A stretch of 64,000 nucleotides of DNA from Gemmatimonadota bacterium (GCA_030428885.1 JAUIEJ010000004.1:186001-250000), one strand, 5' to 3'. Shown: positions 1 through 64,000, counted from the stretch's first letter. Notes: a model not told the origin generated them from the letters alone. Translations and numbers: made by a program.

Positions 1-2029
1 TGCCCAGGCGGGCCGCCGGCACCGGGCCCCCGGCCAGGGTCTCGATGAGGGTTCGGGCCCCGGGGCCGATGAGGTCGGGCATGGCCACGTTGAGCCAGAA
101 ACGGACGTCCCGGTTCGGCAGGAACGGCGTCACCCGGGCCGCGGCCAGGAGCATGCGCTCGGTCCACACGCCGCTGGCGCCCACCGACACCATGGCGTCG
201 ATGAGGGCGTCCAACGGCACCTGGGTGCCGTCGTCCCGGGTCCAGCGCGCCAGGAGCTCGGCGCCGGACAGCCGCAGGTCGGACGACCGGACGATGGGCT
301 GGAACACCGGCTCGATGGCGCCGCTGTCCAGGGCGCCGTCGATCTCCCGGATCAGGCTGCGACGGTAGTTGCGGCTGTAGACCGCGTGGCGGTTCCGACG
401 GGTCTTCTTGGCGTCCAGGAGGGCCGTGTCGGCCTGGAGCAGCAGCTCGTCGATGGGCATGGGCCCCTCGGCCACGGCGATGCCGATGGTGGCCCGCAGA
501 TGAAGGCGCACCCCCTCCACGTCCACCGGTTCGGCCAGGTTGGCGTGGAGTTTCTCGGCCACCGCGGCGGCCGATTCCACCGGGTCTTCCCGGTCGTGGA
601 GAATGATGACGAACTCGTCGCCTCCGATCCGGGCCACCCGATCCGACGAGCCCACCACTTCGGTGCAGGCCCGGGCGAACTCCCGAAGCGCCCCGTCGCC
701 CACCGTGTGCCCCCACCGGTCGTTGATGGACTTGAAGTCGTCCATGTCGGTGAGGAGCAGGGCGACCCCACGGGCCGACGGCCGGGCCAGTCGACTCTCC
801 TCGTGGAAGAAGAGGCTGAACCGGCTGTTGACCCCGGTGAGGGCGTCGCGCTCGGCGGCGGCCCGGAGCGCGCCTTCCAGCCGCCCCCGGACGATCATCC
901 ACCAGCCGAGAAAGCCCAGCCCGAGGATGGCCACGGCGATCCCCACCACCACCGCGGCCCCGGCGCGGATCCGGGCCCGCACGAACGCCAGGGCCAGCCG
1001 GTCGTCGACGATGCGAAGCAGGTCCTCCCCGGCGACGGCCATGACGTCCAGAGCGGCGGCGGTGGCGTCGAAGAGAGCCTCGGGCGACACCTCCTCCTCA
1101 TCGTCGTCGGGGGCCAATACGCCGCGGTAGACCTCCTCGAGGGACCGGACCGAGGGGTCGGACCGCACGTTGGCGACCCGGAACGCGAGTTCGGCTCCCA
1201 GGGCCGTGGCGGTCTCGACGTCGAATTCGGGGTCGAAGGGCGACGTCCCCGGCTCGTTCTCTTCCAGAACCTCCTCGAGGCGGGCCTCCTCGCCTTCCAG
1301 GTAGGCCCGCAGTCCTTCGTGGGCCGCGGGTCCGCCCTCGTCCCGGGCCCGGTGGGCCAGGGTGAGTTCGGCGACGCTCACCGGCACGTAGACCCCGTAC
1401 TGGGTGCCGACGGAGTACTCCAGCAGTTCCGACCATCCCCCCGTGAGGTCGGTGGGAAAGATCCCGGAGAACGCCGACGTGAAGGCCCACTGCCACGCCC
1501 AGAGGCCTTCGGGGGGAGGGGCGCCTTGCTCCATGCGGCGGATACCGCTCTCCAGCGTCTCCTGGAGCCGCGTCACCGTGCTCGCCCACGCCGGCAGCGG
1601 CGTGACCGTGTCCAGGCGCGCCTCGATGCCCCGGAGCACCCCGGCGACCCGGGCACGCTCGTCGGGAAGGTCGGTGAAGTCGGGGTCGTCGTAGGCCGCC
1701 CGGATGGAGGCCAGCCCCAGCCTCCCCACGGCCACGCCCACCTCCCGCTCCAGGCGGAGCAGCGACATGCCCTGACGCAGCCCCGGGATCTCCCGCTCGG
1801 TGCGCCGGGCGTCCATCCACACGCCGGCGCTCACCGCCACCACGACCATGCAGGCCGCGGCGGCGATCCACCACGGCCACGCGGCCCGCTCGGAGCGCGT
1901 GCCCGACGGGACCACGGGTGAAGGGCGACGGTCCCGGACCGGTTCGATCAGGGAATCGGACTCTGCCAAGGGATCGGGGGGGGCGAAGGGGACGAGGGGC
2001 GGGGCCTCCAACAGTCCAGTTTCGACCAC
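1..2029 (-). CDS. GGDEF-EAL cyclic-di-GMP protein (C-terminus cut by window start)
   Basis: Reading the minus strand gives a membrane-anchored signalling protein. After a Pro-rich N-terminus comes a hydrophobic segment (codons near 1820-1890), a periplasmic-type region, a second hydrophobic segment (about 900-990), then a GGDEF domain with the intact motif RIGGDEFV (608-630) and the start of an EAL domain (FQPI near 300, then GAELLARW). The EAL signature reads ELLAR instead of EALxR but keeps the glutamate. By family this is a diguanylate cyclase fused to a c-di-GMP phosphodiesterase. The end lies outside the window. The start is uncertain: GTG at 2029 has no clear ribosome site, but a start must lie above the first membrane segment. 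It follows the broken permease gene by about 30 bases. Confidence 0.85.
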   Translation of the reverse strand, partial: MVETGLLEAPPLVPFAPPDPLAESDSLIEPVRDRRPSPVVPSGTRSERAAWPWWIAAAACMVVVAVSAGVWMDARRTEREIPGLRQGMSLLRLEREVGVAVGRLGLASIRAAYDDPDFTDLPDERARVAGVLRGIEARLDTVTPLPAWASTVTRLQETLESGIRRMEQGAPPPEGLWAWQWAFTSAFSGIFPTDLTGGWSELLEYSVGTQYGVYVPVSVAELTLAHRARDEGGPAAHEGLRAYLEGEEARLEEVLEENEPGTSPFDPEFDVETATALGAELAFRVANVRSDPSVRSLEEVYRGVLAPDDDEEEVSPEALFDATAAALDVMAVAGEDLLRIVDDRLALAFVRARIRAGAAVVVGIAVAILGLGFLGWWMIVRGRLEGALRAAAERDALTGVNSRFSLFFHEESRLARPSARGVALLLTDMDDFKSINDRWGHTVGDGALREFARACTEVVGSSDRVARIGGDEFVIILHDREDPVESAAAVAEKLHANLAEPVDVEGVRLHLRATIGIAVAEGPMPIDELLLQADTALLDAKKTRRNRHAVYSRNYRRSLIREIDGALDSGAIEPVFQPIVRSSDLRLSGAELLARWTRDDGTQVPLDALIDAMVSVGASGVWTERMLLAAARVTPFLPNRDVRFWLNVAMPDLIGPGARTLIETLAGGPVPAARLG

Positions 2030-2060
2030 CCGGCGGGCGATTTGAGGCCCCGGTTCGTCC

Positions 2061-4747
2061 CTATTCGGAGCGCAGCGTGGCGGCAGGATCGGTTGCCGCG
2101 GCCCGTCGCGCCGGAAGGGCGGTGGCCAGGGCCGCCACCAGGAGGGCGCCCGCCCCCACCGCGGCGTACACGGCCGGGTCCAGGGGAGCCACGTCGTAGA
2201 GCAGTCCCCCGAGGGTTCGGCTGAGGAGGGCGGCGCTCACGACCCCCAGCCCGATTCCCACGGCGGCCACCCGAAGCCCGTCGACCACCACGTCCCGGAG
2301 CGCCCGGGCGGGGGCGGCCCCCAGAGCCAGCCGGATGCCCGTCTCGCGCATGCGCTGGCGCACGAAGGTGGCCATGGCCCCGTAGACCCCCACGGCCGAC
2401 AGGACCAGGGCCAGGAGAGCCAGGAGGGTCACGAGCCCACCGGTGGCCTTCCGCCCCACCAGGGAATCCTCCGAGAGGTCGGCGGCGGTGCGGACATCGT
2501 CCACGGGGACGGCGGCGGAACGCTCCCGGATCAGGGCCCGGACGGCGGGCACCACGGCCAGGGGGTCGCCCGCGGTGCGGAGATGGAGTTCAACATGCGC
2601 CCGTAGGAGTCCCGCTGGAAGTCGTAGTAGATGACCCCCATGCCCGGATCGTCGAGCCCGGCGGTCTTCACTCCCCGCGTCACCCCCACGATCTCCACCC
2701 AGGGGCACCCCTCGATGGTGCAGCCCCCGCTGCGGAAGCGGAGTCCCACGGGAGACCGCCCGGGGGAATACCGGGCCGCCCACGCCTCGTCCACCACGGC
2801 GTGGCGCAGGGTGTCGGCGGTGAGGGCGAAGGGCCCGCCGTCCACGAACTCCAGGTTCAGGACGTCGAAGAACCCGGGACTCGCGGTGATCCAGGTGGAC
2901 TGGGTCTGGGGCGCGTCGGAGCCCGTGGGCTCTCCCTCCAGGACGAAGTTGTTGGCGCCGCCGGAGCGCACCGGGGGCCGGGCGTCGGCGATGCCCGCGG
3001 CCTCCACGCCGGGAAGGGCCTCGATCCGGGGCAGGACATCACTCCAGAAGCCCCGGACGTCGGCGTCGTCGGGAAACCCGGAGCCGGGGAGGGCCACGGT
3101 CATGGCCACCACCTGATGGGCGTCGAAGCCCGGGCCGAGAGACTCCATACGGTGCAGGGACCGGCCCAGGAGACCGGCGGCAACCAGGAGGGGAATGGCC
3201 ACGGCGAACTGCACCGCCACCAGCGCCCGGCGCAGGCGGCGCGCCCCGGCCGAAGCCGTGGTGCGGGGGGCGGAGGTGACGAGCGACGACGCACGGGGCG
3301 TTCCGGGGGACCGCCCCCGGGCCCGGCCCGCCACCGAGGCGGCGGCGATGCCGCCCAGGAGCAGGCAGCTCGCCGCCACCAGGCCCGCGAAGACCGCCAC
3401 CACCGGCAGGGTGAAGGCCACCTCGTCGACCCGGGGCAACCGTCCCGTGCCCAGGCGGCGCAGCAGGTCCATGCCCCCGGCGGCGAGGCCGAGGCCCAGG
3501 GCGCCGCTGGCCGCGGCGAGGACGGCGGCCTCGGTGAGCACCAGACCGAGAATGCGGCCCCGGGACGCCCCCACCGCCACCCGCACGGCGAGCTCCCGTC
3601 GGCGGGCCGTGGCCCGGGCCACCAGGAGCCCCGCGGCGTTGGCGGCGGCCACCAGGAGCAGGAACGCCGCCGCACCCAGCACCAGGAGCAGCATGCGGGA
3701 CGATCCGCCCACCACCACCGGCTTGAGGGGGTCGAAGTCCAGCACGGCGTCGGCCGTGGGAAACGACGCCTGCCAGCGGGCGAACATGCGCTCGGAGATG
3801 TCGGCGAGCTGGGCCCGGGCCACCGCCGGGTCGGCGCCGGGGCCGAGGCGGGCGATGGTGGGATAGAAGAAGGGCCCCTTCCGCGGGGGCGTGACCACCC
3901 GGAGGGCCGGATAGAGGTCGGCTTGGTCCAGGGGTCCCATGCCGGCGGGCAGGACGCCCACCACCGTGTGGGGGGCCCCGTCGATGACCACGCTCCGGCC
4001 GATGACCTCGGGCGACGCGTCGAAGGCCCGCTCCCACAGGCCGGTGGAGAGGAGCACCACGTCGGGGCCGCCCTCCCGGGATTCGTCGGCGGTGAAGCCC
4101 CGCCCGAGGACGGGGCGGATGCCCATGAGGGGGAGGTAGGTGTCGGTGATCCACTTGGCCGAGAGGATCTCGGGTTGGTCGCCGAGAAGCACGGTGGGGG
4201 TGCCCCGGCTGTACGACGCCACGGCGTCGAAGGCGGCGGGGCGATCGGCCGTGACGGCCTCCACGTCGGCCATGGAGGTGCCCCACCGGTCCGGGCCCCG
4301 GGCGGTGCGGAGCAGGACGAGGCGGTGGGCGTCGGGATACGGGAGCGGCGCCACCAGCACGGCGTGGACGGCCGACCACACCAGGGTGGTGCCGCCCACG
4401 CCGACCCCCACGGTGAGGACCACTGCCGCCGCCAGAACCGGCGTGCGGGCCAGGCTCCGGACGGTGCGGGTGAGGGCGGCCATGCCGTCGCGGGCGCGGT
4501 CGGCGAGAGACGGGTGCCGGGCCACGGCCGACGGATGCCGGATCGCCCGGGGGGCCCCGGCGGTGAGCCGGCCCGTGAGGAGGTCCCAACCGAGGCGACG
4601 GCGCTCCCGGCGGAGCCACCGGTGGGCCGCGGCGGGGCCGTCCCGCTCCACCCGCACCGCGTGGAGTTCGGCCAACTCGGAGAGGAGCTGGCGGGACTCG
4701 GCGTCGTCGAGGCGCAGGCGAAGGAGCGCCCGGAAGAGGGGGCCCAC
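2061..4747 (-). pseudogene. ADOP-family MacB/FtsX permease, broken by a single-base frameshift
   Basis: The first frame (4747 down to 2531) starts with the charged N-terminus of ADOP permeases, then a membrane segment, a MacB-like periplasmic core and an FtsX permease domain. Near 2590 the reading continues in another frame, which supplies the second FtsX domain (VRQRMRETGIRLALGA) and runs to the stop at 2061. Adding one base after GRM restores one protein, so this is one gene with a one-base loss. It starts with GTG three bases after the PadR gene stop, so the two form an operon. By family it is a permease for efflux or lipoprotein/antimicrobial transport; the substrate is unknown. Recent mutation and sequencing error are both possible. 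Confidence 0.85.
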
Positions 4748-4750
4748 CGC

Positions 4751-5080
4751 TCAGCCCTCGTCCAGGAGGGGCGCGACCCCGTCCCAGAGGCTCACCAGAT
4801 CGCGCCGGTACGCCCGCAGTCCCTCCATGGCCTCGTCGGTGAGGGCGAAGTAGCGCCGCACCCGCCCCGTCTCGGCCCGGGCGTGGTCGTCGAGGCGCGA
4901 GGTCAGGAGCCCCTTCTTCTCCAGCCGCTGGAGGGCGATGAACACCGACGACTGGGCCACCTCCCGCCCGGTCCGCTCTTCGAGCTCCAGGACCAGGGGA
5001 ACGCTGTAGGCCTCCCCTCCCAGGCGGAGAATGGCCAACAGCACCCGGTGTTCGAACTCGCCGAATCGATCCCGTCCCAT
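4751..5080 (-). CDS. PadR-family transcriptional regulator
   Basis: A 109-residue protein with the PadR winged helix: LAILRLGGEAYSVPLVLELE, then SSVFIALQRLEKKGLL (recognition helix and wing), and a short C-terminal dimerisation helix. Start ATG at 5080 is supported by a G-rich ribosome site (GGGAGGGGGA) just upstream. It lies directly before the ADOP permease, the usual pairing in which the regulator represses its own operon until an effector binds. A sigma70-like promoter with two direct repeats lies upstream at 5137-5192. Confidence 0.92.
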   Translation of the reverse strand: MGRDRFGEFEHRVLLAILRLGGEAYSVPLVLELEERTGREVAQSSVFIALQRLEKKGLLTSRLDDHARAETGRVRRYFALTDEAMEGLRAYRRDLVSLWDGVAPLLDEG

Positions 5081-5136
5081 CCGTCCCCCTCCCCGTCGTG
5101 TGGTCGCCGACGGACGCTCCGCCGGCCCGACTTACG

Positions 5137-5192
5137 ATGTAGGTGAGGGTAGCACGGGACCCCGAGCGGAGTCAATAGCAATGTAAGTGAGG
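5137..5192 (-). promoter_or_regulatory. Promoter and candidate PadR operator of the first PadR-ADOP operon
   Basis: On the minus strand TTGACT (5170-5175) and TACCCT (5146-5151) lie 18 bases apart, a plausible sigma70 promoter. Two direct repeats ATGTARGTGAGG (plus-strand 5137-5148 and 5181-5192), 44 bases apart, flank it, one next to each promoter element. That layout suits a repressor bound at two sites. Repeats and spacing are seen; PadR binding is inferred. Confidence 0.55.
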
Positions 5193-5209
5193 TGCCGGGA
5201 GCCGACGGG

Positions 5210-5554
5210 TCAGAGGTCCAGGACGAGGAGGAGTCCGCGGTCGATCTCCCGCATTCGCTCGGGCGACACCACGCCACAGCGCTCGGCCAGGAAACGCCGA
5301 TCCAACGTCACCACCTGGCTCACGTTCACCACCGAGTCCCGAGGCAGACCGCTCTCCCCCGCCTCCAGAAGCACGTTCCCGGGCGCGTCGAGCAGCCGGA
5401 GGTTCGAGGTCAGGACGACCGCAAGAACGGTCTGGATCCGGCTGCGGTTGAAGGCGTCGGACTGGACCACCACCACGGGCCGGCGGAAGCCGGGCTCGGA
5501 CCCCCGGGGATCCTCGAGATCAGCCCACCGCACCTCGCCCCGGCGGACTACCAC
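5210..5554 (-). CDS. mazF: MazF/PemK-type endoribonuclease toxin
   Basis: A 114-residue protein of normal MazF length. It starts with the SH3-like barrel pattern RRGEVRWADLEDPRGSEPG, followed by RRPVVVVQSDAFNRS and a C-terminal LDRRFL...VSPERMREID segment. By family it cleaves mRNA and is held inactive by its partner. GTG start at 5554 overlaps the antitoxin gene end by seven bases, so the two are translationally coupled. Confidence 0.9.
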   Translation of the reverse strand: MVVRRGEVRWADLEDPRGSEPGFRRPVVVVQSDAFNRSRIQTVLAVVLTSNLRLLDAPGNVLLEAGESGLPRDSVVNVSQVVTLDRRFLAERCGVVSPERMREIDRGLLLVLDL

Positions 5555-5790
5555 GCGTCGTCGTCGTGCCCCACGCTCCGGGCCTGGGCCGACCGCAGCG
5601 TCGGGTCGAGCCCCGCAGGCGAGGCCCCGTAGACCTCGTCCAGACGCTCGGTCACGCGCCGGCCCCGGTGCCGGGCCAGGTATTCCCGGAGAGCACGGGC
5701 GTACAGGGCGCTGCGAGACAGACCCAACCGATGAGCCAGTTCGTCGGCGCCGTCGAAGAGTTCGTCGGGAAGGGAGATGGTGGTTTTCAT
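5548..5790 (-). CDS. Ribbon-helix-helix antitoxin of the MazF-like toxin
   Basis: An 80-residue protein starting MKTTISLPDELFDGADEL and HRLGLSRSALYARALREYL, a ribbon-helix-helix DNA-binding domain as in MazE/CopG antitoxins. The C-terminal part (residues about 50-80) is acidic and should bind the toxin. ATG at 5790 was chosen because the fold begins there; a longer upstream frame is without domain content. The promoter lies only six bases before the ATG, which implies a leaderless transcript. Confidence 0.88.
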   Translation of the reverse strand: MKTTISLPDELFDGADELAHRLGLSRSALYARALREYLARHRGRRVTERLDEVYGASPAGLDPTLRSAQARSVGHDDDAW

Positions 5791-5796
5791 ACTTCG

Positions 5797-5825
5797 ATCA
5801 TACCGAGGTAGGACCCCTCGGTCCA
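5797..5825 (-). promoter_or_regulatory. Promoter and operator of the first toxin-antitoxin operon
   Basis: On the minus strand TGGACC (5820-5825) and TATGAT (5797-5802) are 17 bases apart. The spacer holds an inverted repeat, CCGAGG (5803-5808) and CCTCGG (5816-5821, overlapping the -35 box by two bases), a good site for an autoregulating ribbon-helix-helix antitoxin. The ATG begins six bases after the -10 box, so the mRNA would have almost no leader. Confidence 0.5.
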
Positions 5826-5837
5826 CATCCGCCCGCC

Positions 5838-8549
5838 CTACTCCGCGCTCAGGGCATCCGCCGGCGCCTTCCGCGCCGCCCGAACGGCCGGTACCGCCGC
5901 CGCCACGGCGGCCACGGCCAGGAGGGCCACCCCCGTGAAGGCCAGGGTGGTCATGTCGCCGGCCTGGACCTCGAAGAGCAGGGCCTCCAGGAGGTCGCCG
6001 GCGAAAAAGGCGGCGAGTCCGCCCACCCCCACCCCGACCCCGGCCAGCTTCACGGCGTCCCACACCACGGAGCGGGCCACGTCGGAGGCCTCGGCCCCCA
6101 GGGCCCGCCGGAGGGCGATCTCGGGACCCCGCTGCCCCACGGTGAACGTCAGCACCCCGTAGATGCCCACGGCGGCCAGGGAGAGGGCCACGATGCTGAA
6201 GGCGCCCATGAGGACCGCGGCCAGGCGGGGCATGGCGGTCTGGGACCGGTACAGTCCCTCGAGCGACGCCAGGCCGAAGGGCGGCGTGGACGAGTCCACC
6301 TCGTTGACCGCCCGGCGCACGGCGCCCAGCACCGCCGCCGTATCTCCCGCCACCCGGAACGCCACCTCGTGGGTCCGGGGCCGGAACTGGGCCATGGGAA
6401 TGAAGAGGTCGGGGCTGTTGGGCCCGTCCATCATGGACTGGGTCAGGTTGCGGTACCGCACGTTTTCCACCACGCCGACGATCTCGGCCAGGCTCTCGGG
6501 ATTGGACGGGTCGCCGAAGTGGACCTGACGCCCCACCACCGCCCCGGGCGAGGGGTCTTCGGGAAACACCCGTTCGGCGAAGGCCTCGGTCACCATGACC
6601 ACCCCGGCGCTCTCCTCGTCGTCGGCCGTGGTGAACGACCGCCCGGCCAGCACCTGGACCTGGAGCAGGTCGAAGAAGTCGGGCGCGATGAGGTGCCAGT
6701 GGACCCGGATGCGCTCATCGGGCGCGTCGGGCCGGTAGGCGTACGCCCCGGAGCTGCCGCCCCGGAGGGGAAAGTCCGACGCCAGGGTCACCTGACTCAC
6801 CCCGGGCACCTCGGCCACGCGCCGGGACAGTTCCTCGGTGTAGATGCGCACGGCTTCGGGGTCGGGGTACCGCTCGCTGGCGGGCTGCACCCGGAAGGCG
6901 TGGACGCCCTCGAACTCCAGGCCGGGGTCGATGGCCAACTGGGCCCGGAGGCTCCGGGTCAGGAGCCCGGCCCCCACCAGGAGCATGAGGGCCAGCCCCA
7001 CCTGGGTGATGACGAAGGCCTTCTGAGCCCGGTTGCCGCGGCCGGTGAGGGCCCCCCGCCCCGACCGCAGCGTGGTGGCCAGGTCCCGGCGCGCCGAGGT
7101 GAGGGCCGGCACCAGTCCCGACGCCACCCCCACCAGCACCAGAACGCCCAGGGTGAATCCGAAAGCCCGGAGGCTCACGGCGGGCTGGGCGTAGGAGGGC
7201 AGCACCCCCTGGGGGATCAGCGGCAACGCCGCCCGGAGCGCCCACCCGGCGCCCAGGAGTCCCAGCACCCCCCCGGCCGTGGCCAGGGTGACGCTTTCGG
7301 TGAGGAGCTGCCCCGTGATGCGGCCCGAGTCGGCGCCGATGGCCCGGCGCACCGTGATCTCCCGGGTGCGGGCGTGGGCCCGGACCAGGAGCAGGTTTGC
7401 CACGTTGGCGCCGGCGATGACCAGCAGGAGCAGGCCCGCGCCGAAGAGGATCCAGAGCAGGTTGCCCGTGGTCCCCAGGTAGCTCTCCTTGAAGGGCACG
7501 AGGCGGGCGAAGCGGTCTTCGTGGGCCCGGGGATGCTCCTCCTGCAGTCCCAGGGCGATACTCTCGAACTCGGCCTGGGCCTCCTCCAGGGTCGCACCGG
7601 GAACGAGACGCCCCAGGACGGGCAGCCACCGCGACGTCCGGGACTGGAGGGTCTCGGGGTTGCCCACCAGACCGAACTGGGCGAAGGGCGTCCACAACTG
7701 GCTGCCCAGGTTGGCGCCCACGAAGTCCTGGTCCATGACGCCCACGACCTGCACCGAGAGGTCGTTGAGACGCACCGTGCGGCCCACCACGTCGGGATCG
7801 CCGCCGAAGACGTTCTGCCACAGCCCGTAGCTCAGCACGGTGACGAACGAACCGTCGAGCACGGTCATCTCTTCGTCGGTGAAGGTGCGCCCCAGGGCCG
7901 CCTCGCCCCCCAGCACGCCGAAGTAGCCCTCGCTCACCAGTTCACCCTGCACCCGCTGGGCCTGGTCCACTCCGGTGAGGGTGAAGGTCGACCCCATGGC
8001 CGTCACCACCGGATCGACCTGGGTCGCCCGGGCCTGCCAGTCCCGGAACTCCAGGGGGGAGGCGCCCCGGAAGGCCTCCTCGCCGTTGGTGCGGTGCACC
8101 CCGTTGATGAACACGAGGCGGTCGGCGTCGGGAAAGGGCAGCGCCCGGAGCACGGCGGCGTCCAGAACGCTGAAGATGGCGGTGTTGCCCGCAAGGGCCA
8201 CGGCCAGGGTGAGGACCGCCATGGCGGCGAACCCCGGGTTGCGGCGGAAGCCCCGGAGGGCGAAGCGGAGGTCCTGCAGGATGCGCGTCATCATCGTCGT
8301 CATCGTCCCTTGCCTGCGGGGGTCGGTTCGGTGCGTCTTCTTCCGCCACGCCGCGGGATCGCCGAAGCGCGCCCGGGCTTCGAGGCGGGCCTCGGTGTCG
8401 GACATGCCTCCGGCCACGAGTTCCTGGACCAGCAGTTCGATGTGGGACTCGATCTCGGCCCGGGCGTCGTCGTCGCCGCTCACGTGGGGCGGCGGGACGC
8501 GCTCGAAAGGCCACGACGGAGGCTCGCGGGGGTCACGGGGCGTTCCCAT
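5838..8549 (-). CDS. ADOP-family MacB/FtsX permease, intact
   Basis: A 903-residue protein with the full ADOP layout. A charged N-terminal region (EIESHIELLVQELVAGGM) resembles the permease prefix domain. A first membrane helix follows near residue 105, then a MacB periplasmic core, an FtsX domain near 365-480, a second periplasmic part, and a C-terminal FtsX domain (GQRGPEIALRRALGAEASD). By family it moves substrates out using a partner ATPase, which is not in this window. It follows its PadR gene by 15 bases. It is the intact counterpart of the broken permease at 2061-4747. Confidence 0.92.
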   Translation of the reverse strand: MGTPRDPREPPSWPFERVPPPHVSGDDDARAEIESHIELLVQELVAGGMSDTEARLEARARFGDPAAWRKKTHRTDPRRQGTMTTMMTRILQDLRFALRGFRRNPGFAAMAVLTLAVALAGNTAIFSVLDAAVLRALPFPDADRLVFINGVHRTNGEEAFRGASPLEFRDWQARATQVDPVVTAMGSTFTLTGVDQAQRVQGELVSEGYFGVLGGEAALGRTFTDEEMTVLDGSFVTVLSYGLWQNVFGGDPDVVGRTVRLNDLSVQVVGVMDQDFVGANLGSQLWTPFAQFGLVGNPETLQSRTSRWLPVLGRLVPGATLEEAQAEFESIALGLQEEHPRAHEDRFARLVPFKESYLGTTGNLLWILFGAGLLLLVIAGANVANLLLVRAHARTREITVRRAIGADSGRITGQLLTESVTLATAGGVLGLLGAGWALRAALPLIPQGVLPSYAQPAVSLRAFGFTLGVLVLVGVASGLVPALTSARRDLATTLRSGRGALTGRGNRAQKAFVITQVGLALMLLVGAGLLTRSLRAQLAIDPGLEFEGVHAFRVQPASERYPDPEAVRIYTEELSRRVAEVPGVSQVTLASDFPLRGGSSGAYAYRPDAPDERIRVHWHLIAPDFFDLLQVQVLAGRSFTTADDEESAGVVMVTEAFAERVFPEDPSPGAVVGRQVHFGDPSNPESLAEIVGVVENVRYRNLTQSMMDGPNSPDLFIPMAQFRPRTHEVAFRVAGDTAAVLGAVRRAVNEVDSSTPPFGLASLEGLYRSQTAMPRLAAVLMGAFSIVALSLAAVGIYGVLTFTVGQRGPEIALRRALGAEASDVARSVVWDAVKLAGVGVGVGGLAAFFAGDLLEALLFEVQAGDMTTLAFTGVALLAVAAVAAAVPAVRAARKAPADALSAE

Positions 8550-8564
8550 GGCGCGACGGGTCGT

Positions 8565-8888
8565 CTAGCGCCCGAGCACCAGCGACACGGCGCCGCTGAA
8601 CTCGGCCCAGCGGTCGCTCTCGGTCTCCAGGTGGGCCACGCCGTTGTCCGTGGGGCGGTAGAACTTGGCCCGCCGCCCCGTGTCGGTCTTGCCCCACGCC
8701 GCCTCCAACAGCCCCTTCCGCTCCAGGCGATGGAGCGCCGGGTAGAGGGCCCCTTCCTCGATGGCCAGCACCCCTCCCGACTGCTCCCGGAGCGCTTTAC
8801 CGATGCCGTACCCGTGGAGCGGTTCGGCCCGGAGGGTGCGGAGAATCAGGAGATCGAGGGTGCCGGTGAAGAGGTCGGAGCCGGACAT
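8565..8888 (-). CDS. PadR-family transcriptional regulator
   Basis: A 107-residue PadR protein beginning MSGSDLFTGTLDLLILRTL, then LHGYGIGKALREQSGG and EEGALYPALHRLERKGLL (the winged helix), ending in a short helix. ATG at 8888 is the usual start for this family; a GTG at 8930 in frame would add 14 unlike residues. It heads the operon of the intact ADOP permease and very likely represses it. A possible promoter and an inverted repeat lie at 8934-8969. Confidence 0.92.
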   Translation of the reverse strand: MSGSDLFTGTLDLLILRTLRAEPLHGYGIGKALREQSGGVLAIEEGALYPALHRLERKGLLEAAWGKTDTGRRAKFYRPTDNGVAHLETESDRWAEFSGAVSLVLGR

Positions 8889-8933
8889 GGCGAAGGGTCG
8901 TTCGGGGGACGGAAGAGATACCTTGCTCACTTA

Positions 8934-8969
8934 GGGATAACAGAGGACCCCTGAGTGGACAAGGGGTCC
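8934..8969 (-). promoter_or_regulatory. Possible promoter and inverted-repeat operator of the second PadR-ADOP operon
   Basis: On the minus strand TTGTCC (8957-8962) and TATCCC (8934-8939) are 17 bases apart, a weak sigma70 match. A perfect 8-base inverted repeat GGACCCCT (8945-8952) and AGGGGTCC (8962-8969) covers the -35 box, as expected for a repressor. The motif differs from the repeats of the first PadR operon. Confidence 0.35.
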
Positions 8970-9128
8970 CCCCGCCCGTAGAGACTTCTACGTAGTCCGG
9001 CGCCGGCATCTACGTCGGGGCACGTACCCGACGGCTCCTCCCGGCCCCGCAGGTTGGTGCAGACGACGCCCGACACGCGTACCTTCGCCCCGCAGGGCCG
9101 ATTCCTCCCGCGGTTTCCGGAGAGAGCC

Positions 9129-12100
9129 ATGCCCCCGTCCAACGCCGACCACCGCGCCTCCGGGCTTCCGAGGGAACTCCCCCTCGTGGGTCGGGCCGAG
9201 GAACTGGACCGGCTGCACCGCGTCTTCGGCGACGACGGCGAGACGACCCCCCTGGTGTTCCTCTCGGGAGAGGCCGGGGTGGGAAAGTCGCGCCTGGTGG
9301 ACACCCTGGCCGCCGAAGCCCGGCGACGGGGGTGGACCGTGGCCGCCGGCCGGGCCTACCCGGTGGAAACGGGCATGCCCTTCAGTCTCCTGTCCGACGC
9401 CGTGCTCCCGATCCTGCGAGACCTGGACGAAGCGGCCCTCACCGTGCTGACCCGGGGCACCTCGGGGGATCTTCGTCAGCTCTTTCCGGCCCTGGGCGCC
9501 GAGGCGCCTCCCCCGCCGGAGTGGGATCCGGAGGAGTTCCGGACCCGCCTCTTCTGGAGCTTCACCGAGTTCCTGAAGCGGCTGGCGGAGCGGGGGCCCC
9601 TGCTCATGGTCACCGAAGACCTCCACTGGGCCGACGAGTCGTCCCTCTCGCTCCTGCACTTCGTGGCGCGGCAGGTGGGAGGGGCGCCCATCCGCATCGT
9701 GGCGACCTATTCCCGGGACTACGGCGGCGACACGGCGGCTCTGGGGCGCATGGAGCACTCCCTCCGGTCCCTCTCCCTGCTCCACTCCCTGGTTCTGGAC
9801 CCCCTCGATCAGGCCGCCACCCGGGAGCTGGTCCAGCAGGTGTTCCAGGTGGGAGGGGGACCGCTGGACGCCTTCTCCGCCCGCCTGTTCGAGTGGTCCA
9901 ACGGCAATCCCTACTTCATCGGGGAGATCCTGGAGGCGCTGGTGGAGTCGGGACGCCTCTACCGCCGCGACGGCACCTGGCTGGGGTGGGAGGTGCGGGA
10001 CATCGATCCGCCCCGATCGGTGCGGGACGCCCTGGTGGCCCGCCTCCAGGGTCTGTCCGAGGCCGGTCGCACCCTGGCGGATCTCGCCGCCGTGGGCGGG
10101 GGACGGGCGTCGGTGCGCCTGCTGGCGTGGTGCGGCGACATGAACGAGGGCGACCTGGCCGAGGCCGTGGAGGCGTTGGCCGCGTCGGGCATGGCCGTCG
10201 AGCGCGAAGAGAAGGACGACGTGGTGCTCGAGCTGCGGCACCCCATGCTTCGGGAGACCCTCTACCGGGAGCTCGGGCCCACCCGCCGCCGCCTTCTGCA
10301 CCGGCGGTTCGCCGAGGGACTGGAGGTGCTCCACGGGGGCGGGGCCATGCCGGTGGACCAGCTCGCCTACCACTTCACCCGGGGGGGCCCCCCGGGCCCC
10401 GACCCCCGGGCCGCCCGCTACCTTCACGAGGCCGGACGATCGGCGTTGCGACGCCACGCCGACCGGGAGGCCGTGGCCTATCTCGAAGCCGCCGTGGCCC
10501 GCCTTCCGGACGACCCGTCGCCCCACGACGAGGCCCCGTCCCGGATCGAACTCCAGAAGGACCTGGCCCGGGGGCAGGCCCGACTCGGCCGGTACGCCGA
10601 GGCGGCCCTGATCTGGGCCGACCTGCGACGACATGCTGCGGCGGCGGGCGACTCCCGGGCGCAGGCGGAGGCGGATCGGCACCTGGGGCTGAACGCATTC
10701 TGGGGCGGCCGGGCGCGGGACGCCCTCCGGCACTTCGACGCCGCCCTGGAGGCGCTGGACGACGCGACTCCCTCGGGGGTGGACGCGCGGATCCACCTGG
10801 CCGCCGGGGTGGCGCTCCAGGAACTGGGCGACGCCCACGGGGCCCGGGCGCGGATCGAACAATCCCTCGCCCTGGCCAGGACGCTGGACGATCCGGGGCT
10901 CGTGGGACGGGCCCACCGGGCCCTGGCGCTCCTGTCCACGTGGGTCGGCGAGGCCGAACAGGCGCGACGGCACGGATGGCAGGCCGTGGAACTCGCCGAC
11001 GGCGTGGGCGACGACTACGTGCGGTTCTGGGGCCGCTGGGCCGTGGCCTCCCTCGAGGGGCTCATGGGCAACACCACCGAGATGCGCCGACTCATGCGGC
11101 AGGCGGGGCAGGTCGCCGACGAGCTGCGCTCGCCGGTGCTCCGTCTCTGGACGGCCGAGCTCGAGGTGGAATACGCCTACGCCACCGGAGACTGGGACGG
11201 GGCCCTGGCCCAGGGCGAACGGGCGATCCAACTGGCGAGCACCCTGGGCCAGACCACCCTCCTGGCCCGGCTCCTGGTCTGGACCGCCACCATCTACCTC
11301 GGCCGGGGCGACCTGGACCGGGGCCGGGAACTCGTGGACCGGGCGTGGCAGCTCGCGGGCCTTCCCGAGGGCGACACCAAGGCCGTGGACGTCCACGTCG
11401 TGGTTCCGGCCCACCTCGGGGCTGCGGCCTGCCTCCTGGCCGAGGAGCGCCTGGACGAAGCCATCGCCGTGGGGGAGGCCGGCGTGGAGTTGGCCGATCG
11501 GGCCGGCTACCTCTTCTGGAGCCTCCACATGCTGCTCCCCATCGTGGGCGAGGCCTACCTGCGGGCGCGGAATCTTCCGGCTGCGTCGGCCATCGGTCGG
11601 CGTCTGCGCGTCGAGGGCACGGCCCGGGGCCACCGACTGGCCGTGGCCTGGGCCGATGCCATCGACGCCATCGTGTCCTGGCTGTCCGGCGACCTGGATC
11701 GGAGCATCGACCTCCTCTCCAGCGCCGCCGATACGCTGGACGCCATTCCCGTGCGATGGGAGTCGGCCCGGGTTCGCCGGCAACTCGCCGGGCGACTGGA
11801 AGAAGCGGGACGCACCGACGAAGCCCTGGCCGAACTGCTCCGGGTGCACGAGACCTTCGGCGAACTGGGCGCCCGCCCCGAACTGGAGAAGTGCCGGGGC
11901 ATGATCCGGGACCTGGGATCCCGCCCGCCCTCGCGCATCCAGGCCGAAGGCTCGGTGGCCCTCACCGCCCGGGAGGTCGAGGTGGCCGCCCTGGTGTCCC
12001 GCCGGGCGTCCAACAAGGCCATCGCCCGGGAACTGGACATCGCCCCGAGAACCGTGACCACCCACCTGAGCAACATCTACCGCAAGCTGGGAATCGGATC

Positions 12101-12152
12101 CCGGGGCCAACTCGTGGATCTGGTGCGGGAGGGGCGGGTCGCGCTCCAGTAG
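9129..12152 (+). CDS. MalT/LAL-type AAA-ATPase LuxR transcriptional regulator
   Basis: A 1007-residue regulator. Walker A GEAGVGKS is at about 47-54, Walker B LLMVTEDLHWADES near 158, then a long TPR-like helical region (about 400-900) and a C-terminal LuxR helix-turn-helix (LTAREVEVAALVSR...NKAIARELDIAPRTVTTHLS, about 945-1000). ATG at 9129 has AGAGAG just upstream; a longer frame from 9054 lacks a ribosome site. By family it is an ATP-dependent activator responding to a small ligand. It diverges from the PadR-ADOP operon, so it may act on that operon or on the secreted protein downstream. The target is not shown by sequence. Confidence 0.9.
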   Translation: MPPSNADHRASGLPRELPLVGRAEELDRLHRVFGDDGETTPLVFLSGEAGVGKSRLVDTLAAEARRRGWTVAAGRAYPVETGMPFSLLSDAVLPILRDLDEAALTVLTRGTSGDLRQLFPALGAEAPPPPEWDPEEFRTRLFWSFTEFLKRLAERGPLLMVTEDLHWADESSLSLLHFVARQVGGAPIRIVATYSRDYGGDTAALGRMEHSLRSLSLLHSLVLDPLDQAATRELVQQVFQVGGGPLDAFSARLFEWSNGNPYFIGEILEALVESGRLYRRDGTWLGWEVRDIDPPRSVRDALVARLQGLSEAGRTLADLAAVGGGRASVRLLAWCGDMNEGDLAEAVEALAASGMAVEREEKDDVVLELRHPMLRETLYRELGPTRRRLLHRRFAEGLEVLHGGGAMPVDQLAYHFTRGGPPGPDPRAARYLHEAGRSALRRHADREAVAYLEAAVARLPDDPSPHDEAPSRIELQKDLARGQARLGRYAEAALIWADLRRHAAAAGDSRAQAEADRHLGLNAFWGGRARDALRHFDAALEALDDATPSGVDARIHLAAGVALQELGDAHGARARIEQSLALARTLDDPGLVGRAHRALALLSTWVGEAEQARRHGWQAVELADGVGDDYVRFWGRWAVASLEGLMGNTTEMRRLMRQAGQVADELRSPVLRLWTAELEVEYAYATGDWDGALAQGERAIQLASTLGQTTLLARLLVWTATIYLGRGDLDRGRELVDRAWQLAGLPEGDTKAVDVHVVVPAHLGAAACLLAEERLDEAIAVGEAGVELADRAGYLFWSLHMLLPIVGEAYLRARNLPAASAIGRRLRVEGTARGHRLAVAWADAIDAIVSWLSGDLDRSIDLLSSAADTLDAIPVRWESARVRRQLAGRLEEAGRTDEALAELLRVHETFGELGARPELEKCRGMIRDLGSRPPSRIQAEGSVALTAREVEVAALVSRRASNKAIARELDIAPRTVTTHLSNIYRKLGIGSRGQLVDLVREGRVALQ

Positions 12153-12250
12153 CCGGGCCCACGCCGCATGATCCCCCGCGCCCGCGGGTCCGCTAGGGAC
12201 CGGTACGGACCCCACCCCGGGATCCGCCCCCTCCCTGCCCGGGCACGGCC

Positions 12251-13882
12251 ATGTTCGCCTCCCCTCACCCCCGGAGCGGCGTTCGTCGGCGGCTTCGCGC
12301 CGCGGCTTCCCCACGACTCGCCGCTGCACTGCTCTCTCTGGGACTCCTCTCGGCCCCCTCCCCTCTTCTCGCCCAGGAGGCGCCTCGGGCCGACCCCGGG
12401 ACCGTCGCACTCGCCGCCGACGGCGCCCGGGTCCAGGTCACGCTCCAGGGGCCCACCGTGGGGATGTTCCGGGGCGTTCGGGTGGTGGATCGAGCCGGGG
12501 TTTCTCCCCGGGGACTCCAGGTCCAGCTCGGCGCCCTCAAGGGTGACGTGCGCCCCCTGGTGCTGGTCACCCGGAACGCCCAGGCGGGCGAATACCGGGT
12601 GTGGCTCGAGGGAGCTCGAGGGCCCGTCGAGGTGGCCCTCGGCGTCACGGTGACCCCGCCGCCGACCCCCGCGTCGCCGCCCGAGATCGTCGCCGCCCGA
12701 GCGCCGGCGTCGGTGGAGACGGGCGCGGCGCTTCCGGTGGCCGTCTTCGTCCGGGGGTCGGCCGCCCTCGTGGCCATCGAGTGGGCGTGGGACGGCCGAC
12801 GGAACGAAGTGCGCCTCGGCGGCGGCACCGAGGCCCGGGAAGAGCTGCGACTGGAGGCCCCGTCGCGCCCGGGCCGGGTCACGGTCCAGCTCGTGGCCGT
12901 GGACCGCGACGGCCGTCGCAGCCCTCCGCGGGACGTGACCGTCGAGGTCGTGGAGCCCCCGCCCGTGCCCCGCATCGCCGACCTGAGGGTCGAGCCCTCC
13001 ACCGTGGCGGCCGGCGACCCGCTGGCCCTTCGCCTGCGCTTGAACGTGCCGGCCCCGGAGTCGCTGGACGTCACCTTCGCCGGCCAGCATCTCCACAACG
13101 GCATCGCCGTGGTCCCTTCGCCCACGGCGACCATCCCCGCCGGCGTGCAGGAGATCACCGTCCCGGTGACGTTCACCGACGGCCAAATCCTCCCCGGGGC
13201 CCACGCGTTCACCCTTCGGGCCGAGCTGAACGGGACGCCGTCCAGCGCCGGGGGATCGGTGGTGGGAATCCCCTACGCCACCCTCATCACGACGCCCGGG
13301 TGGGTGTTGGCGGGAGACGAGGTCAGCGTGGAGATCCAGCTCAGCGATCCGGCGCCTCCCGGAGGGCTGGCGGTGGAGGTCCGAATCCCTCAGGTGCACA
13401 CCTACACGAGCCCGTGGGGCACGGAGATGATCGTGCCCGAAGGCGAGACCCGCCTCACGGCGAGTACGACCCTCCAGCGCGACCAGACGACCCCGGTCCA
13501 GGTGAGCTGGGCCGCCCGCACCGCGGCCCACGGATCCGAGGTGCTGCCGGCCATGGCCACGCACATGCTGCACCCGCGCCCGCGCCTGCAGACGTTGAAC
13601 CTGCTCCAGTTCCATCCCATCCGCGAGGAGAGCCGCGGGGCCCTGGTGGCGCTGGCCGCTCCGGCCCCGCCGGGCGGCGTGGAGGTGGCCCTGGAGGTGG
13701 AGCCCGCCGGCCTCATTTCGGTGCCCGCGTCGGTGACCATTCCGACGACCTCCACGTCGACGGGCTTCCAGGTCCACCTCGTGGAGGCGCCGACCGGAGA
13801 CGACGTCGAGGTGGTGATCCGGGCCACCGCCATGGGAGAGGTTATGGAGCGGACCGTTACGGTGGCGGGCTCGGGGGGGTGA
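12251..13882 (+). CDS. Secreted beta-rich protein with Ig-like repeats, function unknown
   Basis: A 543-residue protein with a basic N-terminus, a hydrophobic stretch (LAAALLSLGLLSAPSP) and a likely signal-peptidase site after LLA at about 41. The rest is low in cysteine and rich in Val, Pro and Gly, with alternating beta-strand patterns and phrases such as VTVQLVAVDRDGRRS that suggest several Ig-like sandwiches (about 50-135, 140-235, 240-540). No catalytic motif was seen. It lies about 100 bases after the MalT-like regulator on the same strand. A structural or adhesion role outside the cytoplasm is inferred only from layout. Confidence 0.75.
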   Translation: MFASPHPRSGVRRRLRAAASPRLAAALLSLGLLSAPSPLLAQEAPRADPGTVALAADGARVQVTLQGPTVGMFRGVRVVDRAGVSPRGLQVQLGALKGDVRPLVLVTRNAQAGEYRVWLEGARGPVEVALGVTVTPPPTPASPPEIVAARAPASVETGAALPVAVFVRGSAALVAIEWAWDGRRNEVRLGGGTEAREELRLEAPSRPGRVTVQLVAVDRDGRRSPPRDVTVEVVEPPPVPRIADLRVEPSTVAAGDPLALRLRLNVPAPESLDVTFAGQHLHNGIAVVPSPTATIPAGVQEITVPVTFTDGQILPGAHAFTLRAELNGTPSSAGGSVVGIPYATLITTPGWVLAGDEVSVEIQLSDPAPPGGLAVEVRIPQVHTYTSPWGTEMIVPEGETRLTASTTLQRDQTTPVQVSWAARTAAHGSEVLPAMATHMLHPRPRLQTLNLLQFHPIREESRGALVALAAPAPPGGVEVALEVEPAGLISVPASVTIPTTSTSTGFQVHLVEAPTGDDVEVVIRATAMGEVMERTVTVAGSGG

Positions 13883-13901
13883 AAGGGGAGCCGCCGAGGC
13901 C

Positions 13902-14633
13902 CTACCAGACCCCCAACGCCTCCAACTGAGCCACGGCTTGCTCGGCCCACCCACGGTTGGCCGCGGGACTCGCCGGGCTCGGATGCAGCACGCGGCCGAT
14001 GCGGGGAGTGGCCGCCGCCGCGGCGTCGTTCAGCACCCGCTTCAGGCAGCCCTCGGCGAAGGCCCCGACGCCGATCACCCACTCGGGGAGGGCGGCGTCG
14101 ATGAGCTCGACCAGGTGGCGGTCGCACGCCTCTTCGAGAGGCGCCCGCTCGTCGACGGGGAGTTTGTCGGGGGTGCGATTGCGGCCGCTCGCTTCCATGA
14201 AAACCAGCGGGCAATAGTTGACGATCACATGCCGTTCGGCGAAGGCGTCGAACGTGCCGAAACGATCGGCCAGGAGTCCCCAGAGGCGACGGCCCGACAC
14301 CTCGCTGCGCTCACACGCCAGGCCCTGCACGGGGCGTTTGGGGTGCTCGTTGGCGGGGGTGTCCACCGCACCCTCGAACCCCATCCAGTCCCGCACCGCC
14401 GCCACCTCGCCGAAGGGCACGCCGGTCTGGGCCATGCCCCAGGGTCCCGGGTTCATGCCGAGGAAGAGGACGCCCCCCGGGGCCCGGGGCGCGGCCCGGC
14501 GCAGATACGCCTCGTGCATGCCCCGGGCGTAGACCAGGGGGTTGTAGACGTGGGTGACGGGTTCGGTGAAGCGCAGCGGTTCCACGGCGTCGCACAGGCG
14601 GCGACTCGCCGCCACGAAGGCGTCGGCGATCAT
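13902..14633 (-). CDS. SMUG1-like uracil-DNA glycosylase
   Basis: A 243-residue protein with the SMUG1-type motif 1 GMNPGPWGMAQTGVPFGE (about 59-76) and motif 2 HPSPASPAANRGW near 217-229, both diagnostic of single-strand-selective uracil glycosylases. It removes uracil or 5-hydroxymethyluracil from DNA and starts base excision repair. ATG at 14633 overlaps the endonuclease III stop as ATGA, so the two repair genes are coupled. A longer upstream reading carries no fold. Confidence 0.93.
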   Translation of the reverse strand: MIADAFVAASRRLCDAVEPLRFTEPVTHVYNPLVYARGMHEAYLRRAAPRAPGGVLFLGMNPGPWGMAQTGVPFGEVAAVRDWMGFEGAVDTPANEHPKRPVQGLACERSEVSGRRLWGLLADRFGTFDAFAERHVIVNYCPLVFMEASGRNRTPDKLPVDERAPLEEACDRHLVELIDAALPEWVIGVGAFAEGCLKRVLNDAAAAATPRIGRVLHPSPASPAANRGWAEQAVAQLEALGVW

Positions 14634-15283
14634 GCCTTCCGGGTCTTCTTGGGGTGCTTCCGGTTCGGAAAGCAGGTGCGGCAGATCTCGCACACGCGCC
14701 CGTCGCAGCCGCGGGCCGTGCAATGCTCCCGGCCGTAGTAGATGATCTGCAGGTGGAGGGCGTTCCACGATTCCTCGGGGAACAGCCGCTTGAGATCGCG
14801 CTCGGTCTGGACCACACTCTTGCCCGAGGTGAGCCCCCAGCGCTGGGCCAGGCGGTGGATGTGGGTGTCCACGGGAAACGACGGTACCCCGAAGGCCTGG
14901 GCCATGACCACACTCGCCGTCTTGTGGCCCACCCCGGGCAGATGCTCCAGGGCGTTCATGTCCCGGGGCACCTCGCCGTCGTGCTCGTCGAGGAGGATCC
15001 GGGAGAGGGTGGCGATGGCCCTGGACTTCTGGGGCGAGAGCCCGCACGGGCGGATCACGCCGCGGATGGTCTCCACCTCGATCTCGGCCATGTCTGCCGG
15101 GGTGCGGGCCAGATCGAAGAGCTCGGGCGTGACCTGATTCACCCGCTCGTCGGTGCACTGGGCGCTGAGCAGCACCGCCACCAGCAGCGTATAGGGATCG
15201 CTGTGGTCCAGGGGAATGGGCGGGTCGGGATATAGATCCTGCAGCCGCTTCTGGATGAAGTCGACGCGTTCGGCCTTGAGCAC
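14630..15283 (-). CDS. nth: Endonuclease III (DNA glycosylase/AP lyase)
   Basis: A 217-residue protein, close to the E. coli Nth length. The helix-hairpin-helix-GPD core is clear: LPGVGHKTASVV (115-126, catalytic Lys121) and FPVDTHIHRLAQRWGL (136-151, catalytic Asp139). The C-terminus carries cysteines at 188, 193, 198, 201 and 204 for the [4Fe-4S] cluster, but their spacing differs from the usual C-x6-C-x2-C-x5-C. It excises oxidised pyrimidines and nicks abasic sites. GTG at 15283 was chosen by family length; no good ribosome site is seen. It is coupled to the SMUG1-like gene. Confidence 0.93.
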   Translation of the reverse strand: MLKAERVDFIQKRLQDLYPDPPIPLDHSDPYTLLVAVLLSAQCTDERVNQVTPELFDLARTPADMAEIEVETIRGVIRPCGLSPQKSRAIATLSRILLDEHDGEVPRDMNALEHLPGVGHKTASVVMAQAFGVPSFPVDTHIHRLAQRWGLTSGKSVVQTERDLKRLFPEESWNALHLQIIYYGREHCTARGCDGRVCEICRTCFPNRKHPKKTRKA

Positions 15284-15368
15284 GGCGGGGCGGGTCCGGG
15301 CGGGAGGAGGGTGGCCGCATAAGGTAGCAGGCTCCTCGAGCGGGCCGGACCCCGGGGGAGTGGTTCCG

Positions 15369-15602
15369 CTACTCCAGCGCCCGAAGCCCGTCGCGACACC
15401 TGCCCATTCTCTCGAGCCGCGCGTCGATTCGATCCAATCGCGTATCGACTCGGTCGAAGCGGGCGTGCAGGTTGCGTGCGAAGACCCGCCGTTCCTCACG
15501 CGCCAGGTCGAACTGCTTCACCATTCGAAGGTGCTGTTCCTCGAACTTCTGCTCGAGAAAGGCGACGAACTCCGTGTATTGATCGCTCGTCATGCAAGCC
15601 AT
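15369..15602 (-). CDS. Small coiled-coil protein, unknown
   Basis: A 77-residue charged protein with heptad-like helix (EFVAFLEQKFEEQHLRMV, then ARFDRVDTRLDRIDARLERM), so a coiled coil is likely from about 35 to 70. No known domain is recognised. It could start at ATG 15593 instead. It lies between nth and a VapC-like gene on the same strand. The DRVDTRLDRIDARLE pattern is common in small proteins found beside toxin-antitoxin genes, but no role can be assigned. Confidence 0.5.
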   Translation of the reverse strand: MACMTSDQYTEFVAFLEQKFEEQHLRMVKQFDLAREERRVFARNLHARFDRVDTRLDRIDARLERMGRCRDGLRALE

Positions 15603-15666
15603 GATCGGGGAGGGCTTCGGGCGCGTCCATGTCGGAATCGGCCCCTCGCGGCCGCACCACCCGAGG

Positions 15667-16074
15667 TCAGCTCGGCGCCACCACCTCCAGCGTCGGAAAG
15701 TAGCTCCGGTAGCGGGCTCCGTCCCGGGTCAGCAGCGTCATTCCCATCACCGCCGCGTGGGCACCGATGTAGAAGTCCGGAAGGGGCGAGCGCCGCCCAC
15801 CACCCCCGGTTCGGTAGCGCGAGAAGCACTTCCTGGCGAGGAAGCCGGACTGCCACGGCAGCGGATCGCGCCGGAACAGTTCGACGGGCACGGCGTCGTC
15901 GAGGTCTTCGATCCGGCTGAAGCGCACTGAGATCTCGGCATAGATCAGCGGATTGATGACGAGCACCGACCGATCGCCCTGCCGCTCGAGGGCACGGGCC
16001 GACCACTCGAACCAGGCCGGATCCTCCGTCAGGACGTCGAGCAAGACATTGCTGTCGACGAGGGTCTCGGCCAC
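15667..16074 (-). CDS. vapC: PIN-domain ribonuclease toxin (VapC-like)
   Basis: A 135-residue PIN-domain protein. The four acidic positions of the active site are present: Asp in TLVDSNVLLD, Glu in IYAEISV, Asp in LPDFYIGAHA and Asp in LLTRDGARY. By family it is a Mg-dependent RNase that cuts tRNA or rRNA and is neutralised by VapB. GTG at 16074 lies two bases after the VapB stop, with GAGTAGGG before it, so the pair is one operon. Confidence 0.9.
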   Translation of the reverse strand: MAETLVDSNVLLDVLTEDPAWFEWSARALERQGDRSVLVINPLIYAEISVRFSRIEDLDDAVPVELFRRDPLPWQSGFLARKCFSRYRTGGGGRRSPLPDFYIGAHAAVMGMTLLTRDGARYRSYFPTLEVVAPS

Positions 16075-16076
16075 CC

Positions 16077-16301
16077 CTACTCGCTCCGGGTCAGGGCCAT
16101 GATCTCGTCGGTGGTCATGGGCACGTCGCCCCGCCCGCGCAGACGCTCGACGATGCGGCGGCCCCTTCGGCGCGAGTCCATACGAAACAGCACCACCTCG
16201 TCACCCCGCACCTCGAACTCGACCTCGGTGTGGGGCAGCAGGCCGAGCTCTTCTCGGATGGACTGGGGAATCGTGACCTGACCCTTCGTCGTGATCTTCA
16301 C
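16077..16301 (-). CDS. vapB: AbrB/SpoVT-type antitoxin (VapB-like)
   Basis: A 74-residue protein beginning with the swapped-hairpin AbrB domain KITTKGQVTIPQSIREELGL and then TEVEFEVRGDEVVLFRM, followed by a basic then acidic tail that should bind the toxin. GTG at 16301 is decided by a clear ribosome site GGAGG at 16305-16309; a longer frame upstream adds residues outside the fold. The operator palindrome at 16315-16336 lies directly upstream, so the protein very likely represses its own operon. Confidence 0.9.
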   Translation of the reverse strand: MKITTKGQVTIPQSIREELGLLPHTEVEFEVRGDEVVLFRMDSRRRGRRIVERLRGRGDVPMTTDEIMALTRSE

Positions 16302-16314
16302 GTGGCCTCCGGCG

Positions 16315-16336
16315 GTATTACCCGTTCGAGTAATAC
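16315..16336 (-). promoter_or_regulatory. VapBC operator palindrome
   Basis: GTATTAC (16315-16321) and GTAATAC (16330-16336) form a perfect 7-base inverted repeat with an 8-base spacer, AT-rich against a GC-rich background, immediately upstream of the VapB ribosome site. An outer GCGG/CCGC pair extends it. The rest of the gene-free stretch 16302-16696 shows no gene and no other clear signal. Confidence 0.65.
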
Positions 16337-16696
16337 TCACCGCGGGAGACATGCGAAGCAAGCGGGAGAGGCGATCGGCGGTCATGTGCGGAAGGTGCCC
16401 ATCGTGCGGGGGCGTACGAATGGCCCGATGCGCCGTCGCGAGGCGTTCCCGGGGATGGAGCCGGTGACGAGGGCACCCCCAGCCGCATGGGGTCCCGCCC
16501 GGACGCGGGGTGAGCCGCGGCGCTCCAGGGAAGCAGGCCGAGTGCCATGACGAGCGCGAATCGGGGTACGGAGATGATCCGGGAGAGGCGGGGCGCCCGC
16601 AGGTGGGCCCTCCCTCGACTTTCCGGGCCCCGGGCCGTACGGTGTCGCGCCGCGGCGTCTCGTTGCGCGGATCGCCCCCCTGTCCCGAGCCCCCCC

Positions 16697-17776
16697 ATGC
16701 CCATCGATATCGGCCAGTTGAGAGACGGCGACCTGCTCTTTCCCTACAACGGCATCGACCTGGCGCTGCCCGGGGAGGAATCGACCCACGTCGTCATCAT
16801 GAGCGGGAAGGACAAGGGCGGTCATGCGACCCACATCCACCAGGTGGGCGCCAGCATGACCAACAAGCTCACGGGCACCTTCGCCGATCGCACCGTGCCC
16901 AACTCCTTCGCGCCCCAGGGTCAGCCGCGGCGCCGCAAGCGGGTGATGCGGTGCAAGAACGAAGACCTGGCCGCGGCCGCCGCCGAGCTCGCCGCGCGCT
17001 GGAACGAGTACTTCCAGCTCGAGTTCGCCGCGAACCGCCGCGACGCCGCCGCCCTGTTCGAGGGGGGCAAGTCGCGGGACGAGATCGTCAAGCAGCACCG
17101 CCGCATGTTCCAGGACGGGGGCCGGTTCCGGGCGCTGAAGTACGCCGCACGCCGCGACGGCTTCCTCTGCTATCCGAACGAGGAGGGCGAGTCGGGCCAG
17201 GGCATGTTCTGCAGCATGTTCGCCGTGCTCTGCTACCAGGTGGCGGGCATCGCCGACCTCGTGAAGCCGGCCGACGGACGGAACCCCACCCTGCGGGTGA
17301 CCGACAAGAAGATGTCGCCCAAGGATCTCGACCAGTTCCAGGCGTTCCTGCAGGAGCAGACCGACGGCCAGGTGCCGTGGATCGACTTCGAGATGTTCAA
17401 GATGTACTCGGCGGGGCTCAAGGAGACCAACCCGTCCAAGCTCCCCATGAACATCCCCGACACGAAGTACAACCCGCGGAAGCTCAAGTCGAACGAATAC
17501 GTGCCGTCGCTCATGTTCTTCGACTACTCCCAGATGCCCAGCTTCGAGCACATTCCGTGGCCAGCCCGCATCACCAAGGGCATGATGGTGGACTCGAAGA
17601 TCATCATGCCCACCGGCCTCTTCGCCTCCCTCAAAGCCGACCCCGACGGCTGGAGCGACATGGGCGACCTGGTGGGCGAAGTGGAGCCCGAGTCCCAGGC
17701 CTCCGTCCACGACCGCCGCACGGCCAAGCTGCAGCACCAGCAGGGGGTGCGAAGGGACTGGCGGCAGGGGCGGTAG
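16697..17776 (+). CDS. Permuted papain-fold (NlpC/P60-like) cysteine hydrolase, putative
   Basis: A 359-residue protein. The N-terminus DIGQLRDGDLLFPYNG and then THVVIMSG gives the GDLLF strand and catalytic-type His (about residue 31) of the permuted NlpC/P60 class (YiiX/YaeF type). The catalytic Cys would be in GQGMFCSMFAVLCYQ near residue 172. No signal peptide is seen, so it should act in the cytoplasm. ATG at 16697 begins the domain; a frame open from 16547 adds Arg-rich sequence without a ribosome site. The substrate could be a peptide, a lipid ester or an amide. It runs convergently into the MazF-like gene, with three bases between the two stops. Confidence 0.7.
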   Translation: MPIDIGQLRDGDLLFPYNGIDLALPGEESTHVVIMSGKDKGGHATHIHQVGASMTNKLTGTFADRTVPNSFAPQGQPRRRKRVMRCKNEDLAAAAAELAARWNEYFQLEFAANRRDAAALFEGGKSRDEIVKQHRRMFQDGGRFRALKYAARRDGFLCYPNEEGESGQGMFCSMFAVLCYQVAGIADLVKPADGRNPTLRVTDKKMSPKDLDQFQAFLQEQTDGQVPWIDFEMFKMYSAGLKETNPSKLPMNIPDTKYNPRKLKSNEYVPSLMFFDYSQMPSFEHIPWPARITKGMMVDSKIIMPTGLFASLKADPDGWSDMGDLVGEVEPESQASVHDRRTAKLQHQQGVRRDWRQGR

Positions 17777-17779
17777 GCC

Positions 17780-18085
17780 CTACTCCGCGAACATCTCCCG
17801 CAGCACGGCCAGAACGCGGGTCATGGTCGGCGCCGACAGGCGACCGAGACGGCGGACCAGCCGGGCCTCGTCGACGGTCCGGAGCTGGTCGAGCACGACG
17901 TGGCCGTCCTTCTTCTGGAACCGGCACGGGATGCGAAAGGCGTAGGCCCGGCCGCCGGTGGTCATGGGGGCCACGAGGACCGTGCCCAGGGCTCCGTTCA
18001 GCTCGTCGGGCGAGACGACGACACAGGGGCGGGGCGTCCGGTCGAGTCCGACGAGATACACCTCCCCGCGGCGTGGCTCGCTCAC
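17780..18085 (-). CDS. mazF: MazF-type endoribonuclease toxin
   Basis: A 101-residue MazF/PemK protein: PRRGEVYLVGLDRTPRPCVVV at the start (SH3-like barrel), then VLVAPMTTGG and FQKKDGHVVLDQLRTVDEARL, where the toxin's RNA-binding Arg and Asp residues lie. GTG at 18085 overlaps the antitoxin stop as GTGA. A GTG at 18097 is an alternative. By family it cleaves mRNA at short motifs. Confidence 0.9.
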   Translation of the reverse strand: MSEPRRGEVYLVGLDRTPRPCVVVSPDELNGALGTVLVAPMTTGGRAYAFRIPCRFQKKDGHVVLDQLRTVDEARLVRRLGRLSAPTMTRVLAVLREMFAE

Positions 18086-18330
18086 GCCCAGACCCACTCC
18101 GTCTCGTCGAACGCCGTGGGCACCGCCTCATCGATCAGCCCGGACTCGCCCCGGGCCCGCAGGGCTTCCGCATCGTCGCGCCATCCGGCCCGGGGGGCTG
18201 CCGGGGCGACCACGAGACCTTCGTCGGTGATCCGGAGTTCGACGTCGCCCTCGAGCCCCGCCTCTTCGAGCAGGGGCTTGGGAATGCGGACGCCCTGGGA
18301 GTTTCCGATGCGGACGATGCGGGTCTTCAT
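18082..18330 (-). CDS. mazE: MazE-type AbrB antitoxin
   Basis: An 82-residue protein with the MazE/AbrB domain MKTRIVRIGNSQGVRIPKPL at the N-terminus and an acidic, Trp-rich tail (FDETEWVWA) for toxin binding. ATG at 18330 starts exactly at the domain. It overlaps the MazF gene and has its own promoter and palindrome at 18373-18410, so autoregulation with the toxin is likely. Confidence 0.9.
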   Translation of the reverse strand: MKTRIVRIGNSQGVRIPKPLLEEAGLEGDVELRITDEGLVVAPAAPRAGWRDDAEALRARGESGLIDEAVPTAFDETEWVWA

Positions 18331-18372
18331 GAGGCGGCCGGTGGTCGGATCGCGGGTCGGTGAACGGCCCTG

Positions 18373-18410
18373 TGTAATTACAATGTACTTACGCCTTCCA
18401 CCGCCCGCAA
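18373..18410 (-). promoter_or_regulatory. Promoter and operator of the second MazEF operon
   Basis: On the minus strand TTGCGG (18405-18410) and TACATT (18382-18387) are 17 bases apart. TGTAATTACA, a perfect 10-base palindrome (18373-18382), overlaps the downstream edge of the -10 box, a position where a MazE dimer would block transcription. The rest of 18331-18634 shows no gene. Confidence 0.55.
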
Positions 18411-18634
18411 ATATCGAGGTGCTTGGTGGAGAGAGCATCGAAGGAGGGCATGGTCGAGTCCATGGAGGAACGCGACTCCAGGCATCCCCCCACTGCCGTC
18501 AAGGGGCTCCTACGGAGCTACACGCGCTCCCGTGCGCGCGAAATGTGAAGGTACGCGTGCGGGTGCGCCCGAATTGAGGGCACAGAGCGGCACCGACCTC
18601 TCGGCGCCGCCCCACCTTCATCGGGAGCCGATCC

Positions 18635-19290
18635 ATGGCCCACGCGACCACCACCCCCGCCACCCTCACCTCCGCCGACGCCGCCCGGGCCATCTACCTC
18701 GACTTGAGGGCTTCACGAACGAGGCCCCCGCCCTGCTCGGAGTCCTCGTCGACGACTCGTTCGAGACGCTCGTGCTCGACCCCGTGCTCCGCCCGGCTGC
18801 GGAGGATAGGGGACTCCGTGTGACCGGCGGCGAGGCGGCGCTTCGGGGGATCCTCGAGCGGGCTCGGCTCGAGGACCGGCTGATCTGCGCCTTCGGGAAC
18901 CGCGAGCGGGAGGCCGCCCTCGAGGACTTCGGTGTGGACCTCGTCGAGCGCTTCGTGAACGTGCAGCGAGTCGCGAAGCGGTGGTGGAGGGCGCACGGCG
19001 CCGAGCGTCCGCAGCGGCGACGGGGCAGGAACGCCCGGAACCGGAGCGGCGGCTACAGCCTGGAGTTCTTCGAGAACGGGCTCGGGCTCGAGCGGCCGAA
19101 GCACCTGAAGTCGGGCAACGCCACGAAGCGGCTTCGTGCCGTACGCGATTCACTCGTGACCCACAAGGGCGACTGGTCTCGGCTGACAGTCACGGCCAAG
19201 GGCAAGTGGACCAAGCTGCTCGACTACAACGAGGTCGACGTCCGGAATCTGGCCGCCCTGGCGAAGCGGGTGGCCCGGGGCCGGGCGTAG
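18635..19290 (+). pseudogene. RNase H-like (YprB/RNase_H_2-type) protein, frameshifted near its start
   Basis: ATG at 18635 reads MAHATTTPATLTSADAARAI and then IYLDL, after which the frame is lost. The continuation, GFTNEAPALLGVLVDDSFET and onward to the stop at 19290, is one frame over. Adding one G at TTGAG (about 18705) gives IYLDLEGFTNEAPALLG, an RNase H-like exonuclease strand with the acidic DxE pair, and the far end KLLDYNEVDVRNLAALAKRV gives the typical C-terminal Asp. The whole is about 220 residues. It stands just outside the BREX block, running toward the DUF2075 gene. A sequencing error is possible. Confidence 0.65.
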
Positions 19291-19300
19291 TCGGGCCGGC

Positions 19301-19350
19301 AGGCGGGCGCTCCCGGCTGGGCTCAAGCCCCCGGGGGCGCCCCCGCCCGG
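19301..19350. terminator. Possible bidirectional stem-loop between convergent genes
   Basis: Between the RNase H-like gene and the DUF2075 gene end, GGCGGGCGCTCCCGG (19302-19316) can pair, with mismatches, with a C-rich arm at 19331-19349. The inner GGGCTCAAGCCC forms a GGGC-TCAA-GCCC hairpin. There is no T-tract, so intrinsic termination is uncertain. Confidence 0.3.
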
Positions 19351-21206
19351 TTGGACATCTCCCTGAACCACCCATTCGTCTCCTCGTCCACGCACCACAC
19401 CCAGCACCCCTTCATGCCGCGGGACATCAGCGTGCGGTACGTGTTGAGGATGATCCGGCGGGCGTCCTTCCGGGCTCCCTCGGGGTCGGTCTTCAGGCGC
19501 TTCTTGTAGCCCCGGATCGTGCGGTCGTACTGGTCGCGCTCTTCGGGCCTCGTCACCACCCGGCCATCCCTCACCACCAGGTCGGGACCGATGATCACGC
19601 CCACGGTGTCGAGTTCGAGTCCCTGGCACGTGTGGATGCAGCCGATCTCCGACACCGACTCGGGCTTCACCAGCCAGAGGCCGCCGTCGTCGGTGAGGTT
19701 CCAGCGCATGCGGAAGTCGTGCTCCTCGAACACGATGTCGTAGGCGCTCGGGTCCTTCTTGCTCTCCCACCGCCAGCAGTAGCCGGCGACCATGCGCGCC
19801 CGGTTGCGCTCCTCGTTCTTCGCTTCGATGGCGGCGCGTAGTGACGTCGGATCGTCGAACACCCGGAAGTCGAAGTCGTAGTCCAGCTCACCCAACCGCG
19901 TGTTGGCCGTCTCGCGGATCTGGAGCACGTGGTCGAGCCAGGCGATGTAGCCGTCGGACCCGTTGCATCGGAACTGGGACTCCAGCTGCATCTCGTCGAC
20001 CTCGGCCCCGAGTTCCGACGCCCAGAAGAGGATCTCGTCTTTCGAGCCGATGTCCAGGAGGTCGACGCGCTGGTCCTCGTCGAGGAAGAAGACCGTGACG
20101 TCGGCGGCGTGGATCAGCTCCTTGATCTGGTTGTCGCCGAGGTTCCGGTAGAGGCCCGACTTCTCGTTGAGGCGGTGGGCCTCGTCGACGACCAGGGTGC
20201 GGAACGTGCCCCGCTCCGTGGCGATGAAGCCGCCCGAGCCCTGGAACAGGCTCGAGTAGCGGCTCTTGGTCATGGACCCCGTGAGCCGGCTCTCGAACAC
20301 GGCCCGGGGCGCCGCATTCTTGGTCACGTAGGCGCTCGTCTGGCGGTCCTGGATGAGGCGGGCCACGAGGTTGACGGCGACGACGGACTTGCCCGTGCCC
20401 GGCCCGCCTTCGACCACGAGCACGCGCTTCTCGCCGGCGGGCGTGTCGCGCACGAGCTGAAGGGCGCGCTCGTACACGACCTTCTGCTCGTCGATCATGG
20501 TGAACTCGGCGTTGCCCTCCATGAGCCCCGCCACGGCATCGGCCAGCGACTTCGACGGCCGGATCCGGCCCCGATCGATGCGGTAGGCCACCTGCGTGGA
20601 GTCCCCGTACTTCACCCACCGCTTGATGAAGGTGCGAAGTCGCTCGGCGTCGCCCTTGCGGAAGAGGGGCGCGCGGTCGAGCCAGGGGGCGTAGAACGGG
20701 TCGTCGAGCTGGGTGCCGGTAAAGTTGTGGAGGTAGGCGCAGGCGTGGAGCCCGATGTCGCCCTCCTGCACCTCTTCGTTGAAGTCCCGGAGGAGCTGTG
20801 CGTACGACCACGCCTGGTACGACGGGTGGCTCACGTCGCGCACGGCCTGGCCCACGAAGGTGCGGACGACGCCGTCCATGGCCGTGGGCTCGGCCGACTC
20901 CCACTGCTTGAGTTCCACCACCACGGCCCGGTCGGAGCGGGCGGCGTCCTGCCCCGAGATGATGAAGTCGATGCGCTTCGACGTCTGGGGAATCTGGAGT
21001 TCGATGGAGACGCCGGCGTCGGCCGGGATCTCGTCGTCGTCCATGACCACGTACATGGACGTGAGGGAGTTCTGCCAGGCGCGGCGCTCGTTGGGACTCA
21101 CCCCCTGGCCCACCGTGCGTCGGAAGGCGGCGAGAACGATGTCATCGATGCCGCCGGTCCGCACGTCGTTGGTGAAGCCCTGCTTGGTGTTCTGGTAGAC
21201 GATCAC
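19323..21206 (-). CDS. Nuclease-like domain fused to DUF2075 (Schlafen group 3-type) helicase
   Basis: A 627-residue protein. The N-terminal third has a PD-(D/E)XK-like core, KRIDFIISG (79-86) and AVVVELKQW (about 94-102). It is followed by a DUF2075 P-loop helicase domain with Walker A GGPGTGKS (267-274), Walker B RTLVVDEAHRLNE near 332 and a late IHTCQGLELDTVGVI motif. DUF2075/SLFN-type helicases occur in many defence loci. Its GTG start overlaps the MazG-like stop as GTGA, so it is the last gene of a three-gene string after brxHI. Its nuclease part may act on RNA or DNA; the substrate is not known. Confidence 0.85.
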   Translation of the reverse strand: MIVYQNTKQGFTNDVRTGGIDDIVLAAFRRTVGQGVSPNERRAWQNSLTSMYVVMDDDEIPADAGVSIELQIPQTSKRIDFIISGQDAARSDRAVVVELKQWESAEPTAMDGVVRTFVGQAVRDVSHPSYQAWSYAQLLRDFNEEVQEGDIGLHACAYLHNFTGTQLDDPFYAPWLDRAPLFRKGDAERLRTFIKRWVKYGDSTQVAYRIDRGRIRPSKSLADAVAGLMEGNAEFTMIDEQKVVYERALQLVRDTPAGEKRVLVVEGGPGTGKSVVAVNLVARLIQDRQTSAYVTKNAAPRAVFESRLTGSMTKSRYSSLFQGSGGFIATERGTFRTLVVDEAHRLNEKSGLYRNLGDNQIKELIHAADVTVFFLDEDQRVDLLDIGSKDEILFWASELGAEVDEMQLESQFRCNGSDGYIAWLDHVLQIRETANTRLGELDYDFDFRVFDDPTSLRAAIEAKNEERNRARMVAGYCWRWESKKDPSAYDIVFEEHDFRMRWNLTDDGGLWLVKPESVSEIGCIHTCQGLELDTVGVIIGPDLVVRDGRVVTRPEERDQYDRTIRGYKKRLKTDPEGARKDARRIILNTYRTLMSRGMKGCWVWCVDEETNGWFREMSNRAGAPPGA

Positions 21207-21535
21207 GAGGGGTCACCGCCCTCGGGGGCCGGCGGGAAGCGGTGCTCGTTGCGCTCGATCTTGGCCAGGATCGCCTCTTCCAAGTCGATGCCCGTGACGT
21301 CGGCCAGGCGGAGCAGGTAGATGGCGATGTCGGCGAGTTCGTCGGCGACGGCGGCCCGTCCCTCGTCGGTGGCGGCATGCTCCGCCGACTGCTCCGGCCT
21401 GAGCCATTGGTACTGCTCGACGAGCTCGGCGGCCTCGACGATCAGCGCCATGGCCAGGTTCTTGGGCGTATGGAACTGCTCCCAGTCACGGGCAGCGGCG
21501 AAGGCGCGGAGGCGGGCGGTGAGGGTGGGGATCAT
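21203..21535 (-). CDS. MazG-like nucleotide pyrophosphohydrolase
   Basis: A 110-residue all-alpha protein with the metal-binding pattern of this family: VEAAELVEQYQW (EAAEL, the ExxE pair) and VADELADIAIYLLRLAD (DELAD). By family it hydrolyses dNTPs or NTPs to monophosphates. ATG at 21535 overlaps the preceding stop as ATGA, and the end overlaps the DUF2075 start. Nucleotide depletion or house-cleaning next to a helicase-nuclease suggests a defence role, which is inference. Confidence 0.9.
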   Translation of the reverse strand: MIPTLTARLRAFAAARDWEQFHTPKNLAMALIVEAAELVEQYQWLRPEQSAEHAATDEGRAAVADELADIAIYLLRLADVTGIDLEEAILAKIERNEHRFPPAPEGGDPS

Positions 21536-21882
21536 GACGGGTCGCTCCAGTACCGCCCACTCGAGTAGATCCGACCGCTGGGGTGCTCGGAGAGTCTGAA
21601 GTCGCCTCGCGGCCGGGGGACGGCGGAAGCGAGTTCGCTCCCGTCCGCATACCGCTCGAAGCCGTTTCGGAGCAGGGCCTGCTCTGCTTGAGTTCGATCC
21701 TCCACCAGTATCCAGTCGAACACACCCACCGTGTCGCTGAAGAACACGATGAAGGACTCTCCGTGAGACCGCGCAATGATCGCCCAGTTGTGCTGCAGGA
21801 AACCGACGATCTTCACCCAGGGCGTAGGGTGATCGGCAGGGGCCCCCAACGCCGTGAGGTCCAGTTCCGGTTCTTGGTTCAC
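21532..21882 (-). CDS. Small protein of unknown function in the BREX downstream operon
   Basis: A 116-residue protein starting with GTG at 21882 after GGGGGACGA, a usable ribosome site. It contains WVKIVGFLQHNWAIIARS and VGVFDWILVEDRTQAEQALL, mixed alpha/beta with many aromatics. No known domain is recognised. It starts about 50 bases after brxHI and is coupled to the MazG-like gene by an ATGA overlap, so it is co-transcribed with the helicase pair. Confidence 0.7.
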   Translation of the reverse strand: MNQEPELDLTALGAPADHPTPWVKIVGFLQHNWAIIARSHGESFIVFFSDTVGVFDWILVEDRTQAEQALLRNGFERYADGSELASAVPRPRGDFRLSEHPSGRIYSSGRYWSDPS

Positions 21883-21933
21883 TCGTCCCCCCCGTTTTGA
21901 CTCCGAGTACGTCCACCGATCGACCAAAACCGA

Positions 21934-24054
21934 CTACTGAACGGCGACTCGCATCCCTGCGTCCCTGATCCACTGGATGGCGGTATCGTCCCGGAGCCGA
22001 GCCTCGACAACCTCACGCGCCGCAGCGTCCGGCAACGCTTCGGCAAACTTGAGCCTCTCGATGGCCGCGTCCGCGACCGCCAACCCAAGTCGAAGGGAGC
22101 CCAGGTCGAGCTTCTCCAACCGTTCCTGCAGCTGCTCAGGCGTCGCCGACGGCGCGAGCCGAATCCGGAAGTCGTCGGGTGTGGTCTGATCGATGAGATC
22201 GCCGAGGCCGCCGGCCAGCCAGAGATTCGCCTTCATCCCGGCGAAGGTCCACCACCAAAGGGGCTGGCCGTCCGCCCTCACGATCACGGTCTCCGGCTCC
22301 GAGCGGACCCATCCGAACTCCTCGCGCATCATCTCCATCCGGCCCGTGGCTCGCTCGCTCAGCCGCACCCGCTGAAGATCGGTCCCGGCCAAGATGCGTC
22401 GCATGGCCTGGCACAGCTCCCAAGAGAGAGCCTGTCCATCGCCGAGCCACCGGGCACGGCCCCCGTCCGGCGCAGGCTCCACGTACACGACCCCGCGACG
22501 CCAGTCGATCGACTTCACGTACCAGTTCCGCCCGGCCAAGAGGAGTCGATGGCCATCGGGGGCCTCCAGGGTCAGGATCTGTTGAGGCACAGACCCGAGC
22601 TCCGTCCGGCCGGCCATCACCTTCAGCACGGGAGGCTCACTGAACACGGCCATCAGCTCGATGAAGTTGCGCCCCCCGAAGGTCAGGCGACCGGTGTCGC
22701 CGATCCCCAACACACCGTTGTCTTCGAAGAGATAGTCGGAGCGCAGCAGGTGAGCAGCCAACTCAGGCAGGCGCCCTTCGATCTCGGGCCCGAAGATGAA
22801 GGGGTCACCGAGCCATTCCGGCCAGGTGTATCGACCGACCCCGCGCTCCTGAAGCACGATCGCCAAGAGTTGTTGCACCACCAAGTGGAGCGGCATCGCC
22901 GCCGGCTCCAGCGGCTCGACGAACCCGTCCTCCCAGCAGAGAAGGAGTCCGAGAGCCTTGAGGAAGGCTTCGTCACGCGTGGCCAGGAAGAGCATGTTGG
23001 ATGGCTCGTCTCCTCGTCGCCCGGTCCTACCCAGGCGCTGGAGGAAGCTGGCCACGGTCGACGGGGCATCGAGCTGAATCACCCGGTCCAAATCACCCAC
23101 GTCGATGCCGAGCTCCAACGTGCTGGTCGAGACGATCACGCAGTCGCGGGAGGACGCGAAGGCCTCTTCCGCCGCCCGGCGCTCCTCGCGGCCCAGGGAT
23201 CCATGCGACACGAAGGTGCGCACGTCCAGTTCCCGGAGCGCCACCGCGAGCTGTTCTACTCGGGCACGGCTGTCGACGAACACGAGGCGCTTCTCGCCGC
23301 GATGGAGGCGGGAGATGACGATGGCAGCATTCTCGAGACTGCCGACGAAGTCGAGGGTCACCTCCGGCTCGCGGCGCTCACCGCCGTCGGGCGGACTCAC
23401 GACCACCCGATCCGACGTGCCCGTTCGGCTCACCCACTCGAGAATGGACTCCGGGTTGCCCACGGTCGCCGACAGGCCGATGCGTTGGACCTCTCGCCGC
23501 GCCAGCCGCTGCACTCGCTCGGCGACCGCCACCAGGTGCCACCCCCGGTCGTCTCCCGCGAAGGCATGGATCTCATCGACCACGATCGCCCGCACGTTGC
23601 GGAAGAGGCTCAGGTGGTCGGTCTTCGAGGAGATGAGCATCGCCTCAATGGACTCGGGCGTGGTAAGCAGGATATCGGGAGGATCACTCCGGATGGCCTC
23701 GCGGTCGCTCTGCCCCACGTCGCCATGCCAAAGTCCGGCCCTGCGGCCCACCAGTTGCGCATACCCGCTGATTCGAGGGTGCAGGTTGTTCAGCAGCGCC
23801 CGGAGAGGGCAGAGGTACAGCACGGAGAGCGCCGGCCACTCCTCCGACAGCATGCGACTCAGGACCGGAAAGACGGCCGCCTCGGTCTTGCCACCCGCGG
23901 TCGGAGCGGCCAGCAGGGCATGCTTTCCATGGAGAATCGGGGGGACGGCGGCTTGCTGCAGCGGCCGGAGCGACGGCCACCCCAGGCTGTTCACGATGTG
24001 GTGGACCAGAAGCGGATGGAGTTCCGCGCCACTGCCCGAGCCGCTCATCGTCAC
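21934..24054 (-). CDS. brxHI: BREX type 2 helicase BrxHI (Lhr-like DEAD/DEAH)
   Basis: A 706-residue superfamily 2 helicase. Walker A APTAGGKT (50-57), DEIH box (160-163), SAT motif (195-197), then a second RecA domain ending QRLGRTGRRGD, and a long Lhr-type C-terminal region. In BREX type 2 this helicase is the downstream gene after brxD. GTG at 24054 overlaps the brxD stop as GTGA; ATG two codons later is an alternative. Its role in BREX is not settled; it probably remodels DNA. Confidence 0.92.
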   Translation of the reverse strand: MTMSGSGSGAELHPLLVHHIVNSLGWPSLRPLQQAAVPPILHGKHALLAAPTAGGKTEAAVFPVLSRMLSEEWPALSVLYLCPLRALLNNLHPRISGYAQLVGRRAGLWHGDVGQSDREAIRSDPPDILLTTPESIEAMLISSKTDHLSLFRNVRAIVVDEIHAFAGDDRGWHLVAVAERVQRLARREVQRIGLSATVGNPESILEWVSRTGTSDRVVVSPPDGGERREPEVTLDFVGSLENAAIVISRLHRGEKRLVFVDSRARVEQLAVALRELDVRTFVSHGSLGREERRAAEEAFASSRDCVIVSTSTLELGIDVGDLDRVIQLDAPSTVASFLQRLGRTGRRGDEPSNMLFLATRDEAFLKALGLLLCWEDGFVEPLEPAAMPLHLVVQQLLAIVLQERGVGRYTWPEWLGDPFIFGPEIEGRLPELAAHLLRSDYLFEDNGVLGIGDTGRLTFGGRNFIELMAVFSEPPVLKVMAGRTELGSVPQQILTLEAPDGHRLLLAGRNWYVKSIDWRRGVVYVEPAPDGGRARWLGDGQALSWELCQAMRRILAGTDLQRVRLSERATGRMEMMREEFGWVRSEPETVIVRADGQPLWWWTFAGMKANLWLAGGLGDLIDQTTPDDFRIRLAPSATPEQLQERLEKLDLGSLRLGLAVADAAIERLKFAEALPDAAAREVVEARLRDDTAIQWIRDAGMRVAVQ

Positions 24055-25370
24055 TCGAGACTCAGCTCGATATCGTCCACGTCACCCGCCCGGCGCGCAT
24101 TGCGCTCCACATCGGTTAGTTCACTGTCGGTGACGGTGAGCGTGTAGTCGCGGCGCGGGTCGAACTCGGGGAACTGGTCCACCCGGTCGAGTACGTCGCT
24201 CACGAGCTTCTTCAGGAAGATTCGGGGGGCCACCCCGACCTTGGCGCCCAGCTCACCCGATACGGCACGAGCGAGGAGTTCGATGTAGTCATCATCCACC
24301 AGCGCCCGGACCCGTTCCGGGGCGTCGGCCCCGTCCGCGAAGAGGTCTCGCACCCGCCGCCCGACCTCGAGCAACGCCGCATGATCGAACCCGTGCAGCC
24401 GCACCTGGGTGGCGCGGGGATTGTCGAAGCGCCGATCGGCCGTGAAGTCGGTGTGCAGCCGCTGCGCCAGCGGCGGCAGCCGCTGGATGCCCTGCGGTCC
24501 GTCATAGAACGCCGCGGTTCCGGTGATCGCGAGATACAGCCCGGGGAACCGCCCCCCATCGAGTTCGTCGATAAGCTGGCGTAGGGCGTTCAGGGCGCGG
24601 TCCCGCACGTCGCTCCGGACCCGTTGGAGGGTCTCCACCTCGTCGAGAACGAACACCAGCCCCGACCGGCCCGCGTCTCTCAGCACCGTGAGCAGGCCCG
24701 CCAGGAACGAGAGGGCCGCGTCGTGGTCCACGTCGCCCTTCACGCCCGCGGCCCGCTTCACCGACGCCGCCACGTGGGGCTGCCCACCGAGCCACGCGAG
24801 AAGCCCCTCGGCGAGCGCGTAGTCCTGATCCGCGATCGCCCGCCGGTACGCCCGAAGCACGGCCGAGAATGCGGGGGCTCGACGCGTGACGTGCTCCAGC
24901 CGGCGTTCGGCGAGCGCCTGCGTCGCCTCGATCAGCCCTGCTTCATCCGTCTCAGCCACCTGGCCTGCAGCGATGGCTTCTTCTTCCAGGGTGAAGAACC
25001 AGTTGTCGACCACGGACCGAAGGGCTCCTCCCCTTACCTCCGGCGTCGAGAGGCGCTCGACCAGCCTCCGGTACACCGTCTCCAGATGGTGGAGCGGCGT
25101 CTCACCCTCCGAGATCTGCACCTCGGCTGTGGCGAAGCCGTGGCGATGCGCCTGCTCCGCGAGCCAGCGCACGGTGAAGGTCTTGCCCGAACCGTACTCT
25201 CCTCGAATGGCCTTGAAGCCCACGCGCCCCTTGGCGACTTCGCCGAGCTCGTCGGTGAACACCGGTTCGAGGCGGTCCATCCCCACGGCCAGGGCGTCGA
25301 GCCCCCGATCGGGTACCGTGCCCCGGCGCAGGGCGTCGACGATCTCGCGGCGACGTTGAGGCGAGATCAT
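24051..25370 (-). CDS. brxD: BREX type 2 ATP-binding protein BrxD
   Basis: A 439-residue P-loop ATPase with Walker A GEYGSGKT (57-64) and Walker B GLVFVLDEVETLQ (about 237-249), the BrxC/D-like ATPase class (DUF2791-type). The middle holds an AAA-type helical region and the C-terminus is rich in acidic residues. Its length fits BrxD. It sits between pglZ and brxHI, with four-base overlaps on both sides, the order expected for BREX type 2. Confidence 0.92.
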   Translation of the reverse strand: MISPQRRREIVDALRRGTVPDRGLDALAVGMDRLEPVFTDELGEVAKGRVGFKAIRGEYGSGKTFTVRWLAEQAHRHGFATAEVQISEGETPLHHLETVYRRLVERLSTPEVRGGALRSVVDNWFFTLEEEAIAAGQVAETDEAGLIEATQALAERRLEHVTRRAPAFSAVLRAYRRAIADQDYALAEGLLAWLGGQPHVAASVKRAAGVKGDVDHDAALSFLAGLLTVLRDAGRSGLVFVLDEVETLQRVRSDVRDRALNALRQLIDELDGGRFPGLYLAITGTAAFYDGPQGIQRLPPLAQRLHTDFTADRRFDNPRATQVRLHGFDHAALLEVGRRVRDLFADGADAPERVRALVDDDYIELLARAVSGELGAKVGVAPRIFLKKLVSDVLDRVDQFPEFDPRRDYTLTVTDSELTDVERNARRAGDVDDIELSLE

Positions 25371-28054
25371 GAATCCAGCCCGAATTGAGTGGCGAGCATG
25401 GCGCGGTCGAGACGAGCTGTTCCGTCCGGCTCGATCTTCAGGATGGAGTACCCATCGACGTTGAGCACCTGCTGGAGGGCCGAGAGCTTGCCGCGCACAC
25501 GCGTCGCCGGCACCTCGAGGGCCTCGGCGAGCACCGGCGCCGGTGCCGTGCCCTGGGTCTGGGCCAGAACACTCAGGATCCGGGCGCTGGCATCGTCGTC
25601 AATCGAGGCCCTTCCTCCCGCACCTCGCCGCTGCGTCCACAGGGGCGACGCCAGAAGCTCGGGAATCCAGGGGTACGCGCTCCAGTCCTCCACCTCCTGC
25701 GCAACCTCAGGCTCCCCGTGGAAGAAGGAGGTCTGGCCGCTGGGCTCCACATGGGTAACCACTCGAGTCACGAGGGACGCGGCCGGCAGCCGCACTTCGA
25801 CGTGTCGGTCGGACCACCACCCCGGTTGCCGGTCGTCGATCGCCTCCCACCCTTCCACGGAAACGCCCCCGGGAAAGAGCACCATCAACGGGCACAGCAC
25901 CTCCTGCGGCGTAGCCCCCCCGTGATAACCCAGCTTTCGCACGGGCGTGTAGCGAACGGTCTCGACGGCGGGCGCGACGATCCGCCCCTCACCTAAGACG
26001 ACACGCGGACCTTCGAGGAGCACCTCGTCGTCATCTGGGGCCGTGGTCGCCGGCCGCCACCGCTCCCCCGCGCCCTTGAAGGACCGCACCTGGGAATCGT
26101 GCTCCAGGATGTGACCGTGGTCGCTCACGACCACCACGATCCGGCCAGCCTCTGAGGCGGCGTCGAGCAGCGGGCGCAGCGGCTTGACCGCCGCAACGCC
26201 GTCGACCCGCCGGATCTGGGTCCCCTTGTCGAGGTGGTCGTCGATCGCATTTACGACCACCCCCACCACGCGCTGATCGGGATCGAGGACAGCCGCGCGC
26301 ACTTCCGGGGCGATGAGTCCGTCGCTCGCACGGAGGTCCCGCTTGTGAAAGAGCGCGGGCGATCGGGCGCCCGAGGCCGCCACGAGCGCCGGATGGGCCG
26401 AGAACCCCGCCGACTCCTCGGCCTGACCGCCCTGCATGAGGCGTCCGGTCAGCAAGGAAGCTCGGCTCACGACGGTCACCGTGGGGAAGGCGGCGACCAC
26501 CGGCGGGAGGGGCTGGCCTCCGGGACTCCGGAACCGCCACCCCAGATCGCGCAGGTCGCGGCCGAGCTTCTGCGCCTCGGGGTGCGACAGGCCGTCGAGC
26601 ACCAGCACCAGCACAGGCTGAGACTGAGCAAGTGGAGCGACCACGCACTCGAGAACGCGTTCGACTGGCAACAGGGACTCGCTACTCGTGGGCGCGACCG
26701 TCGCCCACTCGGACAGCGCAGCGCCGAACGCCAGGTCGCGACTGCGGCGATCGAGATCCACCACCTCGATCAACCGGCGGTACGCCTCCGCCAGGGCGAA
26801 AACGGACTCACCCTCGTGGAGGACATCCCGGGCACGGTCCACCCAAGCGCCGTCGGCCACGTACGCACGGGAAGACGACGCCAGATCCGGCCTAGGCGCG
26901 GAAGTAGGGCGGTGGCGCCAACGACAGAGGCGAAGCGCCATCCGGGCCTGCTCACCCCGCACGCGATCGGACCCCGTCTGCCCCACGGACCGATGATCCT
27001 CCACGCGTGCCACCGCCGACTCGACACGATCGAGTGCCACCTCGGATGGCTCGTCGAGAAAGTGTCCGATGGCATGCCCCAACTCGCCCAGGCGCGCCTC
27101 GAGCCCCATGCGCAGCACACCCGAGCCCGACGCGAGGTCGACCGCATCCATCTCTTCCAGGAGCTCGTTCGCGCGCTCGAGCCAGGAGAGCGAACGATCG
27201 TCCTGGCCACGGAGGTCGACATGCGCCATCGCGGCGACGGCGGCATCGCCCCAAGCGCGCGCCACCGGATCCGGGAGTGTACCCTGGCCTGCCCATCCCT
27301 CGAGACGGGTCCGGGCTCGCGTGAGGGGCACCTCGCCCGCGTCGACCGGACCCCAGAGGGCGTCGGCGGCCAATCCTCCCGCGATGACTTCGCCGCCCCT
27401 ACCGGCGAATGTCATTCGCGCCACCAGCGAGGCGGCCGGGCCGAACGCCTCCCCTAGCGCCACGGAAATCTGACTGGCGTGGTCGCTGAGCTCTCGCACG
27501 GCTGCGGCCGCATCCTCGCTATCCGCCCATCGCACCAGATGCGCCAAGGTGGGGGCCTCCGTGGCCACCCGTAGCCCATGTTTCAGAAACGCGCGCCAGG
27601 CCTCTTCTCGGCTGAGGTAGCCGCTGGGCGGCGGCGGGTAGCCCCGGGAGGGAGCCACGCGCACCAGAAGGTCGACCAGCCAACGGTCGTCCGCCAACGC
27701 GGCGTCGAGCGTATCCACGCGAAAGAGATGCTTCGCGCTTTCCCATCCGGTGGGGCTGTGCAACCGGCCCCGCCACACTCGCGCCAGCACCTCCACGCCG
27801 AGTTCACGCTCGCCCTGATCGGTCAGAATGACGGAGACGGTGTCGGCACTCGGCTCCCGGGTCGCCAGCGCCTCGCGTACGGCCAGCACGGAGACGCACG
27901 GCAGCACCTCCACACGCCGACTATCCACCTCAAGGGCATCGCTGCCACGCCACTCCGGTCGGGCGGCCAACGCGACCCAACGGGGAGGTGGATCGTCGCG
28001 CAGTGCCTCGCTGACGATCGCCCGCACGACCGCATCATCCACCCGGGTGCTCAT
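25367..28054 (-). CDS. pglZ: BREX type 2 alkaline-phosphatase-like protein PglZ
   Basis: An 895-residue protein. The alkaline-phosphatase superfamily core is in the second half: VLVLDGLSHPEAQKLGRDL near residue 487 (first metal Asp), PTVTVVSRASLLTGR (nucleophile region) and VVVSDHGHILEHDS near 644 (metal Asp/His pair). PglZ is the signature gene of all BREX and Pgl systems and is needed for resistance. ATG at 28054 overlaps the pglY stop, and its end overlaps brxD. Confidence 0.95.
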   Translation of the reverse strand: MSTRVDDAVVRAIVSEALRDDPPPRWVALAARPEWRGSDALEVDSRRVEVLPCVSVLAVREALATREPSADTVSVILTDQGERELGVEVLARVWRGRLHSPTGWESAKHLFRVDTLDAALADDRWLVDLLVRVAPSRGYPPPPSGYLSREEAWRAFLKHGLRVATEAPTLAHLVRWADSEDAAAAVRELSDHASQISVALGEAFGPAASLVARMTFAGRGGEVIAGGLAADALWGPVDAGEVPLTRARTRLEGWAGQGTLPDPVARAWGDAAVAAMAHVDLRGQDDRSLSWLERANELLEEMDAVDLASGSGVLRMGLEARLGELGHAIGHFLDEPSEVALDRVESAVARVEDHRSVGQTGSDRVRGEQARMALRLCRWRHRPTSAPRPDLASSSRAYVADGAWVDRARDVLHEGESVFALAEAYRRLIEVVDLDRRSRDLAFGAALSEWATVAPTSSESLLPVERVLECVVAPLAQSQPVLVLVLDGLSHPEAQKLGRDLRDLGWRFRSPGGQPLPPVVAAFPTVTVVSRASLLTGRLMQGGQAEESAGFSAHPALVAASGARSPALFHKRDLRASDGLIAPEVRAAVLDPDQRVVGVVVNAIDDHLDKGTQIRRVDGVAAVKPLRPLLDAASEAGRIVVVVSDHGHILEHDSQVRSFKGAGERWRPATTAPDDDEVLLEGPRVVLGEGRIVAPAVETVRYTPVRKLGYHGGATPQEVLCPLMVLFPGGVSVEGWEAIDDRQPGWWSDRHVEVRLPAASLVTRVVTHVEPSGQTSFFHGEPEVAQEVEDWSAYPWIPELLASPLWTQRRGAGGRASIDDDASARILSVLAQTQGTAPAPVLAEALEVPATRVRGKLSALQQVLNVDGYSILKIEPDGTARLDRAMLATQFGLDS

Positions 28055-31000
28055 GCGTCGTCGAGCTTCCAGCGGACCTCGAGTTCCCGCACTCTGTCCA
28101 AGCGGCTCGCCAAGGTGCGGAGCACTCTCTTCGCTTCGTCGCCGGTCGCCGTGCCACTGGGCGGCAGCGGATCAGGCGGGGGCGGAGGCGGCGGCGGAGC
28201 GGGAGTCAGCAGATCCGCGGCGTCGAGGGCCGCCTTGCGGACCACGGGCGCCATCGCGACCGCGAGTTCATCTCGGGCCACCGCATCCGACACCGTTTCG
28301 AGGATTCGACGGGCGTCGGCCTTCCGAGCGTCCTCGAGCCGATCAAGGTTGCTGAACAACCGCCACGCAGTGGGATCCGCCAAGGTATCCGCGACCTGGC
28401 CGGCACTCTTGAGGGAGCGGCCCATTGCCTGCTCGCTGGTGGGTGGGGCAAGCGCTGCGAGACGACGGACGATCTCGACATCGTCCGACGTCGCCTGCAC
28501 CGCCGCCACCAGCTCGGCAACCGCCTTGGCAGTGGCGAGGCGATCGTTTGTGGACAGTCCCAACGCGGAGATCCGGGGCGGCAGAAGCTCAGCCAGGCGA
28601 CGAACCGCCTCACCGTAGGCATGCGCCTGCTCCCGCACACCCTTCAGCGCCCGCGCCATGTTCGACGCATTCAGCAAGGGACTGACCGCCACGCCGAAGA
28701 TCGCCTCGATGCGGGGGCCTGCCGCCGCCCACTCGGCAGCGTCGGGAAGTGCTTCCGGGCGAAGCTCCACATCGGGCTCGAGACGCCCGATCTTCATCTC
28801 GATCGGCAGCCCTGCCCGGATCGGAGTCCGATTCGTCTGGAGAGCCCAGGAGAGGATCACCAGGCTCTCGACGTCCGGCTCGAGCCCCCGTGGCTCCGGA
28901 GAGTCGATCCAAGCCCGCAGTCGCTCCACCGTGACCGGCTGACCGGGGTTCTGCTGCATCCGGGCATGGAAGCGATCCCTCCATTCCCGCTTCAGCTGGA
29001 TGTGGCTCTCTCCGGTGATCGCCACCTCCAGGGGCTGGAGCACCTTCCGGATCGCGGCCCGATCCGGCCCCGGGATGTTCTCGGCCCGCTCGCTGGGATT
29101 GGCGACCGCTCGCTCGACCTGTGCCAGACACTTCATCAGGTCACCCCGCGTCACGTGCGACTCGAACTGGGGGTGGGCCGGGTATTCATGCGAGAGCACC
29201 TGCCCCACGATCTCCTCGAAGGCGTCGGCCATAGACGGCTTCGTCGGCGGCCGCACGTCGAGCGTTGGATCGAGTGCGCTGAACTGATCCTCGGCGGCGA
29301 GGTCGTCGACGACCCACTGGCTGTCGGAGGTGTCCACCCCGTACGCCTGCTGCAGAATGAGGCGCATCTGCGAGCGCTGCGCCGTCTGCTGGTTCCGGAG
29401 CAGGTTCTCGGCCTGCTGCCGGTCCTGCGCAGACAGGTCTCGCGTGGCCGCCTGGAGCCGGTCGCCGCTCAGCAGGTGGTCCAACACCACGAGGCGGCCC
29501 AGGCGGTTCTGGGCCTCCTCGGTGAGGAACCGGGGGAGCCAGGCCACCGTGGGCGTGGCCTCCATGGATTCGCGAAGCTCCCGGATTCGGGCCAGGTCGT
29601 CGCTGGGCAGGTGGGGCGGGTCATCGAAGGGGAAGTCGATGATGATCCGCGGGCGCCCGGGCTCGGCGCGGAAGTGGCTGTCGAGCAGCTCCGCCGCGTC
29701 GCGCACATTACCGAAGCGGATGTCCACGCTGCGCCGACTCCCGCGCCAGACCACCTTCCGTTCGACGGCGAGCAGGCTCGGCTCATCCGACACCTCCAGC
29801 GCCTGATAGACGAGCTCCCGCACCTTGGCCCGGCGGGCACCCGAATTGTCAACGTGCTGGTACTGGCTGAGGATCGCGCTGACATCCACGCCGGTGAGCT
29901 GGAGGGAGACCACCGGGTCGGGTCCGTCGTCGCTGATCTGGAGTTCGGGTACCTCCGGCGCCCACTTCCGGACCATGCTCAACACGGTCGAAGCCTCCTG
30001 GCCCCGGATCGGCGTGCGAATCGACCCATGGTTCAGGTCGGCGATCCGCCGCACCGTGAGGCCGCGGAGAGGACCGGCATCGGGCACCAGGGAGGCGAGG
30101 ACGAGCGTCTTCATGATGCGGTCACCCATGCGGGCCGGATGATTGGCCGGAGCTTCATCCAACCCGCCCTCGCCCAGCCCGAACTCCTCCTCGAGAATGG
30201 GGCGGAGCTTGGTGTCGTAGAGGGTCCGCGCGCTCTGAAAGTGCTGACGAAGGTGGTCGGAGAACGGCTCTTCACCGTCTCGGATCACATCATACAGGTC
30301 GCCCAGCGGCACGAGGTCGCCGACGTCCAGGTCGGGCCCCTTCTGCGCGAGCAGTTGCGCCAGGAGCCGGAGGGCGGTCCGCTCACGCTGAAGATAGGCA
30401 GAGACCGCGACGAGGGTGTCGATGGTGGCGGGCGAGAAGGGGTACACGCTGCGGAAGGCGGCGCGGTCACCGTCACTCGTCATGAGGGTCTCGAGGGCCG
30501 ACCCCGCTCCCTGCGCCACCTGGTTGAAGGCCTCGTCGAGACGGGTCTTCGCCGCCGCATCCTTCGGCTTCAGCAGCCGCTTCTCGACGATGGCCCGCAG
30601 ATTCGTATCGGAGAGCTTGATCGTGTCGAAGCGGCTTTCCCAGAACTGCAGGTTGTCGCCGAAGTTGAGCTTGTCGGCCCCCGGCACACCGGAGCCGAGG
30701 AAGTCGCGAAGGTCCCGCTGGCGGGCGATCAGCGACGCTATGGGGGCCGGGCGATCCTGCGACGAGGCCTCGACGAGCTTGGCGATCTTCTGGCCTTCCT
30801 GCGCCACGAAGGAGGGGTCCTGCATGCGCGAGGCGAACCAGAGGATCAGCTCGTCCAGGAACAGCACCAGGCCGTCGTAGCCGAGCCCTCGCGCATGTTC
30901 GCTGATGCGGTTCAACCCCTCGTCGAAGGGCACGAACCCCGCTCCGGTCGCCGTAGCGTTGGATCGCACCGCCGTAGCGAACGCGTCGATGTAGTCGCTG

Positions 31001-31644
31001 ACGAGGGCGCGCCGCTCTGCCGATTGCGACGGCGCCGCGAGCGCGGCCTCGAATCGCTGGGCATCCCATCCGCCCGCAAGGTCGCCGAAGCCGTCGTCAT
31101 CCCCGCCGCCTCCGAGCGTGGCGAAGAACGCCTCGTCGCCGAGCTTCTCACGGAGATTGCGGGCATCTTCGAGAATTTGCGCGTCGAGGTACACCGCCGG
31201 GGTCGGCGCCTCGGGGTGGAGCTTGCGCACATGGTCCACGTAGCCGCCGAGGACCCCTGCCTCCATCGACGCGGCCCCGACCATGTGGTACGGCACGAGC
31301 AGGAACTTCCGCCCCCCGAGACGCTCATCGAGCATCTCCACCACCGGGGCCAGCTCGGGCTTCGAACGGGCCTGGGCATTGCCCTGCAGCAGCAGGTGCA
31401 GGATCGCCATGAAGTGCGACTTACCCGACCCGAAGCTGCCGTGGAGGTACGCTCCCTTGCTCGACCCGCTCTCGACGGTGCTCAGGATCAGGTCGAGTGC
31501 CGACCGGAAACAGCCGATGAGCTGGTCCGTAACGACGTAGTTGTCGACCACGCGCGCAGGATCGTCGATCCCGTCGGCGAGGGAGACGACGAAGTCGGAA
31601 TTGTGCACCGTCTCCGGAATATGGATCAGGTCCTTCAGGGCCAT
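28051..31644 (-). CDS. pglY: BREX type 2 ATPase PglY (BrxC-like)
   Basis: A 1197-residue ATPase: Walker A GSFGSGKS (69-76), Walker B GLVLFLDELILWF (about 258-270), then a long helical region with charged coiled coils and a Pro-rich tail (PPPPPPPDPLPP). Length and motifs match PglY/BrxC, an AAA-like ATPase required for BREX. It starts 20 bases after the end of pglX and overlaps pglZ by four bases. No frameshift or truncation was seen. Confidence 0.95.
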   Translation of the reverse strand: MALKDLIHIPETVHNSDFVVSLADGIDDPARVVDNYVVTDQLIGCFRSALDLILSTVESGSSKGAYLHGSFGSGKSHFMAILHLLLQGNAQARSKPELAPVVEMLDERLGGRKFLLVPYHMVGAASMEAGVLGGYVDHVRKLHPEAPTPAVYLDAQILEDARNLREKLGDEAFFATLGGGGDDDGFGDLAGGWDAQRFEAALAAPSQSAERRALVSDYIDAFATAVRSNATATGAGFVPFDEGLNRISEHARGLGYDGLVLFLDELILWFASRMQDPSFVAQEGQKIAKLVEASSQDRPAPIASLIARQRDLRDFLGSGVPGADKLNFGDNLQFWESRFDTIKLSDTNLRAIVEKRLLKPKDAAAKTRLDEAFNQVAQGAGSALETLMTSDGDRAAFRSVYPFSPATIDTLVAVSAYLQRERTALRLLAQLLAQKGPDLDVGDLVPLGDLYDVIRDGEEPFSDHLRQHFQSARTLYDTKLRPILEEEFGLGEGGLDEAPANHPARMGDRIMKTLVLASLVPDAGPLRGLTVRRIADLNHGSIRTPIRGQEASTVLSMVRKWAPEVPELQISDDGPDPVVSLQLTGVDVSAILSQYQHVDNSGARRAKVRELVYQALEVSDEPSLLAVERKVVWRGSRRSVDIRFGNVRDAAELLDSHFRAEPGRPRIIIDFPFDDPPHLPSDDLARIRELRESMEATPTVAWLPRFLTEEAQNRLGRLVVLDHLLSGDRLQAATRDLSAQDRQQAENLLRNQQTAQRSQMRLILQQAYGVDTSDSQWVVDDLAAEDQFSALDPTLDVRPPTKPSMADAFEEIVGQVLSHEYPAHPQFESHVTRGDLMKCLAQVERAVANPSERAENIPGPDRAAIRKVLQPLEVAITGESHIQLKREWRDRFHARMQQNPGQPVTVERLRAWIDSPEPRGLEPDVESLVILSWALQTNRTPIRAGLPIEMKIGRLEPDVELRPEALPDAAEWAAAGPRIEAIFGVAVSPLLNASNMARALKGVREQAHAYGEAVRRLAELLPPRISALGLSTNDRLATAKAVAELVAAVQATSDDVEIVRRLAALAPPTSEQAMGRSLKSAGQVADTLADPTAWRLFSNLDRLEDARKADARRILETVSDAVARDELAVAMAPVVRKAALDAADLLTPAPPPPPPPPDPLPPSGTATGDEAKRVLRTLASRLDRVRELEVRWKLDDA

Positions 31645-31664
31645 GGCAGATCGAGTGCGAAGGT

Positions 31665-34600
31665 TCAGGGGGTCCAGCTGCGGAGTTCATCGAGCGAGAG
31701 TCCCAGGGACCGCACCTGGGTCTCCACGAACGACGCAAAGTAGTCGCCCATGCGCTGGCCGTACTGGGGGTCGAGCTCGTTGTGCCACTGCTTCAGCCAG
31801 GGCACGAGCTCATCGAGCCCGGCCAGGAGGGCCGTGAGCTCGCCCGACTCCGCCGCCTCACTCTGGCGAATGCTGTAGTGGCTGGCCAGCGCCTGGGTGC
31901 GCTGGAGATGATCCCAGCCAGCCCACCCCAACACGGGCGTGGTGTCGGCTCCGATGTGGGTGTCGGGATAGGAAATGAACCGCTCCTGCGGTACGTCGAG
32001 CTTGCCGCGGAGCCGATAGCAGATGTCGGAGGCGTAGTCCGACTTCCGGTACTTCGGGGGCACGGGAATGCGGTCGAGCCCCTCCCGCGCCTTCAGGGCG
32101 GAGGCATCGGCCTTCGAGAGCGCGTCGGGGTGCTCGGGTGCGAGTTCGGTTCGAGCATCGATGGCGTCTTCTCGCCGTTGCAGCTCCCACACCTTCTCCC
32201 ACTCGGCCCGGCGGCGCAGCCCACCCTGCTTGAACCGATAGCCGGCCTCGAACGGCACCGCCTCGTTCATGGCCAGGTCGGTGACGAGCTTCGTGAGATC
32301 GAAGTCGGGCCGACCGAGGAGGAGCTCGGCCGCGGTCATGACGTCCGGATCACGACGGAGATGGTCCGCGAGTCGGGCGGCAGTCTGAAGCTCCGCACGA
32401 GACCACACCTCGGGCGACTCCATACGATCGAGAAGCCAGGAGCGCAGCGCCTCCTGCTCGAGATCACGCCACGAATCCCAGTTCCAGCGGCGCTTGTGCT
32501 CCGGTCGCTCCAGAAGCCGGATCGCTCGATCCGATTCGATGAGGGCGATGCGGGCCTCGACGACGCGACGATACTCCGGCGACCAGTGGTCGGGAAGCTC
32601 GGTAATCGGAGTGGAACCGTGTCGCTCGAACCAGGTGGACTCCACCTCGCCCGAGGCCATGCGGCGCGCCAGGACGACCTCGAACGCGCGCTCCCCCTTC
32701 TTCAGGTTGGGCACATGCAGTGGTGTCGCCCTCAAATCCTCATCGGTGAGGCCGTAGAGGTGGTAGCACTGCCAGTCCAACTCCTCCTGGAGCGCCACCA
32801 TGCGGGCTCGCAGCTGAGCCACGCGGGCCTCGGCATCACGCAGGGCCGGGGGCGTCGGCCGTGACTCGGCGAGGATGTTTGCCGGGAGGGTGGCGGAGAG
32901 CTGTTGAGCGAGCTGGTTGAGTTCCCGGGCCAACTCGATGGGCGCACCCGATGGGATGGGGAACTGCTTGAGCTTCGTACCGTCCCGCTGGTAGAAGTCC
33001 TCGAACGCGACCGTCGCCTGCCTAGCCCCTCTTGAATCGACAGTGCTCCCCTTGGAGTGGAAGACCTGCTTCATCCAGAAGGATCCTGTCGAACTGTTTA
33101 GGAGTCCCACAAGACCCAGGTAGTCGCCCTCCGAGGCATCGTGGGAGAGCTTGATCACTGGCGCCGTTTGGTTAAAGACCAGCCCCCTCCGTGTCAACAC
33201 GAAGTGGCTGTCGGTCGCCACCTCAGCAAAAGTGATCAAACGGGAAGAGCTCGCCCGTCCCGAGGACAGAAACGCGTACTCCGCCCACCCCAAACCACGT
33301 TCTCGTCTCGTCTTGCCAAACATCAGGCCGGCTTCAAGTACGCGCCTAGCCGGCCAACACAATCGCTGCCCGCCAGGGCTCAACTCGAAGTCAAGGTCTC
33401 CGTTGTACGGGAAGAGGACCTCTTCCTGCGAGTGAACACTCCAATCGCGCACCGTATCCCCGGAGGCGAAACGAGCCACGTTTCTGGGAGCGAGGCCTCG
33501 CTGACGGACCAACTGACCGGGTCGCCAACCCGTGAAGAGTTCGTCCTCACCGGTTATCGCGAAGAAGCCGATGTCGCTACACACATCCTCGAGCACTCGC
33601 TCGCCGGCTTCCTGAACCTGTTTCCGCGCCGCTGGCGCCGCTCCCCCTTGAAGGCTCCAGGGGTGCCGTCGCAGACGGCGGCGGGGGGAGTCCTCGACGC
33701 TTATGAAGTCGTTCTCGAATCCCGGCTCATCGATCCCGTGAAGAATCGACCTCCATACCAGACCCTCACCCGGGACTTTCGGAGCACCAGGCTCTCCTCG
33801 AATCCCGAGCACCAGGCGGGTCTGATCGGAGGCCGGGGCTGCGTTCCGCCCGAACAGAACGACGGTAGGCGTGCCGTGCCCCGGGATATAGGCGCCCGAA
33901 GTGTCGACCACGTGCGTCAGATCACGCCGGGGAAACCAGCGTTCGATGATCCTCTTGCCGAACTGCCTCTTCATGAAGGAGTTCGCGGTGATCAGGCCAA
34001 TGTGTCCCGCCCGCCCGTCGCTCCCTGCTGGCTTGGCCAGGTCCCAAAAGCGCTCCGTGAATGGGACCCCGAGGGAGTACTTCATGTATGCGGTGGGGTA
34101 GATCTCGCGATACACCGTTCTAAGCGCAGGCTCCTTTACCGTGATGTACGGCGGATTGCCCACCACCGCATGGTACGAGCCTGTCTGCAGTATGTCGTTC
34201 GCGAGCTCCCCGTCCTCGGACGGATACCGGTGCTGAAGGAGCGCACTGAAGCCCTCCGCCCCCGCGAACAACTCTCCACTCCGTGTGCCGTGGATGAGGG
34301 AGTCCCCCACGGCGATCCGGAAGTGGTAGTTGGGCGCCTCCTTCAGACGACGGATCCCGGACGCCTTCAGGGCCGCGACGAGCAGTCGGAAGCGGGCCAC
34401 CGCCACCGCAAAAGGGTTAAGGTCCACACCGTTCACGGCGTCGAGCGTGCGCTGGACCAAGTCCCGAACCGGTGTTCCCGGCTCCTTGCGGCGCCAGCGC
34501 TCGAAGATCCGCTCGAACGCGCCGAGCAGAAAGTGACCCGACCCGCACGTCGGATCGATCATCTTCGTTTCGGCCAGCCCGAAGGTCTCGATGGCGAGGT

Positions 34601-35249
34601 CGAGGGTTCGATCGAGGATGAACTCCTCGACGAAGTCGGGGGTTTGGAGGAGCGCGTAGGTCTTGCGGGCGTGGTCCGAGAGATCCTGGTAGAGATCCCC
34701 GAGGAACCGGGTATCGAGGTCGGCGTCGGCGAAATCGTGCATCAGCTCGCCCGATGCGGGATCCACCGATTGCAGGAGCTCGCGCAGCTTGCGGGCACCA
34801 TCGTCGGTGGGTCCGAACTGCCAGAGAGGATTGTGCGCCCCCAATAGCTCCATCAATCCGGGTAGCTCGCGGTATCTCCTGAACACCTCGAGGAACCACC
34901 CGCGGTCGCCCTCCGCTGGATGGGCTGCGAGCCAATCGGCTCGGTGGTCTCCAGCCAGCCCCCTCCGCTCTCCCACGCCCGAGAGGAGCGGCGTGTCGTA
35001 GAGGCCGTTGTCCTCACAGAAACGCACGAAGGTGCTGGCCAGCACCCAGGCCACCGCGATCTGGGCCAGCAGATCCTCTCGCCATTCCTCGTAGCTGCGA
35101 TCGGTTCGACCCGCTTCGTGGGCGGTGCGGTACTGGGCCCGGACCGCCGCGGAGACGGCGTCGACCTCGTCGGTCCGCCCTCGCAGGTCGTCGATCAGGA
35201 CGGAAGTGAGCGACTTGAGGTCTTTGAGCAGTGCTTCTCGGTCGATCAT
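31665..35249 (-). CDS. pglX: BREX type 2 adenine-specific DNA methyltransferase PglX
   Basis: A 1194-residue N6-adenine methyltransferase. AdoMet motif I DPTCGSGHF is at 232-240, catalytic NPPY at 365-368 (VVGNPPYITV), then a target-recognition region and a helical C-terminus. It marks host DNA and gives the system its site specificity. ATG at 35249 overlaps the pglW stop as ATGA; a frame open further upstream carries only Arg-rich nonsense. Bases near 33.1-34.1 kb look clearly less GC-rich than the rest, fitting exchange of the recognition domain. Confidence 0.95.
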   Translation of the reverse strand: MIDREALLKDLKSLTSVLIDDLRGRTDEVDAVSAAVRAQYRTAHEAGRTDRSYEEWREDLLAQIAVAWVLASTFVRFCEDNGLYDTPLLSGVGERRGLAGDHRADWLAAHPAEGDRGWFLEVFRRYRELPGLMELLGAHNPLWQFGPTDDGARKLRELLQSVDPASGELMHDFADADLDTRFLGDLYQDLSDHARKTYALLQTPDFVEEFILDRTLDLAIETFGLAETKMIDPTCGSGHFLLGAFERIFERWRRKEPGTPVRDLVQRTLDAVNGVDLNPFAVAVARFRLLVAALKASGIRRLKEAPNYHFRIAVGDSLIHGTRSGELFAGAEGFSALLQHRYPSEDGELANDILQTGSYHAVVGNPPYITVKEPALRTVYREIYPTAYMKYSLGVPFTERFWDLAKPAGSDGRAGHIGLITANSFMKRQFGKRIIERWFPRRDLTHVVDTSGAYIPGHGTPTVVLFGRNAAPASDQTRLVLGIRGEPGAPKVPGEGLVWRSILHGIDEPGFENDFISVEDSPRRRLRRHPWSLQGGAAPAARKQVQEAGERVLEDVCSDIGFFAITGEDELFTGWRPGQLVRQRGLAPRNVARFASGDTVRDWSVHSQEEVLFPYNGDLDFELSPGGQRLCWPARRVLEAGLMFGKTRRERGLGWAEYAFLSSGRASSSRLITFAEVATDSHFVLTRRGLVFNQTAPVIKLSHDASEGDYLGLVGLLNSSTGSFWMKQVFHSKGSTVDSRGARQATVAFEDFYQRDGTKLKQFPIPSGAPIELARELNQLAQQLSATLPANILAESRPTPPALRDAEARVAQLRARMVALQEELDWQCYHLYGLTDEDLRATPLHVPNLKKGERAFEVVLARRMASGEVESTWFERHGSTPITELPDHWSPEYRRVVEARIALIESDRAIRLLERPEHKRRWNWDSWRDLEQEALRSWLLDRMESPEVWSRAELQTAARLADHLRRDPDVMTAAELLLGRPDFDLTKLVTDLAMNEAVPFEAGYRFKQGGLRRRAEWEKVWELQRREDAIDARTELAPEHPDALSKADASALKAREGLDRIPVPPKYRKSDYASDICYRLRGKLDVPQERFISYPDTHIGADTTPVLGWAGWDHLQRTQALASHYSIRQSEAAESGELTALLAGLDELVPWLKQWHNELDPQYGQRMGDYFASFVETQVRSLGLSLDELRSWTP

Positions 35250-38200
35250 GCGGCTCTCGGGTCGAGCTGGGTCTTCAGCCAAGCGGTGGAGAGGTGGTCC
35301 CACTGATTCGCCGTCACGACGGGGATCGCCTCGCCATCCACCACGGGGCGAGCGGTCGGGTCGCTTCCGGGCACGACGAGCACTGCGCCCTGCAGTGCGA
35401 TCGGTTGCGTGGAGCGGGTGAGTTGATCGCGCAGCGTCGCGAGGTAGCCCGCGTGGCCGTAGCGGATCAGGAGTCCCACATCGACCAGCACGAGCCGACC
35501 CTCGTGCGCCGCGATCTTCTCGCGCACCGGATCCATGACCCGGTCGATCACCTGGCCGAGCCTCGTCCATCCCACGGCGCCCCTCTCGTTGTCGGCCTGG
35601 AGCAGCCGGTCCCACCGGGCGTTGCTGCGTTCGGCCAGCGAGCGCATCTCCTGAATCAGGAGCCGATCGACGCTCCAGACCTCGGCGTCGACGGCCCGCG
35701 CCACGGCCTCGCTCGCATCACTCAGGTAGCGCCGGTCAACGGTGAGCGCGAGGAAGCCGCCATTGGCCTTGAAGGTCGCGAGCCGGTGGTCGGTCTGGCG
35801 CCGGACGATCTCCGCGTCATCGGGCGAGGCGAAGGTGGTCGACGCGAGGGAACTGGCCATGGTGGTGCGAAGCACACCCCCGCGGCGCGGCACCAGATAG
35901 CCCGACGGCGTCGACCCGTCGGGACGCTCGAAGGTGCCCCATTCGAGTCCGATGCGCTCCATCAGGCCGTCGAGCTGCGGGCGCGGCGGCAGATCGGCTG
36001 CGTCGGGGAAGCGGGCCCGAACCCGCCGGCGGACCTCCGCCTCCTCCAGTCCGCGGCGATCGAGCAAGGTCGCGCGGCACTCCGCCAGTGCGCGCTCCGG
36101 GCCCATCCCGATGGGGTAGAGCTCGAGGCGGGCCGATACCGCCGTCGTGCCCGACGCTGCGGCGGCAAGCCGGATCGTGCGAACGATATCGATGGGGGGG
36201 AGAGCCGACGGGCGCTCCACCTCCCGGAGCGCCCTCTGCACCGCCTCGGTGGTGGGGAGCGGGACCGTGTCGGCGAGCGCCTCGGCCTCCGCGGCGAGCA
36301 GAGCCGCGTAGTCGAGCAGCGGGTCCGGATCCCAGTGCACGTCGCGCTCGTCTACGGCATGGTCGCCCTGCAGTAGAACCAGGAACGCTTGACCCAGTCG
36401 CCGAACCACGTAGCGAGGCCCCTCCAGCGTGGATTCCGCCTCGACCGCGGCCCGGACCACGGCGCGTGCCCGACGGCTGCGCAGGGGCTCAGAAGCGAGG
36501 CTCCCTCGCGCAGCGAGAAGGAGGGCGGCCAGCTCCTCGCCTCCCAACGCACCCCCGCTCGCGAGCAGGGCATCAAAGATCTCCTGCCTCACCGGCGTCA
36601 GCGCCGGCTGCCGCTTCCAACGCCCCCGTGCAGACGACACGACGGAGGCGAGGTCGGCACGATCGAGGCCCGACTCGGCCGATGCGTCGAGCTGCGTCGG
36701 CCACGTCGCTTCGGTCATGGGGGAAAGCCCCAGGAGCGCGGCCACGGCCGCCGCATGCGTCGCATCCACATTCCCGCGGGGCACGAGCGCTTCAGCCAGC
36801 TGATCGACGGAGGCTCCGGCGACCGTGGCGCCCTGCTCCCCCCGGGCGAGTCTGCGCCGCAGGGCCTGGGCGAGTTCGTTGATCTTGCGACGCGTGGCCG
36901 CGCCGACGCCGCCGAGGCGCACGAGTTCGGCCGGGGGGTAGTCGGCCAGATCACCGGCAGTGATGACCCCCATGCGATCGAGCGCATTGCGGACCTTGGC
37001 CGGAATCCCCAACTCCAGCAGCGAGCTTCCGGCCTTGACCGTGTCGAGCTCGAGCTCGGCCACCACGAATTCGCCGTCGCCCCCGACCTCGGCGTGCGCC
37101 GTGGTCTTGAAGACGCGCTGCCACGCCTGCCGCATCTGCACGGCGGTGTCGAAGCGCTCCTCGGGTCGGCGGTGCAGGGCCTTCTCGAAGAACTCCTCGA
37201 GGGACTCGCGGACCGCCGGGTCAAAGAGGTCTGCCCGCAGGGTCGGCAGCTCCAGATCCGTTAGGGCGGGGTCCGTCGTGCCGTCGCCCCATTCCGGGCG
37301 GAGTCCCGTGGCCATCTCATGGAGCGTCACGGCTGCGGAATACCGCTCCGCCTGTTCGTCCCAGCGACGCGGAGTCCGCTCCTCCAGGAAGGGGTCGAGG
37401 TAGCCCGCCGTGCCCACATGGAGTTCGCGGGGGTCGGAGCGCGAGAGCGAGAAGTCGAACAACACGAGCCGACGCTCATCGTCCTTGCCTCGCGGTACGA
37501 TCCCCAGGTTGTCGGGCTTGATGTCGCGATGGGCGACGCCCTCGCGATCGAGGAAGACGAGGGCGTCGAGCAGGTCGCCGCCGTACCGCTCCAGGAGGTC
37601 GAGACTCAGCGACCCGTCGGTGTGCAGCACGTGGGAGAGCGTCTTCGAGGCCTCCTCGAGCCGCAGCACCGTGCGCCCGCCGATCTTGTCCAGCCCGTAC
37701 GGCTCGATGATCGTGCGGTCGCGCAGGCGCTGGAGCACCTCCCACTCGACTCGCACGCGCTCGGCGTGCTCGTCGCTGCGTGCCACCTTCAGCACTTCTC
37801 GGCGACCGCCGTCCTCCGCCTCGGCCACGAGCACAACGGAGGTGCTCCCCCGCCCCACGCGTCGTTCGACCAACCACACCCGACCATCGGGCGCTTCCAG
37901 AAGGTCGCCGGCCTTGGCCTCGAGGGGATCGGCCTTCTCCTTCTCCTGCGCCTCCTTCTGCGCGAAGTCCAGGAACTGCAGGAACTCGTCGACCGACACG
38001 AAGCGGTCGGTGGCGTTGACGCTTGTGGCCGTTCGGACAACGTCGTCGAACTGCTGTGGAGGTGCTTCGAGGACGGAGGCAAGAGTTAGCGATCCCTGGT
38101 CGCGAAGCGTGTCGTAGAGCGTCGGTACGTCGGGCGCGGGGTCGCTGCCAGTGAGGATCCGGTAGGCGATGGCGCCCAACGACCAGATGTCGGCGGGGAC

Positions 38201-39439
38201 CGGTGCCGGGTTGGCGACGCGAAGGGCTTCCGGGGCGAGGTAGACGTGGCCCTCGTGCGCCACGTGGTCGCCCAGGTGCTGTGTGGCCGAGATCGTGGTG
38301 CGACTGGCCTGCTCGCGCGTGGCGGTATGCCAATCGCGGATTCTCAGCTTGCGGCTCGCGCCGGAGCCGGAGACCCACACCGACGCCGGGGAGAGCCCCC
38401 GGTGGCAGAGGCTGTGGCGGTGCGCGATGCGCAGGACCTCGCCCAGGTCGCGGACGAGGCGTACTCGGTCGCGGAAGCTCAGGTCGTCGCGGTGATCGTC
38501 GAGCCAGTGGTCGAGGCGCTCCGCGTCGGGATCGTGCTCGAAGATGAGGGCTGGCCCCATGGGGTTGCCCGCCAGGAGCTCCAAGGGGCGTTCGATGCCC
38601 TGTTCGTGGATGCCCTCGAGGAGCTTGAACTCCCGCTCGGCGGCGCGGCGGAGCGATTGGCGTTCACTCTCGTCGAGCACGCTCCCCGTGAGGTAGATCC
38701 GGATCCGGCGGGGGGCCGAGGTGACGTGGTGCTTCGACGCGAAGTCCTGCCATCCCTCTCCCTCGGCGAGGAGCTCGCCCAGCTGGTACTCTCCGACGCG
38801 TCGATGGGTGGTAGACTCGCGGATGCCGGCCTGGTCGACGGCCTGCGCAATGGCCTTGGACATCGGGCGGTCGATCTGGCGACCGCGTCGGGGGTCGACT
38901 CGGGTGAAGACCGGGATCAGCCCGTCGAGCTGGTTGGCCTTCGGCTCTTCGTGCTCGTCCTGGCCCGGCCCGTAGACGTCGACGGCGCCAGGCCCGTCGA
39001 GGTTGACGACGAGGCCCGGAGTGGAGAGGAAGACCGCGGACCGCAGGTAGAAGCTCTCCCCTCGCATGCGGGGCGTGCGGAAGGCCGGCTGCCGCATCAG
39101 GAGCGACTTCAGCTTCTTCGCCTTGCGCTCCGTGAGTCGGATCGGGTGATCGAAGGTGCGGCGGCTGCCATCCGGCCGGATCCAGGTCCAGGTGGCGGCG
39201 TCGCCGTCGATGCGGCCCCCGGGGTACGACTTGATCTCCACGAGGTAGGCGCCCGTGGGCGAGACGACCAGGAGGTCGACCTCGTTGCGAGTGCCGTCTT
39301 CACCGAGGAAGGTGAAGTTGGCCCACGCACGAAACGGCTCACGATCCGGGAAGCGCTCGCGGATGAAGTGGAGCGCCGCCCGCTCGTGGTCGTGTTCGGA
39401 GAGGGTGACTTCGGTCCAGAGTTTGGTGGAAGGGGTCAA
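35246..39439 (-). CDS. pglW: BREX type 2 serine/threonine kinase PglW with NERD domain
   Basis: A 1397-residue protein. An N-terminal NERD nuclease-like domain (NEVDLLVVSPTGAYLVEIKSY, about 52-72) is followed by two kinase-like domains. The first (catalytic loop HRGLSPASVW near 346) lacks the catalytic Asp and looks inactive. The second (HRDIKPDNLGIV near 636, then LFDFSLSR) keeps HRD and the metal Asp. A helix-hairpin-helix stretch (LGIPAKVRNALDRMGV, near 815-860) and a long C-terminus follow. TTG at 39439 is the only fitting start; GGAAG is seven bases upstream. First gene of the core BREX block. Confidence 0.93.
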   Translation of the reverse strand: MTPSTKLWTEVTLSEHDHERAALHFIRERFPDREPFRAWANFTFLGEDGTRNEVDLLVVSPTGAYLVEIKSYPGGRIDGDAATWTWIRPDGSRRTFDHPIRLTERKAKKLKSLLMRQPAFRTPRMRGESFYLRSAVFLSTPGLVVNLDGPGAVDVYGPGQDEHEEPKANQLDGLIPVFTRVDPRRGRQIDRPMSKAIAQAVDQAGIRESTTHRRVGEYQLGELLAEGEGWQDFASKHHVTSAPRRIRIYLTGSVLDESERQSLRRAAEREFKLLEGIHEQGIERPLELLAGNPMGPALIFEHDPDAERLDHWLDDHRDDLSFRDRVRLVRDLGEVLRIAHRHSLCHRGLSPASVWVSGSGASRKLRIRDWHTATREQASRTTISATQHLGDHVAHEGHVYLAPEALRVANPAPVPADIWSLGAIAYRILTGSDPAPDVPTLYDTLRDQGSLTLASVLEAPPQQFDDVVRTATSVNATDRFVSVDEFLQFLDFAQKEAQEKEKADPLEAKAGDLLEAPDGRVWLVERRVGRGSTSVVLVAEAEDGGRREVLKVARSDEHAERVRVEWEVLQRLRDRTIIEPYGLDKIGGRTVLRLEEASKTLSHVLHTDGSLSLDLLERYGGDLLDALVFLDREGVAHRDIKPDNLGIVPRGKDDERRLVLFDFSLSRSDPRELHVGTAGYLDPFLEERTPRRWDEQAERYSAAVTLHEMATGLRPEWGDGTTDPALTDLELPTLRADLFDPAVRESLEEFFEKALHRRPEERFDTAVQMRQAWQRVFKTTAHAEVGGDGEFVVAELELDTVKAGSSLLELGIPAKVRNALDRMGVITAGDLADYPPAELVRLGGVGAATRRKINELAQALRRRLARGEQGATVAGASVDQLAEALVPRGNVDATHAAAVAALLGLSPMTEATWPTQLDASAESGLDRADLASVVSSARGRWKRQPALTPVRQEIFDALLASGGALGGEELAALLLAARGSLASEPLRSRRARAVVRAAVEAESTLEGPRYVVRRLGQAFLVLLQGDHAVDERDVHWDPDPLLDYAALLAAEAEALADTVPLPTTEAVQRALREVERPSALPPIDIVRTIRLAAAASGTTAVSARLELYPIGMGPERALAECRATLLDRRGLEEAEVRRRVRARFPDAADLPPRPQLDGLMERIGLEWGTFERPDGSTPSGYLVPRRGGVLRTTMASSLASTTFASPDDAEIVRRQTDHRLATFKANGGFLALTVDRRYLSDASEAVARAVDAEVWSVDRLLIQEMRSLAERSNARWDRLLQADNERGAVGWTRLGQVIDRVMDPVREKIAAHEGRLVLVDVGLLIRYGHAGYLATLRDQLTRSTQPIALQGAVLVVPGSDPTARPVVDGEAIPVVTANQWDHLSTAWLKTQLDPRAA

Positions 39440-39529
39440 CTCGCGGCTTCCAGAGCCAGGAGGGGTCGAGGCGTCGATGGGCTCGACAACTTACTGACAC
39501 GACGCGATGGACGCACAGTCCGATCGCCG

Positions 39530-40555
39530 TCATTCCCCGGCTCGGCGGCTCGCCTCCATGCGGAGGCGACCCAGCCAACCCTCGTCAAGGTCGAATACAA
39601 TCCACCGAGGCCGACCCTGCGAGTCGACCAACGTGGCCTCAAGGTCACCGAACCAGTCTCCCTCCAATGCCGCCCTACGTCGACGATCAAGCACGCCGTC
39701 CTTCGCGTAGAGTTCAAGAAGCCTCGGAGGCAGATCGAACGAGAAGAGCGTCTCTCCTTCGCGCCGGACCAGCCATCCCCCACCGCTATACACCAGCTCG
39801 ACACGTTCCCGCTCACCGAGTTCGTCAAGAACTACTCTACGGGCTGGCACTAGAAAGAGAGGGAAGGTCTTCCCGACGATGGCGAGGAGGACCCCGGCGA
39901 GCCCCTGAGCCTCGGCGATGAATGCATCCCAGACCGTCTGATCTCCACCGGCGATGTCGAAGATGAGCTCCATTGGTGCATCGCCGCGAAGCACATCTCT
40001 GACCGCGATCCGCAGAGCGGAGAGATCGACGGATATGTTCTTCCGGGCGCGAGTACCGAATGCGGCGCCTTGAATCCGCTTCAGTCCAGCGATCACACCC
40101 CCAAAGAACGCAGACTGCTCGAGAGGGAACAGGTAGATATCCTGCGCAAACGCGTACCGTTCCGCATCTCTCGTGAACGCGGTGGCCGAGAAGATCGCGG
40201 CTTGGTAATGGTAGCGCGTTTGAGGAATCGGGCCATCCGCCGTAGCCCACGCCTCCGATACATCCTTCAGCACTCCGACAGTGTTCCGAACCGTAGCCAT
40301 GTCGATCTTGGACGAATAGCACTTCGCCTCAACCAACAAGCGGGCCGGGTGGGAGAAGGGCCGTGGAAGGACATAGTCAGCAATCGCATCAATCTGATGA
40401 CAACCCCCTCGCCCTATGACCTTGATGTACCCACGCGGCCCCTTAAGGGTCTCATCGCCGGTAGTGTCGTCAATCGTGGTGAATCCAGATCTCTTCAATA
40501 GAAACAGGACAACTTCTTCGAAGAGCGCACCACGAATCTGATGGATTGTTGGCAC
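39530..40555 (-). CDS. Mrr-like PD-(D/E)XK restriction endonuclease
   Basis: A 341-residue protein with the restriction-endonuclease-like fold at the N-terminus: ALFEEVVLFLLKRSGF (Glu near 13), QIDAIADY (Asp56) and LLVEAKCYS (Glu76-Ala-Lys78). The C-terminal 200 residues are unassigned. GTG at 40555 is decided by GGAGG (40564-40568), eight bases upstream. It lies 90 bases before pglW on the same strand and so may be expressed with BREX. By family it cuts DNA, perhaps modified DNA; specificity unknown. Confidence 0.85.
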   Translation of the reverse strand: MPTIHQIRGALFEEVVLFLLKRSGFTTIDDTTGDETLKGPRGYIKVIGRGGCHQIDAIADYVLPRPFSHPARLLVEAKCYSSKIDMATVRNTVGVLKDVSEAWATADGPIPQTRYHYQAAIFSATAFTRDAERYAFAQDIYLFPLEQSAFFGGVIAGLKRIQGAAFGTRARKNISVDLSALRIAVRDVLRGDAPMELIFDIAGGDQTVWDAFIAEAQGLAGVLLAIVGKTFPLFLVPARRVVLDELGERERVELVYSGGGWLVRREGETLFSFDLPPRLLELYAKDGVLDRRRRAALEGDWFGDLEATLVDSQGRPRWIVFDLDEGWLGRLRMEASRRAGE

Positions 40556-40571
40556 AAGGTATTCCTCCGAC

Positions 40572-41314
40572 TTACGGATCCACGTTCGCGACCGATGACG
40601 CCTCAAAGACCCACTCTCCCGACACCATTGCCGGAACAGCCCGAACAACGAGAACTGACCCTACGCTATACCGATTTGCGAGATGGCGCTTCACCGAGAC
40701 GACCAACCCTGACCCGAGTCGCAGCCGGACCATCCGACCGTCAAGGGAAAGCCCATCGATTCCCCCCACTACTCCGACCAGAGTCACATGGTGGCCACTC
40801 CTTATCCGAGCGCTTGAGGCCGCCGCGGTCCAGATCGGACTTTGGATCACCGTCAACTCATCGTCCACGGATATGGCAGCAACAGAATGCCACATCTGCT
40901 GACTCACCCTCTGGCGCGCTTCCCTATTCTGTTCTTCACTCAAATCGCAGTCCGAGAACCCACGGTTCGCAAGACTGATGCCCGCCGCGAACGCCGCTTG
41001 CGAGCGCTGGTCCACATGGTCTACCCAGCATGAGTGGACCCGCCAAGGGATCAAAGGCAGGTCAAAGAGGACACAGTCACCGTACCCGTTGGTGTGGTAC
41101 AGGACTGACTCGTGACACCACCAGCACTCTGTCTGGTAGGTGGTGGGCCAAGGTAGCGACGTGATCCCACGAACCTTGGGTCGTGATCCCTGTCGCTCCT
41201 GATCGTCGACGAATCGCCCCCGGGCCCGCACGCGCAGGGCGTGATGGACCTGCGTTGCCCGTCGATCATCCGAAACTCGAGCCATGCACCGCAACCGTCA
41301 CACCACTTCCCCAT
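40572..41314 (-). pseudogene. Zinc-ribbon protein, likely frameshifted in a G run
   Basis: ATG at 41314 has a strong ribosome site (GGAGG, 41322-41326) and codes for MGKWCDGCGAWLEFRMIDGQ followed by a CAC metal pair. A second frame, entered at the run of C on the plus strand near 41216-41222, carries a second zinc ribbon (ECWWCHESVLYHTNGYGD, then PWRVHSCW) and runs to the stop at 40572. One base added in the run joins the two frames into one protein of about 245 residues. The pairing of a C-x2-C ribbon with a HTNGxGDxVxFD motif is a known pattern in conserved unknown proteins. An intact internal start is less likely. It precedes the Mrr-like gene. Confidence 0.6.
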
Positions 41315-41392
41315 TCCGGCACCTCCTCGTTGCTTTCCCCCGCAGAGTCGGCTGACACAACCCCGACACCGTCGCGGGTGCCCCCAGCTCCC

Positions 41393-42145
41393 CTAGGAGC
41401 CTCGGAGGCGCCGAACCGCCTTGCCGATATACAGTGCGGCGCTCCACCCTTCACGTCGAATCGGGCCCAGCAACCGGCCTGAGTCAACCATCGCCGCCTT
41501 TCCGCCGGACACTCTATCCACGAACCGGTCCAGGTCCGCTGCGTTCCGCGAGTGACGGTCATCGGCGGTCGCATCCGTCACGAACTCGTGAATCAGGAGG
41601 ACGGCCCTCGAGGCGCCAGCCCGTTCGGCGGTAGACAGGCCCGCTGCTGTGGCCGTGAGAAGCTGGTATCGCAGGTCCATGGCTTCGTCCGGCCCCTGGC
41701 CAAGCAAACGAGTCGTTAGCTCTGCAAGGCGCGCCACGCCCCTCGAGTCCGGATTCTCCTTCCAGCGACGTTGGGCGGCACGCTTTGTTTCGGCGACCGA
41801 GTCACCGAACGTTTCGTCCGCCTTTGCCTCAATGGCGGCTACGAAGTCGCCATGGGCATCCCTGGCTCTCACCAGCATATCGAGATTCGGCGGCTCCCCG
41901 CGAAACTCGTCGATCCGCACCCGGGCCTCCGGCTCCGCTTCCCAGGCTTCCACCGTTGAGAAATCGCCATGGCTCTCAAGAGCCGCGACGATCTCATCCG
42001 GCATCGCCGGGGCGGCTCCGATCCACGCGCGGGCAGATTCCTTTGCGCTGCGCCCATCCTTCCAGTGCAAGTTCGGCCGTTTGGGCCCGGCGAGACGCTT
42101 CCAGTCGTCGAGGCTCCGGATCTCCTGCCCGTTCTTGTGGATCAT
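41393..42145 (-). CDS. PD-(D/E)XK-like protein (DUF6946-type), putative nuclease
   Basis: A 250-residue protein starting MIHKNGQEIRSLDDWKRLAG. The middle has NLDMLVRARDAHGDFVAAIE and AKADETFGDS, giving Asp89 and Glu106-Ala-Lys108, the three residues of a PD-(D/E)XK active site. The pattern recalls the family named DUF6946, but this is from memory. ATG at 42145 overlaps the stop of the EEP gene as ATGA. It lies in the string of nuclease genes leading into pglW. Confidence 0.7.
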   Translation of the reverse strand: MIHKNGQEIRSLDDWKRLAGPKRPNLHWKDGRSAKESARAWIGAAPAMPDEIVAALESHGDFSTVEAWEAEPEARVRIDEFRGEPPNLDMLVRARDAHGDFVAAIEAKADETFGDSVAETKRAAQRRWKENPDSRGVARLAELTTRLLGQGPDEAMDLRYQLLTATAAGLSTAERAGASRAVLLIHEFVTDATADDRHSRNAADLDRFVDRVSGGKAAMVDSGRLLGPIRREGWSAALYIGKAVRRLRGS

Positions 42146-42888
42146 CCGGACTCCTGCTCGAGATCGGTGGCCCGCGTTGCGAACCTCGCCACGACCGGAT
42201 TGTGGTCGCTCAACTCCGTCCACGGCGAGCCTTCCAGAACGTCCACACCCTGGAGCGAGTTCGCCAGCTGCTCAGGCAGGAACAACCCGTCGCAGTGGTA
42301 GGGCGTCTCAGGGTTCCTGGCCCATCGCAATGTCTGGGGCACGGAGCCCTCTGAATTCACGAGGTCCCATGCCGATCGCAAGCCGAAGCCACTCTGCAGG
42401 CGAGCCAACAACTCCTGGCCAGGGGCATGGCTGCCCAACTGGGCCGCTGCGGCGTTCGCGGTGACCGTGAGATTCCAGTCGCCGGCCAGAACCACAGGAG
42501 CGGAAGCCACGATGGGTTCGATCGCGTCGAGCACCTGGTGGGCCGCCTTCACGTAGGATCCGTCTTTCGGCGGGAGGTGGACTGAAAAGGCGAACAAGAT
42601 CTCACCTGCGATGTCGGTCTCGCCACCGACGACCCAGCCCTCGAACCCTGGGACGCGAACCGGTCTGACCCGTGCCCTACGGGGAAACAGAGCGGAGCCC
42701 CATCTCCCGTGCCCAACCGGCGCCCAGAGAGCGCCACGAAGGTCGATCGGATCGAAGAGGTCGGGGGCAAAGGCCCGCGGATCCGTCGACTCCTGGACGA
42801 AGAGTAGATCCGGGTTGGTGGCATCGAGGACCGCGACCCAATGCGCCAAGCCTCCGCCCTGCCTCATGTTGAACGTCGCCAGCCGCAC
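42142..42888 (-). CDS. Endonuclease/exonuclease/phosphatase (EEP) family protein
   Basis: A protein of 248 residues with the EEP order of motifs: RLATFNMRQGG (Asn), LLFVQEST (Glu, metal ligand), VVLAGDWNLTV (Asp-x-Asn) and ELSDHNPVVARF (Asp-His). Family members are Mg-dependent nucleases or phosphodiesterases. GTG at 42888 begins the fold after a GGCAGG ribosome site; GTG at 42966 is an alternative that adds 26 residues. It is the first gene of the strand leading to BREX and diverges from the McrB-like gene. Confidence 0.8.
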   Translation of the reverse strand: MRLATFNMRQGGGLAHWVAVLDATNPDLLFVQESTDPRAFAPDLFDPIDLRGALWAPVGHGRWGSALFPRRARVRPVRVPGFEGWVVGGETDIAGEILFAFSVHLPPKDGSYVKAAHQVLDAIEPIVASAPVVLAGDWNLTVTANAAAAQLGSHAPGQELLARLQSGFGLRSAWDLVNSEGSVPQTLRWARNPETPYHCDGLFLPEQLANSLQGVDVLEGSPWTELSDHNPVVARFATRATDLEQESG

Positions 42889-43068
42889 GCGAAGCCTGCC
42901 TATGCTGTAGGTCGCGATCAGAGATCCACCGCGCGGCGGGCAGAATAGCGGCGCCCTCCTGAGCACGCGAGTGTGTGCCGATGGGGGCGCGATCGGGATT
43001 GGCTGGTGGCTTCACCCCGAGTTGGGTACCATGACCGCCTCCCTGCCCGTCCCTCTCGAATCCAGATT

Positions 43069-45792
43069 ATGGCCCGCCTCCCCGCCGCCAAACCCATCCT
43101 CGACGCCGCTGCTCACTGGCGAGACCGGTGCCTGCTCGGCGAACGCTCGGTCTTCACCGACGAAGCCCTCTGGACTCGTGAGAACGTCCAGGCCCTCGTT
43201 GAACACTACGCGAACAATCTTGATGCCGGCGAGGGCACGTTCTTCAGCAAGTTCGAGAGCCAGATGATGTCGGGCCCGCCCGAGTCCCGGAAACTGGCCG
43301 CCGAGATGCTCTGGGTCATGTATCTCATCATGGCACCGAGCACGATGGGTGGAGGGTCCAAACGGAAGCAGATACGCCAGGTCTGGGAGTGGTCCGGCGA
43401 TAGCCTCTCCGAAGACCACCCTCTCCTCGGTACCGTGCTGGAGAAGGGGGTAGTGAACACCGGGGCTGGATACAATACCCACCGCTGGCGGGAGATGCTC
43501 TTCTTCGTCCAGCTCCTGGACCAGTGGCACGAGCTCGACGGCGAGCGAAGAGCCGCCCTCCTGGACGACGCCTGGGAGTTCCAACGCTGGCTCGACAGCT
43601 TCGACTTCACCTCGGGTCGCCAGCTCCGTCACATCCTGCTGTTCTACCTCTTCCCCGATGAGTTCGAGCGCGTCGCCTCGGTGTCGCACAAGCGGGAGAT
43701 CGTGAAGCGCTTCCGCGCCGAGTACGGCCTGCCGAGAGGCGAGGTCAACTACACCGACAGCGGGCAGCTCGACCAGCAGATCTTCATGATCCGGGAGAGG
43801 ATCCGCGGGGAATACGGGGAAAATGCCGACGAGATGGACTTCTATCTCGATCCGTTGGCCTCGGTCTGGCGCGGAGACGACGATCCACCGCCGCTCGACG
43901 ATGAGGCGTTGGATCGGGCCAAGGCTCTCTTCATCCGGCGATTCCCGGACTTCGAGACCTTCGAGGCCAGCGGCGAGCGGTACAAGGTGGACGAACGCGC
44001 GTACAAGGACGAACTCGTACGCCGCTGGAAGGCCGTAGCTGCCGACCTGCCCGAACCTGGCGACCTCACCGCCGAGCGCGCCGCCGACATCACGGAGCGG
44101 CTGAAGGACCTGCTCTCGAGTCCCCTGGACACCATCGGGCAGCCTCAGAACCTGATCAACTGGCGCTACACCAGCTTTCTGCGGGAGATGGACGGTCCCG
44201 AGAAGGTCACGTTTGTACGGGCCCTCATCGCTCTCGTCCGGGGCGAGGAATCCTCCGCGAACCGGGCCGGCGCCTTCGTGCAGGCGATCTGGCCCATCAT
44301 GGAGAACCACGGAGCCACGGGCTATGCGGCGTCTCGTAGCGTGCCTTCGCTCTTGCTCTTCCTGAACGATCCCGCCCACGACATCTACGTGCGCACCGAT
44401 CTCTTCGACTCCCTGGCCGGCCGCCTCACCGGCGAACTGGTATTTCGCAGCAAGCGCCTCGACCGACGCGAGTACGCCCGGGCGCTGGGCTTCGCCCAGG
44501 CCGTGGAGGACGCCCTCGAGCAGATGGGCTGGCCCCCGCGCGACATGATCGATGTGCAGAGCTTCATGTGGTCGGTGGAGCAGGAGTGGGCAGGCCCTGA
44601 CCCGATCATCGTTGACCCACCCGAGGACGGCGACTTCCTCGCACTCCGCCAGACGCTGCTGGACGCCGGTCTCTACTTCCCCGCCGAGCTCGTGGCCAAC
44701 TACGTGCTTGCGCTCCAGACCAAACGTCTCGTGATCCTGACGGGCATCTCGGGCACCGGAAAGACCCAGCTCGCCAAGCAGGTGGGGGCCCACTTCGCCC
44801 CTCGGCGGGACGGTGACCCCGAGGAACCGCTCGTAGTCGCCGTGCGCCCCGACTGGACCGATCCCCGGGGGCTGATCGGGTACTACAATCCGATCACGGA
44901 GTCCTACGTACCCACGGAGTTTCTGCGGCTGTTGCTCAGGGCCCGGAAGGAGGAAGACCAGGCCCACATCGACGGGCGCCCGCCGCAGCCGTTCTTCGTG
45001 ATCCTCGATGAGATGAACCTCGCCCGTGTGGAGCACTACTTCGCCGACTTCCTCTCGGCGCTGGAGTCGGGGAGCGACCTGACGCTGCACCACGGCACCG
45101 CCGGCGAGGAGGGCGACGGCACGAGCGACGCCATTCCCCCGACGCTGCGGATCCCCCGCAACGTGTTCTTCACGGGCACGGTCAACGTCGACGAGACGAC
45201 GCACATGTTCAGCCCGAAGGTCCTCGACCGTGCGTTCACGCTGGAGCTGTCGGAGGTGGACCTCGAGGGGTGGACGACGTCGGGGGCCGTCCCCGACGCC
45301 GATGCACCGGGGCTGGATCTTCCCTCCATGCACGCGCGCCTGCGCTACGAGCTGGCGCCCGGGGCCGAGGATTGGGACGCCTTCGGGTCGCTCCTCGGCG
45401 GCGCCCTCCGCGACACCGTGGTGGCCCTGAACGGAGCCCTGGCGCCCAGCGGCTACCACTTCGCGTATCGGGTGGCCGGCGAAATCGCGCGCTTCGTGCG
45501 GCTGGCCCACGCCCAGGGGGCCGACAGCCCGGCGGCGCTGTGGATGGCCCTCGATCTGGCGTTGCTCCAGAAGGTGCTGCCCAAGTTCCACGGCACCGAG
45601 CAGGAGCTTCAGGCGCCGCTGGAGGTGGTGGAGCGGCTGGCGCGGACCGGGCGGGTGGCGGCGGAGTCCGATGGCGAGGAAGCTTCGGGTGGCTTCGAGG
45701 GTGGGTCGGCTCGCCTGCCGCGATGTCTCGCGAAGGTGGAGCGCATGCAGGCTCGGTTGCGGGCGCGGGGATTCACCGCCTTCATCGAATGA
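43069..45792 (+). CDS. mcrB: McrB-like AAA+ NTPase
   Basis: A 907-residue protein. An N-terminal half of about 540 residues without recognised domain may be the DNA or target sensor. The C-terminal half is a McrB-type AAA+ domain: Walker A GISGTGKT (about 558-565), Walker B FFVILDEMNLARVEHYF near 646 and sensor TVNVDETTHMFSPKVLDRAF. McrB uses GTP to move on DNA and activates McrC. ATG at 43069 was chosen; a frame from 42973 lacks a ribosome site. The gene is the first of a two-gene operon, diverging from the BREX-side EEP gene. Confidence 0.88.
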   Translation: MARLPAAKPILDAAAHWRDRCLLGERSVFTDEALWTRENVQALVEHYANNLDAGEGTFFSKFESQMMSGPPESRKLAAEMLWVMYLIMAPSTMGGGSKRKQIRQVWEWSGDSLSEDHPLLGTVLEKGVVNTGAGYNTHRWREMLFFVQLLDQWHELDGERRAALLDDAWEFQRWLDSFDFTSGRQLRHILLFYLFPDEFERVASVSHKREIVKRFRAEYGLPRGEVNYTDSGQLDQQIFMIRERIRGEYGENADEMDFYLDPLASVWRGDDDPPPLDDEALDRAKALFIRRFPDFETFEASGERYKVDERAYKDELVRRWKAVAADLPEPGDLTAERAADITERLKDLLSSPLDTIGQPQNLINWRYTSFLREMDGPEKVTFVRALIALVRGEESSANRAGAFVQAIWPIMENHGATGYAASRSVPSLLLFLNDPAHDIYVRTDLFDSLAGRLTGELVFRSKRLDRREYARALGFAQAVEDALEQMGWPPRDMIDVQSFMWSVEQEWAGPDPIIVDPPEDGDFLALRQTLLDAGLYFPAELVANYVLALQTKRLVILTGISGTGKTQLAKQVGAHFAPRRDGDPEEPLVVAVRPDWTDPRGLIGYYNPITESYVPTEFLRLLLRARKEEDQAHIDGRPPQPFFVILDEMNLARVEHYFADFLSALESGSDLTLHHGTAGEEGDGTSDAIPPTLRIPRNVFFTGTVNVDETTHMFSPKVLDRAFTLELSEVDLEGWTTSGAVPDADAPGLDLPSMHARLRYELAPGAEDWDAFGSLLGGALRDTVVALNGALAPSGYHFAYRVAGEIARFVRLAHAQGADSPAALWMALDLALLQKVLPKFHGTEQELQAPLEVVERLARTGRVAAESDGEEASGGFEGGSARLPRCLAKVERMQARLRARGFTAFIE

Positions 45793-47363
45793 GCGAGGTC
45801 GCGGTGGAGTCGCCGCTGCGGGTGCGGTCCCGGAAAGGGGACCAGGCGCCGGTGTTCGAGGGGGCGCTTCAGGTGCTGGCGGCCGAGCTGGAGTGGGTGG
45901 TGACGGGCCCGGCAGCGGAGGTCATGGCGCTGGCTCATGCCCTGCCCCGCCACGGGGAGCGGGTAGCCGAGGGCGTGCTGCTACTGCGGTTCGGGAACGC
46001 GGTGGGGGAATTAGACCTGCCGCATCTGGGGCGGGTCGAGGTGCGGTCGGGCAAGTGGGGCGAGGCGACCTTCGACGCCATGCTGGCCGACCTGGTGCGG
46101 ATCGCCTCGTCGCTGCCGTTCTCGCGGGGGGATGGTCCGATGCTGCGTTTCTCCATGGACCGGAATCCGACGCAGAACGTGCTGTACCACGCCTTTCTGT
46201 ACCTGCGCCACGTGCTCTCCGACCGGGCGCCCCGGGATCAGCGCCTGATGCCGGCGCTGGAGGCGGTGATCCGCGATCCGCACCGGCGCTGGAGCCGTAT
46301 CGACCGCCGGGTGCCCATCGAGGCCATGACCCATGCCGGGCCGTCGACGGTGGCGCAGTTGTTGGCGGGTCGGCTGGACCGCCCGGGAGCGGGCACGCGC
46401 GTGGGCGGCGGGGGCCGGCGCCTGATGAACCGTCTCGGAGGCCAGCTCCCGGTGAGCGTGGTGGAGAGCCAGGTGCGCTCGGACCTCGATACGCCGGAGA
46501 ACCGCTTCGTGCGGCGGTTCCTGGAGGAAGCGGCCCGGACTGTGGCCCTGGTGATGAAGGCGGCCGAAGGGGAGCGGAGCGAGGCGTTCCGAGCACGGGT
46601 TCGCGCGGAGGCCGCGGATTGCGCGGAACGGCTGGAGCAGGTGCGCCGGGCGCCGCTGTGGCGGGAGGTGGGCGAGGCAGGCCACCTGCCGTCCGGGTCG
46701 ACGGTGCTGCGCCAGCGCCGTGGCTACCGCGACGTCTTCGGCCACTGGGTGCGGATGCGGCGCACGGCCCAGCTCCCCCTGGACGATCGGGCCCTGCAGT
46801 CGCTGGTGGAAGCCAAGGACATCGCGACGCTCTACGAGCTGTGGTGCTACTTCCAGACCGTGGAGGCGGTGTCGGAGGTGCTGGGTCCGCCGCTCAGGAA
46901 GGGCTCGTTCGCGGTGAGCGAGTTCGAGCTCGGCGTGAACCGGGAGTACTGGGTGGAGTGGGACGACGTGCGGGTGGGCTACAACGTGCCGCACTCACGG
47001 GGCCGGCGGGGCATTCGGCGGTCGTACTCGGTGCCGCTCCGCCCCGACATCGTGCTGGAGGACCGCCGCTTCGGCGCTCCCCGCGTGCATCTGCTGGACG
47101 CCAAGTTCCGGCTGCAGCGGAAGGTGAGCGAGGACGGCACGAAGCGCTCGTTCAAGCCCGCCGACGTGCACAAGATGCATGCGTATCGGGACGGCATCGT
47201 CCACGCCCGGACGGCCTGGGTACTGTACCCCGGCGACGAGGATGCGTGGTGGGAGCTGGAGCCGGGGTTCGGGGTGGGGGTTGTGGGGTTGGTGCCGGGG
47301 GCGGGGGCGACTCGGCTCGCTTCGCCAATCCAAGCGCTATTCGTGCCGCCTTCCGACTCGTGA
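45789..47363 (+). CDS. DUF2357 McrC-like nuclease, partner of McrB-like protein
   Basis: A 524-residue protein starting MSEVAVESPLRVRSRKG, its ATG overlapping the McrB-like stop. The C-terminal third contains PDIVLEDR near 418 and LLDAKFRL near 437, the Asp and DxK of a PD-(D/E)XK nuclease, as in DUF2357 proteins that replace McrC beside McrB-like ATPases. The middle is helical and may bind the ATPase. Together the pair is expected to cut modified or foreign DNA (type IV restriction). Confidence 0.85.
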   Translation: MSEVAVESPLRVRSRKGDQAPVFEGALQVLAAELEWVVTGPAAEVMALAHALPRHGERVAEGVLLLRFGNAVGELDLPHLGRVEVRSGKWGEATFDAMLADLVRIASSLPFSRGDGPMLRFSMDRNPTQNVLYHAFLYLRHVLSDRAPRDQRLMPALEAVIRDPHRRWSRIDRRVPIEAMTHAGPSTVAQLLAGRLDRPGAGTRVGGGGRRLMNRLGGQLPVSVVESQVRSDLDTPENRFVRRFLEEAARTVALVMKAAEGERSEAFRARVRAEAADCAERLEQVRRAPLWREVGEAGHLPSGSTVLRQRRGYRDVFGHWVRMRRTAQLPLDDRALQSLVEAKDIATLYELWCYFQTVEAVSEVLGPPLRKGSFAVSEFELGVNREYWVEWDDVRVGYNVPHSRGRRGIRRSYSVPLRPDIVLEDRRFGAPRVHLLDAKFRLQRKVSEDGTKRSFKPADVHKMHAYRDGIVHARTAWVLYPGDEDAWWELEPGFGVGVVGLVPGAGATRLASPIQALFVPPSDS

Positions 47364-47365
47364 GG

Positions 47366-47866
47366 TTATCCGTCGCTCTTCAATCGCGCCTCCAGCCGCG
47401 GGAGGCCGGCCCCGGGAGCGGCGGCCTCCTCGCCGTCCATCAGCGATAGACGCCACCTCGAGAGGCTGGCCCCTTGAAAGCGCTTCTTGATCTCGCGCGC
47501 CTCCAGGAAACGCACGGTAGGGTGTCGATCGGCTTCTTCGTTGGCCGGTGACTCGTCGCGGCCCCAGTGTCGGAGATCCACCAGCGCGACGGTCAGGTCA
47601 TCAGGGGCTTCCCTGACGAGCCGCTGGCCCAGCTCCCACTCGAAGTGGGACAGCTTGCGCTCCTTCCCTTTGCCCCGCCAACGCTGAGCGTCGTCTGAGG
47701 TCTTCACCTGGACCGACACCGCTTGGGCACCATCCTCGGTCGAGACGAGAAGGTCGACCATCGGAGCGTTGCCGTACGTCACGGCCACATGGAAGCCCCT
47801 CGCAGAAAGCCATCCAGCGAGCCAATACACCCCGGCGGCTCCGTTCAACTGCGTCTTCACGGTCAT
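47366..47866 (-). CDS. PD-(D/E)XK-like protein, putative nuclease
   Basis: A 166-residue protein with GAAGVYWLAGWLSARGF, then TYGNAPMVDLLVS (Asp near 38) and SVQVKTSD (Gln53-Val-Lys55), a nuclease-like core in which Glu is replaced by Gln, as in many DUF4365-like proteins. It is convergent with the DUF2357 gene, two bases apart at the stops, and follows the 47906-48619 gene by 39 bases on its own strand. Function unknown. Confidence 0.7.
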   Translation of the reverse strand: MTVKTQLNGAAGVYWLAGWLSARGFHVAVTYGNAPMVDLLVSTEDGAQAVSVQVKTSDDAQRWRGKGKERKLSHFEWELGQRLVREAPDDLTVALVDLRHWGRDESPANEEADRHPTVRFLEAREIKKRFQGASLSRWRLSLMDGEEAAAPGAGLPRLEARLKSDG

Positions 47867-47905
47867 TACGCTTCACCACCTCATGCAATCTTCTGGACGC
47901 CCCGG

Positions 47906-48619
47906 TCAGCCACGACTCGGAAGGACGTCACCGTTCACGACAATAGGTTCGATCTCAGGCATTGCTGCAGCCTCACCCGGCGTGATTCGGGTGTAGACGG
48001 CGGCCCAAAGCGGGTGATTCGTGGCCCCAACGAGGTCACACCGCACACGCTTCCCGCCCGGGACTTGAAGGATGGACACCCGCTCTGGCTTCTTCCGAAA
48101 CCTCAGCCTCTGATTGACGCCCTTCTTTGGCATTTCAGCCTCAGCATACGGGAGGAAGGGTGCGAGGTCATTCTTCGAATACGAGGCGCCCTGCGAACGT
48201 GACACGCTGAGGCAGTTCGTGAACTTGAACAGCGATGTGCTCGGCCAGAACACGACCCACCCTCGCTTCGAGAACTCCCGACCGGTATTCGTGCCCCCGA
48301 GTATCCAGGTCCAATCTCTTGACAACTGGCCCCAGGCGCGGGCAGAAGGTCGGAAGTACTTCACTTCGCATCGAATCGTGGGGCCGGCCACGTCGAGGTC
48401 TGCGGCGGAGTCGTTTCCAACTCCCTGGGCAGCGAGGTGGCCCGCACGCCCGAAGAAGCCCCCCATCATCGCACAGAGGTCGATCTCCCGAGTCTCGAGC
48501 AGTATCGCCTTCCTGGCCACTCCTGAGCGGTTCTGGGAGTGAAGAATGAACTCGTGATTGATGCGGAGGCAAGCAGCCAGCAAGTACTCGCGGGCAGAGT
48601 GCGGCGTAGAGTAGCCCAT
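47906..48619 (-). CDS. PD-(D/E)XK-like protein next to the zinc-finger and helicase genes
   Basis: A 237-residue protein with HSAREYLLAACLRINHEF, then DSAADLDVAGPTIRCEVKYF: Asp near 74-76 and Glu85-Val-Lys87 suit a PD-(D/E)XK active site. The rest is basic. ATG at 48619 is supported by CGAGG six bases upstream; a longer frame begins at 48691. It lies 133 bases after the cysteine-rich gene on the same strand, so it may belong to that operon. Activity is not proven. Confidence 0.7.
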   Translation of the reverse strand: MGYSTPHSAREYLLAACLRINHEFILHSQNRSGVARKAILLETREIDLCAMMGGFFGRAGHLAAQGVGNDSAADLDVAGPTIRCEVKYFRPSARAWGQLSRDWTWILGGTNTGREFSKRGWVVFWPSTSLFKFTNCLSVSRSQGASYSKNDLAPFLPYAEAEMPKKGVNQRLRFRKKPERVSILQVPGGKRVRCDLVGATNHPLWAAVYTRITPGEAAAMPEIEPIVVNGDVLPSRG

Positions 48620-48752
48620 CTCGGACCTCGGTGACTGGGGGAGATTCGCCACTGGCGACGGCAGAGCAGAGTGTGCCATCCGCCCCGTCAACGGACCGTC
48701 GCCTCGTCGTCAAGGATCACGGATTGCGGTGGGCCACACGCGCCGCAGCCAC

Positions 48753-50846
48753 CTATTTCAGCCTCTCCGTGAAGATCCGGCCATGGAAGATCGCCGATGT
48801 GACAAACTCCCCCCGGTGATCGAACGCAAAGGTCACGCTACGCCCCCAGGACGAAAGCTTCACACGCGCGACACGGCGGGTGGCATCGCGCGCCACTTCC
48901 CATTCGACAGGGCGACCCAGACTCCGATCACCCAGGCCGGAGAAGGCCTCGATCAAGAGATCACCTGGATCCTGAGTGGCCATCAATTGACTGCACGTCC
49001 GACACTCCTTGGACGAAAGACCGTAGTCGCGTGTGCAGACCGATGCTCCGCAGGAACTGCACTCGGCCCGGTGACCGGAGCAGGCTGGCTCACCGCAGAC
49101 CGGGCACTGCTCCAGCTCAGTCAGCTTCATCGGATGCTGATCGAACACACAGGTGCCGTGGTGTTCCGCGCAGGCGAATTCGCCCCCTCCCAGATCCACG
49201 ATGTGCTCTCGGCAGTAGGTGCGACCGTCGGCGAAGCAACTCCCCCGATGCTCGCCACATACCCACTTCTGGCAAGCCGTACAGGGCTCAACTTCGTCCG
49301 AGGCGAGGAGGACGTCGGTGTGCACCTCGCACCGGCCTCGGTGCTCCGGGCAGACCCATCGCCGAGTGAAGTCGGTTCGCTCGAGATGGGAAAGGCAATG
49401 CCGCTCGCCGTCGACAGCGCAGACCTCCCGGTGTCTCGAGCAGACGTCTTTCCCACATGTCTGGCACATCTCGACCTCGTCCACCCCGCGAACCTCGTCC
49501 TTCAGGTCCCGGCACAACCTCACACATGCCGGACAGAGAGGGCGCGGCTCTTCGGCTTCGTCGCCTTCGCCCGGCACGAACGTCGGAGTCGCCGTGAACG
49601 TCGTGTGGTTGTAGCAGATCGCCTGACCACAGGAGGCGCAAGATTCTAGGCACGTGAGGCAAACACGATGCCCGCCCGCTAGGCAGACTCCGGCGTGCTC
49701 CACACAGAATGTGCTCTGACACGACGCGCACCGACGCGCGTGATCATCGCAGACGTGATGCACCGATTCACCGTCGCCTCCGCGGCAAGTCCCCCCCCCG
49801 TGCTCGTCGCAACTCGTGCCACCACAGATGGTGCAGGACTCCGTGCAGGTGGCGCAAGCGACGTGGCCGCCCGAGCAGACCGACCAGGCTCTGGGTTCGG
49901 ACCCGTGGCACGAGGGGCAGAGCAGGTCCCAGTCGGCGTCCCCCAGGAGCAGGCGCCGGCTCGTCAGAGTTGCTTCGATGGACCCGTCCAACAGCAGCGT
50001 GTGTGCTCGCTCCGCAAGTACCTGACAGAGTTCGAGTTGCATTGGCCGTAGCTCCGCGCTCGCCCGGTTACGAGCGATCTCCTCAGCCTTCCGGCGTTCG
50101 TGCTCCTGCCTGTAGGCACGTACAGCGTCCGACCCACCCGGTCCGTCTTGAGCCTCCTTGATCAGGCGACCGTAGTACCCGTCCAAGCGTGAGAGCTCCC
50201 GCTGGAGAGATCGCTCCACTTCCGCTCGCGCGCCGGCGAGCCACTCTTCCAGCCGGGCCTCAACGTCGTCCAGAAATCCAGGTAGCAGGTGCTGGAGAGG
50301 CTGCGGCGAAGCAATCTGATGCTCCCCGGCGTCCGCCCTCTCGCGCACTCTGCAATCGAGCTCGTCGATTTCCACCTTCCCGATCGGCTGACCCGTCGAG
50401 AGATCGAACCAGCCTGTCTGAACGAGACGGTCTTCGACCCTGCTCCCGGTCCGCACAGAAGCGGCGAGGTGTAGTCGGCCGATGGGAAGCCACTCCGCCT
50501 CCGTTCGAGTATCGCGTACCTGGCCACGGGTGAGGACGAGGGACGCTGAGGGGAACTTGGCCCCAGCACCTGCTGACGTCTCGACGAAACCCCTGTGCAG
50601 CTGCCCCCCGCGACTTCGTGCAGCTGCGAGAAGGTCTTGGGCGAATCGACTCCCAATTACCGCTACTTCCGCATCCGGGTGCAGGTCCATGCTCTCGATA
50701 TCGAGCGCGAGCACGCGGGTCGTTGCGCCGAACCACGCGACTTCGGACGGGGCTGGCTTGAATACACGAATGCCCTTCTCAGGGCTTTCGATCGAGCCTC
50801 CGGCAACCGCCACGTAGGCGTCGAGGAGCCGAAGAACCTCACTCAT
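48753..50846 (-). CDS. Large cysteine-rich zinc-binding protein, partner of the SNF2 helicase
   Basis: A 697-residue protein. The first 300 residues are mixed, with a coiled-coil part (QEHERRKAEEIARNRASAEL). From about 310 to 640 there are many C-x2-C and C-x-C-H pairs (for example CPSCHGSEPRAWSVC, CATCTESCTICGGTSCDEH, CPACVRLC, CQTCGKDVCSRH) that can form a tandem array of zinc ribbons. The C-terminus (about 650-697) returns to beta-rich sequence. It overlaps the SNF2 helicase gene by four bases and is therefore likely made with it. No known defence family is recognised. Confidence 0.85.
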   Translation of the reverse strand: MSEVLRLLDAYVAVAGGSIESPEKGIRVFKPAPSEVAWFGATTRVLALDIESMDLHPDAEVAVIGSRFAQDLLAAARSRGGQLHRGFVETSAGAGAKFPSASLVLTRGQVRDTRTEAEWLPIGRLHLAASVRTGSRVEDRLVQTGWFDLSTGQPIGKVEIDELDCRVRERADAGEHQIASPQPLQHLLPGFLDDVEARLEEWLAGARAEVERSLQRELSRLDGYYGRLIKEAQDGPGGSDAVRAYRQEHERRKAEEIARNRASAELRPMQLELCQVLAERAHTLLLDGSIEATLTSRRLLLGDADWDLLCPSCHGSEPRAWSVCSGGHVACATCTESCTICGGTSCDEHGGGTCRGGDGESVHHVCDDHARRCASCQSTFCVEHAGVCLAGGHRVCLTCLESCASCGQAICYNHTTFTATPTFVPGEGDEAEEPRPLCPACVRLCRDLKDEVRGVDEVEMCQTCGKDVCSRHREVCAVDGERHCLSHLERTDFTRRWVCPEHRGRCEVHTDVLLASDEVEPCTACQKWVCGEHRGSCFADGRTYCREHIVDLGGGEFACAEHHGTCVFDQHPMKLTELEQCPVCGEPACSGHRAECSSCGASVCTRDYGLSSKECRTCSQLMATQDPGDLLIEAFSGLGDRSLGRPVEWEVARDATRRVARVKLSSWGRSVTFAFDHRGEFVTSAIFHGRIFTERLK

Positions 50847-53254
50847 GGGGCCCAGGCCCCCGTAACGATCCGGTCGGTTTCATCCGAGAGGGGAGCCTCT
50901 CGGTCGGCATGGATCTTCAGTAGAGTCACGGGCAGTCGATCCGCGGCGACGAGGAGCGACACCCCTCTGGCACGGCCGGTGGCAGAGTGGATCCAGACAG
51001 TTGGCCCGTAGTCGGTCACTTCGGCCGGTTCGATTCCATCCGGCACCGGCGCCAAACGAAGCGCCTCCTGAATTTCCGAGGCGGCCAGACCCAGACTCAG
51101 CCGCTCAGCCTCCACCCCCGCTACGAGATTCATCAACCGGGTGCCGTACGCCAGGCGCACCCGGGCCGGAATCGAGAGGACTCCGAACTCCCGCTCCAGG
51201 CGTTCCGCGTTATCCTCTGGAGCGATGTAGCTCGAGCGTTCTTCCGCCTCCTTTCCTTCGGCGTAGCTCCGCTCCACCTCCTGCTCGATCGTCCGGACCT
51301 CTCGCTCGAACGCCTCATCGCTGGATGCTGAGAGCCAGGCGTCCAGGAACCGCTTCTCGAGGTCGGAGGCATCGTCGAATCGCCCGAGGATGAGGTCCAA
51401 CTCACCGACCACGAGTTCAAACAGCCGGATCTTGTCCTGAAGCACCTGCAGGATCCGGTCTTCGACCGTCCCAGTAGCTGCAAAGTTGTAGATGACCACC
51501 TCTCGCTTCTGCCCGATGCGGTGGAGGCGCCCGATCCGCTGCTCGACCAGCAGCGGGTTCCATGGTAACTCGTAGTTCACCAGGACGTGGGCGAACTGGA
51601 GGTTCAGCCCCTCGGCTCCTGATCGAGAGCTGAGTAGCACGCTTCCCGGCGTCTCACGGAACCGGAGCTTGAGACGTGCCCGTCGAGCTCGATCAACACC
51701 GCCATGGTAGGGGAAGACGGTTATGCCCTTCGCCTTCAGGTGGTGCTTGATGAGGTCGATTGTCGGCCGGTGCTCGCTGAACACAACGATTCGCTCACCC
51801 TCATGGGCCCGCAGGACCGCATCCAGTCCACGCAGCTTGGAATGCGTCGTGACCGCTTTGGCCTGGTCCGCCAGATCTCCAGCGCGGCGCCGAAACCTCG
51901 GCCTCACTGCCTGCCTCTTCGAGAGCCGATGGAGCGAGGCCGCGATCGCTTGGCTCGAGGAACAGATGCGTTGGGCCATCATCGTCAGCACGAAATGCGC
52001 ACCGCCGGCTGCCGCTGCATCCGGGTACATACCAACCGCGTAGAGCTCCCGCAGGAAGGCGGTCACCTCCGTGTACAGGGCCTGCTCAGCCGCCTCCAGG
52101 CGAATCTCCGGCCGGTGAGGACGTCGGGGTGGCAAATGCAAGTTCACGTTTGCGCGCTTATTGCGCACCATGACCTGGGCTGCCACGTCCCGGATCCCGG
52201 TCGGGTCTCGCGGCACCCTCGGGTCCGACCCCATGTACCGACGCTTGAACTCCTTCCAAGTACCGAACTGCCCTGGCCGAAGCAGGGTCACGAGGTTGTA
52301 GAACTCCCTGAGGTCGTTCTGGAGCGGCGTCGCAGTCAATAGCAGGAGGAAGTCACGGGTGAGCTTCTGCAACATCTGATAGAGGGCGGTGCGGTGGTTC
52401 TTTGCCTTGTGTGCCTCGTCCACGATGACGACATCCCACGATCGTGCCGTCACGTAGGGGCGATTGGCGGCATGCCGCGCTCGCGAATGGCTGGCCACCA
52501 GGAGATCGTGGCTCTTCCAATCGCTCTGGTCTTGGACGGTGTCGAATTCAAGGAAGAACTTCTCGCTCATCTCCTCCTGCCATTGATCCACAAGGGATGC
52601 TGGACAGAGGATCAGAACGGACTTCACGAGCCGTCGGGCAAGGAGTTCCTTGAGGATGAGGCCTGCCTCGATGGTCTTGCCGAGACCCACTTCATCAGCG
52701 AGCAACGCCCGCCCTGACATTTCTCGAAGCACGCGGATCGCGGTGTCCGTTTGATGCGGGAGTTCATCGATGGTGTTGGCGTCCAGCGCGATGAGCTCCT
52801 CGAACCCGGGGCGCAGAGCAAGCCGCTCGGCCGCGCGGCGGAGACGAAACCACTTCGCTGCGTCAGGTTCCGCACCGTATGGATCCAGCGCACCCGACAC
52901 GGCGCCCAGGAAGTCCCGGATCTGCTGCTCCCCGAATCTGAACCGGACCTGTCCCTCCCGGCGGCGCACCCGTTCGTGAAGCCAACTTAGATCTCCCTCA
53001 AACGGCCGCGCGTTGTCTCGCGTATCACCGGTCGTAATGCGGTGCTCCCGGGGACTCCCTGAAGACCGGGTGCGTTCGATCTCGGCGATGGCCTCGCGTA
53101 CTCGACCCTCGAGCCTCTCTGCCGCCGATGTAGTCCGATTCCGAAGTACCCGGAGGACAGCATGGAGCCGCGTCTCGTCCCGCTGGCGGATCCACGCATC
53201 GACGAGAGGAGCCATGTCGGCGATCCGCATGTTCCGGAGCGGCGGCTCAGGCAT
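50843..53254 (-). CDS. SNF2/RapA-like superfamily 2 helicase
   Basis: An 803-residue helicase. Walker A ADEVGLGKT (186-194), DEAH (279-282), LLLTATPLQND, and in the C-terminal part HRIGQK in the arginine-finger region (QRIGRLHRIGQK). The first 150 residues and the last 200 are extra, the last carrying a long acidic coiled coil. SNF2 enzymes move along DNA and appear in DISARM, Zorya and other defence systems. ATG at 53254 is decided by GGAGG (53260-53264). It is the second gene after an SNase-like gene and before the cysteine-rich gene. Confidence 0.92.
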   Translation of the reverse strand: MPEPPLRNMRIADMAPLVDAWIRQRDETRLHAVLRVLRNRTTSAAERLEGRVREAIAEIERTRSSGSPREHRITTGDTRDNARPFEGDLSWLHERVRRREGQVRFRFGEQQIRDFLGAVSGALDPYGAEPDAAKWFRLRRAAERLALRPGFEELIALDANTIDELPHQTDTAIRVLREMSGRALLADEVGLGKTIEAGLILKELLARRLVKSVLILCPASLVDQWQEEMSEKFFLEFDTVQDQSDWKSHDLLVASHSRARHAANRPYVTARSWDVVIVDEAHKAKNHRTALYQMLQKLTRDFLLLLTATPLQNDLREFYNLVTLLRPGQFGTWKEFKRRYMGSDPRVPRDPTGIRDVAAQVMVRNKRANVNLHLPPRRPHRPEIRLEAAEQALYTEVTAFLRELYAVGMYPDAAAAGGAHFVLTMMAQRICSSSQAIAASLHRLSKRQAVRPRFRRRAGDLADQAKAVTTHSKLRGLDAVLRAHEGERIVVFSEHRPTIDLIKHHLKAKGITVFPYHGGVDRARRARLKLRFRETPGSVLLSSRSGAEGLNLQFAHVLVNYELPWNPLLVEQRIGRLHRIGQKREVVIYNFAATGTVEDRILQVLQDKIRLFELVVGELDLILGRFDDASDLEKRFLDAWLSASSDEAFEREVRTIEQEVERSYAEGKEAEERSSYIAPEDNAERLEREFGVLSIPARVRLAYGTRLMNLVAGVEAERLSLGLAASEIQEALRLAPVPDGIEPAEVTDYGPTVWIHSATGRARGVSLLVAADRLPVTLLKIHADREAPLSDETDRIVTGAWAP

Positions 53255-53281
53255 CGCCACCTCCTTGGTGGGGAACCGACG

Positions 53282-54058
53282 TCATGACCCCCCTCCACAC
53301 CTTCCTGCACGCCGCTCCACGGGTAGACATACGAAAGCTCCGACCCTCCACAAGCCGGCATGCTCCGCGCGGGCGGTGTCGCCGGCGGCGCGCACGGCAT
53401 CTACTCCAGCGATATTTGGTGAGTAGACGAGGGGGACCGCATAGCCCCGACGGACCATCGCCCGGTTGAGCCAGACTCCCTGTCGATCGTAGAGATGTGC
53501 CAGCAAGCGCCCGTACCGGTCTCGCTCCTGCACATCGAGGGCTACGACGGCTGAATCTCCAAGGGGCAGCATCTCTTCAAGGGCGAGGCTGGCTCTCAGG
53601 GAATGGCCGTCCCGGCCGTCCTCGGGGGCGTCGATGAGCAGCAATCGGATCCGCAGGCCGTTCACGCAATCCAATGTGTCGCCATCTACGATATGCCCGA
53701 CCACGCATACTCCCACGGGTCGCCCAGGACCGTCTTGACGGCTTTGGCCCGCAGCGAGAGGTACGAGTCGGTCGATTGCGACCAGGGGCTGACATCGCCG
53801 GTTCGTGGTGCGACGATACCCTGCCGACACGGCCAGGGCTTCTGACTCAAAGAAGCGTAGGTTGGATGGCGAGAGCCGTTCCCAGGCGTCGCACTCGACC
53901 GGATAGAACACAGATCCCCGAGACGATGCCACGAAACGGGTACCCGATGGGGGCAGAACCTGTGCTTCGAGGCGGTTCCTGGCCACATCAGAACCGAGCA
54001 ATCCAACGATTGCGAGAATGACCCATGCGATCGTCGAGAGAGGGGACGAGTCGCTCAT
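53282..54058 (-). CDS. Membrane-anchored SNase-like nuclease with cysteine pair
   Basis: A 258-residue protein. An N-terminal hydrophobic helix (TIAWVILAIVGLLG, about 9-22) is followed by an Ada-like metal-binding segment (FYPVECDAWERLSPSNLRFF and a second Cys near 89), then an SNase barrel: GDTLDCVNGLRIRLL, LIDAPE (Arg138, Glu146) and DRYGRLL (Arg184), which match Arg35, Glu43 and Arg87 of staphylococcal nuclease. It would be a single-span membrane protein or secreted nuclease. ATG at 54058 follows GGAGGAGAC. It starts the strand leading into the SNF2 helicase. Confidence 0.85.
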   Translation of the reverse strand: MSDSSPLSTIAWVILAIVGLLGSDVARNRLEAQVLPPSGTRFVASSRGSVFYPVECDAWERLSPSNLRFFESEALAVSAGYRRTTNRRCQPLVAIDRLVPLAAGQSRQDGPGRPVGVCVVGHIVDGDTLDCVNGLRIRLLLIDAPEDGRDGHSLRASLALEEMLPLGDSAVVALDVQERDRYGRLLAHLYDRQGVWLNRAMVRRGYAVPLVYSPNIAGVDAVRAAGDTARAEHAGLWRVGAFVCLPVERRAGRCGGGS

Positions 54059-54165
54059 GTCTCCTCCATCAAGAAGGCGCCCGGCTTGCGGGATGTGGTC
54101 AGATCCATGGTCCCGAATCTAGTTTGATTCTCCCTCGATCTTCCTCCTTCAGCCGTACCCCGACG

Positions 54166-54780
54166 ATGGATCAAGCCACCGAAGCAGCGAGAAGCTCGGT
54201 TCGAAACCTGGGCGCCCTTTACTCGGTTGTCGTGGGCGTGGCCCTGGCCTTCGCGATGGAGAAGCTGGTGGACGCCGAAGCTGCGTCGGTATTTCAGTGG
54301 CATCTTGTTCCGCTGTTTCTCGCGCTGGTCGTAACGCTGGTCCCGTTCTACCATGGGGCCCTTCGACATCTCGATGTGACCTACGTCGAGCACGGAACGT
54401 CGGACGTCCGGGCTGGGGCACTGCTCGCAGACTTCCTTCTACTGTTCCTCGAAGGAAGTCTCTTCGTCGGCCTTTCCGTGTTGCTGGGACGGCCCGAGGT
54501 GTTTGGATGGACGCTTGTCGCTCTTCTGCTACTGGATGCGATCTGGGGTTTCACAGCGCATCTTGCCTTCTCTCGGCATCCGAAGCTCAAGGCAGAAGCT
54601 CGCTGGGCGTTCGTCAACGCTGGCACGGTCGTGATCCTCGTTCTTTTCCTGATCGTCCTCGGGGCCTACCCACCGGGCCGCGTTCCCGAGTCCGGTGGGC
54701 TTGAGATCGGCCTTCTCGGGATCGCGGCCATCCGCACGGTAGTCGACTACGCGGTGAGCTGGGAGTTCTACACGGCGTAG
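54166..54780 (+). CDS. Multi-span membrane protein, unknown
   Basis: A 204-residue protein starting MDQATEAARSSVRNLGALYS. Five or six hydrophobic helices are visible (about 17-35, 44-66, 82-104, 112-133, 145-165 and a last near 180-200). The polar loop FYHGALRHLDV between helices two and three is striking. No enzyme motif was seen. It is the only plus-strand gene in this part, between the SNase-helicase group and the channel operon, and so may be part of neither or of both. Confidence 0.8.
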   Translation: MDQATEAARSSVRNLGALYSVVVGVALAFAMEKLVDAEAASVFQWHLVPLFLALVVTLVPFYHGALRHLDVTYVEHGTSDVRAGALLADFLLLFLEGSLFVGLSVLLGRPEVFGWTLVALLLLDAIWGFTAHLAFSRHPKLKAEARWAFVNAGTVVILVLFLIVLGAYPPGRVPESGGLEIGLLGIAAIRTVVDYAVSWEFYTA

Positions 54781-54790
54781 TCGTCGATCG

Positions 54791-55183
54791 TCACGTAACG
54801 AGACGAAACACGGCGAAACCGAGCCCACCGAGTAGCCCGAAGAGCAATACGCTCATGCCGACCGCCCAAGCCCACTGCTTCCATCGCCTCGGGCGCCGGC
54901 TCGCGACTGTCGCACCATGGGACCTCCGGACCAATCGGTCGGCCCGACCCTGATCCGCACCGGGCCCTCGAGGCCTGAGCCAGAACTCGGGAAGACCTCG
55001 ACCATCGATCGGAGGCGGGGCGCCGGCGTCGTGTCGAGGCTGCTCATCCGGCCGTTGCGCGAGCGCCCATTCGTACACGTCTTGCGGACTTCCCTTGAGG
55101 TCGGACATCCGGAATCTCTTGATTCCCGCCCTGCGGAGAACCACGGCGCGGAAGCTGAGGACTGCTTCGTCTAACGCATCCAC
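54791..55183 (-). CDS. Tail-anchored small membrane protein, unknown
   Basis: A 130-residue protein with a polar N-terminal 90 residues, basic and Pro-rich near 75-105, and one C-terminal hydrophobic helix (AWAVGMSVLLFGLLGGLGFA, about 105-125). No known domain. It follows the ZorB-like gene directly (stop and start adjoin), so it is the last gene of the membrane operon. It may stabilise or sense the channel complex; that is a guess. Confidence 0.75.
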   Translation of the reverse strand: MDALDEAVLSFRAVVLRRAGIKRFRMSDLKGSPQDVYEWALAQRPDEQPRHDAGAPPPIDGRGLPEFWLRPRGPGADQGRADRLVRRSHGATVASRRPRRWKQWAWAVGMSVLLFGLLGGLGFAVFRLVT

Positions 55184-56062
55184 TCAGTTCTCCAGACGCT
55201 TGTAGAAGAATTGCTCTACCGTGAGCATGCCGGCCTTGAACGCATCCTTGCTATCCGCCACCTCATCCACGAGCACCACGAAGTGTCGGCACTCGGGATT
55301 CTGCTCCATGCTCCATTGGAGAATTGGGGTCACCCGAGACCTGAACTCGGAATGGCTCAACCCCTCTCCGGCCGCCGCTAGCATTCCTCGAATGGCCTCA
55401 GCATCAGCCTGCCGACGCTCTGGCCAGGTCGGTCGGAGATCAACCGTGCCCGTGTGCAGTACCGCCACAAAGGCGTACTCGATCTCACCCGCGTCATCGG
55501 CCCAACACGGCGGGTGATCGAGGCCGTTCCCGCTTGCCCGTTGGTAGTAAGCGACCTGGTTCGCAAGTTCCCTGCTCCGGTCGTCGAGCCGCGTCACTTC
55601 AGCCGCCAAGCTATCGATGGCGTCCGCCGCGTTTGGGTCGGCCCCAGCCGCAGCCAGGAGGTTGTTGAACCGCGTCTCGTCTTGTCGAGAAAGGAACGCA
55701 AGAGTGTCCACCAGTGCAGCGGTCGACTTTTCCGCCATTCGCGTCGAGTCCGCACCGCGCTCGACAAGGGCCGCCAGCACCCGCTGCCGCGCCCGGCCTT
55801 GCTCCTCCATCAACCGGGTCAGCTCCGTGAACTCCTCTGGTATTCCTCGAGAGGCTTCGAGGACGACGCGGGAAAGCTCTTCCATGGCCACCGGTCCCAA
55901 CTCCTCTGCCACCTCGATCAACTCCGCATAGTCTTCAGTCTCGGTCCGCACCTTCTCCAGTTCGGACCGCTCCCACGCCAAAGCCAGGGCCAGCGCAAAG
56001 AACAGGAGAACGAAGATCTCCGTGAGCGTGAATGGAAGGACCTGCCGGTGCTGGTCAGCCAT
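55184..56062 (-). CDS. Single-span membrane protein with coiled coil and C-terminal domain, ZorB-like in layout
   Basis: A 292-residue protein starting MADQHRQVLPFTLTEIFVLL: one hydrophobic helix (about 10-32), a long coiled-coil segment (35-190), and a conserved-looking C-terminal domain with DHPPCWADDAGEIEYAF and CRHFVVLVDEV. The layout of one helix then a periplasmic part matches the ZorB/MotB/ExbD partner of proton-channel proteins, though the OmpA peptidoglycan domain of ZorB is not seen. ATG at 56062 was preferred over 56077. It overlaps the channel gene by eight bases, so they are coupled. Confidence 0.75.
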   Translation of the reverse strand: MADQHRQVLPFTLTEIFVLLFFALALALAWERSELEKVRTETEDYAELIEVAEELGPVAMEELSRVVLEASRGIPEEFTELTRLMEEQGRARQRVLAALVERGADSTRMAEKSTAALVDTLAFLSRQDETRFNNLLAAAGADPNAADAIDSLAAEVTRLDDRSRELANQVAYYQRASGNGLDHPPCWADDAGEIEYAFVAVLHTGTVDLRPTWPERRQADAEAIRGMLAAAGEGLSHSEFRSRVTPILQWSMEQNPECRHFVVLVDEVADSKDAFKAGMLTVEQFFYKRLEN

Positions 56063-57116
56063 GGACGGTGTCCTCATCCGCGCCCAATCGTTTCGTCAGA
56101 AATTCCACCGACTCGGCGAGCTCATCCCGGACCCCAGCAAGCGATCGATTCATCTCATTCGCCTTCTTGGCCAGATCGCTCTGAGCCGTGGCGAGATGAT
56201 CGCAGGTCCGTCCCCAGGCCTGTAGCCCCGCCTCCATGCTGTCTCGGCCACCGTCAATCGCCCCGCGAAGTCGCTCCACGCCTCTGGAAAGGCGGTCGAG
56301 ATCGGACTCCAAGGTCACGACCGACTTCTCGAGGCCGGCGGCGGCCTCGACCGTCCGGGAGAGCTTCTCGCGAACGGCCTCGGGGAGGGCCGAGACGGCC
56401 TCCATCTTCTTGTTTGCGGCCTGAACGCCCTCGATTGCCTCGGCCCACGCATTCCCGACTCCGGAAGAACTCGTCGCAATCACGTCGGAGAACGTCTGCA
56501 GCCGGCTCTCAATCTGTGAGAATCGGTCCGCGATGACCTCCGCCGACGCCGCGATGCGCCGGCCTCCATCCTCCACTGGCCCCAAGGTGGCTTCCAAGGC
56601 GCCAGCGAACCGCTTAGTGACGGCTTCTGTCTCAGTCTGCAGACGGTTGAGGGTGTTGTAGAGCTCGGTCTGGGCCCGTTCGAGCCGGACACGAGACGAG
56701 GTGCCGGACTCGTCCACATCGGACCGGAACATCACAATCGTCACTCGACCGGTGAGGCCAATGAACGTGGTTACCAGCGCCAGGCCGAACTGAGATAGGA
56801 CAGCCCGGAGAAGATCCTCCTGCGATTGATCGCCGAAACGGACCAGCACCACAACGAGGGCTACCAGCGTCAAAAGGAAGCCCATGTAGTAGAACGAGTC
56901 AGCGAAATCGTCCTTCCCTACCTCGTCGGGAGCTCGAGCTCGGGCCGCCATGAGGTACACAAGCATTCCTCCGCTAGCCCAGAAGACCGGGAGAAGCTGA
57001 TAGCCGCGAAAGGAGAGGACCGAACTTCCGACCGACGAGATCACCAGGAACAACACGAACTGAACCCGCAGTGCGTCGCCGGTGCGAAGTGCTGTCCCGG
57101 AGCCAGACCTGCTCAT
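56055..57116 (-). CDS. ZorA/MotA/TolQ-like channel protein with coiled-coil tail
   Basis: A 353-residue protein with four hydrophobic helices (about 18-36, 39-58, 71-94 and 101-130). The last reads LALVTTFIGLTGRVTIVMF, close to the pore helix pattern of MotA/TolQ/ExbB. From 131 on there is a long cytoplasmic coiled-coil tail (ERAQTELYNTLNRLQTETEA, heptads to 345). This four-helix-plus-tail shape is that of ZorA. Such proteins use ion flow to drive motion. Neighbours on both sides overlap by a few bases. The assignment rests on helix pattern and context. Confidence 0.75.
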   Translation of the reverse strand: MSRSGSGTALRTGDALRVQFVLFLVISSVGSSVLSFRGYQLLPVFWASGGMLVYLMAARARAPDEVGKDDFADSFYYMGFLLTLVALVVVLVRFGDQSQEDLLRAVLSQFGLALVTTFIGLTGRVTIVMFRSDVDESGTSSRVRLERAQTELYNTLNRLQTETEAVTKRFAGALEATLGPVEDGGRRIAASAEVIADRFSQIESRLQTFSDVIATSSSGVGNAWAEAIEGVQAANKKMEAVSALPEAVREKLSRTVEAAAGLEKSVVTLESDLDRLSRGVERLRGAIDGGRDSMEAGLQAWGRTCDHLATAQSDLAKKANEMNRSLAGVRDELAESVEFLTKRLGADEDTVHG

Positions 57117-57985
57117 CCTTCAATCCTCTGCACTCGCATCACCAACCCTCCTTGCTCGCCGATGTAGGAGTCCCACAGCTCAATGAGATTGGATGCCCCC
57201 TGACCCGCTGAGGGCCGCCCACCGAGCCGCTCCATGTACAGGATCTGAACACTGACGTCCCTCAACGATCGCGTCCCCAGGACGTTGGTGGCGGCGAGGC
57301 GAACACCATCCTCGCTACTCCATTCCGAATCGGAGTAGACGCTATACTCAGGGGAGTTCTGCATGAGGTCCGAGATCAGCATCACCTGACGCGAGGATCC
57401 CGCAGCGGCCTCCCCAAAGCTCCGGAGCGCAGCCGTGCGGAGGGTCTCCATGATGGGTGACGCGGCACTCTCCCCTGCCGCTCCCTCATCAAGGACGATC
57501 GCATCCAGCTTGGCCTTGTACTCGGATCTCCAACGCTCAGTCAATTGCTCCGGATTAGCGACCAGTCGTGATCCGCCATCCCGAATGATCGGGAACTTCT
57601 CAAAGTCCGATGGCAGTCCCGGGTTGCATAGCTCCAGCAGCGCCTCAGGTACCGGCCCGGCCTCTGGCCGCACGGTGAACAGGTGCACGCGCCCGAATCG
57701 AGGAACCTGCTCCTGGATTTCCTCGAGCCGCTGCTCAATTGCGAGGCGCTGAACTGGAGACCAAGGGTCGGTGCCGTCGACGATGAGGACCGTCTCACTG
57801 GTTGGCGCCCGATCGACGGGGCAGAGGTCTTCGGTGAGGTCGGGGTTCCACTCGCGCGCCAGAAACACCGCCATGGACGTGACGCCGAGAAATGCCAACG
57901 CTAGTCCGACCGCGAGATACAGCGTGAAGCGAGCCTTCGTCTCACGTTCCCGAGCCCGCCGATTGACTACCGGACGTCGGGTCAT
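57113..57985 (-). CDS. Single-span protein with VWA-like domain
   Basis: A 290-residue protein. One N-terminal helix (FTLYLAVGLALAFLGVTSMA, about 22-42) is followed by ETVLIVDGTDPWSPVQR, a VWA-like first strand and loop, then LELCNPGLP and ISDLMQNSP. The usual DxSxS metal site is replaced by DGTDP, so metal binding is doubtful. Similar single-span proteins with an (I/V)DxTDP motif occur beside TolQ-like channels, as far as recalled. The gene overlaps its neighbours by four bases at each end. Confidence 0.7.
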   Translation of the reverse strand: MTRRPVVNRRARERETKARFTLYLAVGLALAFLGVTSMAVFLAREWNPDLTEDLCPVDRAPTSETVLIVDGTDPWSPVQRLAIEQRLEEIQEQVPRFGRVHLFTVRPEAGPVPEALLELCNPGLPSDFEKFPIIRDGGSRLVANPEQLTERWRSEYKAKLDAIVLDEGAAGESAASPIMETLRTAALRSFGEAAAGSSRQVMLISDLMQNSPEYSVYSDSEWSSEDGVRLAATNVLGTRSLRDVSVQILYMERLGGRPSAGQGASNLIELWDSYIGEQGGLVMRVQRIEG

Positions 57986-59352
57986 TCCAAGACCTCACGC
58001 TCCAGTTCTGGAACCGATCGGGCCAACGACTTCTGATCCTCGAGGATCGTGGACAGCTCCTGGAGATTGAACGGGTCCACCTCAAGAATGGGGCCGAGCT
58101 CGGCTTGCTCAGTGAAATAGCGCGGCGGGGGTGTCCCGCGGACCAACCGGTTCTCATCTCGATAGGCCCGGACCATTGCCGCGTGTGCCGCCTTGGCATC
58201 GTGAAGGAATGTGTCGCGGTTCGCCTCCAGGCGACGCATCCTGGCAACGAGGGATTCCGACATCTCGAGATCGGCCAGTATCTGATCCCGCAATTCAGTC
58301 CTCTCTGCATCGGTGAGAGATCGATGGTCATCCGCCATCTCCTGAGCGTCCCACCGAAGTTCGTCTAGATCGGCATCCAACTCTGCGAGACGCCCGCTGA
58401 GTCGCCGCAATGTTGGGTCCCGTTCATTCCAGCTCCACCCTGCGAGCACCGCGGAAACAGAACAGGTGATGCCGATCGTCAGGAGAGCCCACGACATGAA
58501 GTCCGTGAACCCGAGCGGCGACTCCAGCAATGACGGCAGCCATTGCTCGATTCCCGACTCAAAGCCAAGAGTTCTGACGACGTTCCGGAGGTGGACCACC
58601 CCGAGATTCCAAGCGGGAACTGTGATCACGACCACTCCGAGCAGCAGAACGCCAAGTACCCGATCTACCCATCGAGCGCCCGCAATCAGCCCGATGCCGC
58701 GACCCAGATGCACGTGGGCGACCACGTCCGCAACGCCGAGCATGACCGCCAAGCCGAGACCAAACGATAGGCCCCAACGGCTCCCGGAGGCGAAGAACGC
58801 GGCATTTGCGAGGGCCTGTACCAGCGCCACGAGTATCACCCAACCGAGCCTGAGCCGCCGATCCGAAGGCTCCTTGAGGTCCGCCTCACGGACAACTCCA
58901 TACTTCTCCCGATAGGCCTGAAGGTCACTGGCGACCGAGCTCCGTCGGGCCTCGAGGAGCCGGATCTCGTGTTCCACGCGAAGCTGATCGATTGTCGGCC
59001 CGGCGGCTTCGAACGCTCCGGGTTGGAGACGCCTCACAGCAGGGCGGATATCGCGAGCCAACAAGGCAGCCCGCATCTTCTGCCACTCCACGTTCGCGGC
59101 CCGCACACCGTCGCTGATGCGCTCCTGAACGAATTGCGTCAGAAGGAGCTGGGGCCCGTCGGGATTCGGATCATCACTAGCGGGAAGGTCCTTCTCACCG
59201 AAGCGGCGCGCCTTCTTCTGGATCCGGAACCTCTTGAGGGTCTGTTCAACATCGATCCTCTGAAAGATCTCGTCCGAAGAATGACCTCGATCCCGGTCAG
59301 GAAGAAAGATTGACCGGATCCAATTCCAGAACGATCGAAGCACGGCCCTCAC
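57982..59352 (-). CDS. Multi-span membrane protein with cytoplasmic coiled coils, head of the channel operon
   Basis: A 456-residue protein from GTG at 59352. The first 160 residues are charged and helical. Four hydrophobic helices follow (LGWVILVALVQALANAAFFA, LSFGLGLAVMLGVADVVA, GVLLLGVVVITVPAWN and WALLTIGITCSVSAVLAG, about 170-320), then a coiled-coil C-terminus (RLSGRLAELDADLDELRWDA and on) of 130 residues. No known family is recognised. It is the first gene of the five-gene membrane operon and overlaps the VWA-like gene as ATGA. No good ribosome site was seen; GTG at 59343 is an alternative. Confidence 0.7.
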   Translation of the reverse strand: MRAVLRSFWNWIRSIFLPDRDRGHSSDEIFQRIDVEQTLKRFRIQKKARRFGEKDLPASDDPNPDGPQLLLTQFVQERISDGVRAANVEWQKMRAALLARDIRPAVRRLQPGAFEAAGPTIDQLRVEHEIRLLEARRSSVASDLQAYREKYGVVREADLKEPSDRRLRLGWVILVALVQALANAAFFASGSRWGLSFGLGLAVMLGVADVVAHVHLGRGIGLIAGARWVDRVLGVLLLGVVVITVPAWNLGVVHLRNVVRTLGFESGIEQWLPSLLESPLGFTDFMSWALLTIGITCSVSAVLAGWSWNERDPTLRRLSGRLAELDADLDELRWDAQEMADDHRSLTDAERTELRDQILADLEMSESLVARMRRLEANRDTFLHDAKAAHAAMVRAYRDENRLVRGTPPPRYFTEQAELGPILEVDPFNLQELSTILEDQKSLARSVPELEREVLE

Positions 59353-59485
59353 GGAGTTCGGGGGATGCCGGCCCACGAGGCGACGTTGAGAGGGGGGAGC
59401 CGGACCGCCACGGTGCACCCGCCGCCGGGGTCGGGCAAGGGCTACGCGCCCCTGGAACACTTTGTGACAGCGCCTCCGTCGTGCG

Positions 59486-59787
59486 CTATTCGGCCCCCCA
59501 CTCCCGCCCCACCTCCCGATACCGCACGAACGCGTTCACCATGCGCATCTTGTCCACCGTGCCCACGTGGGCGTCGAGGTAGCCGGCCTCCGCCAGCCGC
59601 TCCTTCAACAAGTCGACCTCGGCGTTGTAGGGCTCCACCATGAGCATGTCCCTGCACTCGAGGCCCGGGTTGCGGGGACCTTCTTCGGATTCGTGAACGC
59701 CACCCCCGGCACCAGCAGCCGCCGGTAGACGGCCGCGACCGCCGCGGCCTCCTCTTCACACGCCTTCGCGTCGCCCTCGTGGGGCAT
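59486..59787 (-). pseudogene. Remnant of a UvrD/DNA2-type (TM0106-like) helicase C-terminus
   Basis: A short gene fragment in two frames. One frame (59787 down to about 59665) reads MPHEGDAKACEEEAAAVAAV and FTNPKKVP; the other goes on with DMLMVEPYNAEVDLLKERLA and HVGTVDKMRMVNAFVRYREV to the stop at 59486. The phrases MLMVEPYNAEVDLL and VGTVDK are the late motifs of superfamily 1 helicases, and MRMVNAFVRYREV resembles the extreme end of TM0106-type proteins. The motif after VGTVDK that normally reads FQGQEA is missing, so the piece has an internal deletion as well as a frameshift. Confidence 0.55.
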
Positions 59788-59800
59788 CGCCCTCCCGGAG

Positions 59801-61303
59801 TCAGCGCCCCCGCCGAGTCGCCCGGATCTCCACGCTCCGCGACTCCCGAATCACCAGCTCCGGGAAATCGTTGGTCGGGGCCGCCCCGACGCTGCGCCGA
59901 GCATCCCAAGCGGTTCGTAGCTTGCTCGTCGCACTCGCAGACGCGTTGAGCGCCCGCCATTCGGACACGGCCCTCGCCTGCTCGAACTCCGGGGCCCCCG
60001 CAACCACCGCATTGCTGGGGCAGAGTGCCAGAAGCGAAGGCAGGAGGCCATCCAAGCCCGTCACCCGAAACAACGTGGCCCGGGCCGGCCCCTGGAACTC
60101 GGTGAAGGCGAAGCCGAACACCCGGGCGCCGGCCATGGCGAGCGCGAAGTTCTTGGTCTGCAGGTTGGTGGGGCCGGGGTGACCGAGAGCGCTGAAGTTG
60201 TCGAATTCGATCCAGGTCTGGTTGACGAACGACCCCTCGTCGAACCGGTAGGTCACCAGCCCGCTCGCCGTGACGAACCGCTCCGTATCCACCCACGCGA
60301 ACACGTTCTGGGTCGTCGTGTTGCAGGCGAACACCAGTTCCGGGTATTCCGAGCTCCCGAACTTGTTCGTGACCTCCACATCCGCGTCCAGAACCAGGAA
60401 CGAACTCGTCGACCCGCTGAGTACCTGCCAATCGTAGGCCAGTACGTCGGCCTGCCACACGACCCCGTCGATCGACACCAGAAGGGTGACCGTGCCGGAG
60501 GCCAGAGGCGTGAGCTGACCGTCCTGGGTGATCGTGCCCTGGCCGGCCTCCAGAACGCCCCAGGTCACCGGCCGATTCACCACCGTGCCGTCGGCGAGTC
60601 TCGCAGTGACGGTGTAGCCGTACGTGTCGCCCACCTTCACGCGGGTGCGACCCGTGATGGTCACCGACGTCACGGGGGGCGCCAGCACCGTGACCACACT
60701 GCTGCCCTGCACGTTCCCGCCGGTGGCCACCACCGTGGTCGTGCCGGGAGCCACACCCCGCACGAGTCCCGAGGCCGTCACCGTGGCGACGTTCGGGTCG
60801 CCGGTGGTCCACGACAGCGACGCGTCGGCGACGGGATTGGCGTTGGCATCGAGTGCCGTGGCCTCGAACTGTGCGGTCTCGGACGGCCCGATCGTCGCGT
60901 CGGCCGGGGTGACGGACACCGACGAGACCACCTGCCTGACGTCGAGCGATGCGGTCTGTGTGGCCGATCCGGCCGATGCCGTGATCGTCGCGGTCCCCAC
61001 GGAGAGCGCGGTGAGGAGCCCGTTCGACGACACGGACGCCACGGTCGTAGCGCTGCTGGTCCAGCCGACCGTGGCCCCGGCCATCACGTTTCCGGACTGA
61101 TCCCGGACGGTTGCGTTGAGTTGCAGCGTCGCGCCGAGCGCCGTGAGCGACGGCGACTCCGGATCGATGGAGATCGACGTGGCGACGGGAGTCTCAGGGG
61201 CAGGACCCGTCGAGTCGCCCCCGCAGTTCCCAATGGTGACGGAGAGGGTGGCCACGAGGGCGATCCTCGCGGCGAGCCGAAGCGATGAGATCATGGGGCG
61301 CAC
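59801..61303 (-). CDS. Ig-like (BIG2) repeat lipoprotein
   Basis: A 500-residue protein from GTG at 61303, preceded by GGAGGAG seven bases upstream. The N-terminus has a hydrophobic stretch and TIGNCGGDSTGP, a lipobox-like Cys near residue 27, though Asn before the Cys is unusual. Three BIG2-type Ig domains follow (about 40-125, 125-205 and 205-290), with the phrases TATITASAG and TTTVVATGG, then a 200-residue unassigned region. It should be a surface lipoprotein. It starts four bases after the stop of the PEGA gene and is coupled to it. Confidence 0.85.
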   Translation of the reverse strand: MRPMISSLRLAARIALVATLSVTIGNCGGDSTGPAPETPVATSISIDPESPSLTALGATLQLNATVRDQSGNVMAGATVGWTSSATTVASVSSNGLLTALSVGTATITASAGSATQTASLDVRQVVSSVSVTPADATIGPSETAQFEATALDANANPVADASLSWTTGDPNVATVTASGLVRGVAPGTTTVVATGGNVQGSSVVTVLAPPVTSVTITGRTRVKVGDTYGYTVTARLADGTVVNRPVTWGVLEAGQGTITQDGQLTPLASGTVTLLVSIDGVVWQADVLAYDWQVLSGSTSSFLVLDADVEVTNKFGSSEYPELVFACNTTTQNVFAWVDTERFVTASGLVTYRFDEGSFVNQTWIEFDNFSALGHPGPTNLQTKNFALAMAGARVFGFAFTEFQGPARATLFRVTGLDGLLPSLLALCPSNAVVAGAPEFEQARAVSEWRALNASASATSKLRTAWDARRSVGAAPTNDFPELVIRESRSVEIRATRRGR

Positions 61304-61307
61304 GGGC

Positions 61308-61784
61308 TCACTCCTCCTCATCGAGCCACGCCACCACCTCCCAGTCCCGATCCGGAGTCAGCGTCACGAAGAGGTAGATCGAGTCGTCGAGCACCTTCAC
61401 GTCGGCCCCGCTCTCCTCCAGCTCAGCGGTGATTTGCTCCGGGGTCAGCTTGTACATGCCCCCCGTCGACGCATCGACCACCAGACCGATCAAGCCACCG
61501 AAGAGGATGTTCCCCCACACCCAGCCGGACGTGCTGCGCTCGATGTGCATCTGGAACTCCTCATAGCCGTCGAGCTCGATCTGGAGGGCATGTCCGGTCT
61601 TCCGGGACAGCGACAGCATCGCGGGCGTCTCCGCGTTGCGGACGCCGTCCACCGCGATCGAGGCACCCGAGGGATTGCTCTGAATGGCGACCTGTTGGGT
61701 CGAGCCATTGATGATGGTGCCGCAGCCGGCGGCGACGAGGAGGACGAGCCCGGCGAGGCCGATGCGCGAGGCGAAGGAGTCCAT
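61308..61784 (-). CDS. PEGA-domain lipoprotein
   Basis: A 158-residue lipoprotein. The signal peptide ends in LLVAAGCGT, a good lipobox with the lipidated Cys near residue 21. Then comes a PEGA-like beta domain (VAIQSNPSGASIAVDG and onward, about 34-80) and a glycine-rich helical stretch (GNILFGGLIGLVVDAS) that may insert in the membrane. PEGA proteins are surface-layer or cell-envelope linkers. ATG at 61784 fits the signal peptide. First gene of the pair with the Ig-like lipoprotein. Confidence 0.88.
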   Translation of the reverse strand: MDSFASRIGLAGLVLLVAAGCGTIINGSTQQVAIQSNPSGASIAVDGVRNAETPAMLSLSRKTGHALQIELDGYEEFQMHIERSTSGWVWGNILFGGLIGLVVDASTGGMYKLTPEQITAELEESGADVKVLDDSIYLFVTLTPDRDWEVVAWLDEEE

Positions 61785-61966
61785 GGAAATGCTCCAGACG
61801 AAGGGGGCACCCGGGCCGTTCCCGGGATCGCTGCATGGAGTCTGGAGACGGGGTGTGACAATCCCCGCCCCGCCCTGTCGCTCGCCCCGCCCGCGCCCGT
61901 AGACTGTGGTGTCGCACCCGTTCGGTATTCTTTCGGTTCGCCTCGAATCCGCCCAGCCTGAGTCCG

Positions 61967-63067
61967 ATGCCCGCCGCAATTCGAAAAGTCCATCGCCAGC
62001 TGGACCTGATCGCCCTCCTGGTGTCGCGGCACTATCCCCTCACCCGGGCCCAGATCTGGGACGAGGTGGAGGGCTACCGAACCCGGCTCCAGGACAACGA
62101 CGACCCGGAGTCGGTGCGCCGGATGTTCGAACGCGACAAGAAGGAGCTGATCGAGCTCGGCTTCCCGCTGAAGGTGGACGAAGACCCGCTGGGCGAGCCG
62201 GGCGAGCAGCACCGATACCGCCTCTCCCATCGCGACTTCTACCTGCCCTACCTGCGGCTCATCCGCGAGGGCGCCGCCCTCGACGCACGGCCGAAGAACT
62301 CGACCACGCCTCCGGCGGCACTCCCGGCCGAAGACGCGTGGCGGGTGGCGGAGGCCCTGCATGCCTACCGGCTCAATCCGGCGCTCCCGCGGGCGGAGGC
62401 GGCCGAGTCTGCTTTCCGCAAGCTCACCTTCGACCTGGCCTCACCCGAGCTCGAATTCGGGTCGGCGCCGATCATTCTCTCGTCGGACGACGACGAAGCC
62501 CGCGAGCGGGTCGAACGGCTGAGCGAGGCCATACGCCGGCGCCGTCGCGCCCGCTTCGACTACCACTCCATGGGCCGCGATGCGATCGCTGGGCGCCGGG
62601 TCGAGCCCTGGGCGCTGCTCTTCAAGTTCAATCGGTGGTACCTCGTCGCCCGTGACCTCGACCGGGAGGCCCGTCGGACCTTTCGGATCAGTCGCATGTC
62701 GGCGCTGGAGATCGAGCCGGACGCCGACACCTGGGCCCCCTTCGACCTCGACCTGTCGGAGTGGACGACGGCCGACGCCTGGAATCTGCCAGGCGACGAC
62801 ACGGGCGAGACCACCGTCGACGTCCGCATGACCTTTCCGCGCTCCTTTTGGGCTGATCGGAATGAGCGCGGAACGCTGGTCGAGACCCGGGACGGCGGCA
62901 CGACGGTGCGCCGCTTCACCGTGCGGAGCATGGATCCGTTCCTTCGCTGGCTGCTGAGTTTCGGGCGGGAGGTGGAGGTCGAAGCGCCTGCCGGCGTGGC
63001 CACCGCGCTGGGCGAACTCCGGGCCCGTGTGGCCGACCTGCATCGCGACCGGGGAGGCGCGGCGTGA
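61967..63067 (+). CDS. WYL-domain transcriptional regulator (PafB-like)
   Basis: A 366-residue protein. An N-terminal winged helix (RQLDLIALLVSRHYPLTRAQ) is followed by a WYL domain with RFDYHSMGRD, VEPWALLFKFNRWYLVARD and RTFRISRMSALEI, and a WCX-type C-terminus. WYL proteins control stress and defence genes, some responding to nucleic acid. ATG at 61967. Its stop overlaps the next WYL gene as GTGA. They resemble the PafB-PafC pair in layout, but their targets are not known. Confidence 0.9.
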   Translation: MPAAIRKVHRQLDLIALLVSRHYPLTRAQIWDEVEGYRTRLQDNDDPESVRRMFERDKKELIELGFPLKVDEDPLGEPGEQHRYRLSHRDFYLPYLRLIREGAALDARPKNSTTPPAALPAEDAWRVAEALHAYRLNPALPRAEAAESAFRKLTFDLASPELEFGSAPIILSSDDDEARERVERLSEAIRRRRRARFDYHSMGRDAIAGRRVEPWALLFKFNRWYLVARDLDREARRTFRISRMSALEIEPDADTWAPFDLDLSEWTTADAWNLPGDDTGETTVDVRMTFPRSFWADRNERGTLVETRDGGTTVRRFTVRSMDPFLRWLLSFGREVEVEAPAGVATALGELRARVADLHRDRGGAA

Positions 63068-64000
63068 GCCCGTCCGCCGATCAGCTCCTGAGACTCGTGC
63101 GCCTGATTCCCCTCGCCGCTCGCCCGGAGGGGGTCCGCCTTCCCGATGCCGCGCGCATGTGTGGAGTCGAGGAACGCGATATCCAGCGCGACTTCACCCT
63201 GCTCGCCGAGCGCAGCTGGTACCTTCCTCCCGGGCGCACGGACGACTTTCAGATCCTCCTGGAGGGGGACCGCATCCGGGTCTACGCGCCCCCCGCCTTC
63301 CATCGCCCGGTGCGCCTCGTGCTCGCCGAGCTCGTCGCCTGTGCCCTCGCGTTGCGGTGCGCCGGCCTGGGATCGGAAGAAGCCGCAGAGCTCTGCCGTC
63401 GGGTGGAGGCCGCCCTCGCCCTGGAATCGATGGAGTCCGACGGGCCTTCACCGCCCGCCACGGACGAGGTCCAGTTCGCGCTCCGACATACGACGGTCGA
63501 CGAGCTGCACGGCGCGCTGTCGCGGGCGGTGGTGCATCGGCGCCGGGTGCGCTTCGGATACGTGAAGGACGGGGCGGAAGCCCCCGAGGTCCGCCGCCTC
63601 GAGCCGTGGCGGATCGTGCATGCCGAGGGTGAGGCGTACCTGATCGGCCACGACCTCGACCGCGACGAGCCGCGCCTCTTTCGGGTGGATCGGATCCTCG
63701 GGGTGGACGTCACCGACGAGGCCTGTTCAGCGCCCGTCCCCGACACACCCGAGGAGGTCCAGGACGACGGCTCGGTGCGCCTGATCGTCGGCGAGGGCGA
63801 CGAGCGGTGGGCCGAGGTGCGCTACTCGCCGCGGGTCGCACGCTGGGTGCGCGAGCGCTACGAGGGACAGGACGCGGAGGACGGCGCCTACGTCGTGCAG
63901 CACCGCCTGCTCACGGACGGCTGGGTGGTGCGCCACGTGCTCGCGTACGGCGGGGAGGCGGAGGTGGTCGCTCCGGGCGCGCTGAGGACGGCAGTCGTGG
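63064..64000 (+). CDS. WYL-domain transcriptional regulator (PafC-like), cut by window end
   Basis: At least 312 residues from GTG at 63064, after GGGGAGGCGCGGC, a good ribosome site. A winged helix (LLRLVRLIPLAARPEGVRLP, then CGVEERDIQRDF) and a WYL domain (RFGYVKDGAEAPEVRRLEPW, EAYLIGHDLDRDEPRLFRVDRI) are visible; the WYL triad reads AYL here. The C-terminal region continues past the window. It is coupled to the preceding WYL gene. Confidence 0.9.
   Translation, partial: MSPSADQLLRLVRLIPLAARPEGVRLPDAARMCGVEERDIQRDFTLLAERSWYLPPGRTDDFQILLEGDRIRVYAPPAFHRPVRLVLAELVACALALRCAGLGSEEAAELCRRVEAALALESMESDGPSPPATDEVQFALRHTTVDELHGALSRAVVHRRRVRFGYVKDGAEAPEVRRLEPWRIVHAEGEAYLIGHDLDRDEPRLFRVDRILGVDVTDEACSAPVPDTPEEVQDDGSVRLIVGEGDERWAEVRYSPRVARWVRERYEGQDAEDGAYVVQHRLLTDGWVVRHVLAYGGEAEVVAPGALRTAVV

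What the first reader, a model, noticed from the sequence alone, without database searches (positions are those of the whole stretch)
54791..59352. Five-gene membrane operon with a ZorA-like channel: candidate undescribed motor system
Seen: five minus-strand genes that overlap or adjoin. A four-helix protein with a MotA/TolQ-type last helix and long coiled-coil tail, a one-helix partner, a one-helix VWA-like protein, a multi-span coiled-coil protein and a tail-anchored protein. Known: ZorAB channels power the Zorya system by ion flow. Inferred: this is a related motor with two or three extra membrane parts that Zorya does not have, placed in a defence island. Canonical ZorB (OmpA domain) and ZorC are not seen.
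Basis: partly seen in the sequence, partly recalled or inferred. Interest (0 to 1): 0.82.

Follow-up and report, generated by a model that had tools for sequence, protein, structure and literature searches.

The report
Zorya-like membrane motor with VWA partner
Four adjacent genes, found in the same order in two distant groups of bacteria and often beside known anti-phage systems, look like a membrane motor related to the Zorya phage-defence motor but joined to two unfamiliar partners, so this is probably an undescribed relative of a known machine whose job still has to be tested.

Summary
Four of the five genes are confirmed; the fifth is doubtful. Genes A (57982-59352, four spans and coiled coils), B (57113-57985, one span plus a VWA fold), C (56055-57116, MotA/TolQ/ZorA-like with a coiled-coil tail) and D (55184-56077, one span with an invariant Glu) overlap by 4-23 bp.

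The order A-B-C-D recurs in 16 Gemmatimonadota loci, window included, and in all 14 alphaproteobacterial plasmid loci examined (24 plasmids hold B). In Alphaproteobacteria, D carries a peptidoglycan-binding OmpA domain and can match ZorB (E 6e-25). So C-D is very probably a 5:2-type ion-driven motor and A-B are constant extra parts. The 54791-55183 gene has no convincing relatives.

Half of 12 Gemmatimonadota contexts lie beside known defence genes (BREX, Gabija, Bunzi, GmrSD-type, type III RM); control regions gave two single-gene models. In four plasmid lineages an exported SNase sits beside the cassette. No such system was found in PADLOC, Pfam or the papers searched. Function is inferred, not shown.

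The window's D lacks OmpA, and ZorC/E/F/G are absent, so this is not a Zorya by definition although it probably works like one. Verdict: new variant of a known kind (5:2 motors), candidate defence system. Interest 0.70.

The parts
57982..59352 (-). Gene A: 456 aa, N- and C-terminal helical/coiled-coil regions around four membrane spans (169-303); first gene of the cassette
   Evidence: Homologues at the same position in every cassette examined; no Pfam or PDB match
57113..57985 (-). Gene B: 290 aa, N-terminal membrane span then a VWA fold with two invariant Cys (C55, C120) and D70/D73, S205-D206
   Evidence: AlphaFold pLDDT 75.7; Foldseek top hits BatB, integrin I domains, VWF A1; alignments
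56055..57116 (-). Gene C: 353 aa, MotA/TolQ/ExbB/ZorA-like channel subunit; invariant T83 in helix 3, near-invariant T117 and G120 in helix 4, about 220-residue coiled-coil tail
   Evidence: Pfam MotA_ExbB sub-threshold; hhalign 85-87% to a TolQ/ExbB/ZorA profile, reversed controls at or below 12%; alignments; weak model whose first Foldseek hit is ZorA 8qyd
55184..56077 (-). Gene D: 297 aa (likely start at 56062, 292 aa), MotB/ZorB-like partner: N-terminal span with invariant Glu (T-x-x-E), coiled coil, distinct C-terminal domain with two conserved Cys
   Evidence: N-terminus matches alphaproteobacterial D profile at 98.5%, E 3e-15; those D proteins have OmpA and match ZorB; alignments
54791..55183 (-). 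Gene 1: 130 aa tail-anchored ORF abutting D; doubtful, not a conserved part
   Evidence: No convincing homologue in 298 genomes; atypical codon-position GC
53282..54058 (-). SNase (thermonuclease) with N-terminal hydrophobic segment and Ada-like zinc domain; candidate accessory nuclease, weakly linked here
   Evidence: Pfam SNase 2.6e-12; SNase lies beside the cassette in four plasmid lineages, but in the window 732 bp and an opposite-strand gene separate it, and related SNases are common in the phylum

Best explanation
A-B-C-D is a mobile cassette for an inner-membrane, ion-driven motor that works like ZorAB. Five C subunits would form the channel ring and two D subunits its axle, with the invariant Glu of D as the ion-binding acid inside a Thr ring of C. 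D's periplasmic domain contacts the envelope: peptidoglycan via OmpA in Alphaproteobacteria, an unidentified domain in Gemmatimonadota. B places a VWA domain in the periplasm as ligand binder or docking platform, and A carries coiled coils into the cytoplasm. Envelope disturbance during phage or foreign-DNA entry would release ion flow, C's tail would turn or shift, and the signal or torque would act through A-B on an effector. In several rhizobial and Microvirga copies the effector is probably a neighbouring exported SNase that cuts entering DNA. Shown: gene order, homologies, fold of B, genomic company. Inferred: stoichiometry, ion flow, trigger, defence, role of the nuclease.
For: Order A-B-C-D is fixed in 16 Gemmatimonadota and 14 alphaproteobacterial plasmid loci. 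C relates to TolQ/ExbB/ZorA by profile with conserved pore-type Thr in helices 3 and 4. D carries OmpA, matches ZorB at 5.7e-25 and the type II ZorB structure 8VVI at 2.8e-8. B is a VWA fold. PADLOC models at E <= 1e-20 around 11 cassettes: 94 families, including Gabija, BREX, Bunzi and GmrSD-type; around 11 control regions: 2 families. The window island holds type 2 BREX genes. In four plasmid lineages the neighbouring SNase is the only one on the plasmid in nearly all cases. Low GC3 (0.70-0.74 against 0.79-0.94 in most of the other window genes sampled) and absence of B and C from the genus members searched suggest acquisition.
Against: No experiment. About half of the Gemmatimonadota copies and all Paracoccus copies have ordinary neighbours, and a group of four genomes keeps it in one ordinary syntenic place. 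No cytoplasmic effector like ZorE or ZorD is constant. SNase is missing from most Gemmatimonadota, Paracoccus, Tistrella and Sinorhizobium B11 copies. C falls below the Pfam cut-off, and its own model is poor (pLDDT 59). A-B pairs occur without C-D. Some control regions also hit one PADLOC model (mad3, four proteins).
Confidence: 0.55

Rival explanations
1. The cassette is a 5:2-type motor that does ordinary envelope work, as Tol-Pal, Ton or Agl motors do: C-D use the proton gradient to drive a periplasmic task (envelope repair, transport, surface movement) through the VWA protein B and scaffold A.
For: Many copies lie among metabolic or transport genes (L007, L047-L050, L054, L056, Paracoccus L122/L126). 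Non-flagellar MotAB relatives are known to be diverse with many unassigned roles (PMC12505986). No constant nuclease.
Against: Patchy distribution, plasmid carriage in Alphaproteobacteria, low GC3 in the window, repeated company of BREX, Gabija, Bunzi and GmrSD-type genes, long ZorA-like tail and ZorB-like D in Paracoccus.
Confidence: 0.3
2. C is not a channel. A-D are a membrane scaffold or chemoreceptor-like assembly of coiled-coil proteins with a VWA domain, and the MotA resemblance is convergent helix sequence.
For: Pfam score below cut-off, poor AlphaFold model, plasmid C proteins sometimes annotated as methyl-accepting proteins, A-B pairs exist alone.
Against: Collinear two-helix profile match with reversed controls far lower, invariant Thr positions, and the very next gene is an OmpA/ZorB-type stator partner in Alphaproteobacteria.
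Confidence: 0.1
3. The system handles extracellular DNA for uptake or nutrition: the exported SNase trims DNA and the motor helps move it.
For: SNases have signal-peptide-like N-termini and sit beside the cassette in four plasmid lineages.
Against: No competence genes beside the cassettes examined; many copies lack SNase; does not explain the defence-island company.
Confidence: 0.05

Closest known systems
Zorya (types I-III), ZorA-ZorB motor
   Same: MotA-type channel subunit with long C-terminal coiled tail followed by a one-span acidic partner; OmpA domain in alphaproteobacterial D, which can match ZorB at E 6e-25; frequent defence-island company
   Different: Always preceded by A and B, which Zorya lacks; Glu instead of Asp in the D span; Gemmatimonadota D has no OmpA; no ZorC/D, ZorE or ZorF/G; nuclease neighbour, when present, is an exported SNase
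TolQ-TolR / ExbB-ExbD and other non-flagellar generic ion transporters (GIT class of PMC12505986)
   Same: Helix pair with the conserved Thr/Gly pattern aligns with TolQ/ExbB TM2-TM3; motor A and B subunit genes adjacent
   Different: Long C-terminal coiled tail, coiled-coil D, VWA and four-span partners, no TolA/TonB/Pal partner gene
MotA-MotB flagellar stator
   Same: One-span partner with acid in the T-x-A-[DE] position and OmpA domain (MotB structures 6ysf and 8ucs hit)
   Different: No torque-interface cytoplasmic domain between helices 2 and 3; not with flagellar genes
BatA/BatB-type membrane VWA proteins
   Same: B fold: BatB 3ibs is the top Foldseek hit
   Different: No MoxR ATPase or Bat operon; MIDAS-like motif is DxTD/DPSD rather than DxSxS

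Membership tests
Zorya defence system | ZorA: MotA-type channel subunit with long cytoplasmic C-terminal tail | tested here: inconclusive
   Profile-profile 85-87% to a TolQ/ExbB/ZorA set; weak model, first Foldseek hit ZorA 8qyd but E 0.52; PADLOC ZorA hits fall on the coiled coil
Zorya defence system | ZorB: one span with essential Asp and peptidoglycan-binding OmpA domain | tested here: not met
   Window D has invariant Glu and no OmpA; alphaproteobacterial D do have OmpA and Paracoccus D matches ZorB2 5.7e-25
Zorya defence system | Type effectors ZorC+ZorD, ZorE, or ZorF+ZorG with ZorAB | tested here: not met
   None in the cassettes; nearby SNF2 helicase 50843-53260 scores higher to BrxHI/DrmD than ZorD and is duplicated elsewhere in the genome without the cassette
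Zorya defence system | Protection against phage | not testable with these tools
   No experiment possible; only defence-island company
MotA/TolQ/ExbB superfamily | Conserved GLxGT and ALxTTxxGL helix pair with pore Thr residues | tested here: met
   YYxGLLFT with invariant T83 and FGIALxTTIxGL with near-invariant T117; hhalign with reversed controls
MotA/TolQ/ExbB superfamily | Score above the Pfam PF01618 curated cut-off | tested here: not met
   16.5-17.8 bits against 22.9
MotA/TolQ/ExbB superfamily | 5:2 assembly and ion conduction | not testable with these tools
   No multimer prediction available
VWA domain proteins | Rossmann-like VWA fold | tested here: met
   Foldseek: BatB 1e-4, VWF A1, integrin I domains
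VWA domain proteins | Canonical MIDAS motif DxSxS | tested here: not met
   Window has DGTDPWS; family has D-x-[ST]-[DN]

The most novel reading that the evidence does not exclude
A further class of ZorAB-like defence motor in which a fixed A-B module (four-span coiled-coil protein plus periplasmic VWA) replaces the cytoplasmic Zorya effectors, the stator's periplasmic anchor has been swapped between lineages, and in some lineages an exported SNase destroys DNA in the periplasm before it enters the cytoplasm.
Probability: 0.35. Interest if true: 0.85.

Novelty: new variant of a known kind. Interest (0 to 1): 0.7.

Why it matters
Zorya is the only ion-motor defence system in the PADLOC models and papers searched here, and how its motor acts on an effector is still open. 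A second, independent motor design with constant membrane partners and, in some genomes, an exported nuclease would show which features are essential (Thr ring, acidic axle, tail) and which are exchangeable (peptidoglycan anchor, effector). Copies on plasmids of culturable Rhizobium, Sinorhizobium and Paracoccus make it testable now.

Tried and rejected
Gene 1 as a core part: rejected. SNF2 helicase plus 697-aa protein (48753-53260) as effector: rejected; the pair is duplicated (SNF2 82%, 697-aa protein 58-68%) 9-13 kb beyond the window without any cassette gene. Window SNase as a proven part: not accepted; relatives occur in 68 of 298 genomes of the phylum, the closest ones in genomes without the cassette, so only the plasmid adjacency counts. 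Type IV pilin reading of the D N-terminus (G/FTLxE-like): considered from the sequence, rejected because the protein follows a MotA-like gene and has OmpA in relatives. OmpA homology of the Gemmatimonadota D C-terminus: tested by profile comparison, none. Phage or virus carriage: none. Direct sequence search of C, B and A profiles against PDB found nothing useful.

Full report
Observation. The five minus-strand ORFs are present as described. They are called here A (57982-59352), B (57113-57985), C (56055-57116), D (55184-56077) and gene 1 (54791-55183). A/B and B/C overlap by 4 bp and C/D by 23 bp, and gene 1 abuts D. Their third-position GC (0.70-0.74) is below most other window genes sampled (0.79-0.94), though the adjacent SNase and SNF2 genes are similarly low (0.66-0.75). 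C is absent from the five other genomes of the genus and B from the three of them listed, which suggests acquisition from elsewhere.

Recurrence. A search with C among relatives found three genomes with the same neighbours. A profile of B found 22 of 395 Gemmatimonadota genomes. Reading the surrounding DNA showed A-B-C-D, always in that order, in 15 loci besides the window, and A-B-C in one more, L057. Six loci carry a diverged A-B pair without C or D. A GTDB-wide pattern scan returned only Gemmatimonadota, but it was driven by one short peptide pattern and is not evidence of absence elsewhere.

A second phylum. tblastn of B against plasmids found Paracoccus, Rhizobium, Sinorhizobium, Microvirga and Tistrella plasmids (23 and 24 records). 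All 14 plasmid loci read have A-B-C-D. There D is annotated as an OmpA family protein. Pfam OmpA reaches its cut-off in the Rhizobium copies. The Paracoccus D matches PADLOC ZorB2 at 5.7e-25 and the type II ZorB structure 8VVI at 2.8e-8. No phage or viral contig carries the family. In a tree of A+B+C the window copy is a long, lone branch between the Gemmatimonadota and Paracoccus copies.

C is a MotA/TolQ/ZorA relative. Pfam MotA_ExbB is hit below threshold. Aligned family members share YYxG[FL][LI][FY]T in helix 3 and NFG[IV]Ax[ST]T[IV]xG in helix 4, with T83 invariant and T117 near-invariant. Profile-profile comparison with TolQ/ExbB/ZorA proteins of the same phylum gives 87% (E 4e-6) and 85% (E 6e-6), against at most 12% for reversed profiles and under 1% for family A. 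The alphaproteobacterial C alone scores only 19%, so the link leans on the Gemmatimonadota members. The AlphaFold model is weak (pLDDT 59). Its first Foldseek hit is ZorA 8qyd, with TolQ entries following, but none is significant.

D is the partner. Its N-terminal span, [GP][LF]TxxE followed by a Leu/Phe-rich helix, is shared between phyla (98.5%, E 3e-15) with the Glu invariant. This is where MotB/ZorB carry the ion-binding Asp (ZorB D24/D21, PMC11890865). Its periplasmic end differs: OmpA in Alphaproteobacteria, and an unrelated two-cysteine domain in Gemmatimonadota.

B and A. B has a confident alpha/beta core, and its best PDB matches are VWA folds. The two invariant Cys and the basic N-terminus before the span fit a periplasmic domain (inference). 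A has no match in Pfam or PDB. Neither belongs to any Zorya type described in PMC11890865.

Company. The window island contains type 2 BREX genes (PglW 35246-39439, PglX 31665-35249, PglY/BrxC 28051-31644, BrxHI 21934-24048) and a gene pair whose first member (43069-45792) matches PDC-M26A. Other cassettes lie beside Gabija (L006), BREX (L045), a type III methyltransferase (L046), Bunzi (L055) and two GmrSD-type genes (L057). At E <= 1e-20, flanks of 11 cassettes hit 94 PADLOC families and 11 control regions hit two: mad3 in four proteins and MzaA in one. Counting 6 of 12 contexts against none, one-sided Fisher p is 0.009; counting 7 against 1, p is 0.019. The controls come from only three genomes, and counting every mad3 hit as defence would weaken the contrast. 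This is support, not proof.

Nuclease. An SNase lies beside the cassette in Microvirga (downstream, same strand), the R. leguminosarum group (downstream, convergent), S. fredii (one gene away) and the Sinorhizobium CCBAU 05631 / R. leguminosarum TA1 / Rhizobium BG4 group (upstream, same strand). On these plasmids it is the only SNase found, except Microvirga ossetica with two. R. gallicum keeps an SNase next to a D fragment. These SNases begin with signal-peptide-like segments. The window also has an SNase with catalytic Arg, Asp, Glu and Arg retained, but 732 bp away beyond an opposite-strand gene, and such SNases are common in the phylum, so its membership there is uncertain.

Mechanism. Shown: constant gene set and order, motor-type signatures in C and D, VWA fold of B, genomic company. 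Inferred: a C5D2 motor held in the membrane, triggered by envelope disturbance, driven by ions across the Glu/Thr ring, passing motion through C's tail or D's periplasmic part to A-B and, where present, to an exported nuclease. Confidence that C-D is a motor of this class is about 0.85, that it serves defence about 0.6, and in the whole account 0.55.

Novelty. Literature searches found no motor defence system with VWA or SNase parts, and no PADLOC model matches A or B. The library is limited to open papers, so prior description elsewhere cannot be excluded.

Noticed in passing
window 19323-39439: Type 2 BREX genes (PglW, PglX, PglY/BrxC and BrxHI matched; a PglZ-sized gene between them not tested) on the minus strand, with further small genes (MazG-like) near BrxHI.
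   Followed up: partly
window 43069-47363: Two-gene plus-strand unit; the first protein matches PDC-M26A and resembles the McrB-like gene next to the cassette in L055.
   Followed up: partly
window 48753-53260 and L164 9378-13669: SNF2 helicase plus 697-aa cysteine/zinc-rich protein, duplicated on the same contig 9-13 kb beyond the window; 697-aa relatives in 24 of 298 Gemmatimonadota genomes. Looks like a separate two-gene system.
   Followed up: partly
L010 4474-12110: Distant C- and D-like genes follow a 14-span protein and a penicillin-binding-type transpeptidase gene: a possible motor tied to cell-wall synthesis.
   Followed up: no
L058-L063: Diverged A-B pairs without motor genes; in L061 a second A-like gene follows. 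Suggests A-B is a unit with its own function.
   Followed up: partly
L046, L051, L053, L054: A voltage-gated-channel-like membrane gene recurs near several cassettes.
   Followed up: no
L129 11536-13011: A PD-Lambda-1 defence gene sits directly beside the SNase of the S. fredii cassette.
   Followed up: no
window 54025-54780, plus strand: A multi-span membrane protein of unknown type lies between gene 1 and the SNase on the opposite strand.
   Followed up: no
G000:C22:112631-112864: The window's own genome has another weak MotA_ExbB match in a 475-residue frame, away from the window.
   Followed up: no
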